Shown here in pieces: positions 1-40,550 of a stretch of 40,550 nt of DNA; position 1 is the stretch's first letter; every line of letters begins with the position of its first letter. Below the pieces are notes generated by a model. That model searched no databases, had not been told where the DNA came from, and saw only the letters and a list, made by a program, of their open reading frames with translations. The position numbers were made by a program, and so were the translations under genes. The DNA comes from Streptomyces sp. DvalAA-14 (lineage in GTDB: Bacteria; Actinomycetota; Actinomycetes; Streptomycetales; Streptomycetaceae). The stretch lies in assembly GCF_900091855.1 (NCBI RefSeq), contig NZ_FMCH01000087.1:1-40550 (forward strand), given 5' to 3'.

Positions 1-2573
1 CCGACACCCGACACCGACGCGGCGGCGGTACCGGTGTTGGACACCGTGACCGTCTGCGCGCTGCTCGCGGTGTTCAGCGCCTGCGTGGCGAAGCTCAGCG
101 AGGACGGCGCCACCGACAGCGTCGCCGCCGGCGTCGTGCCGCCGCCGGCGGCGAAGGCCAGGCTGTTGAGGTTCCAGCCGCCCGTGTCCTGGTTGACGGT
201 CAGGACCTGCTGGCCGGCCGGCAGCGTGACGTGCGCGGTGACCGTGGTCCAGGCCTGGAAGTCGCCGGTGGCCGGGAGGGCGACGGCCCCGCTGAGGTTC
301 GTGCCCGACGCGTTGGAGATGTGCAGCGCGCCGCTCACCGCGCTGGGCGCCGCCACCCGCAGGCTCACCGTGTACGGTCCGGCCGAGGCCGCGTTGACGG
401 TGTACCGAAACCACTGCCCGCCCGTGGTCCAGCCGAGGTCGTAGCCGCCGCCGGTGTCCGAGGTCGCCTCCAGGTCGACGCCGTCGGCGCGGTAGCCGTT
501 GCCGCTTCCGTTGACCGAGGTCACGTTGTAGGCGAGACCCTGGCCGCCGGTGTCGTAGTTCTCGGCCTGGACGGTGCCGGGAACCGCGGCCGGCGTTCCG
601 CCGAAGGGCGCCTCGACCGGGCCGGTGCCCCCCTGCCAGCTGTTGTTGCTCAACGTCGCGGTGAAGCCACTGGAGTTGTTGGCGAAGGCGGTGGCGCCGG
701 CCTTCAGTCCGGAGACGGTGTTGCCGGTGATGGTGGCCGACCCGGTCGGCGCCGGGTAGAACGGCGGTGCGATCACGATGCCGTTGCGGCCGGGGTTGGT
801 GATGGTGTTGTTCTGCAGCAGCGTGTTGGTCGAGGTGGAGAAGCCGACCGCGTCGTAGAGGGAGTTGGCGACGGTGTTGCCGGTCACCGTGACGTGGTCG
901 ACGACGCCGGTGTTCTGGCCGTCGCCGCCGTTGCCGATGTGCAGCGCGGGCTGGCCCTGGCTGTAGGCGTTGCCGCCGGACCGGACGACGGTGTTGCCGG
1001 TCACCGTCGCGGACAGCAGGTCGCTGCCGTTGACGCCGAAGCGGCCGGCGCCCAGGCCGATGTACCGGGCGGTGTCGCTGATGTAGTTGTCACTGACCAG
1101 GTGGCCGCTGCCGCCGTAGATGCCGATGCCCTTGCCGCCCCAGGGGGCGATCGTGGTGTTGTTGGTCATCGTGATGTCGGTCATCGGGTTGTAGTAGGTC
1201 GTGCTGCTGCCGTTGGTGTTGTAGTTGACCGAGTTGATCGCCATCGCGTCGTCACCGGTGCCGCGCACGAAGTTGTTGGTGGCGGTCAGGTTGTTCCCGC
1301 TGGTCGCGTTGAGCGACACGTTGTTCAGGTTGATCCCGTCGGCCCAGATCGAGGTCAGCCGGCTGTTCTGCACCTTGCCGCCGGTGCCCGAGGCCCAGAA
1401 GCCGGACATGGTGTGCTGGGTCCAGATGCCGGTGGCCAGCCAGTTGGTGCCGGTGGTGTCCATGGCGCCGCCGTCGCCGCCGATGGTGCTGCGGCTGACC
1501 GCGTTCGCGTCGATGTGGAAGTTCTCCACCGTGCAGGACGTCACGGAGAACAGGGCGGCCAGCGGGGTGTTGTTGGGCACCGGCACATCGCGGTAGATCG
1601 TGGTGTACCACATCCCGGCGCCGGCGATGGTGATGCCCTGGGCCTGCAGGCCGGTGGTGCCCTTCACATAGAAGGTGCCCTGCGGGATCCAGAGGATCTT
1701 GCCCTGGGACTGCGCCTGGTTGATGCAGTTCTGGATGGCGGGGCCGCTGTCCACCGACTGGCTGTCGGCGGACCCGTTGGTCGGGTTGTTGTCCGCGACC
1801 GCGCCGCAGCTGGTGATGGAGATCGAGTTGGCGGGCTGGGCGATCGGCGCCGGCGGGTTCTCCACGTCGATGGAGTCGACGTCGTAGAACGACGCGCTGT
1901 TCGCGGCGTCCTTCTGCAGCGAGAAGGTGCTGCCGGCCGGGATGGGCGTGCCGGTGACGAAGGTGCGCGACTCGTCGAAGAACACGCGCGGGGAGCCGTC
2001 CGCCGGGTTCTGGTTGTCGCTGGTGTTGTAGTTGTTGTTGCCCTCGTACACCCAGGTCTGCTTGGAGTTGAGGTTCAGCGCCTGCCGGAAGGTGCCGTTG
2101 ACGTACAGGTTCAGCGTGCCGGTGATGCCGCCGCCCGAGGCGGAGTCGGGAATGCTGGCGCGGACGTTGATGAAGCTAATCGGCTGCCCCGTGGTGTTCG
2201 TCCACTGCACCGACTGGCCGGTGGCGGCGAGGTGGACGTACGCGTGCCCGGACGCCTCGAGTGCGGCGCTGGAGTACTGCGTCGTCGGTGCCGCGGTCAG
2301 TGACACCGTGCCGGCGCCCCCGCCCAGGGTCCCGGCCTCGGCTTCGTAGGTGGTGAACGGGGTGGTGGCACCGACCGTCGCGGCGGTGGCGGCCGGCGCC
2401 GCGGCGATGCTGCGAGGGGCGGCGCCGCGGGAAGCGCTGTGGGAGGCGCCGGCAGGGGAGGCGGCGCTGGCCGGCGTGAAGGAGATCCACACCGCCCCGA
2501 GCAGGGCGACGAGGGCTACAGCCAGGCGCGGAACGAGTCCCGCGCCGCGCGCGGGTCCGGGGGTGTCACGCAT
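1..2573 (-). CDS. Secreted beta-helix glycanase with two CBM-like domains, probable GH87 alpha-1,3-glucanase (partial, 3' end outside window)
   Basis: The reading frame runs from an ATG at 2573 to the window edge without a stop, so about 857 N-terminal residues are visible. An AAGGAG ribosome site lies 6 nt upstream of the ATG. Residues 1 to about 40 form a signal peptide (basic start, hydrophobic core, cut near ASA-A). Then come a CBM6/CBM35-like beta-sandwich starting TYEAEAGTLGG (about 70-235), a right-handed parallel beta-helix rich in N-x-(I/V)-x-x-N rungs (about 245-650), a second CBM6-like module with the VQAENYDTGG start (about 663-805), and an Ig-like anchor domain. WADGINL (about residue 408) and GTGDDAMAI (about 441) supply three acidic residues placed like those of GH87 alpha-1,3-glucanases. 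The enzyme would act outside the cell on alpha-glucan. Beta-helix and CBM folds are clear. The exact GH family is inferred; another polysaccharide lyase or hydrolase is possible. Confidence 0.75.
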   Translation of the reverse strand, partial: MRDTPGPARGAGLVPRLAVALVALLGAVWISFTPASAASPAGASHSASRGAAPRSIAAAPAATAATVGATTPFTTYEAEAGTLGGGAGTVSLTAAPTTQYSSAALEASGHAYVHLAATGQSVQWTNTTGQPISFINVRASIPDSASGGGITGTLNLYVNGTFRQALNLNSKQTWVYEGNNNYNTSDNQNPADGSPRVFFDESRTFVTGTPIPAGSTFSLQKDAANSASFYDVDSIDVENPPAPIAQPANSISITSCGAVADNNPTNGSADSQSVDSGPAIQNCINQAQSQGKILWIPQGTFYVKGTTGLQAQGITIAGAGMWYTTIYRDVPVPNNTPLAALFSVTSCTVENFHIDANAVSRSTIGGDGGAMDTTGTNWLATGIWTQHTMSGFWASGTGGKVQNSRLTSIWADGINLNNVSLNATSGNNLTATNNFVRGTGDDAMAINSVNYNTNGSSTTYYNPMTDITMTNNTTIAPWGGKGIGIYGGSGHLVSDNYISDTARYIGLGAGRFGVNGSDLLSATVTGNTVVRSGGNAYSQGQPALHIGNGGDGQNTGVVDHVTVTGNTVANSLYDAVGFSTSTNTLLQNNTITNPGRNGIVIAPPFYPAPTGSATITGNTVSGLKAGATAFANNSSGFTATLSNNSWQGGTGPVEAPFGGTPAAVPGTVQAENYDTGGQGLAYNVTSVNGSGNGYRADGVDLEATSDTGGGYDLGWTTGGQWFRYTVNAASAGPYTVSLRVAAPSAVSGALHISNASGTNLSGAVALPATGDFQAWTTVTAHVTLPAGQQVLTVNQDTGGWNLNSLAFAAGGGTTPAATLSVAPSSLSFATQALNTASSAQTVTVSNTGTAAASVSGV

Positions 2574-2611
2574 CGGATGCTCCTTCAGAACCTCGGGTAA
2601 CGGGCGCCCCG

Positions 2612-2640
2612 ACCGTACAGAGCACGCCCTGACCCCGCAA
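2612..2640 (-). promoter_or_regulatory. Probable sigma70-type promoter of the beta-helix glycanase
   Basis: On the minus strand TTGCGG (2640-2635) is followed, after exactly 17 nt, by TACGGT (2617-2612). A start near 2605 would give a leader of about 32 nt that includes the AAGGAG ribosome site. An AT-rich patch (2655-2680) lies just upstream. Confidence 0.5.
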
Positions 2641-2793
2641 GGTTCCGATCAGGTAAAGAAAAAGTTACACAGATCGTTGGAAGACACCGCGCGCAACGAG
2701 CTGGATTTTCGCGCCTCCACGCCCGCGCCCGCCGGGACCGGCAGTGCCCGGAGCCCGGTCGCCGTGGGCGCGGCGGCAGATGGTGCGAACCGT

Positions 2794-2822
2794 CTGACAT
2801 GAAGACATCGGGGGCGTAGTGT
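2794..2822 (+). promoter_or_regulatory. Probable sigma70-type promoter of the 2878 membrane-protein gene
   Basis: CTGACA (2794-2799), a 17-nt spacer and TAGTGT (2817-2822) face the plus-strand gene pair at 2878-5529. The initiation point would be near 2829. Together with the opposite promoter, this accounts for the 304-nt divergent gap between 2573 and 2878; nothing else was seen there. Confidence 0.5.
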
Positions 2823-2877
2823 GCTGCGCCCGGGTCACTGCGGGGCGTTCCGACGGGGGCAACAGGGGGAAGACGAC

Positions 2878-5121
2878 GTGGCGTTGGCGCGATGGCGCAT
2901 GGCCGGCCTCTACGGCGCGGTCCTTGTCCTGGGCAGTCCGTGGGCGCAGCACGGACTCCAGGCCCGGCACGGCCCCCACGCGCTGTACGAGTGGGCCCGC
3001 GGGGGGCTGTCGACCTGCACCTGGTTCGTGTCGGCCTCGCAGACCGCCGGGCTCGGCACACGGTGGATGTGGTCGGCCGATGCCTCCCTGGTACTGATGC
3101 TCGCCGCCGGCGCGCTGCTGGTGCCGCGGGCGCTGCGTCGGGCGCCGGCCGGGCCGCTGCGCTGGGCTGTCGCCATCGGCATCTGGGTGCCGGTCTCGCT
3201 GGCCGGCCAGCTCGCCTTCTGGCTGTTCCTCGGCCGCGACGCGCGCCTGTTCGGGCCGCGCGATTTCCTGCTGGTGACCCTGCTCGACGACGGCGCCGTC
3301 TTCGGCGTGCTGGCCGGGCTCGTCACGGGCCTGCTCTGGATCGGCGCCGACCGCCCGGCCCGCCCCGCCGTCACCGCCCGCGCCCGACACCTGGAACGGA
3401 GCCGCGCCATGACCCTCCCGCCGGATTCCTCGCCGACCGCGCTCGGGCGCGAGCCCGGGGACGTCACCCGCTATCTGTGCGCCGCCGCCTACACCGATCC
3501 GGCATTCGCGCGTACGGTGGCCAACGGCCTGCTGGCCGACGCCTTCGGCGCGGTGGCCCCCTCCCCCGGCGTGGACCTGGGTCCGGTGGTCCGCCACTGC
3601 CTGGCCGCACGGCGGTTGCACCGGCGGCGCGATGTGCGGCTGTCGGCCGCCCTGCTCGCGATCCTGCTGATCGCGCCGCTGTGGCCAGTCCTGACCGCGG
3701 GGATCCTCGGCGTGCTCGGCGCCGCCGCGCGCCCGCCCGCGGGCGCCCTGGCCGACCGCGGCCGCGACCGGTCGAAGGAGCCGGCCGCGTGGCTGAAGGC
3801 GGGGGTCGCGTACGGCGTGGCGCTGATCGCCGGCGGCTGGCTGGCCGTCGGGCTGTCGTCGCACGGGCCGGGCGTGGTGCGGTGGCTGCTCGGCACCTAC
3901 CTCGGCGGTTTTCCGGCGCTGCTGGTGCTCTGCGTCGGGCTGCCGGCGGTGGGCGGGCTCGTGGCACGCCATCTGCTGGACGTGGAGGAGCGGTTGCGGG
4001 GTCTGCGCCGGTCGGTGTTCGTCCCGTCGGCGGCGCCGCTGCCGGATCCGGTGCCGGCCTGGCTGGCGGACCGGCTGCGGGTGATCGACGAGGCTCAGAG
4101 CGGGAATGTGACCGTATACAGCGGGTGGGAGCCGGCGCTGGGCTTCGCGGCCCGCCAGTCCGGCTGGTCACTGGCGCTGCCGGTGGTGCCGGCCGGGCCG
4201 CCGCCCGGTGTGACCGGCCCTCCGGGCGAGGTGACCGCGTTCGACGCCTGGGATCTGCTGGAGAGCCTGCGCGGGCATCTGCGGGAGCTGTCACGGCGGG
4301 GCGGCGCGCCCGGCGCCGGCGACGGCGCCCTGCTGGCCGGGCTGGCCGTGGAGGACCGGGTCTTCGTGCACGGCGCCACCATCGCCGGCGACGACCGCTT
4401 CCTGCCGGACACCGACCTGGCGCCCTCGCTCCTGCTCGACCGGGAGGAGATGCGGCGGGTCGTGCTGGAGCCGAAGGGCACCGCGCGGCACAGCCTGGTG
4501 GCCCATCTGCCGCTGTGGGGCGGGGACGTGGTGCCCGCCGTGCTGCTGCGCGTCGCGGTCTCCGAGCGGACGGTGCACGTCGAGTGCGCGGTGCACACCC
4601 TGGCGCCGGTGCGCGGCGGCTACCACCGGGTCGACAGCGTTCCCGACCGGATGACCGGGCAGCGGCGGGCGGAGCTGCTGCTGAGCGCGGTGGGCCGGGC
4701 CGGGCGGGTGCTGCGGGCGGCGCCGTACGCCTCGGTGGAGAACCTGCGGTTCGGCAGCCGCAGGTGGAGGCGGGAGATGCGGGAGCTGCGGGCGATCTCC
4801 GAGGACCCGGACTTCGACTACGGGGCCCGGCTCAGCGTCCGGGAGCGGGCGATGAACCCGACGTATCTCAACTACTTCCAGGTGCTCGACGCCCAGCGGG
4901 TGACCGCGGCGGTCACCCGGCACACGCTCACCGTGATCCGGGAGTTCCTCGACGCGCACGGCGTGGACACCGCCGACTTCCAGCGCCAGCAGCAGACGAT
5001 CCTCAACCACGGCGTCCTCCAGCAGGGCGGGCTCAGCGTCGTGGGCAACCAGGCGGTCGGCCAGGAGGCGAGCGCCACCTTGTTCGCCCAGAGCCCGGCC
5101 CCGCCGACCCCCACCGCTTAG
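2878..5121 (+). CDS. Large multi-pass membrane protein of unknown function, with a C-terminal GNQAVG motif
   Basis: I chose GTG 2878 because a GGGGGA ribosome site lies about 10 nt upstream. This gives 747 residues; an in-frame ATG at 2821 lacks such a site and would overlap the promoter. The N-terminal part (about 1-177) has several hydrophobic helices and reads like a separate small membrane protein. An internal ATG at 3409 (residue 178) with GGAG upstream begins a second block whose start (MTLPPDSS...GREPGDVTRYLCAAAY) looks like a normal protein N-terminus. That block has two to four more membrane helices (about 260-370) and then a long soluble region ending in NHG-x4-GG-x4-GNQAVG. The next gene carries the same motif near its start and follows after 9 nt, so the two products probably work together. 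I do not recognise an enzymatic function. The ORF may be a fusion of two ancestral genes. Confidence 0.75.
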   Translation: MALARWRMAGLYGAVLVLGSPWAQHGLQARHGPHALYEWARGGLSTCTWFVSASQTAGLGTRWMWSADASLVLMLAAGALLVPRALRRAPAGPLRWAVAIGIWVPVSLAGQLAFWLFLGRDARLFGPRDFLLVTLLDDGAVFGVLAGLVTGLLWIGADRPARPAVTARARHLERSRAMTLPPDSSPTALGREPGDVTRYLCAAAYTDPAFARTVANGLLADAFGAVAPSPGVDLGPVVRHCLAARRLHRRRDVRLSAALLAILLIAPLWPVLTAGILGVLGAAARPPAGALADRGRDRSKEPAAWLKAGVAYGVALIAGGWLAVGLSSHGPGVVRWLLGTYLGGFPALLVLCVGLPAVGGLVARHLLDVEERLRGLRRSVFVPSAAPLPDPVPAWLADRLRVIDEAQSGNVTVYSGWEPALGFAARQSGWSLALPVVPAGPPPGVTGPPGEVTAFDAWDLLESLRGHLRELSRRGGAPGAGDGALLAGLAVEDRVFVHGATIAGDDRFLPDTDLAPSLLLDREEMRRVVLEPKGTARHSLVAHLPLWGGDVVPAVLLRVAVSERTVHVECAVHTLAPVRGGYHRVDSVPDRMTGQRRAELLLSAVGRAGRVLRAAPYASVENLRFGSRRWRREMRELRAISEDPDFDYGARLSVRERAMNPTYLNYFQVLDAQRVTAAVTRHTLTVIREFLDAHGVDTADFQRQQQTILNHGVLQQGGLSVVGNQAVGQEASATLFAQSPAPPTPTA

Positions 5122-5130
5122 GAGGCGGCC

Positions 5131-5529
5131 ATGTCCGACGAGATCCCGGGCCGGTCACCGGTCAACCACGGCTTCCAAGTCCTGGGCGGCCAGGTCCGGA
5201 TCGGCAACCAGGCGGTCGGCCCCGGGGCGCGGGCGGTGGCCGGCAGCGTGACGACGGGGGCGGGGGCTCCCGCGGCGGCCACCGCCGCCGATCTGCTGCT
5301 GGTGATCGAGCGGCTGCTGGACGAGCACCGCGAGCAGTTGCCGGACCAGTCCGCCACACGGGCCGAACTGGGACGCCTGCGTGAGGAGTTGGCGGATCCA
5401 CAGCCGGAGCCGGGGGCGGTCGGCCGGGCGCTGGCCCGTCTGACGGCCTTCGTGCAACCGGTGACCCCGCTCGTGGCCGCCGTCGGCGGCCTCGCCGAAT
5501 CGCTGCGGGACCTGCTCGGCCACGGCTGA
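5131..5529 (+). CDS. Small soluble partner protein with N-terminal GNQAVG motif (DUF5955-like)
   Basis: This 132-residue protein starts at ATG 5131 behind GGAGG, 9 nt after the membrane-protein gene, so the two are co-transcribed. Residues about 11-29 match the tail of the upstream protein in the pattern NHG-x4-GG-x4-GNQAVG; 19 consecutive bases encoding the core are identical. The remainder is predicted helical: a leucine-rich segment (LLLVIERLLDEH), a charged helix, then a hydrophobic helix near the C-terminus. The layout, a glycine-rich 'GNQAVG' start followed by helices, reminds me of small actinobacterial proteins annotated DUF5955, but this comes from memory and no function is known. 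It lacks a signal peptide. A cytoplasmic adaptor for the membrane protein is the simplest inference. Confidence 0.7.
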   Translation: MSDEIPGRSPVNHGFQVLGGQVRIGNQAVGPGARAVAGSVTTGAGAPAAATAADLLLVIERLLDEHREQLPDQSATRAELGRLREELADPQPEPGAVGRALARLTAFVQPVTPLVAAVGGLAESLRDLLGHG

Positions 5530-5592
5530 CGACGGCGGCCCCGCCACGGGCGCCGATGAGCGCCGGATGATTGAGATTGTTCGCAACAGCGG

Positions 5593-5621
5593 TTGATCGA
5601 GCAACTGCGAGCATCTAGGGT
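5593..5621 (+). promoter_or_regulatory. Promoter with overlapping inverted repeats upstream of the Gfo/Idh/MocA gene
   Basis: TTGATC (5593-5598), a 17-nt spacer and TAGGGT (5616-5621) form a good sigma70-type promoter ending 67 nt before the ATG at 5689. Two related inverted elements lie over and beside the -35 box: TGTT-CGC-AACA (5578-5588) and GTTG-ATCGAG-CAAC (5592-5605). Such placement suits a repressor operator, perhaps for a sugar-responsive regulator. The regulator is not identified. Confidence 0.5.
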
Positions 5622-5688
5622 CGGCACGTGAACACGCCGGCCGCCGCCGCGGCGCCGGGCCGATCGACCGTGAGGGGAGAGCCGCTCC

Positions 5689-6939
5689 ATGGCGGAACTA
5701 CGGGTCGGAGTCGTCGGCATCGGTCAGCGCGCGCCGTTGGTGCGCCACGCCAACCGGCCGGGTGTCGCCCGGGTCGTGTCCTGCGCCGACCCCGATCCGC
5801 GGGCCCGGGCCACCGCGCGGGAGTTGTTCGGCCCGCAGGTCGCGGTGCACGACGCGTGGACGCGGATGCTGGACGACCGCCTCGACGCGGTGTTCGTGCT
5901 CACCCCCGACCACGTGCACACCGCGCCCGTACGGTTCTTCCTGGCCGCCGGTGTCGCGGTGTTCGTGGAGAAACCGCTCGCCATCGGGGTCGACGACTGC
6001 GACGAGATGCTGGCGGACGCCGCCCGCACCGGCACCCGGCTCTACGTCGGCCACAATCTGCGGCACCTGCCCGTCCTGCGCCGGATGCGGGCGCTGATCG
6101 ACGCGGGCGCCATCGGGCGGGTGCGCTCGGTGTGGTGCCGGCACTTCGTCGGACACGGCGGCGACTACTACTTCAAGGACTGGCACGCCGAACGCGCCAA
6201 CACCACCGGCCTGCTGCTCCAGAAGGGCGCGCACGACCTCGACGCCGTGCACTGGCTCGCGGCCGGCTACTCCCGCACGGTGGTCGCGCTCGGCGGGCTG
6301 ACCGTCTACGGGGACAACCCGCACCGCCGCGATCCCCGGGATCCGGACGACGGGCGCCGGATGCCGGACTGGTTCGACCCCGGCGCCTGGCCGCCGTCGG
6401 CGCTGCGGGACCTGAATCCGGTCATCGACGTGGAGGACCTCAGCATGATGCTGACCCGTTTGGACAACGGGGTGTTCACCAGTTATCAGCAGTGCCACTA
6501 CACACCCGATTACTGGCGCAATTACACCGTCATCGGCGACGAGGGCCGGCTGGAGAACTTCGGCGACGGCCTGGACGAGGAGGAGGCCACGGTCAGGGTG
6601 TGGAATCTGCGCCGGTCCGGCTATCGGCCGGACGCCGACCTCACCGTCACGGTCGCGGCGCCCCCAGGCCGCCCGCCGGACCTGGAGGGCCCGGAGGACC
6701 CGGAGGACCCGGAGGACCCGGAAGGTGGCCACGGCGGCGCCGACGGAGCCCTGGTCGCCGAGTTCCTGCGCTTCGCCGCCGAGGGCGGTCCGACCGAGAC
6801 CTCACCGATCGCCGCCCGGGAAGCCGTCGCGGCGGGGGTGGCCGCCACCGTCTCGCTGCGCTCGGGCGGCACCCCGGTGCGGGTACGGCCACCCGATCCG
6901 GCGACCGCCCGGTATTTCGCCCGCCACCAGACCCGCTGA
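5689..6939 (+). CDS. Gfo/Idh/MocA-family NAD(P)-dependent oxidoreductase
   Basis: The 416-residue protein starts at ATG 5689 behind GAGGGGAG. Its N-terminus (LRVGVVGIGQRA) is a Rossmann dinucleotide-binding loop, followed by the family's EKP motif (FVEKPLAI) at about residues 89-96, which contributes the catalytic lysine. A GAHDLDAVHW motif (about 184-193) supplies the conserved histidine region, and the C-terminal half is the expected alpha/beta substrate domain. Family members oxidise, epimerise or (in GH109) hydrolyse sugars using bound NAD(P). It lies just upstream of a GH114 enzyme and a sugar ABC operon, so a role in processing the imported sugar is plausible. An acidic insert, PEDPEDPEDPEG (about 335-346), is encoded by a 9-bp tandem repeat (6690-6725) and is probably a flexible loop. 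Confidence 0.85.
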   Translation: MAELRVGVVGIGQRAPLVRHANRPGVARVVSCADPDPRARATARELFGPQVAVHDAWTRMLDDRLDAVFVLTPDHVHTAPVRFFLAAGVAVFVEKPLAIGVDDCDEMLADAARTGTRLYVGHNLRHLPVLRRMRALIDAGAIGRVRSVWCRHFVGHGGDYYFKDWHAERANTTGLLLQKGAHDLDAVHWLAAGYSRTVVALGGLTVYGDNPHRRDPRDPDDGRRMPDWFDPGAWPPSALRDLNPVIDVEDLSMMLTRLDNGVFTSYQQCHYTPDYWRNYTVIGDEGRLENFGDGLDEEEATVRVWNLRRSGYRPDADLTVTVAAPPGRPPDLEGPEDPEDPEDPEGGHGGADGALVAEFLRFAAEGGPTETSPIAAREAVAAGVAATVSLRSGGTPVRVRPPDPATARYFARHQTR

Positions 6940-7024
6940 CCGGGTCCGCCATTTCCCGCACGTCGCCCTGAAATAACCGCTGTTGGTGAATTCGGGCGCA
7001 GCACGAACTGTGAATGAGGGGGCC

Positions 7025-7197
7025 TTGACATGGCGAACCCTGATCGCTTTACTTCCCGCAACGCCGAGACACGAACCCGGCGCAGAGGTACGCCCAGCCG
7101 GTGGACGGCCCCCAAGCCGCAAGCCCGGACTAAGTCGCCAGGATGGCTGTCAGCTTCCGAGGCGGGGACGTATCCCCCCAGCATCCGGAGATCGATG
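7025..7197 (+). promoter_or_regulatory. Promoter and long leader of the GH114 gene; possible structured RNA
   Basis: TTGACA (7025-7030) and TTTACT (7048-7053) are 17 nt apart. The leader from about 7060 to the ATG at 7198 would be near 138 nt, unusually long here. It contains pieces that recall the ydaO (c-di-AMP) riboswitch of actinobacterial wall-hydrolase genes: TCGCTTTAC near the 5' end and TGTCAGCTTCCGAGGCGG near the 3' end. The hallmark GGGGACCC and GGGGTGAATCC segments are not visible, so the match is weak. An ORF runs through the leader from 7030, but its sequence is not protein-like. The rest of the 6940-7197 gap shows nothing else. Confidence 0.3.
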
Positions 7198-8025
7198 ATG
7201 CGCACCGGTCACTTCCGAATCCCCCGACGCCAGTGGGTCGCCGCGATCGCGGCCACCGCCACCGCTGTGGTCCTGCCCCTGCTCAGCTCCGCCTCGGCCG
7301 GCGCCACCGCCGCCGCGGTGACCCTCCCGCCGGCGCACGCCGGCTTCGATTACCAGATCGGCGGCGGGTACACCCCGCCGGCCGGCGTGTCGGTGGTCAG
7401 CCGCGACCACGACGACTCACCGGCGGCCGGGCTCTACAACATCTGCTACGTCAACGCCTTCCAGACCCAGGAGGGCGCGGAGAGCGACTGGGACGCGGAC
7501 CTGCTGCTGCACAACGCCAAGGGCAAGGTCGTCAAGGACCCCGACTGGGACGAGGCGATCCTCGACATCCGCACCGCGAGCAACCGCCAGCGCATCGCCG
7601 ACAAGGTGGACGGCTGGATCGACCAGTGCGCCGCCAAGGGCTTCCAGGCGGTCGAACCCGACAACTTCGACACCTACACCCGCTTCCCCTCCTACCTGAC
7701 CCAGGCCGAGGCGGAGTCGTACATCCAGCTGCTCTCGGCGCACGCGCACAGCAAGAACCTGGCGATCGCGCAGAAGAACACCGCCGAGCTGTCCGGTGAC
7801 CACGCCGTCAACGGGCTGGACTTCGCCATCGCGGAGGAGTGCGCCGACTACAGCGAGTGCGGCGACTACACCAGCGCCTACGGCAACCACGTCATCGTCA
7901 TCGAGTACACCGCCAAGGGCCTGAGCAAGGCGTGCAGCGGCTACGGCAGCACGCTCAGCATCGTGCAGCGCGACGAGGACGTCGTGCCCAAGGGCACCAG
8001 CGGATACGTACGCAAGACCTGCTGA
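7198..8025 (+). CDS. Secreted GH114 endo-alpha-1,4-polygalactosaminidase
   Basis: The start is ATG 7198, with GGAG 7 nt upstream; a neighbouring ATG at 7195 is too close to the ribosome site. The 275-residue product begins with a signal peptide (RIPRRQ, hydrophobic core, cut near SAG-A or ATA-A). The mature part is a compact TIM-barrel: GGGYTPPAGV, then ICYVNAFQTQEG, a YPTRF-like FPSYLTQAEA region, VEPDNFDTYT with the probable catalytic acid, and AIAQKNT. This order is typical of GH114. Enzymes of the family cleave alpha-1,4-linked galactosamine polymers, including Pel and fungal galactosaminogalactan. A strong hairpin follows the stop, so the gene is probably a single transcription unit, although it sits between an oxidoreductase and a sugar ABC operon that could use its products. 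Confidence 0.85.
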   Translation: MRTGHFRIPRRQWVAAIAATATAVVLPLLSSASAGATAAAVTLPPAHAGFDYQIGGGYTPPAGVSVVSRDHDDSPAAGLYNICYVNAFQTQEGAESDWDADLLLHNAKGKVVKDPDWDEAILDIRTASNRQRIADKVDGWIDQCAAKGFQAVEPDNFDTYTRFPSYLTQAEAESYIQLLSAHAHSKNLAIAQKNTAELSGDHAVNGLDFAIAEECADYSECGDYTSAYGNHVIVIEYTAKGLSKACSGYGSTLSIVQRDEDVVPKGTSGYVRKTC

Positions 8026-8031
8026 GCCGGC

Positions 8032-8074
8032 GGGGCGGCCCGGCCGGCCCTCCCCCGCCGTGCCGGGCCGCCCC
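8032..8074 (+). terminator. Intrinsic terminator after the GH114 gene
   Basis: A perfect 13-bp inverted repeat, GGGGCGGCCCGGC (8032-8044) and its complement (8062-8074), has a 17-nt loop and starts 7 nt after the GH114 stop. There is no U-run, as is usual in actinomycetes. Confidence 0.65.
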
Positions 8075-8090
8075 CACCCGAGAACCCCAT

Positions 8091-8129
8091 CCGGTAGTTC
8101 GACCCGGTAGCTCCACCCGGTAGCTCCAC
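8091..8129. repeat. Three tandem copies of a 13-bp unit
   Basis: Unit CCGGTAGCTCCAC occurs at 8104-8116 and 8117-8129 exactly, and at 8091-8103 with two mismatches. It sits between the GH114 terminator and the sugar ABC operon, about 100 nt before the ATG at 8226. It may be part of the operon's control region or a slippage array. Confidence 0.8.
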
Positions 8130-8225
8130 CACCCCGCCCGAGCGCCCCGTCCCGGGCCCTGCCCACCGCTCAACCGGAATCCAACCATCCGGTTTGTGCC
8201 CCGCAACCGCTCCCCTGGAGGTCCG

Positions 8226-9578
8226 ATGGCTCTCGGCCGTTCCCTTCCCGCCGGGCCGCCGTCGCCTCCCGCCCGGCCGTCCCGCCGCCGTGTGCTGCGC
8301 CAGGGCTCGGGCGCGGCGCTCGGCCTCGCCGCCGGAGGCGCGCTGACCGCCTGCGGCGCGGGCGCCGGTGACGGGGTCGGCGCCGACGGACGCGTCACGA
8401 TCGAGCTGTGGCACGGCCAGACCGATGTCGGCCGTGCCGCCATCGAGGGGCTGGTCAAGGCGTTCAACAGCAGCCATCCCACGATCCGGGTCAATCCCGG
8501 CGGGGGTGTGCTGTCGGACTCCATGCTGCAGAAGGTGACCGCGGCGCTCGCCTCCGGCTCGTACCCGGACATCGCCTACATCTTCGGCTCCGACCTGGCC
8601 GGCATCGCCCGCAGCCCGCGCGTGGTCGATCTGACCGGCATGACGCGCACCCTGCCCACGCCGTGGTCCGACTACTGGGCGCCCGCCCGAGACGCGGTCA
8701 CCATCAACGGCCGGGTCCGCGCCGCGCCCGCGCTGCTCGACTCGCTGGCCGTGGTCTGCAACAAGAAGCTGTTCCGCGCCGCCGGACTTCCGCTGCCGCA
8801 AGCGGGCTGGACCTGGGCGGAGTTCCAGGACACCGCGGCCAAACTCACCGACGCCGGACGGGGGGTGTTCGGCACCGGCTGGCCCGGGGTCGGCGACGAG
8901 GACACCGTATGGCGGCTGTGGCCGATGATATGGGACCTCGGCGGCGACGTGGTCGCGCCGAACGGCAAGGGCATCGGCTTCGCGGACACCGGGGTACGGG
9001 CCCTGGAGACCGTCCAGGGGCTCGCCGAGGCCAAGAGCGTCTACATCGACCCGAAGCCCGGCACCGAGCAGATGTACCAGGTCTTCAACTCCGGCCGGAT
9101 GGGCATGGTCGTCACCGGCCCCTGGGGGCTGCCGGACATCATCACCGCGAAGATCGACTACGTGGTGGTGCCGCTGCCCAGTTACAGCCGCAAGCCCATC
9201 ACCATCTCCGGACCCGACACCTGGACGGTGTTCGACAACGGCGACGCGCGGGTGAAGGCGGCGCGGACCTTTGTGAGCTGGCTGATGCAGCCCGCGCAGG
9301 ACGTGCGCTGGGACGTGCAGGCCGGCAGCCTGCCGCTGAGCCGCAGCACCGAGAAGCTGCCCGCCTGGCGCGCCCAGGAGGCCGACACCGTCGGGATGCC
9401 GGTGTTCACCAAGTCCCTGGAGACCGCCCGGGTCCGGCCCGCGCACCCCGCCTACGCGCAGATCTCGGAGTCGCTGGGCCAGGCGATCGTGTCGGTGCTG
9501 CTCGGCCGGAGCACCCCCGCCAAAGCCCTGCGCCGCTGTGCCGACGAGGCCAACGCCGCCCTGCTCATCCCGCGTTGA
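8226..9578 (+). CDS. Sugar ABC transporter substrate-binding lipoprotein (Tat type)
   Basis: ATG 8226 follows TGGAGG by a few bases; an upstream ATG at 8196 has no such site. The 450-residue protein has a twin-arginine signal (SRRRVLRQGS) and a lipobox (LTAC), so it should be folded before export and then lipid-anchored on the outer face of the membrane. The mature part matches family 1 extracellular solute-binding proteins: VTIELWHGQTD start, a conserved FN(S/N)SHP segment, PDIAYIFGSDLAG, and a TGPWGLPDI hinge motif. These proteins bind oligosaccharides for CUT1 importers. Two permease genes follow immediately. No ATPase gene is in the window; CUT1 systems in streptomycetes commonly share the MsiK ATPase encoded elsewhere. 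The ligand is inferred from the GH114 and GH4 neighbours. Confidence 0.9.
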   Translation: MALGRSLPAGPPSPPARPSRRRVLRQGSGAALGLAAGGALTACGAGAGDGVGADGRVTIELWHGQTDVGRAAIEGLVKAFNSSHPTIRVNPGGGVLSDSMLQKVTAALASGSYPDIAYIFGSDLAGIARSPRVVDLTGMTRTLPTPWSDYWAPARDAVTINGRVRAAPALLDSLAVVCNKKLFRAAGLPLPQAGWTWAEFQDTAAKLTDAGRGVFGTGWPGVGDEDTVWRLWPMIWDLGGDVVAPNGKGIGFADTGVRALETVQGLAEAKSVYIDPKPGTEQMYQVFNSGRMGMVVTGPWGLPDIITAKIDYVVVPLPSYSRKPITISGPDTWTVFDNGDARVKAARTFVSWLMQPAQDVRWDVQAGSLPLSRSTEKLPAWRAQEADTVGMPVFTKSLETARVRPAHPAYAQISESLGQAIVSVLLGRSTPAKALRRCADEANAALLIPR

Positions 9579-9588
9579 GGAGCCTCCC

Positions 9589-10542
9589 ATGCCACCGCTG
9601 CCCGCCCCGCTCACCCTCTCCGACACCGACAGGGTGCGGCTGCGCGCCCGGCGCCGCGGCCGCCGCCGCGAGTCCGCCACGGCCTGGGCGTTCATCTCAC
9701 CGTCGGTGCTGGTCATCCTCGGGCTCAGTGCCGTGCCGGTGGTCTGGTCGCTGCTGCTGTCCTTCCGGGCCGACGACCTGGTCACCCCCAGCCGCTGGGT
9801 CGGCCTGGACAACTACCGTGCGCTCAGCCACGATCCGCACTTCAGCCAGGCCGTGGGCAACACCTTGGTCTACACGGCGCTGTACGTGCCGCTGAGCATG
9901 GTGCTCGGGCTCGCGCTCGCGCTCGCGCTGAACCGGCGGATCCGGTTCGTCGGCCTCTACCGCACCTTGATCTTCGTGCCGTTCGTGATCTCCGAGACCG
10001 CCCAGGGCGTGCTCTTCTCCTTCATCCTCGACCCGCAGTTCGGCGCGGCCAACTCCGTGCTGCACGCCCTGCACCTGTCCTCGCAGGGCTTCCTCACCGA
10101 TCCCGGGCAGGCGCTGTACGTCCTGGTGGCCATCTCGCTGTGGAGCAGCACCGGTTTCTGCGTGGTGATCTACCTGGCGGCCCTGCAGGACGTACCGCAG
10201 ACCCTGATCGAGGCGGCCCGGCTGGACGGCGCCGGCCGGCTGCACCTGCTGCGGCACGTGGTGCTGCCGACGCTGACGCCGGTCAGCGTGTTCCTGCTGC
10301 TGTGGCAGACCATCAACGCCCTGCAGGTCTTCGACCTGGTGTACGTCACCACCAAGGGCGGCCCGATCGGTTCCACCACCGTGGTCGTGTACTTCATCTG
10401 GCAGGCGGCGTTCCAGAACTTCACCGCCGGGTACGGCGCGGCGGCCGCGTACGTCCTGGCCGTCGCCCTGCTCGTCATCGCCGTCGTGACCCGCCTGGCG
10501 CGGCGCCGCGAGAACACCCGCCTCGAAGGAGCCGCACGATGA
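9589..10542 (+). CDS. Carbohydrate ABC transporter permease, MalF/UgpA-like
   Basis: The 317-residue protein starts at ATG 9589 behind GAGGAG, which overlaps the stop of the binding-protein gene. It has an arginine-rich cytoplasmic start, then six predicted membrane helices (the first being WAFISPSVLVILGLSAVPVV). The EAA loop (EAARLDGAGRLHLLRHVVLP, about residues 207-226) contacts the ATPase and is characteristic of CUT1 permeases. The protein would pair with the product of the next gene to form the membrane channel. Its stop overlaps the next start by 4 nt (ATGA), indicating translational coupling. Confidence 0.92.
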   Translation: MPPLPAPLTLSDTDRVRLRARRRGRRRESATAWAFISPSVLVILGLSAVPVVWSLLLSFRADDLVTPSRWVGLDNYRALSHDPHFSQAVGNTLVYTALYVPLSMVLGLALALALNRRIRFVGLYRTLIFVPFVISETAQGVLFSFILDPQFGAANSVLHALHLSSQGFLTDPGQALYVLVAISLWSSTGFCVVIYLAALQDVPQTLIEAARLDGAGRLHLLRHVVLPTLTPVSVFLLLWQTINALQVFDLVYVTTKGGPIGSTTVVVYFIWQAAFQNFTAGYGAAAAYVLAVALLVIAVVTRLARRRENTRLEGAAR

Positions 10543-11450
10543 CGGCGACATCCCCGTCCCCCCTGTCCACCGGCGCCCCGCGGCAGGCCGGCCCGTCCGC
10601 GACACCGGCGCGGGCGCCCTTCGCGGGCCGCCGCCTGCGGCTGCCGTTCAGCGCCTGGCACCTGCTGCTGGCCCCGCTCGCCCTGCTGTTCGCCCTGCCG
10701 CTGATCTGGCTGCTGCTCAGCTCGGTGATGAGCGACGCGGAGATCAACCGCTTCCCGCCGGCGCTGTGGCCTTCGGGCATCCATCTGGACGGCTACCGGT
10801 ACGTGCTGGGCAACGCCATGTTCCCGCGCTGGTTCGCCAATTCGCTGATCGTCTCGGCGGTCGCGGTGGCGTCCAACCTGGTGCTCGGCTCGCTGGGCGG
10901 CTACGCCTTCGCGCGGATGCGGTTCGCCGGGTCCCGCACGCTGATGACGCTGATGCTGGCGACGATGGTCGTCCCGTTCCAGCTGACGATGATCCCGACC
11001 TTCCTGGTGATGAAGAAACTGGGGCTGATCGACACCCTCGGCGCGCTGATCGTCCCGTCGCTGGTCACACCGTTCGCGGTGTTCCTGCTGCGGCAGTTCT
11101 TCCTGTCGCTGCCGCGGGAGCTGGAGGAGGCCGCCTGGATCGACGGGTGCTCACGGCTGCGGGTGCTCTACTCGATCGTGCTGCCGCTGTCCCGCCCGGC
11201 GCTGAGCACCGTCGCGGTCCTCACCTTCCTGGCCACCTGGAACGATCTGACCTGGCCGCTGATCGCCATCAACCACGACGTGCACTACACGCTGCAATTG
11301 GGCCTGACCACCTTCCAGGGCCAGCACCACACCAAGTGGTCGGCGGTGATGGCGGGCAACGCCATCACCATCGCGCCCGTGCTGCTCGCCTTCCTGGCCG
11401 CGCAGAAGTCCTTCATCCAATCCATCACCTCCAGCGGTCTCAAGGGCTGA
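10539..11450 (+). CDS. Carbohydrate ABC transporter permease, MalG/UgpE-like
   Basis: ATG 10539 overlaps the previous stop, and GAAGGAG lies about 10 nt upstream. The 303-residue product begins with about 30 polar residues and then has six predicted helices. The WFANSLIVS segment and the EAA loop (EEAAWIDGCSRLRVLYSIVLP region, about residues 195-215) are typical of the second CUT1 permease. It is the partner of the MalF-like protein. The gene lies 55 nt before the sugar kinase gene, and all five genes from 8226 to 13769 look like one operon. Confidence 0.92.
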   Translation: MTATSPSPLSTGAPRQAGPSATPARAPFAGRRLRLPFSAWHLLLAPLALLFALPLIWLLLSSVMSDAEINRFPPALWPSGIHLDGYRYVLGNAMFPRWFANSLIVSAVAVASNLVLGSLGGYAFARMRFAGSRTLMTLMLATMVVPFQLTMIPTFLVMKKLGLIDTLGALIVPSLVTPFAVFLLRQFFLSLPRELEEAAWIDGCSRLRVLYSIVLPLSRPALSTVAVLTFLATWNDLTWPLIAINHDVHYTLQLGLTTFQGQHHTKWSAVMAGNAITIAPVLLAFLAAQKSFIQSITSSGLKG

Positions 11451-11505
11451 GCCGCCCCCGCCCGCCACGACCACCCCATCGCACGCCACCACCACGGGAC
11501 ACCGG

Positions 11506-12459
11506 ATGCCGCACGACTTCGACCTGCTCGTCATCGGGGACGCCAACCCCGATGTCGTCCTCGGACCGATCGACGCCCCGCTCGCCTTCGGGCAGCACGA
11601 ACAACTCGTCGACACCGCCCTGCTCACCCTGGGCGGCTCCGCCGCGATCATGGCCTGCGGCGCCGCCCGGCTCGGCCTGCGCACCGCCTTCGCCGGCCGG
11701 GTCGGCGACGACGAGGCCGGCCGCTTCGTCCGCGCCGCGCTGGACGCGCGGGGGGTGGACACCGCCGCGCTGCGGCTCGACCCGGAACTGCCGACGCCGC
11801 TGACCACGGTGCTCAACCGCCGCGACGACCGGGCCATCCTGACCGCCGCCGGCACGCTGAGCGCCACCTGCGCCGACGACGTACCGGCGGAGCTGCTCAC
11901 CGGATGCCGGCACGTGCACGCGGCCTCGTACTTCCTGATGCCGAAGCTCGCCGAGGCGCTGCCCGGACTGTTCGCCGCCGCGCGGGCCGCCGGCGCCACC
12001 ACCTCCCTCGACACCAACGACGACCCGAGCGGGCGGTGGGCGCCCCCGGGCTTCGACGCCCTGCTCGCCGTCACCGACATCCTGCTGCCCAACGCGGCCG
12101 AGGCAGCCGCGCTGGCCGGCCCCGAGGCGGCGGCGCCGCAGCAGGCCGCCGCCGAACTCGCCGGGCGCGGACCGCTGGTCGTGGTCAAGAACGGCGCCGA
12201 GGGCGCGCTGGCCCACGACGGCCGCACCCTGACCCGTACCGGCGGCACCCCCGCCGAGCCGCTCGACACGGTCGGGGCCGGCGACAGCTTCGACGCCGGC
12301 TTCGTCACCGCCCTGCTGGCGGGCCTGCCTCTCGCGCAGGCCCTCGATCTCGCGGCCGCCTGCGGCGCCCTGTCCACCCGGGCGCTGGGCGGCACCCCCG
12401 CCCAGCCCACCTGGACCGAGGCGCTGGCAGCCGTATCCCGCAACGGAAAGAACCACTGA
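11506..12459 (+). CDS. PfkB-family (ribokinase-like) carbohydrate kinase
   Basis: The 317-residue protein starts at ATG 11506; only a weak GGGA site is upstream, so translation may depend on the operon. The N-terminal motif GGSAAIMACGAARLG corresponds to PfkB signature 1, and DTVGAGDSFDAGF (about 254-266) is signature 2, with Asp260 as the expected catalytic base and GAGD as the anion hole. Kinases of this family phosphorylate sugars such as ribose, fructose, tagatose phosphate or adenosine with ATP. In this operon, between a sugar importer and a GH4 glycosidase, it probably traps the liberated monosaccharide. The substrate cannot be read from the sequence. The stop overlaps the next ATG (TGATG). 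Confidence 0.88.
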   Translation: MPHDFDLLVIGDANPDVVLGPIDAPLAFGQHEQLVDTALLTLGGSAAIMACGAARLGLRTAFAGRVGDDEAGRFVRAALDARGVDTAALRLDPELPTPLTTVLNRRDDRAILTAAGTLSATCADDVPAELLTGCRHVHAASYFLMPKLAEALPGLFAAARAAGATTSLDTNDDPSGRWAPPGFDALLAVTDILLPNAAEAAALAGPEAAAPQQAAAELAGRGPLVVVKNGAEGALAHDGRTLTRTGGTPAEPLDTVGAGDSFDAGFVTALLAGLPLAQALDLAAACGALSTRALGGTPAQPTWTEALAAVSRNGKNH

Positions 12460-13769
12460 TGACCACCACGAAGATCGCGTTCATCGGCGCCGGGAGCGTC
12501 GTCTTCACCCAGGGGCTGCTGGCGGACCTGTTCGCCTTCCCCGAGCTGAAGGACGCGCACATCGCGCTGCACGACATCGACCCGGAGCGGCTGGCCACCG
12601 CCGAGGGCGCCGCCCGCCGGATCGCCGAGGAGCGCGGCGCGGCGCCGCGTGTCACCGCCCACGCCGAGCGGCGCGCCGCCCTGGCCGGCGCCGACTTCGT
12701 GATCAACATCATCCAGGTCGGCATGCGCGAGTCCACCCGCACCGACTTCGAGGTGCCGGCCCGCTACGGTCTGCGCCAGACCATCGCCGACACCATCGGC
12801 GTCGGCGGCATCTTCCGGGCGCTGCGCACCTTCCCGGTGCTCAAAGCCCTGGGCGCGGACATCGCGGAGGTGTGCCCGGACGCCTGGCTGCTGAACTACA
12901 CCAACCCGATGGCGATGAACGTCCAGTACCTGACCCAGGCCACCGGGCTGACCCGGGTGGTGGGCCTGTGCCACTCGGTGTACTGGACGATGCGCGATCT
13001 GTCCGAGCTGCTGCGGGTGCCGTACGAGGAGATCGACTACCGGGCCGCGGGCGTCAACCACCAGGCGTGGGTGCTGCGTTTCGAGCACGACGGCACCGAC
13101 CTGTACCCGCGGCTCGACGCGCTGATCGCGGACGACCCGCAGCTGCGCCGCCGGGTGCGGGTGGACATGTACCGGCGGCTGGGCTACTACCCGACCGAGA
13201 CCAGCGAGCACTCCTCGGAGTACGTCCCCTGGTACCTGCACCACGACAGCGAGATCGAGCGGCTGCGGCTGCCGGTGGGCGCCTACCTCGACATCGTGGA
13301 CGAGAACGTCGCCAGCTACGAGCGGACCCGGGACGCGCTGGCGGCCGGCGAGCGGCTGCCGGTCGAGGGGACGATGGAGTACGCGCCGCAGGTCATCCAC
13401 AGCATGACCACCGGCACCCCGCGCACGATCTACGGCAATGTGCCCAACCACGGCCTGATCGAGAACCTGCCCGCCACCGGCACGGTCGAAGTCCCTTGCC
13501 TGGTGGACTCGTTGGGGGTGCAGCCGACCCGGGTGGGCGCGCTGCCGTCCCAGTGTGCCGCGCTCAACCGCAACTACCTCAGCATGAACGACCTGGTGGT
13601 CCGCGCCGCCCTCGACGACGACCCGCGGTCGATCCGGCAGGCCGCCATGGCCGACCCGGCGACGGCGGCGACGCTGCCGGTCGAGCGGATCTGGGACCTG
13701 TGCGACGACATGGTCCGCGCGCACGCCGATCTGCTCCAGCCCGGTCTGCGGGCCACGCTGGGCCACTGA
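12459..13769 (+). CDS. GH4-family alpha-galactosidase-like enzyme (NAD+/Mn2+-dependent)
   Basis: The 436-residue protein starts at ATG 12459, overlapping the kinase stop, with GGAAAG upstream. The N-terminal Rossmann motif (KIAFIGAGSVVFTQGLL) binds NAD+. GLCHSVYWT (Cys171, His172) and GVNHQAW (His201) are the metal-binding segments of GH4, and LNYTNPMA is another family signature. GH4 enzymes work in the cytoplasm by transient oxidation at C3 and redox-assisted elimination, unlike classical hydrolases. The sequence is closest in feel to MelA-type alpha-galactosidases, not to the phospho-glycosidases. As last gene of the importer operon it would cut imported alpha-linked oligosaccharides. Whether it takes galactose, galactosamine or GalNAc units is open. 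Confidence 0.9.
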   Translation: MTTTKIAFIGAGSVVFTQGLLADLFAFPELKDAHIALHDIDPERLATAEGAARRIAEERGAAPRVTAHAERRAALAGADFVINIIQVGMRESTRTDFEVPARYGLRQTIADTIGVGGIFRALRTFPVLKALGADIAEVCPDAWLLNYTNPMAMNVQYLTQATGLTRVVGLCHSVYWTMRDLSELLRVPYEEIDYRAAGVNHQAWVLRFEHDGTDLYPRLDALIADDPQLRRRVRVDMYRRLGYYPTETSEHSSEYVPWYLHHDSEIERLRLPVGAYLDIVDENVASYERTRDALAAGERLPVEGTMEYAPQVIHSMTTGTPRTIYGNVPNHGLIENLPATGTVEVPCLVDSLGVQPTRVGALPSQCAALNRNYLSMNDLVVRAALDDDPRSIRQAAMADPATAATLPVERIWDLCDDMVRAHADLLQPGLRATLGH

Positions 13770-13780
13770 CGCACCGGCCG

Positions 13781-13814
13781 GCCGGACGCGGGGCGGTGGA
13801 GCCGCGCGTCCGGC
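13781..13814. terminator. Bidirectional terminator between convergent genes
   Basis: GCCGGACGCG (13781-13790) and CGCGTCCGGC (13805-13814) form a 10-bp stem with a 14-nt loop. It lies between the GH4 stop (13769) and the alpha/beta hydrolase stop (13824), so it can serve both strands. Confidence 0.6.
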
Positions 13815-13823
13815 GGGGCGGCG

Positions 13824-14678
13824 TCACTGCCCGAGGAACTCGTTGGTCTCGGCGCCGAACTCCGCCGGGTACTGGAAGAGGAAGCCGTGGCCGGCGTCGG
13901 GGTAGATGCTGATCCTGGCGTTGGGAAGGTGCCTGCCGAGCAGATACGTGTTCTCGGTCGGGATCATGCGGTCGTTGTCCCCGTTGGCCACCAGCGTCGG
14001 GAAGGGGATGTGGGCCAGCCGGCCGAGCTGTGCCGGGTCCGGGATCCCCCAGGTGGCGATCGCGGTGATCTGCGCGTCGCGGGTGGCCAGATCGGTGGCC
14101 TCGTCCCGGTCCTTGTCGCGGGAGAAGATCCGCTGGACGAACTCCATACCCTTGGCCCGGCTGCTCTCGGTGCGTTCGAAGAACAAGGTGAGCAGGTTCT
14201 CGGGGCCGCTCTCCTCGTAGTTGGCCGCCGCCAGCATCTCGCCCCGCCAGCCGTGGAAGCCCCGGCCGCCCTTGGGGGCGGTGCCGCTCAGCACGATGCG
14301 GCGGATCTGGTGCGGGCGGATCAGCGCGACCTCCTGGGCGACGAATCCGCCGAGGGAGAAGCCGAACAGGTCGTAGCGCGCCAGGCGCAGGGCGTCGAGG
14401 AAGGCGACAGCGTCCACCGCCATCGGCTCGACGGTGCTGGGGACGGTGCCGGTGGAGCCGGCCACCCCGGTGTTGTCGAGCAGGATCACCTCGCGCTGCT
14501 CGGCGATGGTGTCGATCAGGACGGGGTCCCAGTTGTCGAGGTTTCCGCGGTAGTGCTGCAGGAAGACCAGCGGCAGCGCCGACGTGCCGGTGTTCCCGAA
14601 GCGCCGGTAGGTGTACCGGATGCCGTTGCGGGCCTCGATGGTTTCGTTGGGCGCGGTCAGCATGGTGGTCCCGGGCAT
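13824..14678 (-). CDS. Alpha/beta-fold hydrolase
   Basis: I start at ATG 14678 because GGAGG lies 7 nt upstream; a longer frame from 14708 has no such site. The 284-residue protein has the complete alpha/beta hydrolase triad: nucleophile Ser108 in GFSLGG, an acid in NGDNDRM, and a histidine in DAGHGF. QHYRGNLDNW supplies the oxyanion region. There is no signal peptide, so it is cytoplasmic. It resembles PcaD-type lactonases and cofactor-free haloperoxidases. It is divergently placed from a FAD-dependent oxidase, and the two may be co-regulated. The substrate is unknown. Confidence 0.88.
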   Translation of the reverse strand: MPGTTMLTAPNETIEARNGIRYTYRRFGNTGTSALPLVFLQHYRGNLDNWDPVLIDTIAEQREVILLDNTGVAGSTGTVPSTVEPMAVDAVAFLDALRLARYDLFGFSLGGFVAQEVALIRPHQIRRIVLSGTAPKGGRGFHGWRGEMLAAANYEESGPENLLTLFFERTESSRAKGMEFVQRIFSRDKDRDEATDLATRDAQITAIATWGIPDPAQLGRLAHIPFPTLVANGDNDRMIPTENTYLLGRHLPNARISIYPDAGHGFLFQYPAEFGAETNEFLGQ

Positions 14679-14853
14679 GGGCAGACCTCCGGTCCGGCGG
14701 ACCCGCACGGGGCCCGTGGCGCTGCCTTCGCCGGACGGACAGCCGAGCGCGTCGTCTCGTCCGGGGCCACCTGCCGTGGCCGCAGCCTCCTGACCATCCC
14801 ACCATCCCGGCCGGTATCCGGCATGTGCGCGGCGGCCCGGGCGCCGGCCCCGG

Positions 14854-14882
14854 TTGTCCCGGCCGGGAGCCGGCGGTACGGT
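14854..14882 (+). promoter_or_regulatory. Probable sigma70-type promoter of the FAD-dependent oxidase
   Basis: TTGTCC (14854-14859), a 17-nt spacer and TACGGT (14877-14882) precede the GTG at 14974, giving an initiation point near 14889 and a leader of about 85 nt. The other half of the 14679-14973 gap would hold the hydrolase promoter, which I could not define. Confidence 0.5.
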
Positions 14883-14973
14883 GCTCTGGGATATTCAGGA
14901 CATATTTCCCCTTCGCACCGGGCGATCCCGCTGTCTCGCGGCATCCGCGGGTGCCGCTCCCGAGGTGATATCC

Positions 14974-16389
14974 GTGGCCGAAGAATCGCGTGCGTCGGTG
15001 GCGCCGTCCCGGCGGGACCAGGAGGCCCTGGCGGCCCGGGTGGCCGGACCGGTGCTGCTGCCCGGCGACGACGGCTGGGCCGAGGAGGCGTGGACGCTCA
15101 ACGCGGCGGTCGACCACCGCCCGGCCGTGATCGTCGGCGCCACCGGCCCGGCGGACGTACAGGCCGCGGTGCGCTTCGCCCGCGCCCATGAGCTGGCCGT
15201 GGGCGTGGTCGCCACCGGGCACGGGCCCGCGGTGACCATCAGCGGCGGGCTGCTGATCACCACCCGGCGGATGTCCGGGGTGGCGATCGACCCGGTCGCC
15301 CGGACCGCCCGGGTCGAGGCCGGGGTGAGCATGCGGCAGCTCGTCGACGAGGCGGCGGCCTTCGGACTGGCGCCGCTGGCCGGTTCCGCGCCCTCCCTCG
15401 GCGTGGTCGGCTACACCCTCGGCGGCGGGCTCAGCGTGACGATGGGACGGGCCTTCGGCTGGGCGGCCGACCATGTGCGCCGGATCGACGTGGTGACCGC
15501 CGACGGCGAACTGCGGCAGGCGTCCGAGGCCACCGAGCCCGACCTCTTCTGGGCCCTGCGCGGGGGGAAGGGCAACTTCGGTGTGGTCACCGCGCTGGAG
15601 TGCGCCCTCTTCCCGGTCACCCGGCTGTACGCGGGCAACCTGTTCTTCTCCGGCCGGGACACCGCGTCGGTCATGCACGCCTACCAGCGCTTCACCGCCG
15701 GCGCACCGCAGGACCTCATGTCCTCGATCGCCCTGCTCCGGATGCCGGACGTCCCGTCGGTCCCCGAACTCCTGCGGGGGCGGCTGACCGTCGACATCCG
15801 GATCTCCTACCTCGGTTCGGCCGACGACGGGCGGAAGCTGATCGCCCCCCTGCGCGCGGCGGCGCCGGCCGAACTGGACACGGTCACCGAGCGGCCGTTC
15901 ACCGACTTCGGGCAGATCGCCCCCGGCCCGGCCGAACCGGTGCCGTCCGTCGAGCAGTTCGCGCTGCTGCGGGAGCTGACCCCGCAGACCGTGGACGCCT
16001 TCGTGGCGGCCGCGGGCCCGGACAGCGCCACCGCCGTCAACGTCATCGACATCCGCCACCTCGGCGGCGCGCTCACCAAGCAGCGCACCGGCGGGAACAA
16101 CGCGGTCGATCCGCTCGACGCCCAGTTCCTTCTCATCACCTCCACCATCGTCGCCAAGGGGCAGGGCGAGGAGCGCAAGGACGCCGGTCTGGAACTGCTC
16201 GACCCGCTGGCCCCCTGGCTGCGCGAGGCCAAGCACGCCAACTTCCTGGCCGCGTCGGACGCGACCGCGCAGCGGACGCGGAAGGCTTTCCGGGCGCCGA
16301 CCTACGAACGCCTGCGGTCGGTCAAGAGCCGGTTCGACCCGCACAACGCCTTCCGCTTCAACCACAACATCCCGCCCGGTCAGGGCTGA
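14974..16389 (+). CDS. BBE-type FAD-binding oxidoreductase
   Basis: GTG 14974 follows GAGGTGAT, an almost perfect match to the 16S rRNA tail, so I prefer it over an in-frame ATG at 14854 that sits inside the promoter. The 471-residue protein is a berberine-bridge/PCMH-type flavoenzyme. The FAD domain has ATGHGPAV (His in the position often used for covalent FAD), a GSAPSLGVVGYTLGGG pyrophosphate loop, and ALRGGKGNFGVVT. The C-terminal FDPHNAFRFNHNI is the family's closing motif. Such enzymes oxidise alcohols, sugars or secondary metabolites with O2. There is no signal peptide. The substrate is unknown, and the divergent hydrolase gene is the likeliest functional partner. Confidence 0.9.
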   Translation: MAEESRASVAPSRRDQEALAARVAGPVLLPGDDGWAEEAWTLNAAVDHRPAVIVGATGPADVQAAVRFARAHELAVGVVATGHGPAVTISGGLLITTRRMSGVAIDPVARTARVEAGVSMRQLVDEAAAFGLAPLAGSAPSLGVVGYTLGGGLSVTMGRAFGWAADHVRRIDVVTADGELRQASEATEPDLFWALRGGKGNFGVVTALECALFPVTRLYAGNLFFSGRDTASVMHAYQRFTAGAPQDLMSSIALLRMPDVPSVPELLRGRLTVDIRISYLGSADDGRKLIAPLRAAAPAELDTVTERPFTDFGQIAPGPAEPVPSVEQFALLRELTPQTVDAFVAAAGPDSATAVNVIDIRHLGGALTKQRTGGNNAVDPLDAQFLLITSTIVAKGQGEERKDAGLELLDPLAPWLREAKHANFLAASDATAQRTRKAFRAPTYERLRSVKSRFDPHNAFRFNHNIPPGQG

Positions 16390-16543
16390 GCGACCGCCGG
16401 ACAGCGCCCGAAGCGGGCCGCCCGCGGTGGCCCCGCATGCGGTGGGCCAGGTGCGGTGCCACGATGAAAAAACCGCGCGAGCCCCCAAGGACGCCTGGTC
16501 CGACGGCGGGTGGCGCGCCCCATCAGGAAGGGCGGGTCCACCG

Positions 16544-17249
16544 ATGAGCGTGGCACAAGACGTTGCGGTCCGCAGCGCCCAACGGGTGCTGGAAACGCTG
16601 GACTCCCAGGGCGTGCGCCACATCTTCGGCGTGCCGGGAGCCAAGATCGACGCGGTCTACGACGCACTGGCCGACGGCGGCCCGCGGCTGGTGGTCCGCC
16701 GGCACGAGCAGAACGCCGCGTTCATGGCCGCCGCCGTCGGCCGGCTGACCGGGACGCCCGGGGTCGTCCTGGTCACCTCCGGGCAGACCCTCACCAAGTT
16801 CACCGGCGAGGTCGGCGATCCGGACCATGTCGCCGAGACGGTGATGAACGCCCTGCGCGCCGCTGTCACCGAACCGCGCGGTTCGGCGGCGGTGGTGCTG
16901 CCGACCGACGTCCTCGCGGCGAAGACGTCCGCGACCCTCACCCATCCGCTGCCGGTCGGCCGGCTCGGCCCGGCGCCCGCCGACGGGATCCGCCGGGCCG
17001 CCGAACTCGTCCGCGGCGCGCGGCGGCCGGTGCTGCTGGAGGGGGCGCGCGCCGCCGACCCCGACAGCTGCGCCGCGCTGCGCGACCTGATCGCCGGCAC
17101 CGGGCTTACCGGACCGCCACCGAGACGATTTCGTCGCGGCCCTGCGGCAGGCGCTCGCCGAGGAGGGCGTGTCGGTTGTCGATGTGCCGGTCGACTACCG
17201 CCGCAACACCGATCTGGCCGCCCAACTGCCCGAGGATCCCTTTGAGTAG
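16544..17249 (+). pseudogene. Decayed acetolactate synthase (alsS/ilvB-like)
   Basis: From ATG 16544 the sequence reads like the N-terminus of a ThDP-dependent acetolactate synthase: ETLDSQGVRHIFGVPGAKID, then RRHEQNAAFMAAAVGRLTG. After GVVLVTSG (about 16785) the expected ~50 residues are missing and the text resumes at TKFTGEVGDPDHVAE. The frame continues to GARRPVLLEGARAADP and then breaks near 17105-17125. A different frame from about 17123 encodes DDFVAALRQALAEEG...VVDVPVDYR, the C-terminal end of the enzyme, with a TAG at 17247. The middle domain and the whole C-terminal cofactor domain are absent, leaving about 235 of about 550 residues. It cannot be functional. It lies directly before an intact acetolactate decarboxylase gene, so it was once the first gene of an acetoin operon. 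Confidence 0.85.
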
Positions 17250-17274
17250 CGGGTCCGCCGGACGAGGAGGAGAC

Positions 17275-18081
17275 ATGGGCGCAGCCGAGAGCGCGCATCA
17301 GCGCTTCGACCGGTGGGCGAGGACGATGCTGGCCCATCACTCCGCCGGCGCCGCCGGCCGGGACGGCTCGCGGGCCCGGGAGGTCTACCAGACCTCCACC
17401 ATGGGAGCGCTGCTCGACGGCGTCTACGACGGCGACGTCACCGTCGCCGAACTGCTGACGCACGGCGACTTCGGCCTGGGCACCTTCAACCGGCTCGACG
17501 GCGAGATGGTCGTCCTCGACGGGATCTGCCACCATGTGCGCGCCGACGGCAGCGCGAGCGTCGCGGCGCCCACCGACCGGACCCCGTTCGCGGCCGTCAC
17601 CCGCTTCTCGGCCGACGTGACCATACCCGTGCCGTCCGGCGCCGGCCGGGACGAGGCCGCCGCGCTGATCGACCGGGCCGTCCCCAGCGCGAACCTCCTG
17701 TACGGCGTGCGCGTCACCGGGACGTTCAGCCGGGTCCGCACCCGCACGGTGGCCGAGCAGACCCCGCCCTATCCGCCGCTGACGCAGGCCACCGCCGGGC
17801 AGGCGGAAACCGACTTCAGCGACGTGCGGGGCACGCTGGCCGGCTTTCGCACCCCCGACTTCGAGCAGGGCATCTCGGTGGCCGGATACCACCTGCACTT
17901 CCTGGACAGCGCGCACCAGCACGGCGGCCACGCACTGGACTGGCGGCTGGACCGGGGCGAGATCGCGGTCAGCACCGCCTCCGAGCTGCACCTGAGCCTG
18001 CCGCGGTCCGGCCCCTTCCTCGACTCCGACCTGTCGCCGGTCGACAGCCGGGCCCAGATCCGCAAGGCCGAGGGCGGTTGA
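17275..18081 (+). CDS. budA/alsD: Alpha-acetolactate decarboxylase
   Basis: The 268-residue protein starts at ATG 17275 behind GAGGAGG. It matches the family along its length: VYQTSTMGALLDGVYDGDVT, LTHGDFGLGTFNRLDGEM, and the metal site GYHLHFLD...HQHGGH. The three metal ligands His206, His208 and His219 have the HxH-x10-H spacing of known acetolactate decarboxylases. The enzyme converts 2-acetolactate to acetoin. It appears intact, while the adjoining synthase is a remnant, so the substrate would have to come from the cell's biosynthetic acetolactate synthase. It is followed by a hairpin at 18082. Confidence 0.93.
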   Translation: MGAAESAHQRFDRWARTMLAHHSAGAAGRDGSRAREVYQTSTMGALLDGVYDGDVTVAELLTHGDFGLGTFNRLDGEMVVLDGICHHVRADGSASVAAPTDRTPFAAVTRFSADVTIPVPSGAGRDEAAALIDRAVPSANLLYGVRVTGTFSRVRTRTVAEQTPPYPPLTQATAGQAETDFSDVRGTLAGFRTPDFEQGISVAGYHLHFLDSAHQHGGHALDWRLDRGEIAVSTASELHLSLPRSGPFLDSDLSPVDSRAQIRKAEGG

Positions 18082-18114
18082 CCGGGCCGGAGCGGTGAGC
18101 GCCCGCCGGCCCGG
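18082..18114 (+). terminator. Terminator after the acetolactate decarboxylase gene
   Basis: CCGGGCCGG (18082-18090) pairs with CCGGCCCGG (18106-18114) across a 15-nt loop, immediately after the TGA at 18081. Confidence 0.55.
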
Positions 18115-18173
18115 CGAGGGGGCCGCGGCGGCGTCAACCCGGGAAAGGACCGGACGCCGTCTGCCCGCCGCCG

Positions 18174-18188
18174 TACGGTGAGTGCATG
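18174..18188 (+). promoter_or_regulatory. Possible leaderless start of the signalling operon
   Basis: A -10-like TACGGT (18174-18179) ends 6 nt before the ATG at 18186, and no ribosome-binding site is present. This spacing is what a leaderless mRNA would show. The -35 region is weak. Confidence 0.35.
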
Positions 18189-19643
18189 GGAACGCATCAT
18201 CACAGCGACGATCCCTGGCGTGTGAGAGTGGACGACGGCGACGGCAAACCGTGCGGCGCCGGCGTGCTGCTGGACGAGCGGCACGTACTCACCTGCGCGC
18301 ATGTCGTCAGGTACGCGGGCGCGTCGCCCGGCGGGACCGCCGCGCACGTGCGGATCAAGAGTGTGGCCTGCACCCCGGAGTGGACCGGCACCGCGCGGGT
18401 CGCGCCGGAGTCGTGGGTGCACCGCAGCGGTACGCGGCGCGGGGACGTGGCCCTGCTCCGGCTGGACGAGCCGACCGGCTGCCGGGCGCACGCGAGTTTG
18501 TGGCGGGCGCCGATCTCGGGCGGCAAGGTGCGCGTCTACGGCTTCCCGGCCGCCGAGCCCTACGGCATCGGGACCGACGCGGAACTGGCCGGCTCCGGCG
18601 GCCGGGAGGGCGAGTGGGGGCTGCTCAACCGGATCCGCACCGGGAGCCCGTGGATCGAGGCGGGCTACTCGGGGGCCGGTGTGGTGGCGCTCGGCGGCGA
18701 GTTCGCCGGCCGCGTCATCGGCATCGTGGTCGCGGACTACGTCAACGCCGGGGCGCGGGCGGCGTGGATGCTGCCGACCGAGACCGTGCTGGCGTATCTG
18801 CCGCAGGTCGAGCGGTATGTGGCGGGCGGGCTGGCCAACCATCTGGGAGCGTCCGACGACATACCGCCCGACGACGTCCTCAGCGACGCGCTGCGGCTCG
18901 CCCTCACCCAGGAGCTGACGCGGCTGCTGGACGGCCCGTGGGCGGGCACCGTCGTGCTGCACTGCGACGTGAAGCCGTCGAACATCATCCGCTTCAAGGA
19001 GGAGAGCGCCGTCGGCCCGCGCGACCGGGTGCGGCTGATCGACTTCGGCTCGGTGCGGACCGTGCACGACCTCGGTCCGGTCGCCGAGTACACCGAGGCG
19101 TACGCGCCCCCCAAGCACCGCGCGCCGCGGCCCGACCCGGAACACGCCCGTCCCACCGCCGGATTCGACCTGTTCTGCCTCGGCATGACACTGACCGAGC
19201 TGTGCCGGGAGCATCTGCGCGACCGCACCGCGCCGGGCGTCGATTCGCTGCATCTGCTGCTGGAGCGGGCCACGGACACCGCCGATCCGGAGCGCAGATT
19301 CGTCTCGGCCCGCCAGTTCGCCGAGCAGCTCAGCGGGGTGATCCGGCAGGTCGTGACGGCCACCCCGGGGCGGGGGCCGGTGCAGCGGGCCTCGGCGCTG
19401 TTCGGCTCGATGACCGACCCGCTGCACGGCGGGCTCGGCGCGGTACGGCCCGTCGGCCACTGGATCACCGCCGGTCCGGGCGCGGACCGCGTCCTGACGC
19501 TGTCCGCGCCCTTCTCCTCGCCGGCGCCCCGGGACGCCGCGGCCGGCGCTGCCCGCGCCGCTGTCCGATCCCGATCACCCGCAGGCCGGCGGCCCGGCGA
19601 CCGGGGCGCTCGCCGAGTGCCGGGCCGCGCTGCGGCGCGGTGA
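18186..19643 (+). CDS. Trypsin-like serine protease fused to a truncated PknG-like kinase (frameshifted, probably non-functional kinase)
   Basis: Residues 1 to about 210 form a trypsin-like domain with a full triad: His39 (LTCAHVV), Asp87 (DVALLRL) and Ser162 (GYSGAG). From about residue 255 the sequence is the C-lobe of a PknG-type kinase: HCDVKPSN (His259, Asp261, Lys263, Asn266), DFG at 286, then FDLFCLGMTLTEL and ERATDTADPERRF. The kinase N-lobe (glycine loop, ATP-binding lysine, helix-C glutamate) is absent; the trypsin part and a short helix join straight to the catalytic loop near 18945-18955, as expected for an in-frame deletion. The last about 35 residues are out-of-frame; the true continuation, a TPR domain, lies in another frame up to 20388. 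The protease may work. The kinase should be inactive. The tight gene row downstream marks it as the first gene of the operon. Confidence 0.8.
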   Translation: MGTHHHSDDPWRVRVDDGDGKPCGAGVLLDERHVLTCAHVVRYAGASPGGTAAHVRIKSVACTPEWTGTARVAPESWVHRSGTRRGDVALLRLDEPTGCRAHASLWRAPISGGKVRVYGFPAAEPYGIGTDAELAGSGGREGEWGLLNRIRTGSPWIEAGYSGAGVVALGGEFAGRVIGIVVADYVNAGARAAWMLPTETVLAYLPQVERYVAGGLANHLGASDDIPPDDVLSDALRLALTQELTRLLDGPWAGTVVLHCDVKPSNIIRFKEESAVGPRDRVRLIDFGSVRTVHDLGPVAEYTEAYAPPKHRAPRPDPEHARPTAGFDLFCLGMTLTELCREHLRDRTAPGVDSLHLLLERATDTADPERRFVSARQFAEQLSGVIRQVVTATPGRGPVQRASALFGSMTDPLHGGLGAVRPVGHWITAGPGADRVLTLSAPFSSPAPRDAAAGAARAAVRSRSPAGRRPGDRGARRVPGRAAAR

Positions 19644-20388
19644 CGCGGACACCGCGCGGGAGGCGCTGGCCGCGGTCGACCTGCCGCAGGGGCACTGGCT
19701 GCGGTCCTGGTACCGCGGTCTGATCGAGCTGACGTGCCAGGACGGCGTGCGCGCCACCGAGGAGTTCACGCACACCCGGCGGGCGCTGCCGGGCGAGTTG
19801 ATCCCGCGGCTCGCGCTCGGCCTGTGCGCCGAGCTGCGCGGCGACCTCGCGGTCGCCCAGTTGCACTACGGCACGGTCTTCGACACCGCGCCGGCGCTCG
19901 GCGCCGCGGGCTTCGGCCTGGCCAGGGTGCATCTGCTGGCGGGACGGCGGGCGGCGGCGGTGGCCACCGCCGAGCGGCTGGCGCCCGAGCCGCGCTTCGA
20001 GCGCGAGGCGGCCATAGCGGCGGTCCGGCTGCTGGTCGCGGTCGTACCGCCGCCGGGACCGGGGGCGCCGGCTCCCGCCGACCTCGCGCGGGCCCGGGGG
20101 TCGATGTCCCGGCTGGAGGTGGACGCCGCCGCGGGCGCGGGGCTGCGGGCGGAGATCGAGTACGCCGAGTTCGTCGTCGCGGGCGATCGGCTGAAGCTGT
20201 CGGAGGTGGTCCGCGAGGTGGCCGGCCATGCCACCACCGAGCGCGATCACACCGCGCTGGTCGATCTGGCGAACCGGCTGCGGCCCGGCATCGACTGGCG
20301 GCAGCTGCGACCGGGCAGGCGCGCGTCGCGCGCGGGCGGCGCCGGGAATCCGGGCAATCGCCCTACGGCACGCCCCCGGGAGCGATAA
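19546..20388 (+). pseudogene. Frameshifted C-terminal TPR part of the PknG-like protein
   Basis: In the frame +1 relative to the preceding ORF, from about 19546, the sequence reads ALPAPLSDPDHP..., then GDADTAREALAAVD, LRSWYRGLIELT, PGELIPRLALGLCAE and GAAGFGLARVHLLAGRR. This is the C-terminal tetratricopeptide domain of PknG-family kinases, beginning with their usual LP-x-PL-x-DP junction. It belongs to the gene at 18186, and one indel near 19530-19548 separates the two. An independent product could only begin at GTG 19747, inside the domain and without a clear ribosome site. It may be a sequencing indel in a GC-rich tract or a real mutation. Confidence 0.8.
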
Positions 20389-20430
20389 ACTCATCATCCC
20401 ACTGAACGACGCGGTCAGGTGGTGCGATTG

Positions 20431-21876
20431 GTGAGCGGGTCTGCGGTCGGACTGAGTTTCACCGTCGAGGTCGACGCACCCGGGGATCTCGCCTTCGAGG
20501 ACACCCGCGCCGACGCCCTGCTCACCATCGGCGCGCGTTCCACCGCGGCAGCCGGGGCCGTCCCGCAGACCCGGTTCGCCGAGGTCCTCATCATGGACCG
20601 GTCGCTGTCCATGGCCGGCCGGGGCAAACTCGCCGAGGCCAAACGGGCCGTGTGCGCGGCGATCGACACCCTGGTCGACGGGACGTATCTCGCGGTCGTC
20701 GCCGGCAACCACCGGGCCGAGGTCGTCTACCCGCTCGGCGGGGGCATGGCCCGGGTCGACGAGGACGTCAAGGCGGCGGCCAAGCGCCGGGTCGCCGACC
20801 AGCTCCCGGAGGGCGGCACGGCCATCGGCGGCTGGCTGACCCAGGCCGAACGGCTCTTCGCCCCGGTGGCCTCCGGTGGCACCGTGTGCCACGCGGTGCT
20901 CTACACCGACGGCAAGGACGAGCACGAGTCCGAAGCGGAGCTCAGCGCCGCGCTGGCGGCCTGCGCCGACCGCTTCGTGTGCGACGCGCGCGGACTCGGC
21001 GAGGACTGGAACTACACCGAGCTGCTGCGGATCACCGAGGCGCTGCACGGCAGGCCCGAGGCAGTGGTCGCCATCGCCGACCTCACCGAGGACTTCATCC
21101 GGCTCATGCGGCAGGCGCACGGGCTCGTGGTGCCCCGGGCCTACCTGAGCCTGCGCCTCAACGACCGTTTCCGGGTGGGCTTCGTCCGGCAGATCCGTCC
21201 GGTCGAGGCCGATCTGACCCTTCAGCAGCAGCGCCGCGGCGGCGAGCTCCACATCCCGCTCGGCGCCTGGGCGCCGGAGATCCGCCAGTACCTGCTGTCG
21301 CTGAGCTTCGAGGCCGCGGCGGTGCCCGTCGACGAGGAGCTGCGCGCCGCCCGGATCGGGATGCGCGCCGAGACGCCCGGCGGCGACCGCGAGGCGTGCG
21401 GGCCGGAGCAGGCGATGGTGATCCGCAGACGCGGCACCCCCGGCCTGGCGACGGTTCGGCCGGAGAGCCTCACCCGGGTGGAGAACGAGCGGGAGCTGGG
21501 CATGGCGATGCGCGCCTGCGCCGACGCCGGGCAGCGGGGCGATCCGGCCGTCGCGAACCGGGAGTTACGCATCGCCCTGGAGCTGGCGGAACGCCTGGAC
21601 GACGCGCCGAGACTCCGGCTGCTGCGGCAGGTGTCGGAGCTCGACCGGGACGGGATGCCCCGGCTGCGCCCCGACGTGACACGGGGCGAGATGCAGCGGC
21701 TCGGACTGGACTCGGTCAAGACCGGTACCGCGCCGGCCGACATGGTCGACGCCGTGCCGCCCGCCGACCGGGCCCGCGTCTGCCGCCACTGCGGCGCGAC
21801 GACCTCCGCCCGCGTCCTCAAGCACTGCGAGCGTTGCGGCCGCCCGTTCGGGGACGAGGTGGCGGACAGCCCGTGA
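20431..21876 (+). CDS. vWA-domain protein with C-terminal zinc ribbon; carries a TTA codon
   Basis: I prefer GTG 20431 (AGGTGG 8 nt upstream) over GTG 20419; this gives 481 residues. A von Willebrand A domain occupies about residues 45-220. Its metal-ion-dependent adhesion site is complete: DRSLS (Asp56), the threonine of GGTAIGG, and YTDGKDE. A beta-rich region follows, then helices, and a zinc ribbon at the end (CRHCG from residue 451 ... CERCG). There is no signal peptide. Such proteins often act as metal-dependent scaffolds with AAA+ ATPases or in conflict systems. Codon 379 (21565-21567) is TTA, so in a streptomycete translation would need the bldA tRNA. The stop overlaps the next start. 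Confidence 0.85.
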   Translation: MSGSAVGLSFTVEVDAPGDLAFEDTRADALLTIGARSTAAAGAVPQTRFAEVLIMDRSLSMAGRGKLAEAKRAVCAAIDTLVDGTYLAVVAGNHRAEVVYPLGGGMARVDEDVKAAAKRRVADQLPEGGTAIGGWLTQAERLFAPVASGGTVCHAVLYTDGKDEHESEAELSAALAACADRFVCDARGLGEDWNYTELLRITEALHGRPEAVVAIADLTEDFIRLMRQAHGLVVPRAYLSLRLNDRFRVGFVRQIRPVEADLTLQQQRRGGELHIPLGAWAPEIRQYLLSLSFEAAAVPVDEELRAARIGMRAETPGGDREACGPEQAMVIRRRGTPGLATVRPESLTRVENERELGMAMRACADAGQRGDPAVANRELRIALELAERLDDAPRLRLLRQVSELDRDGMPRLRPDVTRGEMQRLGLDSVKTGTAPADMVDAVPPADRARVCRHCGATTSARVLKHCERCGRPFGDEVADSP

Positions 21877-22829
21877 ACGCCTTCGTGACGGCCGCGCGCC
21901 CGCCGCGGCGGAGCCCGGCCAGCCCGTACACTCGGCTGCGCGCGACCCACCCGGTCCGGGTGCTGCGCTGGCTGCGGACGGGCGTGCTGATCGGTGTCGT
22001 CGCCACCGCGCTGCTGTACCTGCTGGTGGCGACCGAGGCGCGGCGCGAGATATCCGCCGCCCGCCGGACTTCGGTGGCGGTGGGCGACATCGGGAACGCC
22101 GTGGACATGGCGCTGATTGCGGGACCGGCCCTCGACTCGGCGTTCGCGCACGAGGACGTGCCCCTGACCGGCGCGGGAACGACGTTCACCGGTGCCATGG
22201 CGCAGGTGGGCACCGACATCACCTCGGCGGCCCAGGGCAATGCGGCGGGCGTCCCCGGAGCGACCCAGATCCAGTTCGTGCAGGACCAGTTGGCGACCTG
22301 CAACCAGCTCGCCGCGGCCGCGGTCCTCGACTTCTCCACGTCCAGAGCCGAGGCGGACACCGACGCCCTCAAGGCGCTGAACGACCCGGACGAGACCGAC
22401 CCCGACACCCACGCGGCGATCGCGAACACCGGTGGCCTGCTCGCGGCGCTGCGGGACCTGGAGGGTCTCGAACAGGGCGGGCTGAACCGGCAGCGTGCCT
22501 CGCACTGGCTGGACCCCGGTTCCTTCTGGTGGCTGCTCACCGGGCCGGTGATCGTGACGGCGCTGCTGGCCCTCGCCAGTGCCTGGGTGGTGGCGTCGCA
22601 CTTCCGGCGGATCGTCAGTCCGCTGCTCGCGGCCGCGCTGCTCGTCGCCGCGACGGTCGCGGTCACCGCCGGCGCGCTGAGCACGCACGACGAGAGCCGG
22701 CTGTCCGCCAACCCGCTGGCGAGCCATCCGGTGACCCTGGCGGCCGCGCCGTCCCTGCTCTGCGCCGCGGGGGTGCTGGCGTATCTCGCCTACCGCCCCC
22801 GGCTCAACGAGTACCGGTTCCAGCGGTGA
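21873..22829 (+). CDS. GlnX-like membrane sensor protein
   Basis: GTG 21873 overlaps the vWA stop (GTGA), with GAGGTGG about 10 nt upstream. The 318-residue protein has a basic cytoplasmic start, one membrane helix (about 37-54), an extracellular helical domain of about 160 residues, and three further hydrophobic helices (about 219-240, 248-268, 285-303). This topology resembles GlnX, the membrane partner that links the lipoprotein GlnH to PknG in mycobacteria. The extracellular part (QIQFVQDQLATCNQL...LEQGGLNRQRASHW) looks like a four-helix sensor. Assignment rests on topology and on neighbours (PknG-like upstream, binding lipoprotein downstream), not on strong sequence signatures. Confidence 0.7.
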   Translation: MNAFVTAARPPRRSPASPYTRLRATHPVRVLRWLRTGVLIGVVATALLYLLVATEARREISAARRTSVAVGDIGNAVDMALIAGPALDSAFAHEDVPLTGAGTTFTGAMAQVGTDITSAAQGNAAGVPGATQIQFVQDQLATCNQLAAAAVLDFSTSRAEADTDALKALNDPDETDPDTHAAIANTGGLLAALRDLEGLEQGGLNRQRASHWLDPGSFWWLLTGPVIVTALLALASAWVVASHFRRIVSPLLAAALLVAATVAVTAGALSTHDESRLSANPLASHPVTLAAAPSLLCAAGVLAYLAYRPRLNEYRFQR

Positions 22830-24136
22830 TGCGGGCCCTGCTGGCGCGGCTCGCGCGCTGCGTCCCGGTGCTGGGGCTGCTCGCGGCCTGTGCCGCCTGC
22901 TCCGGTGGTCCGGCCGGCGGCGGCAGTGTCACCATCATGGTTCCCTGGAGCGGCGCGGAGTTCCAGGCGTTCTACTCCGTCGTCAAGCGGTTCGAGGCGC
23001 GCACCGGTATCCAGGTGAATGTCGAGGTCACCCGGGCGACGACCCAGCAGCTCGACGCCGCACTGGCCGCGGGCCTGCCGCCCGACCTGGCCGTACTGCC
23101 CAGCGTGGGCGCGGTCGAGCTCTACGCCGACCGGAAGGCGACGGACGGCCGGCTGCGGCCGCTGGACATCGACCCGGGACGCTTCGTGGCACCGTTCAGC
23201 GGCCTCATGACGGTGGATCGGCAGGTGTTCGCCGTCCCGGTCAAGGCCGACGTGAAAAGCCTGATCTGGTACGACCCCGAGGTCACCCGCGATCCCCCCA
23301 CCACCTTGGCGGCGCAGCGCGCGTTCTCTCCGCCGGCCGGCGCGCCCTGGTGCCTGGGACTGGCGTCCGGTCCGACCTCCGGCTGGCCCGGCGCCGACTG
23401 GATAGCGGACATCCTGCTGGCCGGACCGGACGGCGTCGGCACCTACGAGAAGTGGGTCGCCGGCACGCAGAAGTGGGACTCGGCGCCGGTCGAGGCGGCG
23501 TGGCGCACGTGGGGCGGGCTCGTCCGCGACAGCGCCGCCAGGGCTCCGGTCACCGAGTTCAGCGCCGCCGCGAAAGGAATGACGCAGCAGCATCCCAGCT
23601 GCGCGCTCGATCACGGCGCCCTGTCCGCGATGGGCTTCGGCGCGGACCTGGTCCAGGAGAAGGACTACGACTTCGCGGGCAGCCCCGGCCGTGCGCCGCT
23701 GGAGGTGTCCGGCGACTTCGTCGGGATGTTCGCCGCGCACAATCCGCGTGCCACCGAGCTGATCGAGTACCTGTCGGGCCAGGACGCCCAGACCGCCTGG
23801 GTCGGGCAGACCGCCGGCCACGCGTTCTCCGCCAGCCGCGAGGTGCCGATCTCCGCCTACCCGAAGGGAATCGAGGCGCGGATCGCCGCCATGCTCCGTC
23901 CGGAGAGCGGCCACACCCTGTGCTTCAGCGCCGCCGACCTGATGCCGCCGGACCTGTCGGCGGCCTTCTACCGGGCCGTGCTCAACTACACCGCGAACCG
24001 GGGGGATCCGTCGGGCCTGCTGCGCCAGCTCGACAAGGTCCGCGGCGATCTCGACCAGCCGCAGGCGCCGAACGGCCCGGCCTGCTCCACCCCGCCGCGG
24101 GCCCTCGCCGATGTCCCGCCGGCCGATGCCCCATGA
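22829..24136 (+). CDS. GlnH-like substrate-binding lipoprotein (family 1 fold)
   Basis: ATG 22829 overlaps the previous stop by one base. The 435-residue protein has a signal peptide and lipobox (LLAACAAC), then a solute-binding fold: SVTIMVPWSGAEFQAF, PPDLAVLPSVGAVELY, VKSLIWYDPEV, and an ALDHGALSA hinge. Family 1 extracellular solute-binding proteins usually serve ABC importers, but no permease or ATPase gene is near. It sits instead beside a GlnX-like sensor and a PknG-like gene, so a sensory lipoprotein role is likely. In mycobacteria GlnH senses aspartate and glutamate; this protein looks more like a sugar-type binder, so the ligand is uncertain. The C-terminal 40 residues are proline-rich. 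Confidence 0.8.
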   Translation: MRALLARLARCVPVLGLLAACAACSGGPAGGGSVTIMVPWSGAEFQAFYSVVKRFEARTGIQVNVEVTRATTQQLDAALAAGLPPDLAVLPSVGAVELYADRKATDGRLRPLDIDPGRFVAPFSGLMTVDRQVFAVPVKADVKSLIWYDPEVTRDPPTTLAAQRAFSPPAGAPWCLGLASGPTSGWPGADWIADILLAGPDGVGTYEKWVAGTQKWDSAPVEAAWRTWGGLVRDSAARAPVTEFSAAAKGMTQQHPSCALDHGALSAMGFGADLVQEKDYDFAGSPGRAPLEVSGDFVGMFAAHNPRATELIEYLSGQDAQTAWVGQTAGHAFSASREVPISAYPKGIEARIAAMLRPESGHTLCFSAADLMPPDLSAAFYRAVLNYTANRGDPSGLLRQLDKVRGDLDQPQAPNGPACSTPPRALADVPPADAP

Positions 24137-24145
24137 AAGGACCCC

Positions 24146-24496
24146 ATGTCCGACGCGGTCGCCTTCTCCCTGACCGACGGGACCGTCGTCCTGGTGACCC
24201 CGCCGGCCCGGGCGGGCACCGGCGCCGTGGGCCTCGGCGACCGCCTGGAGACCGCGCAGCGGACCCTGCGCGAAGCGCTGGCGCCGGTGACCGCCGCCGC
24301 GTCCGAGGCGATGGACGGGTTCCGGGAGCTGGCCCACCGGCCGGACGAGGTGGAGATCAGCTTCGGTGTCGTCCTGGACGGCAAACTGGGCGGTGTCATC
24401 GCGAGCGCCAACGCCAGCGCCCACCTGGACGTGACGCTGCGCTGGCACGCCCCGGACGCGGAAGGGCGCCCGGCGGAGCCGGGCGCCCTCGGGTGA
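24146..24496 (+). CDS. Trypco1-like (trypsin-co-occurring domain 1 / CU044_2847 family) protein
   Basis: The 116-residue protein starts at ATG 24146 behind AAAGGA, 9 nt after the lipoprotein gene. The pattern is characteristic: a short beta-hairpin (FSLTDGTVVLVTP), a helical middle (LETAQRTLREALAPVT), then RELAHRPDEVEISFGVVLDGKLGG and ANASAHLDVTLRW. This fold is known to be encoded beside trypsin-like peptidases in actinobacterial conflict-type gene clusters, and here a trypsin-like domain starts the operon. The biochemical role is not established. The last codons lie inside the stem of a strong terminator. No signal peptide is present. Confidence 0.8.
   Translation: MSDAVAFSLTDGTVVLVTPPARAGTGAVGLGDRLETAQRTLREALAPVTAAASEAMDGFRELAHRPDEVEISFGVVLDGKLGGVIASANASAHLDVTLRWHAPDAEGRPAEPGALG
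24464..24488. terminator. Bidirectional terminator embedded in the end of the Trypco1-like gene
   Basis: GGGCGCCCGGC (24464-24474) and GCCGGGCGCCC (24478-24488) form a perfect 11-bp stem with a GGA loop. The hairpin lies in the last codons of the plus-strand gene and 20 nt beyond the stop of the minus-strand gene, so it can end both convergent transcripts. Confidence 0.65.
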
Positions 24497-24507
24497 ACCG
24501 GACGCGA

Positions 24508-27500
24508 TCAGTGCACGGTCAGCTGCACGCTGCCGGTCACGCCGCCACTGGTCACGGACACCGTCACGGTGCCCGCGCGGTGTGCGGTCAGCCGACCGCT
24601 GACCGCGTCGACCGAGGCGACCTTGCTGTCGCCGGAGGACCAGACATGTGACGCCGGGTCGGCGATCGGCACGGTGAGGGCCGGCAGGTTGTCACCGGCG
24701 ATCTGCGTACCGGTGGCCGTCAGCGCGACCCGGTCGCCCGGGGCGAGCGGTGCCGAAGGGGCGGTCACCGCGATCGAGGCCAGTGCCGGCTCCACCGAGA
24801 ACTGGATGTCCCCGCCGGCGCCGACGTGGACCAGGCCGAAGTGGTAGAAGCCGCCCTGGTTCGCAGGGGCGTAGGCGGGCATGCCCAGGTCCGCGAAGGT
24901 GAGCTGCGGGATGCCGCCGGCGGCGGCGCTCACGGCGTTGCCCTCGGGGTCGAGGATCTGCTCGGAGAAGCCGCGTGCGTGCCCGTAGAGCATGATCACG
25001 TGCTGGTCCGGGTGCGACTCCTGGTACTTCTGCACCAGGCGCAGATACATCTGCGCCTCCCACCGGTCGGTGAACTGGCTGTTGGCCGCCGCGTGCGGGT
25101 CGTAGGCCGGCATGTGCGTGACGACCAGCACGTCCTTGGCGTGGGTGGCCGTCAGCTGCTGGACCAGCCACGGGTACTGCGCGGCGGCCGGCGTCTGGAA
25201 CGGGTCCGAGGACTGCAGGCTGCCGTGCGAGTTGTCGGTGACGATCACCTGGGCGGGGCCGTCGGAGTAGGCGTAGTGGGTGTCGCCGAAGGTCTGGCTG
25301 TAGTTGCCGTTCTCGGCGTCGGCGCCCTGGGTGATCTCGTGGTTGCCGACGATGTCGTGCTCCGGGATGCCGAGCGCGTCCATTTTCGACTTGGCGTACT
25401 GGAGGTCGGGGAGCTTGCCGTCGTCGGACATGTCACCGAGGAACTGGGCGGCGTCGGGGCGTGCCTGGGGGCTCAGTGACGGCAGCCGGCCGGCGATCGA
25501 GCTCAGCACGTTGCTGCTGACCGAACCGGGGTCGTCGGCGAGCAGGTGCGCGTCGTCCCCGGTGAGCAGGGTGCTGCCCTTCTTGCTGAAGGCGCTGGAG
25601 TCCTCCTCGAAGGTCAGCCAGGACGGGTTCTTCGGGATCGCCTGGTAGGCGGGCGCGGTCACCGGCCGGGGCGAGTACAGCGCCTGCAGACCGCTGACGT
25701 TCAGCGAACCGCCCGTCGTCGTGTTGGGGTTGATGCCCAGGAAGTCGACGAAGGAGATGGTCAGCGGGAACTGCAGTCCGGCCGGCAGCTGGGCGACCGC
25801 GAGGTGCCAGTCGTTCCAGGTGACGTAGGTCGGGTAGAGGGTGGTCTTGGTGCCGTCCACCCCGATGTAGGCCTCGGCCAGTTCGATGCCCGAGCCGTTG
25901 CCCTTGATCCACACCCCGATACCGGTGGGGGTCTGCCCGTCGTCGCTGGTCGTGGTCTTCAGCGTGGTCTTGGACGACAGGACCAGCTGCTTGACGCCCG
26001 AGCCGGCCGGCATCGTGTAGTCGAGCTTCAGCGACCCGGTCTCGGTGGAGGCCGGCGGGACGACGCCGGGGTCGGCGCTGAGCGTGGCCGGCTGGCCGGT
26101 GGTGTTGTTGCTGAGGCGCCAGACATCGGTGCTGGTCATCGGGTCGATCGTCTTGCTGACACTGCCGACCGCGATGCTGGCGGTGGCGGTGGCGCCGCCG
26201 ACCGAGGCGGTGACCTCCGCCAGACCGCCGTTGGTCGCGTCGGCCGTGAACAGGCCGTGGGCGTCGACGGTGCCCAGCGTGGCCGGGGTGACCTTCCAGT
26301 CCGCGGCCTCGGCCGGGATCTGGGCCGCCGCGCCGCCCTTGACGGTGCCGGACAGGGTGAGTTGCTGGGTGGCGCCGTTGCCGAGGTCGGGGGCGTCGGG
26401 CGAGACCGCCAAGGTGGCGAGCCGGTCGACCACGGTCAGCTTCTGCGAGGTGGTCGCGCGGCCGTCGGTCGCGACGATCCGGCCGGTGCCGGTGCGCAGC
26501 GCGGTGAGCCGGCCGTCCGCGACGGAGGCGAGCGAGGAGGGCTCGACCGTGACGCGGACCGATCCGGCGGCGGGGTTGCCCAGCCGGTCGGTCGCGTAAG
26601 CCGGGACAGGGACGGTGCCGCCGGCGACGGTGGTGACGGCCTTGCCGCCGTTGACGACCGCCTTGGTGGCCGGGCCGGCCGTTTTGGCGGTGGAGTAGAA
26701 GAAGATGCCGTTGCCGACCGGGCGTTCGGTGTTGCCGGGCAGGTCCGACGGCGTGTTGGCGACGGTGACCTGGCCGGCGCCCGGGACGCGGGTGGCCATC
26801 GTGGTGGAGCCGCCGCCGTCGAAGAGCATGGCGGTGTAGGCGCCGTGGGCGACCATGTAGCCGGCCGCCTGCTGCGGGGTGACGCCGAAGGCGGTGGTGG
26901 TGCCGCCGTGCCCGTCGATGGCCACGACGGTCGCGTGCTTGCCGTCCTTGCTGATGCCGACGGCCGTCTCGGGGTTGGCGCCGCTGGGGGGCGTGCCGGT
27001 CGGGTCGTTGTAGACCTTGCCGTCCTTGACGAGCGTGGTGACGCCGCTGACCAGCTGCTCGAGGTCGTTGTCCGGGGACAGCGCGGTGGCCAGGCGCACC
27101 GTGTCGCCCACATGCAGGGTGCCGGTCAGCCACTGGCCGCCCGCGCCGCCGCCGAGCAGGCCGAGCTGGCCGTCGGTCAGCCGGTCCACGGAGGTGACAC
27201 CGGTCCGCACGCTGTCGACGGTGAAGGAGCCGGCCGCGGTGCTGTGGCCCAGGGCCAGGGTGGCGCCGGTCAGACCCGGCGTGGCGCCGAGGTCGGGGGT
27301 CACCTCGGTGACGCCGCCGGCCGCCACGTCGTCAACGGTGTTGACCGAGGTGAGCGGGCGGGTCGCCGTGCCGTCGGTGACGGTGCCGGTGAAGGTCTGC
27401 GGGCCCATCACCATGGTGCCGTCCGGCCGGATGCCGAGCTGGGAGGCGAAGCCGGGCTTGGGGGACTTCAGCAGCCGCCCGTCGGTGACGACGCCGCCGA

Positions 27501-27972
27501 GCGGGCGTCCGCTGGCGTTGATCTCGAAGTAGTCGCCGTTGACCCCGGCCACCGCGTGCGTGCGGTTGGCCATCGAGGAGACGGTCTCGTCGGCCGGGTT
27601 GGTGAGGGTGTCCCCGGCCTCCACCACGCCGACCCGCAGATTGGGGTCGGTGAGGTCGGCGGTGAGCACCTGGGTGTGCTGGCGGCCGCCGACGGTGTCG
27701 TAGGTCTCGGAGTACTGCTGCAGGCCCCGGGTGATGGTGGCGCTCGGCGTTCTGCTGAAGTCGACGACCTGCGGCCAGTTGTCCGGTGTCGGGGGCAGCC
27801 AGGCCCGCCGGGCCGCCGCGGACGTGACGGTGCCGTGCGCGCCCCCGCTCGGCTGATCGGCCGACGCCAGCGCGCCTCCGGTGACGCCGCCGGCCAGCAG
27901 CAGCGCCAGCGAGGTCGTCACGGCGGTACGTCGCGCACCGGCACGGACAAGCCATTTACCACGAAAAGTCAT
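24508..27972 (-). CDS. Secreted phosphodiester glycosidase (NAGPA-type) / metallophosphoesterase with Ig-like domains
   Basis: ATG 27972 follows TAGGAA by 9 nt; an in-frame upstream start at 28032 is less convincing. The 1154-residue protein has a signal peptide (about 1-36). Residues about 60-440 form a phosphodiester glycosidase domain: VAGVNGDYF, SQLGIRPDG, and MLFDGGGSTTM. Ig-like/BIG2 segments and a jelly-roll-like domain follow. A calcineurin-like phosphoesterase lies at about 800-1020 with DAH (about 806), GDMSDDG (about 844), GNHE (about 875), THMP (about 955) and GHARG. A last BIG2 domain ends the protein. It should be extracellular and could remove phosphodiester-linked sugars and phosphate from wall polymers or exopolysaccharide. 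The two catalytic domains on one chain suggest sequential action, which is an inference. Confidence 0.85.
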   Translation of the reverse strand: MTFRGKWLVRAGARRTAVTTSLALLLAGGVTGGALASADQPSGGAHGTVTSAAARRAWLPPTPDNWPQVVDFSRTPSATITRGLQQYSETYDTVGGRQHTQVLTADLTDPNLRVGVVEAGDTLTNPADETVSSMANRTHAVAGVNGDYFEINASGRPLGGVVTDGRLLKSPKPGFASQLGIRPDGTMVMGPQTFTGTVTDGTATRPLTSVNTVDDVAAGGVTEVTPDLGATPGLTGATLALGHSTAAGSFTVDSVRTGVTSVDRLTDGQLGLLGGGAGGQWLTGTLHVGDTVRLATALSPDNDLEQLVSGVTTLVKDGKVYNDPTGTPPSGANPETAVGISKDGKHATVVAIDGHGGTTTAFGVTPQQAAGYMVAHGAYTAMLFDGGGSTTMATRVPGAGQVTVANTPSDLPGNTERPVGNGIFFYSTAKTAGPATKAVVNGGKAVTTVAGGTVPVPAYATDRLGNPAAGSVRVTVEPSSLASVADGRLTALRTGTGRIVATDGRATTSQKLTVVDRLATLAVSPDAPDLGNGATQQLTLSGTVKGGAAAQIPAEAADWKVTPATLGTVDAHGLFTADATNGGLAEVTASVGGATATASIAVGSVSKTIDPMTSTDVWRLSNNTTGQPATLSADPGVVPPASTETGSLKLDYTMPAGSGVKQLVLSSKTTLKTTTSDDGQTPTGIGVWIKGNGSGIELAEAYIGVDGTKTTLYPTYVTWNDWHLAVAQLPAGLQFPLTISFVDFLGINPNTTTGGSLNVSGLQALYSPRPVTAPAYQAIPKNPSWLTFEEDSSAFSKKGSTLLTGDDAHLLADDPGSVSSNVLSSIAGRLPSLSPQARPDAAQFLGDMSDDGKLPDLQYAKSKMDALGIPEHDIVGNHEITQGADAENGNYSQTFGDTHYAYSDGPAQVIVTDNSHGSLQSSDPFQTPAAAQYPWLVQQLTATHAKDVLVVTHMPAYDPHAAANSQFTDRWEAQMYLRLVQKYQESHPDQHVIMLYGHARGFSEQILDPEGNAVSAAAGGIPQLTFADLGMPAYAPANQGGFYHFGLVHVGAGGDIQFSVEPALASIAVTAPSAPLAPGDRVALTATGTQIAGDNLPALTVPIADPASHVWSSGDSKVASVDAVSGRLTAHRAGTVTVSVTSGGVTGSVQLTVH

Positions 27973-28069
27973 TGCTTTGATTCCTATGGGCTGTGCACCG
28001 GCACATCGTCGGCACTCGTCCCCACCTGACACCAGCCGGATGAAGCAGGGGTTGAGACAAGAAGGATGC

Positions 28070-28112
28070 GGCGGCGCCCGGTGGTCATGTGCGGTTCATC
28101 CCGGGCGCCGCC
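28070..28112 (-). terminator. Terminator of the ABC exporter gene
   Basis: GGCGGCGCCCGG (28070-28081) and CCGGGCGCCGCC (28101-28112) form a perfect 12-bp stem with a 19-nt loop, 38 nt beyond the exporter stop codon. The remainder of the 27973-28149 gap would contain the promoter of the gene at 27972, which I could not define. Confidence 0.6.
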
Positions 28113-28149
28113 CCGCGCGGCCCGGCGGCCGGACGCGGTGCGCGCGGGC

Positions 28150-31100
28150 CTACTCCCGTGCGCCGCCGTGCCAGGTGCGCCACAGCGCCGCGTACCCGCC
28201 GCCGGCCGCCACCAGGGCGTCGTGGGTGCCGAGTTCGGTGACGACGCCGGCGGCCATCACCGCGATCCGGTCGGCGTCGTGAGCGGTGTGGAGGCGGTGG
28301 GCGATGGCTATCACGGTCCGGCCGCGCAGGGCCGCGGCCAGGGCGCGTTCGGTGGTGCGGGCGGTCGCCGGGTCGAGCAGCGCCGTCGCCTCGTCCAGGA
28401 TTACGGTGTGCGGATCGGCCAGGATCACCCGGGCGAGGGCGAGTTGCTGCGCCTGCGAGCCGTCGGGGCGGTGTCCGCCGACCTCGCCGAGAGCGGTGTC
28501 GAGGCCGGCCGGCAGCCCGGCGGTCCAGCCGGCGCCGACGGCGGCCAGCGCGGCGTGCAGGTGGGCGTCGGTGGCGGTCGGCCGGGCGAGGAGAAGGTTG
28601 TTGCGCAGCGTGTCGTGGAAGACGTGGTGCTCCTGGGTGATGAGGGCGATCTGACGGCGCAGCCGCTCCGGCGGCAGGTCGGCGACCGGGACGCCGCCGA
28701 CCGTGACCGTGCCGGTGCGCGGCCGGTCGATGCCGGCCAGCAGGCGGCCGAGGGTGGATTTGCCGGCGCCGGAGGGGCCCACCACGGCGAGTCGTTCGCC
28801 GGGCCGGATGCCGAGATCGACCCCGTGCAGCACATCGCCGGGTACGGTCTGCCCGGACGGCGTCTGCGTCGGCGGAGTCTGCCCGGGCGGCGTCCGCCCG
28901 GGCGGGGCGTCCGCCGGAAGCCCGTCGCCGGGCCGGCGGTAGGCGTAGCGCACCCCCGTGACCTCGATGCGGTCGCCGGCCGGCTCGGCCGTCGTCGGTG
29001 TCGCGTCCTCGGGGACGGCGGCCAGGCCCTCCACCCGTGCGTAGGAGGCGGTGCTGCTCTGCAACTGCTCGACCCACAGCAAGATGGTGTCCATCGGTCC
29101 GATCAGCTGGCGGAAGTACACGGTGGACGCGACGACGGCGCCCAGGCCGACCGCGCCGCGGTCGTACAGCGCGCCCCCGACGAGCAGCACGCCGACGACC
29201 GGCAGCGTGTAGGAGATGTCCACTGCCGGGAAGAGCACCGAACGCAGGCCCAGGGTCCGCAGCCGTGCGGCGCGGGCCCGGGCGATGGCGGCCTCCGCGA
29301 TCGCCAGCCGCCGTTCCTCCAGCCGCAGCGCCTCGACGGTGCGGGCGCCGTCCACGGCGCCGGCCAGTACCTCGGCCAGGACGGAGTTGGTGGCGCCCTC
29401 GGCCAGGTAGCCGGGCCGGCCGCGGCGCAGGTACCAGCGCAGGGCGACCGCGACGGCGACCAGGCAGGACAGCCCGCACCCGCCCAGCAGCGGGTTCAGG
29501 ACGAAGACCGCGCCGACGATGAACAGCGCCTGGACGGCGGCGATGAGGACTTCGGGTGCGGCCGATCGCAACGCGGTGGCCACCGCGTCCACGTCCGTCG
29601 TGCCGCGCGTGGCCAGATCACCGGCGGGGGCGTGTTCGACGACGACCGCGGGCAGCGTGAGCATGCGGTCGACGAATCGCTCCCGGATCCGTGCCGCGGC
29701 GCGCTCACCGAATCCGGCGGCGAGCCGCAGGGCCCAGCGGGACAGCACGATCTGGGCCAGGGTCGCGGCCACGATGACGAGGGCCAGCCGGTTTACGGTC
29801 GTGACGGCGCCCCGGCCGCCGGGCGGGGCCTTGACGGTGTTCACGATGGTGCCCAGCAGCCACGGCCCCACCAGCCCGGCGGCGGCCGCCAGCGCGTTGA
29901 GGGCCAGGACGGCGGTGAACGCCCCTTTGTCGGTGCGTACTTCGCCGATCGCGGCGCGGCGGACCCGGGCCGGGTCGGCGACGGGCAGCGGTGTGCTCAC
30001 CGGGACGCCTCCTCCTCGGACGATTCCGGCCCCCCGACACCCTCGGGCCGCCCGCCGCCCCCGGCGGACTCCCCCGGGGCACCCGACCCAGCCCCCCGCG
30101 CGCGAGACCGACACCGGGCAGCCGGACAGCTCCGGCCGCACAACGCCCTCCGGCCGCCCGCCGCCCCCGGCGGCGCCCGGCTCGGGCTCCTGGGTCGCGC
30201 GCGAGACCAGCGCCCGGTAGCCGGCTTCGGTGCGCAGCAGTTCGTGGTGGCTGCCCGCCGCCGCCACCCGTCCGGCCATCAAGTGGACGACGGTGTCCGC
30301 CTGTTCCAGGACCAGGGGCGAGCTGGTCGTCACCACCGTGGTGAGGCCGGTGCGGGCCGTGCGCAGCCGGGCGGCCATCGCCGCTTCGGTGTGCGCGTCC
30401 ACCGCGGAGGTCGGTTCGACGGCCAGCAGCACCTCCGGGCGGGCGTACAGGGCGCGGGCCAGCCGCAGGCGCTGGCGCTGCCCGCCGGAGAGGCTGCCGC
30501 CCTGCGCGGTGACGGCCGAGTCCAGCGCGTCCCGCAGCGCCTGGACGATGTCGGTGGCGACCGCACTGTGCACGGCGGCCCGCACGCCCCGGTCGGTGTC
30601 CCCCTTCCCGGTACTGTCCCCGCCGTCCCCGCTGTCTTTGTCCGGTGGGCGGCGCCCGGCGACGATCTCGCGGACGCTTCCGGCGAACAGATAGGCGTCG
30701 TTGTCGGCGACGAGGATGCGTTCCCGGAGCTGCTCCGGGGCGATCGTGTCCAGCCGGATGCCGCCCCAGCACGCGTCCGACGGCGTGAAGCAGCCCAGGC
30801 GCTCGACGACTTCGGCCGCGTCGGCGGCCCGTGCGCCGGTCAGCGCGGTCAGCCCACCGGGCCGCACCCGCACCCCGGAGGCAGGATCGTACAGCTCCGC
30901 CGGCCCGCTCGGAGGCTGCCGCGTCCCGGCGTGCCGGGCCTGCGGCCGCAGGGCGAGGAAGCCGGTCACCCGGCGTGCGGACACCAGGGCCCTGGCGATG
31001 TCGGAGCCGGCCTCGATGAGGGAGGCGACCGGAACGACGAGCATCGCGGTGTAGCCGTAAACAGCGATCAAGTCCCCGATGGCCAGGGTGCCTTCGGCCG

Positions 31101-31929
31101 CCATCCGGGCGGCGAGCCAGGTCACCAGGGCCAGGAACAGTGCCGGGCCGCCGGTGGCGAGGGCGCCGACCCAGCTGGTCACGGCGCCCACCCGGTAACC
31201 CTGCGCGCGCAGGGCCCCGGAGCGCTGCCGGTAGCGGCCGGCGTAGACCTCCTTGCCGCCCAGGCCGTTCAGGACGCGCAGGCCGGTGACCAGATCGACC
31301 AGGAGGGCGGTCAGCGCGCCCTGCTCCTCCCGGTAGTCCGCGCCGGCGCCGCGCAGTTGCCGTTGCAGGGGTCCGATGGCGGCGGCGAGCAGGGGGACAC
31401 CGGCCAGGACCACGGCCGCCAGCAGCGGCGAGATCCCCAGCAGCAGCCCGGCCACCACGAGGTAGGCGACCACCGCTCCGACGCCCGGCCCGGTCGCGGT
31501 CATCGACCGGGCGATGACCTGCACGTCGCCGACGCCGATGGTGACGATCTCGCCGGCCGTGGCGCGGCCGTGCAGGGCGTTGCCGAGCGCGCTCGCCCGG
31601 GCCAGGGTCGCGCGGACGGTCCGGAAGGAGGCGTCGATGCGGATCCTGGTCATCGTCCGGTGCCGGGCGGCACCGACCGCCGCGTTCACCGCGCCCATCG
31701 CGAACACGGCGGCCGTCCAGGCCAGCAGGGCGGTGGTGTCGCGGGCCTTCAGTCCGTCGTCGACCGCACGGGACAACAGGTAGGGCGGCACGGCCAGTCC
31801 TGTCATCCACGTGATGCCCAGGACGGCCCCGGCGGCCACCCGGCGCCGCTGGCAGGCCACCAGCCACAGCAGGAAGCGGAGCGGAGTGCGGATGTCCTTC
31901 GCGGCGGGCGGGCGGAAGGTGTCGGCCAT
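28150..31929 (-). CDS. Fused two-half ABC exporter, first nucleotide site degenerate
   Basis: One frame of 1259 residues runs from ATG 31929 without a stop. It encodes two membrane-domain/ATPase halves. Half one (about 1-580): six helices, then an ATPase lacking a Walker A (GARAADAAE where GxxGxGKS/T is expected), with an intact LSGGQRQR signature but a Walker B that has Val for Asp (LLAVEPTSAVD). Half two (about 644-1259): six helices and an ATPase with Walker A GPSGAGKST (about 1053), Walker B VILDEATALLD and the switch His (IAHRL), but a poor signature (DGSQAQQ). This is the complementary pattern of heterodimeric exporters with one degenerate site. The linker (about 580-643) is glycine/arginine-rich and not protein-like. 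A GTG at 30000 with GGAGGAGG upstream could start the second half separately. Drug or peptide export is likely. Confidence 0.85.
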   Translation of the reverse strand: MADTFRPPAAKDIRTPLRFLLWLVACQRRRVAAGAVLGITWMTGLAVPPYLLSRAVDDGLKARDTTALLAWTAAVFAMGAVNAAVGAARHRTMTRIRIDASFRTVRATLARASALGNALHGRATAGEIVTIGVGDVQVIARSMTATGPGVGAVVAYLVVAGLLLGISPLLAAVVLAGVPLLAAAIGPLQRQLRGAGADYREEQGALTALLVDLVTGLRVLNGLGGKEVYAGRYRQRSGALRAQGYRVGAVTSWVGALATGGPALFLALVTWLAARMAAEGTLAIGDLIAVYGYTAMLVVPVASLIEAGSDIARALVSARRVTGFLALRPQARHAGTRQPPSGPAELYDPASGVRVRPGGLTALTGARAADAAEVVERLGCFTPSDACWGGIRLDTIAPEQLRERILVADNDAYLFAGSVREIVAGRRPPDKDSGDGGDSTGKGDTDRGVRAAVHSAVATDIVQALRDALDSAVTAQGGSLSGGQRQRLRLARALYARPEVLLAVEPTSAVDAHTEAAMAARLRTARTGLTTVVTTSSPLVLEQADTVVHLMAGRVAAAGSHHELLRTEAGYRALVSRATQEPEPGAAGGGGRPEGVVRPELSGCPVSVSRAGGWVGCPGGVRRGRRAARGCRGAGIVRGGGVPVSTPLPVADPARVRRAAIGEVRTDKGAFTAVLALNALAAAAGLVGPWLLGTIVNTVKAPPGGRGAVTTVNRLALVIVAATLAQIVLSRWALRLAAGFGERAAARIRERFVDRMLTLPAVVVEHAPAGDLATRGTTDVDAVATALRSAAPEVLIAAVQALFIVGAVFVLNPLLGGCGLSCLVAVAVALRWYLRRGRPGYLAEGATNSVLAEVLAGAVDGARTVEALRLEERRLAIAEAAIARARAARLRTLGLRSVLFPAVDISYTLPVVGVLLVGGALYDRGAVGLGAVVASTVYFRQLIGPMDTILLWVEQLQSSTASYARVEGLAAVPEDATPTTAEPAGDRIEVTGVRYAYRRPGDGLPADAPPGRTPPGQTPPTQTPSGQTVPGDVLHGVDLGIRPGERLAVVGPSGAGKSTLGRLLAGIDRPRTGTVTVGGVPVADLPPERLRRQIALITQEHHVFHDTLRNNLLLARPTATDAHLHAALAAVGAGWTAGLPAGLDTALGEVGGHRPDGSQAQQLALARVILADPHTVILDEATALLDPATARTTERALAAALRGRTVIAIAHRLHTAHDADRIAVMAAGVVTELGTHDALVAAGGGYAALWRTWHGGARE
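30000..30018 (-). promoter_or_regulatory. Internal ribosome site and GTG start for the second exporter half
   Basis: On the minus strand GGAGGAGG is followed 7 nt later by GTG at 30000-29998, which opens VSTPLPVADP, a normal-looking start for a half-transporter. It is in frame with the upstream half, so the two could be made both as a fusion and as a separate chain. Confidence 0.45.
30040..30212. repeat. Imperfect tandem duplication at the junction of the exporter halves
   Basis: A 28-bp block at 30040-30067 recurs at 30146-30173 with one mismatch, 106 bp apart. A second block, GCGCGCGAGACC, at 30098-30109 recurs at 30197-30208, 99 bp apart, with similar flanks. The right-hand copy encodes the end of the first half (SRATQEPEPG). 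The left-hand copy encodes the odd linker (SRAGGWVGCPGG). Confidence 0.7.
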
Positions 31930-32007
31930 GACCGCACCCTACGCAGCCGCCGGGCGGCGCCCGGCAAACGGTCGGGGCCGGACGCGGCGGCGCATCGGGG
32001 CGGCCGC

Positions 32008-32682
32008 TCAGCGGCTCAGCGCCAGGACCTGTTCGAGGTGGACGCGTCCGCCGATCTCAATGGTGCCGTCGGCTCCGGGAGCGGTGAGGATCTGTGATCC
32101 GCGGCCCTGGGTGATGTTGAGGGCCCGGCCGAGCCGGTGGGTGAGCAGCAGCGCGGCGGCCCCGGTGGCCTCGTCCTCGTCGATGCCGTCGCCGCGCCCG
32201 GGGAAGGCGCGGGCGCGGACCCGGCCGGCTGCCTCGTCCTGCCAGCTCCAGGCGTACACCCACTCCCCCGGCTCCGGTACGTCGAGGGCGTCCACGGCGG
32301 CTGCCGAGCGGTACTGGCGCACGGTACGCGGCGGCGCCCAGGACGCTCGCGCGGTGATCCAGCTGAACTCGCCGTCGTTGCGGGCGAAGACGTCGCCCAC
32401 CGGAAGTTCGAGGATCTCCAGGTCGAGCAGCCACGCGGCGCCGACCAGGGGGTGGCCGGCGAAGGGCAGCCGCAGCCCGGGGGTGAAGATGTCCACCACG
32501 CCCCGCTCCGGATCGTCCACGAACACCGTTTCGCTGTACCCGAGGTGCTTGGCGAGGGCTTGCCGCGCGGCTCGGTCCGGGACCCGGCTGCCGTCGCGCA
32601 CCACGCCGAGGGTGTTGCCGTGGGCGCCGCCGGGAGCGCAGAAGACCCGCAGGACGTCGATGTCGATGGGCGCGTTGTTCAC
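32008..32682 (-). CDS. PhzF-family isomerase/epimerase-like protein
   Basis: GTG 32682 (VNNAPIDIDVLRVFC) is the best start; the ribosome site is weak, and an ATG at 32690 is in another frame. The 224-residue protein has the family's landmarks: GGAHGNTLGVV, GYSETVFV with the conserved active-site glutamate, LPFAGHPLVGAAWLL, and DEDEATGAAALLL. At 224 residues it is shorter than usual PhzF proteins (about 260-300), mainly in the central linker. Members isomerise or epimerise small acids. It may be co-transcribed with the exporter gene 78 nt downstream. No phenazine genes are near, so phenazine synthesis is not implied. Confidence 0.82.
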   Translation of the reverse strand: MNNAPIDIDVLRVFCAPGGAHGNTLGVVRDGSRVPDRAARQALAKHLGYSETVFVDDPERGVVDIFTPGLRLPFAGHPLVGAAWLLDLEILELPVGDVFARNDGEFSWITARASWAPPRTVRQYRSAAAVDALDVPEPGEWVYAWSWQDEAAGRVRARAFPGRGDGIDEDEATGAAALLLTHRLGRALNITQGRGSQILTAPGADGTIEIGGRVHLEQVLALSR

Positions 32683-32713
32683 GGGGGCATTGAAACAGCC
32701 CCGGCCGCCGGCC

Positions 32714-32798
32714 GGACCGGGGTGGGAGCCGGACCGGGGTGGGAGCCGGACCGGGGTGGGAGCCGGACCGGGGTGGGAGCCGGACCGGGGTGGGGGCC
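32714..32798. repeat. Five tandem copies of a 17-bp G-rich unit
   Basis: Unit GGACCGGGGTGGGAGCC repeats at 32714, 32731, 32748, 32765 and 32782; the first four copies are identical and the fifth has one change. The array fills most of the gap between the chitinase stop (32835) and the PhzF start (32682). The plus strand has regularly spaced G-runs that could form a quadruplex. Confidence 0.95.
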
Positions 32799-32834
32799 GG
32801 GCGCCGGCGGGCGCCCGGCCGCGGTGTCCGGCGG

Positions 32835-33770
32835 TCAGATCTTGTTGAAGATCTTCGAGTAGGCGTAGCCGGTGGGCTTGTCGTACTGGTCGACCTCCCA
32901 GAAGGACAGCTCCGACACGCCGTTGGTGGCGGCGAAGCTCTCCAGGGTGGAGGCGTTGGCCTGGGTGAAGTTCTCGTCGTCGTCGTTGCGGCCGGCGATC
33001 GGGGTCAGGCCCATGCGGGCCCAGTTCTGCGCGGCCGTGCCGCCGTAGATGGTGGCGAGCTGCTTCTCGGTGGCCTTGGCGCCGGACTCGGCGTCGTTCA
33101 GCGCGTTCTCGCCGTCGCCGAAGTCCATGGTCATGATGTTGACCAGGTTCGTCTTGACGCCGGCCGTCTTGGCGTCCTTGAGCAGCGTGGTCACGTCCGA
33201 CTCCAGGCCGTCGGGGTCGACGGCGACGGTGAAGTCGATCTGCACGGACGGCTCTGCCGCCTGCAGCGCGGCCAGCGCCTGGTCGCGGCGCTTGTTGGCC
33301 GTCCCGTTGGCGAGGGTGTCGCCCTCGATGTCGAAGTCGAGCCGGGTGACGCCGTAGGTGTCCACCACCTTCTTGTAGGCGGCGGTGAGGCTGGAGACCG
33401 TGGTGCAGGTCTGGGCGAGTTCGTTGCTGCCGGCGCCGCCGAAGGAGATGATCACATCGCCGCCGGCGGACTTCAGGGTGTTGATCTGCGAGGCGAACGC
33501 GCCGACGGAGTCGCCGCCGTCCTCCCACTGCAGGGTGCAGCCGGACTTCGAGGTCAAGAAGGCCAGTGTGTAGTACTTCAGGCCGCTGGCCTTCTGGTCG
33601 GCGGCCATGTCCGCGGCGCTGCTGCTGTCGATCTGCAGGTACGGAGCGGCGTACTGGGCGGGGAGGGACGCGCTTGCCGCGTGGGCGGGCGACGAGCCGA
33701 TGATCAGGAGGAGGGCCGGCGTGATGGCCGCCGCGGCGACGAGGGCAGGACGGGCGTGCGAGCGGGTCAT
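32835..33770 (-). CDS. Secreted GH18 chitinase-like protein
   Basis: ATG 33770 follows GAGG by 5 nt. The 311-residue protein has a signal peptide cut near AHA-A (residue 31) and a single GH18 domain. The catalytic motif LDFDIEG gives Glu149 as proton donor with Asp145 and Asp147, although the usual first Asp of DxxDxDxE is replaced. ISFGGAGSNE is the second conserved strand, and SFWEVDQYD closes the barrel. There is no chitin-binding module, so it resembles the small secreted GH18 enzymes of streptomycetes. It would act on chitin or related GlcNAc polymers outside the cell. A palindromic operator downstream of its promoter suggests repression. Confidence 0.88.
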   Translation of the reverse strand: MTRSHARPALVAAAAITPALLLIIGSSPAHAASASLPAQYAAPYLQIDSSSAADMAADQKASGLKYYTLAFLTSKSGCTLQWEDGGDSVGAFASQINTLKSAGGDVIISFGGAGSNELAQTCTTVSSLTAAYKKVVDTYGVTRLDFDIEGDTLANGTANKRRDQALAALQAAEPSVQIDFTVAVDPDGLESDVTTLLKDAKTAGVKTNLVNIMTMDFGDGENALNDAESGAKATEKQLATIYGGTAAQNWARMGLTPIAGRNDDDENFTQANASTLESFAATNGVSELSFWEVDQYDKPTGYAYSKIFNKI

Positions 33771-33801
33771 GGAAGCCTCGCTGGTGTGAGGGGGGAAGCG
33801 G

Positions 33802-33820
33802 GTTAGGAAGGTTTCCTAAC
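33802..33820. promoter_or_regulatory. Perfect palindromic operator upstream of the chitinase gene
   Basis: GTTAGGAA-GGT-TTCCTAAC has 8-bp arms and a 3-bp centre. It lies 32 nt before the chitinase ATG and just downstream of the predicted initiation point, where a bound repressor would block transcription. From memory it resembles the operator described for the ROK-family chitosanase repressor CsnR. No regulator gene is in the window. Confidence 0.7.
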
Positions 33821-33833
33821 GACCTGGGGCAGG

Positions 33834-33863
33834 ATGCTGGCCCGTGCTGCCGTGCCCTGTCAA
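33834..33863 (-). promoter_or_regulatory. Probable promoter of the chitinase gene
   Basis: On the minus strand TTGACA (33863-33858), an 18-nt spacer and CAGCAT (33839-33834). Initiation near 33827 places the palindrome 33802-33820 in the early transcribed region. Confidence 0.5.
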
Positions 33864-34224
33864 GAGGCGGCGGCCGACTTCACAGCTGCCCCACCCGTCA
33901 CGGCAGCGTCGGCCAACTGGTCTTCCCCTTCGGCGCGTTGGCCGACGGGACGCTCGGTCGCGGCCCTGGCGGCCAGCGCGATCCCGGCAGCGGACCGACC
34001 GATCGCGGGCCTTCGCGGGCGTCGGCGGGCGTTGGCGGGCGTTCGCGGGCGAGCCCGGTCGGGCGCCGCCGGGCCCGCCGGCCTCGCACCGGGTGTCACC
34101 CGTACGGCGCGCCGACACGCGTCCGATCCCCGGGCGGGTCGGCATAGCGTTGATCGGCGCGGGCAGGGGGACGTTCCTCGTGGCACACTGCCGCCGGCGG
34201 ATCGCAGAAGTGGGGCACACAGCA
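33864..34224. other. Non-coding gap with a 10-bp tandem repeat
   Basis: No convincing gene is visible; ORFs through it are low-complexity GC shadows. At 34001-34050 five consecutive 10-bp units end in GCGGGC (consensus GTTCGCGGGC). The right end should contain the promoter of the SDR gene at 34225. Confidence 0.6.
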
Positions 34225-35019
34225 GTGAAGATCGACCTTTCCGGTAAAACGGCGCTGGTCACCGGGTCCTCGCAGGGCATCGGGCTGGCCATCGCCGAGG
34301 GGCTGGCCGCCTCCGGGGCCCGGCTCGTCCTCACCGGCCGCAGCGAGGACCGGCTCGCCGAGGCCGCCGGGCGCGTCCGCGCCGCCGGACCGGACGCCGA
34401 CACCGTGACGGTGGCCGCCGACATCACCACCGACGAGGGGACCGCGCGGCTCCTGGCGGCAGCGCCCGAAGTGGACATCCTCGTCAACAACCTCGGTGTC
34501 TTCGCGGCGCGCCCGGCCCTGGAGATCTCCGACGAGGAATGGCGGAGCTACTTCGAGACCAACGTGCTGACCGCGGTCCGGCTGACCCGCCATTACCTGC
34601 CGGGTATGACCGACCGCGGCTGGGGGCGCGTGCAGTACATCGCCAGCGACTCGGCAGTGGTGATCCCCGTCGAGATGATCCACTACGGGATGACCAAGAC
34701 CGCGCTGCTCGCGGTGAGCCGCGGCTTCGCCAAGGCGGCGGCCGGCACCGGGGTGACCGTCAACAGCGTGATCGCGGGCCCGACCCACACCGGCGGTGTC
34801 GAGGACTTCGTCCGCCAACTGGTGCCCGGCGACCTGCCCTGGGACGAGGCCCAGCGCACCTTCATGCGCGAGCACCGGCCGACGTCGCTGATCCAGCGGC
34901 TGATCGAGCCGGCCGAGATCGCCCACATGGTGGTCTATCTCAGCTCCCCGCAGGCCTCGGCCACCACCGGCGGGGCGGTGCGGGTCGACGGCGGATACGT
35001 GGACGCGATCCTCCCGTAA
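34225..35019 (+). CDS. Short-chain dehydrogenase/reductase
   Basis: GTG 34225 opens KIDLSGKTALVTG, the normal start of a classical SDR, giving 264 residues; longer in-frame starts run into low-complexity sequence. The NAD(P) loop is TGSSQGIG, and the catalytic Ser (about 141, ASDSA), Tyr154 and Lys158 (HYGMTK) are complete. ADITT and NNLGVF are further family motifs, and the C-terminus GGAVRVDGGY is typical. It is most like the 3-oxoacyl reductase-type branch. It is a lone gene, and its substrate cannot be told. A weak hairpin (35035-35053) follows. Confidence 0.9.
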   Translation: MKIDLSGKTALVTGSSQGIGLAIAEGLAASGARLVLTGRSEDRLAEAAGRVRAAGPDADTVTVAADITTDEGTARLLAAAPEVDILVNNLGVFAARPALEISDEEWRSYFETNVLTAVRLTRHYLPGMTDRGWGRVQYIASDSAVVIPVEMIHYGMTKTALLAVSRGFAKAAAGTGVTVNSVIAGPTHTGGVEDFVRQLVPGDLPWDEAQRTFMREHRPTSLIQRLIEPAEIAHMVVYLSSPQASATTGGAVRVDGGYVDAILP

Positions 35020-35358
35020 CAGCGGTTCGCGCGGCCGGGGCGCGGGCGCCCGGCGACGTGATTCTCCTTACACAGCCGGACGCGGCACCTCGTCCTGCGG
35101 CCGCCGCGCGAGCCGGCCACCGACACACGCCCCTTACCCGGCCGCTCATTGACGCACCAGCTCAGGGGCGGTCCGCCGCGTCCCGGGCCCGGCCGTCCCG
35201 AGGCGTCATCGGCGGCGCGGCGGGACGATCACCCCGCCCGGCAGCGGCCCGGCGGCGCGGTGTGCGGGGGCGCGAAGAGGCGTGTAAGGAGCACACCGGG
35301 GGCAGGCAACTTATGCGGCCGTGGGCGCACTGCGAGCGGCAGCGCCGAGGAGGCAGTC
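35020..35358. other. Intergenic region before the first DUF5133-like gene
   Basis: A bulged hairpin (CCGGGGCGC at 35035-35043 with GCGCCCGG) may terminate the SDR transcript. No gene was found. The region near 35280-35330 should contain the promoter of the next gene, but I see no clear boxes. Confidence 0.5.
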
Positions 35359-35577
35359 ATGATGTGGGCGAACCCTGCTGTGCTGCAGGAGCTGATCGAG
35401 CGTTACGAACGCCTGAGCGCGGTGGCCGGGGGCGGCGCCGCGTCGCCGCAGGTGAGCAATGAACTGCGGGACACCGTCTACACGTTGTGCGTGTCCACCG
35501 GCACCCGCGACATCGAAGCGGCGCTGGACGCGGCGCGCACCCGGATCGGTGTGATCTCCGGACCCGGCGCCGCCTGA
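35359..35577 (+). CDS. Small DUF5133-like protein, copy 1
   Basis: This 72-residue protein starts at ATG 35359 (or 35362) behind GAGGAGG. It has the pattern MWANPAVLQELIERYERL, a loop, then LRDTVYTLCVSTGTRDIEAALDAAR, which I recognise as the streptomycete DUF5133 family. It is soluble and helical, without a signal peptide. A second copy is encoded on the other strand at 36522-36812 with the same landmarks (HPSTLQ..RYEQL, LRDTAYTLCVSTGTR). Function unknown. Confidence 0.85.
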   Translation: MMWANPAVLQELIERYERLSAVAGGGAASPQVSNELRDTVYTLCVSTGTRDIEAALDAARTRIGVISGPGAA

Positions 35578-35662
35578 GGTCCCCCGCGCTGCCGCGCCGG
35601 ACCGCCGGACCGCCGCCGACAGCACGTGGGTGTCGGCGGCGGCCTGCGCGCGGGTCGGGGAT

Positions 35663-36172
35663 TCAGGGGGTTTCGGCGCTCGCGGCACCGGCGGTCGCCG
35701 CTGCCGCCGCCGCTGCGGGAACAGCGGACGGGGACGGGGACGGGGTGCCGCCGGCCCTGGCTTTGGACAGCAGCCGGGCGAGGGTCCAGGTACCGGGGCC
35801 CACGACGGCGATCAGCAGGAAACTCCAGCAGAACAGGACGGAGAGTTCGCCCCCGTTCTGGATCGGCCACAGCGCGTTCTTCTGGTGGACCGTGAAGTAG
35901 GCGTAGGCCATGGAGCCGGAGCTGACCACGGCGGCCACCCGGGTGCCGATGTCGCCGATGCCGATGAACACCAGGACGCCGCCGGTGAGTTGGATCAGCC
36001 CGGCCCACCAGCCCGGCCAGGTGCCGGCCGACACCCTGCCGCCGCCGGTGCCGTCGAACAGGCCCAGGACGGTCACCGAGCCGTGGCAGACGAACAGCAG
36101 GCTGATGACCATGCGGTACAGGGACAGAACCGGGGAATTGGCGTCGTCGAGTCTTTTGCCGATGTCCAACAC
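35663..36172 (-). CDS. DoxX-like integral membrane protein
   Basis: The start is GTG 36172, with AGGAGA upstream; it gives 169 residues. Four hydrophobic helices are visible: VLSLYRMVISLLFVCHGSV, WWAGLIQLTGGVLVFIG, a third around SSGSMAYAYF, and LFCWSFLLIAVVG. The RMVISLLFVCHG and GGVLVFIG segments match the DoxX family. The C-terminal 30 residues are an Ala/Ser/Pro tail, probably cytoplasmic. The family is tied to redox and thiol stress in some actinobacteria. It lies between two DUF5133-like genes. Confidence 0.85.
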   Translation of the reverse strand: MLDIGKRLDDANSPVLSLYRMVISLLFVCHGSVTVLGLFDGTGGGRVSAGTWPGWWAGLIQLTGGVLVFIGIGDIGTRVAAVVSSGSMAYAYFTVHQKNALWPIQNGGELSVLFCWSFLLIAVVGPGTWTLARLLSKARAGGTPSPSPSAVPAAAAAAATAGAASAETP

Positions 36173-36473
36173 GGGATCTCCTACGAGTCGGGTGCAGAGC
36201 TGGGGCGGACGGACGGCCGGCCTGAAGGCGGTACCACGTCCTTCAGGTGACCGTCCGTGCCACGACTCGTACGCAGGGGTATTCCGCGCCGTTCACCGGG
36301 CGGATCAAGTTACCGGCCGCGCTCCGACGGCGCCCTCGGCGGACGGCCGCCCGAGACGGTGACGGCCCTGGTCACGCCAGTGACTGGAGGAGCGAACGAT
36401 GCGGAGGACAACGCGCGTTGCCGGTGTGAATGTGCCGGGAGGAGTTGCCGGGGCAACTACCCCGGGGGGCCGG
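36173..36473. other. Intergenic region upstream of the DoxX-like gene
   Basis: No gene is visible. It should contain the DoxX promoter (minus strand), not clearly definable. A small hairpin GTTGCC-GG-GGCAAC lies near 36444-36457. Confidence 0.5.
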
Positions 36474-36523
36474 GAGCGACCGTGGCGGGCCCGCGACAAC
36501 GCGCGGGCCCGCCAGGGTCGCTC
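36474..36523 (-). terminator. Long terminator hairpin of the second DUF5133-like gene
   Basis: GAGCGACC (36474-36481) and GGCGGGCCCGCG (36484-36495) pair with CGCGGGCCCGCC (36502-36513) and GGTCGCTC (36516-36523): 20 base pairs with a 2x2 internal loop and a 6-nt loop. It begins inside the gene's stop codon. Confidence 0.75.
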
Positions 36524-36812
36524 AGACGGTTGCCCGCGTCCCCGCGGAGCGCACCTGGGCGTCCCCGGACGCCTGGACTCCGGTCTCGGTCAGCCCGACC
36601 GCCGTTTCGGTGCGGCTCTGGGCGACGCGCTTGCGCGCCACCGCGAGCGCCAGGCCGACGTGGCGGGTCCCGGTGGACACGCACAGGGTGTAGGCGGTAT
36701 CGCGCAGTCTCGCCTGGAGCTGGGGGTCCGGCTGGCCGGCGAGTTCGCGCTGGCGGAGTTGCTCGTAACGGTCGACGAGCGTCTGCAAGGTGGACGGGTG
36801 GGCCCAGATCAT
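36522..36812 (-). CDS. Small DUF5133-like protein, copy 2
   Basis: ATG 36812 follows GGAGGCAGCG, giving 96 residues. The first about 60 residues align with the copy at 35359: MIWAHPSTLQTLVDRYEQL, QARLRDTAYTLCVSTGTRHVGLAL. It has an extra C-terminal tail of about 30 polar residues not present in copy 1. The two genes lie in opposite orientation around the DoxX-like gene. Function unknown. Confidence 0.85.
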   Translation of the reverse strand: MIWAHPSTLQTLVDRYEQLRQRELAGQPDPQLQARLRDTAYTLCVSTGTRHVGLALAVARKRVAQSRTETAVGLTETGVQASGDAQVRSAGTRATV

Positions 36813-37092
36813 CGCTGCCTCCAATGCGCGGCCGCTCGCCGGTTCGTATACGGCCCGGCCCGCGCCTGCCCGGCCGCCGCGCGTCCATGCACAAGGGTGT
36901 CCGGGATCACGTATCCGGGTCGTCGGTCCCGGCGGGAGCCGCGATGACGTCAGGACTCCATTGGCGCCCATCTTCATGTCCGCGGCCGTAACACGGCGCA
37001 GCATTCGGACAGATGGGGCCGGACCGGCGGATGACCACCGCCTGCGGGACGCCCGAATCGTGTGAGGACAGGCACATGGGTGCGAGCTGAGG

Positions 37093-37107
37093 CATGATGA
37101 CCGCATG
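37093..37107 (+). promoter_or_regulatory. Possible leaderless start of the Ser/Thr kinase gene
   Basis: A -10-like CATGAT (37093-37098) ends 6 nt before the ATG at 37105. GAGG is present but about 12 nt away, so the transcript may be leaderless. The rest of the 36813-37104 gap shows no gene. Confidence 0.3.
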
Positions 37108-38997
37108 GCAAGCGACGGGGGAGAAACGGCCCCCTCCTCACCGCCGCGCGACGTGATCGCCGACCGGTACCGCATCACCAAGAGGCTGGGACGCGGCGGG
37201 ATGGGCACCGTGTGGCAGGCCACCGACGAGTTACTGCGGCGCGAGGTCGCGGTCAAGGAACTCCACCTGCCCGACGAGGGCTTGTCGGCCCGCCAGATAG
37301 CGCTGCGGCGCGAGCGCGCGCTGCGGGAGGCGCGCACGGCGGCCCTCATCCGGCATCCGCACGTGGTGGTGGTGCACGACGTGGTGGAACACCGCGGCCA
37401 CCCCTGGATCGTGATGGAGCTGATCGACGGCCGCTCGCTGGCGTACGTCCTGGCGCAGGACGGCCCGCTGCCGCCGCGCGAGGCCGCCAGGGTGGGCGCC
37501 GCGGTGGCGGGCGCGCTCCAAGCGGCGCACGAACGCGAGATCCAGCACCGGGACGTCAAGCCGGCGAACATCCTGATCGAGTACCGAACCGGCCGGGTGG
37601 TGCTGACCGACTTCGGTATCGCCCGGGTGCCGGGCGGTGGCACCATCAGCGAGACCGGCGGCTTCGTCGGGTCCCCCGAATACACCGCGCCCGAGCGGAT
37701 GTCGGGCAAGGGCGCCGGCCCGGCGTCGGACCTGTGGTCGCTGGGCGCGCTGCTGTGTGCGGCGGTGCACGGCGAGTCGCCGTTCCACCGCGACTCGATC
37801 GGCGAGATCGTGCACGCGGTCGCGATCGACACCCTGACCCCGCCGGACGAGCTGGGGCCGCTGCTGCCGGTCGCGCTGTCGCTGCTGGACCGCGATCCCG
37901 ACAGCCGGATGGGCGCCGTCGAGGCGCGGCGGCTGCTGGCGGCCTTCGCCGAGACCGGTGAGCGGCCGGTGCTGGAGGCGCAGAAACCGGAGCAGGCGCC
38001 GTGGCCGGAACCGGACTCCGAGCTGGAGCCCGAAGCGCAGCAGCCGGAATCCCTGGAGACGTCGGGGCCGGAGGAGGCGGACGACGAGGGGGACCCGGCA
38101 GCGGCCGGGGAAAGGGACCAGGAAGGGGCCGGGCAAGGGAACGGGCAGGGTGACGGGCAGGGTGACGGTGAACCGGCCCCGGTCGCGCTCCCGTTTCCCG
38201 CCCGGCCCGACATCATCGCCTCACCCGCCGCCAGGCCTTCCTCGCACCGGGCGCGGGGCCGCAGGCGCCGCGGCGGCATCCAGGTGGTCGCCGTCGGCGC
38301 GCTGGTCGTCCTCGCCGTGAGCGCGGGCGCGGCGGCGACGTACCTGGTGAGCCAGCGGGGTTCGGACAGCGACGCGGGAGCGGCACCGGCCACCAGCTCT
38401 CCCCCGCCGACCGGCGGCTTCGCGCCGCCGACGAACGGCTATCCACCGCCGGCGAACAGCTTCCCGCCCCCGACCGGTGGCTATCCGCCGCCGTTCGGCG
38501 GCAACGGCCCGCCGTCCCCGCCGCCGGACGACCAGGGGCCGCCACCGGGTTCGGCCGGTACGCCGCCGCTCCCGCCGGGCTTCCACCTCGTCACCGACCC
38601 GGCGGGTTTCTCGGTGACCCTGCCGCCGGCCTTCGCGCGCGATCCCGAGCCGCCGTACACCTACTACTGGTCGCCCGACCACGTCGTCCGTTTCGGCGAG
38701 CGCGAGCAGAAGCCGGATCCGCGCGGCCCCTACGACGCGCTGAACGACCGCAAGCGGGCCGGATCGGCGACCTACGCCGGCTACCGGGACGGGGTCGTCA
38801 CCAGCACGCTGGAGCACGGACAGCCGGCCGCGCTGTGGGAGTTCACCTACGACCACGCCGGCGCGCGGCGCACCTTCGACCTGTGCTGGACCGAGAACGG
38901 GCGGATGTTCGACATCTCGCTGTCGGCGCCGGTGAGCCAGGTCGAGCGGGCCCGCAGCACCTTCGACATCGCGCGCGGCACTTTCCGCGCGAACTGA
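37105..38997 (+). CDS. Transmembrane Ser/Thr protein kinase (PknB type); carries a TTA codon
   Basis: The 630-residue protein begins with a full Hanks-type kinase domain (about 20-285): LGRGGMGTVW loop, Lys51 (VAVKEL), HRDVKPAN with Asp150, DFG with Asp169, and SPEYTAPER. An acidic, glutamate-rich linker (about 290-380) follows. One membrane helix (about 392-414) comes next, then an extracellular PPP/G-rich stalk (about 430-495) and a C-terminal domain of about 135 residues starting FHLVTDPAGFSVTLP. The extracellular domain lacks PASTA repeats, so the ligand is unknown. Unlike the PknG-like gene at 18186, all catalytic residues are present. Codon 43 (37231-37233) is TTA, predicting bldA dependence. 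Confidence 0.92.
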   Translation: MASDGGETAPSSPPRDVIADRYRITKRLGRGGMGTVWQATDELLRREVAVKELHLPDEGLSARQIALRRERALREARTAALIRHPHVVVVHDVVEHRGHPWIVMELIDGRSLAYVLAQDGPLPPREAARVGAAVAGALQAAHEREIQHRDVKPANILIEYRTGRVVLTDFGIARVPGGGTISETGGFVGSPEYTAPERMSGKGAGPASDLWSLGALLCAAVHGESPFHRDSIGEIVHAVAIDTLTPPDELGPLLPVALSLLDRDPDSRMGAVEARRLLAAFAETGERPVLEAQKPEQAPWPEPDSELEPEAQQPESLETSGPEEADDEGDPAAAGERDQEGAGQGNGQGDGQGDGEPAPVALPFPARPDIIASPAARPSSHRARGRRRRGGIQVVAVGALVVLAVSAGAAATYLVSQRGSDSDAGAAPATSSPPPTGGFAPPTNGYPPPANSFPPPTGGYPPPFGGNGPPSPPPDDQGPPPGSAGTPPLPPGFHLVTDPAGFSVTLPPAFARDPEPPYTYYWSPDHVVRFGEREQKPDPRGPYDALNDRKRAGSATYAGYRDGVVTSTLEHGQPAALWEFTYDHAGARRTFDLCWTENGRMFDISLSAPVSQVERARSTFDIARGTFRAN

Positions 38998-39075
38998 CCG
39001 GGGGTCACCGGGCGCACCGGGGCGCGTTGTCAGTGGTCGGAGGTAGCTTGATGCCTAATGATCCGGGGAGGGAAC

Positions 39076-39948
39076 ATGGGTTTTTCCGGCGATTTCGTGC
39101 TGGCTCGCAGCGACCGGCCGCTGCTGGAACTGCCGCCGTTGGGTGCGGCCTCGTGCGGGGAGTGCGCGGACGGGTGCCTGCATCCGTGCGCGGAGCGGAC
39201 GGGCGGCTGGCGGACGGCGCAGTCCGGGCACGGCTTCCTGACCGACCACCCGAAGGGCTTGCTGCGCGAACTGGTCGCGTCCACCGGTGCGCCCGCCCTG
39301 CTGGCGAGGGTGATGGACAGTGACATGTGCCAGGTCTGGGGCCTGACGCCGTCCGGCGCGCAGTGGACGGTGCTGCTCGATCCGGTCATGGCCGCGGACT
39401 ACGACATACCGGTCCCCGGACCGGACGAGGTGCGCGCCACGGCCGGATCGATCGCCGGGTGGGCGGCCGAGGCCGGGTTCGCCGCCGAGCCCGGCGCCCT
39501 GCTGTCGGTGCTGACCAAGCGCGCCGACCCGTTCGTGGAGGACCTGTTCTTCGAGCTGATCGACGCCTGCGGCCTGCCGCCCGCCGACCCGGCGCCGGCC
39601 GCCGGCGACGGACCGGACACCCCGGCGCATCCCGGCCACCGTGCGGACGCGCGGTGTCCGCGCGGCGCCGAACTGGAGGCGGCGGTGCTGGATCTGGCTC
39701 GCGACCGGCATCTTGTGCTGGAGTGCGCCGGCGACGACCAGTGCTACGCCCAGGTCTGGCTGCGGCCGGACGGCACCTATCAGCTGGAGTACCGCGATCG
39801 CGATCCCACCGAGCACTACTGGACCCGGACGAGCTCGGCGCAGCGGGTGATCGAGGCGCTGACCGGCTGGGTGGCCGGCGATCTGGCCTGGCGGGAGTCG
39901 TTCCAGTGGTCGTCGCTGGCGTCGTGGTTCACCGAACCTACGGCGTGA
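39076..39948 (+). CDS. Conserved actinomycete protein of unknown function
   Basis: ATG 39076 follows GGGGAGGG, so it is preferred to ATG 39058; the product has 290 residues. The start MGFSGDFVLARSDRPLLEL resembles a family of unnamed streptomycete proteins. A cysteine cluster (Cys27, Cys30, Cys34, Cys38, with His36) could bind metal. Two similar halves may exist: both contain a segment ending in a tryptophan-rich motif (CQVWGL and AQVWLR). No signal peptide or membrane helix is present. Its end overlaps the 3' end of a remnant on the other strand. Confidence 0.8.
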   Translation: MGFSGDFVLARSDRPLLELPPLGAASCGECADGCLHPCAERTGGWRTAQSGHGFLTDHPKGLLRELVASTGAPALLARVMDSDMCQVWGLTPSGAQWTVLLDPVMAADYDIPVPGPDEVRATAGSIAGWAAEAGFAAEPGALLSVLTKRADPFVEDLFFELIDACGLPPADPAPAAGDGPDTPAHPGHRADARCPRGAELEAAVLDLARDRHLVLECAGDDQCYAQVWLRPDGTYQLEYRDRDPTEHYWTRTSSAQRVIEALTGWVAGDLAWRESFQWSSLASWFTEPTA

Positions 39949-40070
39949 CGCGGACCGTTCGGACCGTCACATCCGCCGCGGCGAAGGCCTCGGTTGCGTC
40001 CCGGGGTGCCCCTTCCTCGGTGACAACGGTGTCGAGAGCGGCGCCCGGTGCGACGAAGGCCAGCGCGGGC
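39938..40070 (-). pseudogene. Remnant of a regulator C-terminus (DeoR-like)
   Basis: On the minus strand, ending at a TAG (39940-39938), about 43 residues read SRPALAFVAPGAALDTVVTEEGAPRD...FAAADVTVRTV (two segments quoted). This looks like the effector-domain end of a DeoR-type repressor. Upstream the frame degenerates to arginine-rich text and meets a stop near 40130, so the DNA-binding part is missing. Confidence 0.5.
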
Positions 40071-40084
40071 CGGGAGAGCCGGCC

Positions 40085-40392
40085 AGCCCGGCCCCGGCTG
40101 TCTCGGCACGCCGGCCGGGCCGGCCGTCATCGGCGCCCTGCCCCGCCTGCCGCTGAACGCGGCCTTCCTGCTCCCGCTCCGCTGCTACGTGACCGCCGCC
40201 GGGACGGCCGGCCTGGTGGGCGCCCCTCGCCGCCGCGCACGGAGCGCCGGACGGCGAGACCGCCGCAGGCACCGCTGGCGGCGCCGGTACCGACGACACG
40301 GCGGCGCCAGCCGGCCTGCCGACCCCAGCCCCGCCTGAGCGGGACCACCCGCGCAACCGGCGGCCCGGGAGCCCCCGGGGATCCCGGTCTGC
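40085..40392 (+). other. Degenerate region, possible remnant of a membrane protein gene
   Basis: In one plus-strand frame a hydrophobic stretch is readable (VIGALPRLPLNAAFLLPL, then TAAGTAGLVGA). After about 40225 a different frame gives protein-like text (AAAHGAPDGETAAGTA). No start, no ribosome site and no complete domain are seen. A 6-bp stem CCCGGG-AGCC-CCCGGG (40364-40379) may end the minus-strand gene to the right. Confidence 0.25.
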
Positions 40393-40550
40393 TCACTCGG
40401 TGACCGGTGCCGCCTTGGCCGCCGCCACCGTCGGGTAGACCTTCAGCACCTGGTCCATGCCCACGATGTGGATCAGACGTGCCAGCGCCGGCCGCGGCGC
40501 CGCGATCCGCAGATCGGTCTGCCGGCGGATCGCGAGCAGCACGCGCAGGA
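40393..40550 (-). CDS. STAS-domain protein, probable anti-sigma factor antagonist (partial, 5' end outside window)
   Basis: The last 51 codons are visible, ending at TGA (40395-40393). LRVLLAIRRQTDLRIAAP, then ALARLIHIVGMDQVLKVYPT is the C-terminal half of a STAS domain, as in SpoIIAA/BldG-type anti-anti-sigma proteins: the strand-turn-helix followed by the (L/I)xxxGLDxVFxV(Y/H)PT ending. The phosphorylatable serine lies beyond the window. Confidence 0.75.
   Translation of the reverse strand, partial: LRVLLAIRRQTDLRIAAPRPALARLIHIVGMDQVLKVYPTVAAAKAAPVTE

Follow-up and report, generated by a model that had tools for sequence, protein, structure and literature searches.

Organisation of the locus

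The window, meaning the whole stretch of DNA that was analysed, is a complete contig (C395) of 40,550 bases in an assembly of 669 contigs and 7.94 Mb. Its forward strand carries the remains of a trypsin-like protein and of a PknG-like kinase, followed by four further genes:

18186..19643, + strand: broken first open reading frame, trypsin-like domain plus kinase C-lobe (Pfam, codon-position GC, alignments with relatives)
about 18255-18710, + strand: trypsin-like domain within the broken frame (Pfam span)
18953..18960, + strand: join between the trypsin side, '..GTVV', and the kinase side, 'LHCDVKPSN..' (alignment with locus L010)
19498..20388, + strand: leftover PknG TPR part in another frame (PknG_TPR match about 19603-20151)
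20419..21876, + strand: vWA protein with zinc-ribbon-like cysteines at its C-terminus (Pfam)
21873..22829, + strand: short GlnX-like membrane protein, 318 aa (homology, helical model)
22829..24136, + strand: carbohydrate-type solute-binding lipoprotein, SBP_bac_8 family (Pfam)
24146..24496, + strand: Trypco1 protein, PF19493 (Pfam)

Directly upstream of the broken frame, an acetolactate synthase gene likewise looks cut. The vWA and GlnX-like genes of the window overlap by 4 nt and the GlnX-like and lipoprotein genes by 1 nt; a gap of 30 nt lies between the end of the TPR frame and the vWA gene, and one of 9 nt between the lipoprotein and Trypco1 genes. The original prediction of five adjacent genes, with overlaps of 1-4 nt or short gaps, was accurate as to spacing, but the first of the five is not one intact gene.

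A damaged trypsin-kinase junction

The frame at 18186-19643 contains a Trypsin_2 domain (Pfam, 1.7e-10) and a segment matching positions 119-194 of the 263 in the Pkinase profile, which is the C-lobe side only; at 30 bits this match lies below the cut-off of 31.7. The PknG_TPR match in the window (1.2e-29) is in a different frame from the trypsin domain. Codon-position GC changes frame in 240-base windows starting from 19386 to 19626, and homology departs from the frame of the first ORF at about 19510-19545. In alignments, the window tracks the trypsin protein of its relatives as far as GTVV (18956); from LHCDVKPSN (18957), at the catalytic loop, it tracks their kinase, which is a separate protein. 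The corresponding two points are ~2.0 kb apart in L010, and that stretch is absent from the window. Of the L010 trypsin protein, 605 residues long, the final 344 have no counterpart in the window, nor do the N-terminal zinc ribbon, rubredoxin domain and N-lobe of the kinase; with rubredoxin and N-lobe absent and the TPR frameshifted, the PknG domain set is incomplete in this copy. The lost C-terminus of the trypsin protein was not recovered in the same assembly, where the sole match is weak (65 to 85 residues, contig C369) and covers a stretch that, in other genomes, matches the tail of the protein encoded ahead of ordinary PknG.

The trypsin protein and PknG are encoded by separate neighbouring genes in all 32 focal-type loci that hold both (31 of them distinct), and they are separate also in the diverged clusters L094-L096 and L100-L102. 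By these comparisons the join in the window is local damage, in which one copy of a conserved operon has been broken. The proposal that a trypsin-like domain is joined to a PknG kinase and TPR in a single protein is thus not upheld, the TPR of the window being in another frame and the genes separate elsewhere. Since the N-lobe is missing and the TPR is out of frame, the kinase arm of the operon in this assembly should, as far as the sequence can tell, be non-functional.

It is very improbable that the window holds a genuine new trypsin-kinase fusion protein. The reading frame does stay open across the join, with normal codon GC bias, but the product would be a kinase without its N-lobe and nucleotide-binding lysine, its TPR out of frame; the two genes stand apart wherever both occur in focal-type loci (32/32), and the acetolactate synthase gene immediately upstream appears to be cut as well. 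A real possibility, which we place a little below an even chance, is that the join and the frameshift are both assembly errors and that the living strain carries an intact operon: the draft is fragmented into 669 contigs and two adjacent genes are hit, although the join shows, by eye, short microhomology only and no long repeat.

Recurrence and distribution of the six-gene unit

A scan of named genomes with the vWA alignment alone gave 32 loci, 31 of them useful; the one left out (L044, Gemmatimonadetes) matched over 48 residues and has none of the families present. By label, the 31 loci belong to 29 Streptomyces, one Actinacidiphila and one Nocardiopsis MAG. In the intact order, a gene for a protein with trypsin, degenerate STAND and tail regions (gene 1) is followed by those for the PknG-like kinase, the vWA/zinc-ribbon protein, the short GlnX-like protein, the solute-binding lipoprotein and Trypco1. 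All six genes are found in the same positional order at 25 of the 31 loci, so the order is not unique to this genome, and the predicted co-occurrence of a PknG/GlnX/solute-binding module with a trypsin/vWA/Trypco1 module is borne out as one recurring operon. The order is the same in L010 and in L011, which comes from another family of the order.

Gene by gene, PknG (partial in L018) and vWA are present at all 31 loci, the trypsin protein, GlnX and solute-binding protein at 30 each, and Trypco1 at 26. The absent trypsin, GlnX and solute-binding genes fall at contig ends (L018, L026), and the L026 contig stops before Trypco1; no Trypco1 match was found at four of the 31 loci (L014, L017, L037 and L038). 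With starts chosen by script, the intergenic gaps have a median of 9 nt and range from -58 to 338 (n=147).

The unit is sparsely distributed. With five candidates scored per genome and E below 1e-100 required, the full-length C-terminus of gene 1 was matched in 11 of 394 family genomes and in 3 of 396 from a phylum-wide sample. The GlnX-like protein of the window was matched in 4/41 near genomes, its own included, one of the four being of the long type (G023). By eye, the flanking genes vary between groups of loci and are common to closely related loci (L016/L019/L020/L021; L022/L041; L015/L042), and a ppgK/ispH neighbourhood is present at four of the 44 loci tested. The diverged clusters L094-L096 and L100-L102 are far more divergent, with trypsin protein, PknG, vWA and solute-binding protein in the focal order; in these, a GlnX-like protein is recognised in L094-L096 and L101 and unrecognised in L100 and L102, and Trypco1 is recognised in L094 and L096 only.

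Domain architecture of gene 1, the kinase and the vWA protein

Residues were compared in 30 aligned copies (L010, L011 and 28 others, after L018, L026 and the duplicate L027 were dropped; 26 copies for Trypco1). The invariant residues include His, Asp and Ser of the trypsin domain; Lys, catalytic-loop Asp and DFG of the kinase; the PknG cysteines; and, at the vWA metal site, DxSxS, T and D. The catalytic roles named here are assigned by motif. Given this invariance, the relatives appear to have an active protease and an active kinase.

The C-terminal half of gene 1 in the relatives gives a profile match of 97.2% to L083, which has AAA_22 above and NACHT below the cut-offs, and by this match is homologous to STAND-type NTPases. 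None of 32 gene-1 copies has the Walker A lysine, and only three of the 32 have the Walker B aspartate, whereas the comparison NTPases keep both (3/3). The STAND-like domain of the relatives, having lost these nucleotide-binding residues, appears inactive; in the window it is deleted. The tail of gene 1 matches the end of the ~440-residue protein preceding ordinary PknG (85%, 58 columns).

In L010 the kinase is one protein that matches PknG_rubred (5.1e-12), Pkinase (9e-22) and PknG_TPR (4.9e-28) in Pfam, and its best PDB match is PknG (2pzi, 1.4e-51). For the vWA/zinc-ribbon protein of the original prediction, the vWA part is supported in the window by VWA_3 (1.3e-08), while the C-terminal zinc ribbon is indicated by Pfam matches below the cut-offs (DZR_2, 0.0058).

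The GlnX-like membrane protein

At E 0.1 the window protein matches nothing in Pfam, and nothing useful in NCBIfam; NF058618, the NCBIfam model for GlnX with a curated cut-off of 250 bits, does not match it at E 0.1. Relatives do match this model, all below the cut-off: L039 at 30.6 bits (1.8e-07), L011 at 15.7, L013 at 14.4, L096 at 6.5e-19 and L012 at 4.8e-56. Profile comparison with L012 gives 98.9% (2.1e-17); when the partial GlnX of the ordinary cluster L098 is compared directly by profile, the result is 2% only. The structure model is helical, with long helices, four of them read by eye as membrane helices, and one extracytoplasmic helical domain; aligned to L012, the window protein is missing the second extracytoplasmic domain.

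Through these intermediates, the window protein is a GlnX homologue in the wide sense. The GlnX-like sensor that had been predicted thus stands on homology by way of L012, but the protein remains below the NF058618 cut-off and lacks the second four-helix domain.

The solute-binding lipoprotein

The window lipoprotein matches SBP_bac_8 (5e-08) and SBP_bac_11 (1.2e-05) in Pfam; no match was found in it to PF00497 (SBP_bac_3), the GlnH family. Its N-terminus is lipobox-like by eye, and the cysteine at the lipobox position is invariant in the 30 aligned copies. An alignment of four rows, L012 included, has as its best PDB matches AcbH and the chitin-oligosaccharide binder NagB2, with weaker matches to maltose-binding and iron-binding proteins. 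There is no permease gene among the six. These matches place the lipoprotein among the carbohydrate-type binding families, outside the GlnH amino-acid family, and the resemblance suggests that its ligand may be sugar-like. Of the GlnH-like binding lipoprotein first proposed, the solute-binding and lipobox-like character is retained; the protein is of SBP_bac_8 rather than SBP_bac_3 type.

Relationship to PknG clusters and to conflict systems

The same genome has, on another contig, the TPR part of an ordinary PknG (303.9 bits), clipped by the contig end and followed by PP2C, vWA and FHA genes. L098, from another genome, has the order GlnX (2.6e-108), GlnH, a ~440-residue protein, PknG, PP2C, vWA and lastly an FHA-type N-terminus; its PknG is split over two overlapping frames. 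The GlnH proteins of the ordinary clusters match PF00497 (L098, 1.8e-26; L097, 3.5e-25), and PP2C_2 is found in L047 and L098 and FHA in L047 and L097. The focal unit shares with these clusters (L098, L097, L047) homologous PknG and vWA proteins and the tail of gene 1, which corresponds to the tail of the PknG-upstream protein. It differs in having no PP2C or FHA gene (none was found by Pfam among the six in the window and L010 proteins), in its trypsin/STAND protein and Trypco1, neither of which was seen in L047, L097 or L098, and in its class of solute-binding protein.

In the available part of the description of the PknG-GlnX-GlnH operon (PMC6069109), a signal path from GlnH to GlnX to PknG is proposed, the TPR domain being where GlnX acts; amino-acid ligands are predicted for all PknG-linked GlnH homologues, and the kinases SGR_4432 and SCO1468 are named as linked to solute-binding proteins. 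As there described, the operon resembles the focal unit in combining a rubredoxin-kinase-TPR protein, a GlnX homologue and a surface solute-binding lipoprotein. However, its lipoprotein is of SBP_bac_3 type, against the carbohydrate type of the focal one, and its GlnX has two extracytoplasmic domains against one; the focal unit adds the trypsin/STAND protein and Trypco1 to the scheme.

The window Trypco1 protein matches PF19493 at 81.3 bits (8e-23) against a cut-off of 24.6, and its gene lies four genes downstream of trypsin, as the prediction of a Trypco1-like protein in this setting had it. In the accessible part of Kaur et al. 2020 (PMC7159879), the definition of Trypco1 places it next to trypsin in conflict systems that are themselves proposed, and the iSTAND systems, described as almost entirely absent from actinobacteria, include inactive STAND domains that carry a trypsin-like domain at the N-terminus. 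The focal unit shares with the MoxR-vWA conflict systems of that account a trypsin-like domain, a Trypco1 neighbour, a vWA protein and a degenerate STAND-like domain; it differs from them in its PknG-like kinase and transmembrane ligand sensor and in having no MoxR, for which a Pfam scan of the window and L010 proteins found no match among the six. The main text of that paper contains none of the terms PknG, GlnX and solute-binding. PADLOC called no system; its hits reflect shared kinase and protease domains, and the best of them is the L010 kinase to PD-T4-6 (5.6e-25). The vWA protein alone is no pointer to a conflict system, since one is also found in the ordinary PknG cluster.

Proposed mode of action

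The most likely reading, which we hold at just under even confidence, is that the window carries a damaged copy of a six-gene paralogue of the PknG cluster, through which a ligand outside the cell would control a protease inside it. It builds on what was observed in gene content and order, in the homologies, in the catalytic residues of the relatives, in the loss of the Walker A lysine and in the separateness of the trypsin and kinase genes. In an intact copy, the surface lipoprotein, of carbohydrate-binding type, would bind a perhaps sugar-like ligand and dock on the extracytoplasmic helical domain of the GlnX-like protein; the signal would then pass inwards to the PknG-like kinase at its TPR domain. 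Together with the vWA protein, the kinase may control the trypsin/STAND-like/tail protein, presumably cytosolic, and Trypco1 could be a regulator or adaptor working with the protease. That this amounts to a distinct branch of PknG signalling, with an extracellular and probably carbohydrate-like ligand gating a cytosolic trypsin/STAND protease via a kinase/vWA relay, is a speculative proposal and rather unlikely.

Two biological roles may be considered, each a special case of the reading above, so that their likelihoods are not exclusive. A part in conflict, against phage or other strains, would have the cell killed or arrested by the trypsin/STAND/Trypco1 arm once the sensor arm detects a cue from the envelope. 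The sparse spread (11/394 family genomes and 3/396 of the phylum sample, E below 1e-100) and the flanking genes that vary by eye between groups of loci are in keeping with this, as are, in the available part of PMC7159879, the definition of Trypco1 beside trypsin and the inactive STAND with a trypsin-like N-terminus in iSTAND. On the other hand, the six genes lack MoxR, PADLOC finds no system beyond shared kinase and protease domain matches, and PknG, GlnX and solute-binding are absent from the main text of that paper; flanks common to close relatives, with 4/44 loci near ppgK/ispH, fit inheritance within groups at a fixed place. We regard such a role as unlikely. Doubtful, though conceivable, is a regulator of nutrition or development with no part in conflict: a copy of PknG-GlnX-GlnH that senses sugar and uses its protease to trim a regulator. 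Here the kinase, vWA and GlnX parts have relatives in the PknG cluster and the top PDB matches of the lipoprotein alignment are named sugar binders (AcbH, NagB2); yet a sparse distribution would be odd for a core nutrient regulator, and the ordinary clusters L047, L097 and L098 show neither trypsin nor Trypco1.

Relative to the available parts of PMC6069109 and PMC7159879 and to the databases, the operon amounts to a new form of PknG signalling, one that has a protease arm. Because its lipoprotein lies outside SBP_bac_3 and yet has as neighbours a paralogue of PknG and a homologue of GlnX, the activation of a kinase by a solute-binding protein becomes testable for other ligands, perhaps sugar-like ones among them. 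For Trypco1 the operon offers a setting that is compact, recurs and has defined partners; it also ties gene 1 to the unexplained protein upstream of ordinary PknG. If the proposed reading is true, the unit would be a transmembrane ligand-to-protease switch that bridges the worlds of nutrient sensing and of conflict systems.

Genes flanking the operon in the window

Further genes of the window, with their domain profile matches:

16427-17245: acetolactate synthase gene, just 5' of the operon
24508-28032, minus strand: gene for a large protein that combines phosphodiester glycosidase, metallophosphatase-like and Ig-like domains (Pfam)
37105-38997: additional Ser/Thr kinase gene (Pkinase, 1.3e-44)

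The acetolactate synthase gene appears to be cut. Its TPP_enzyme_N match covers profile positions 4-82 of 119 only, and Pfam found no C-terminal TPP domain in the frame; the next gene encodes an acetolactate decarboxylase that is matched over profile positions 1-218 of 219 (Pfam). The gene for the large protein, whose metallophosphatase-like match lies under the cut-off, is convergent with the operon.

Related loci in other genomes

In four focal-type loci of other genomes, a long, secreted-looking gene lies directly upstream of the trypsin gene:

L017: 3394-6000
L024: 3379-6000
L025: 3445-6054
L034: 3314-5998

These genes are similar across the four loci, as judged from their first 35 residues.

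At L098, an ordinary PknG cluster, the gene directly upstream of PknG (2169-3497) encodes a protein of about 440 residues, which has no family over the cut-off in Pfam or NCBIfam and has a tail in common with gene 1, the trypsin/STAND gene. The gene-1 C-terminus profile has some match in 380 of the 394 family genomes; among the matches listed, many span just this common tail, and the ~440-residue protein itself was inspected in few of these genomes.

A long GlnX-like gene (L012, 9213-11947) forms a pair with a gene for a carbohydrate-type SBP; the 19.9 kb examined at this locus contained no recognisable member of the remaining four focal families. At L099, where no PknG was recognised in the 9 kb fetched, a 1345-residue trypsin/WD40 protein (1678-6059) with intact Walker motifs directly adjoins a Trypco1 gene.
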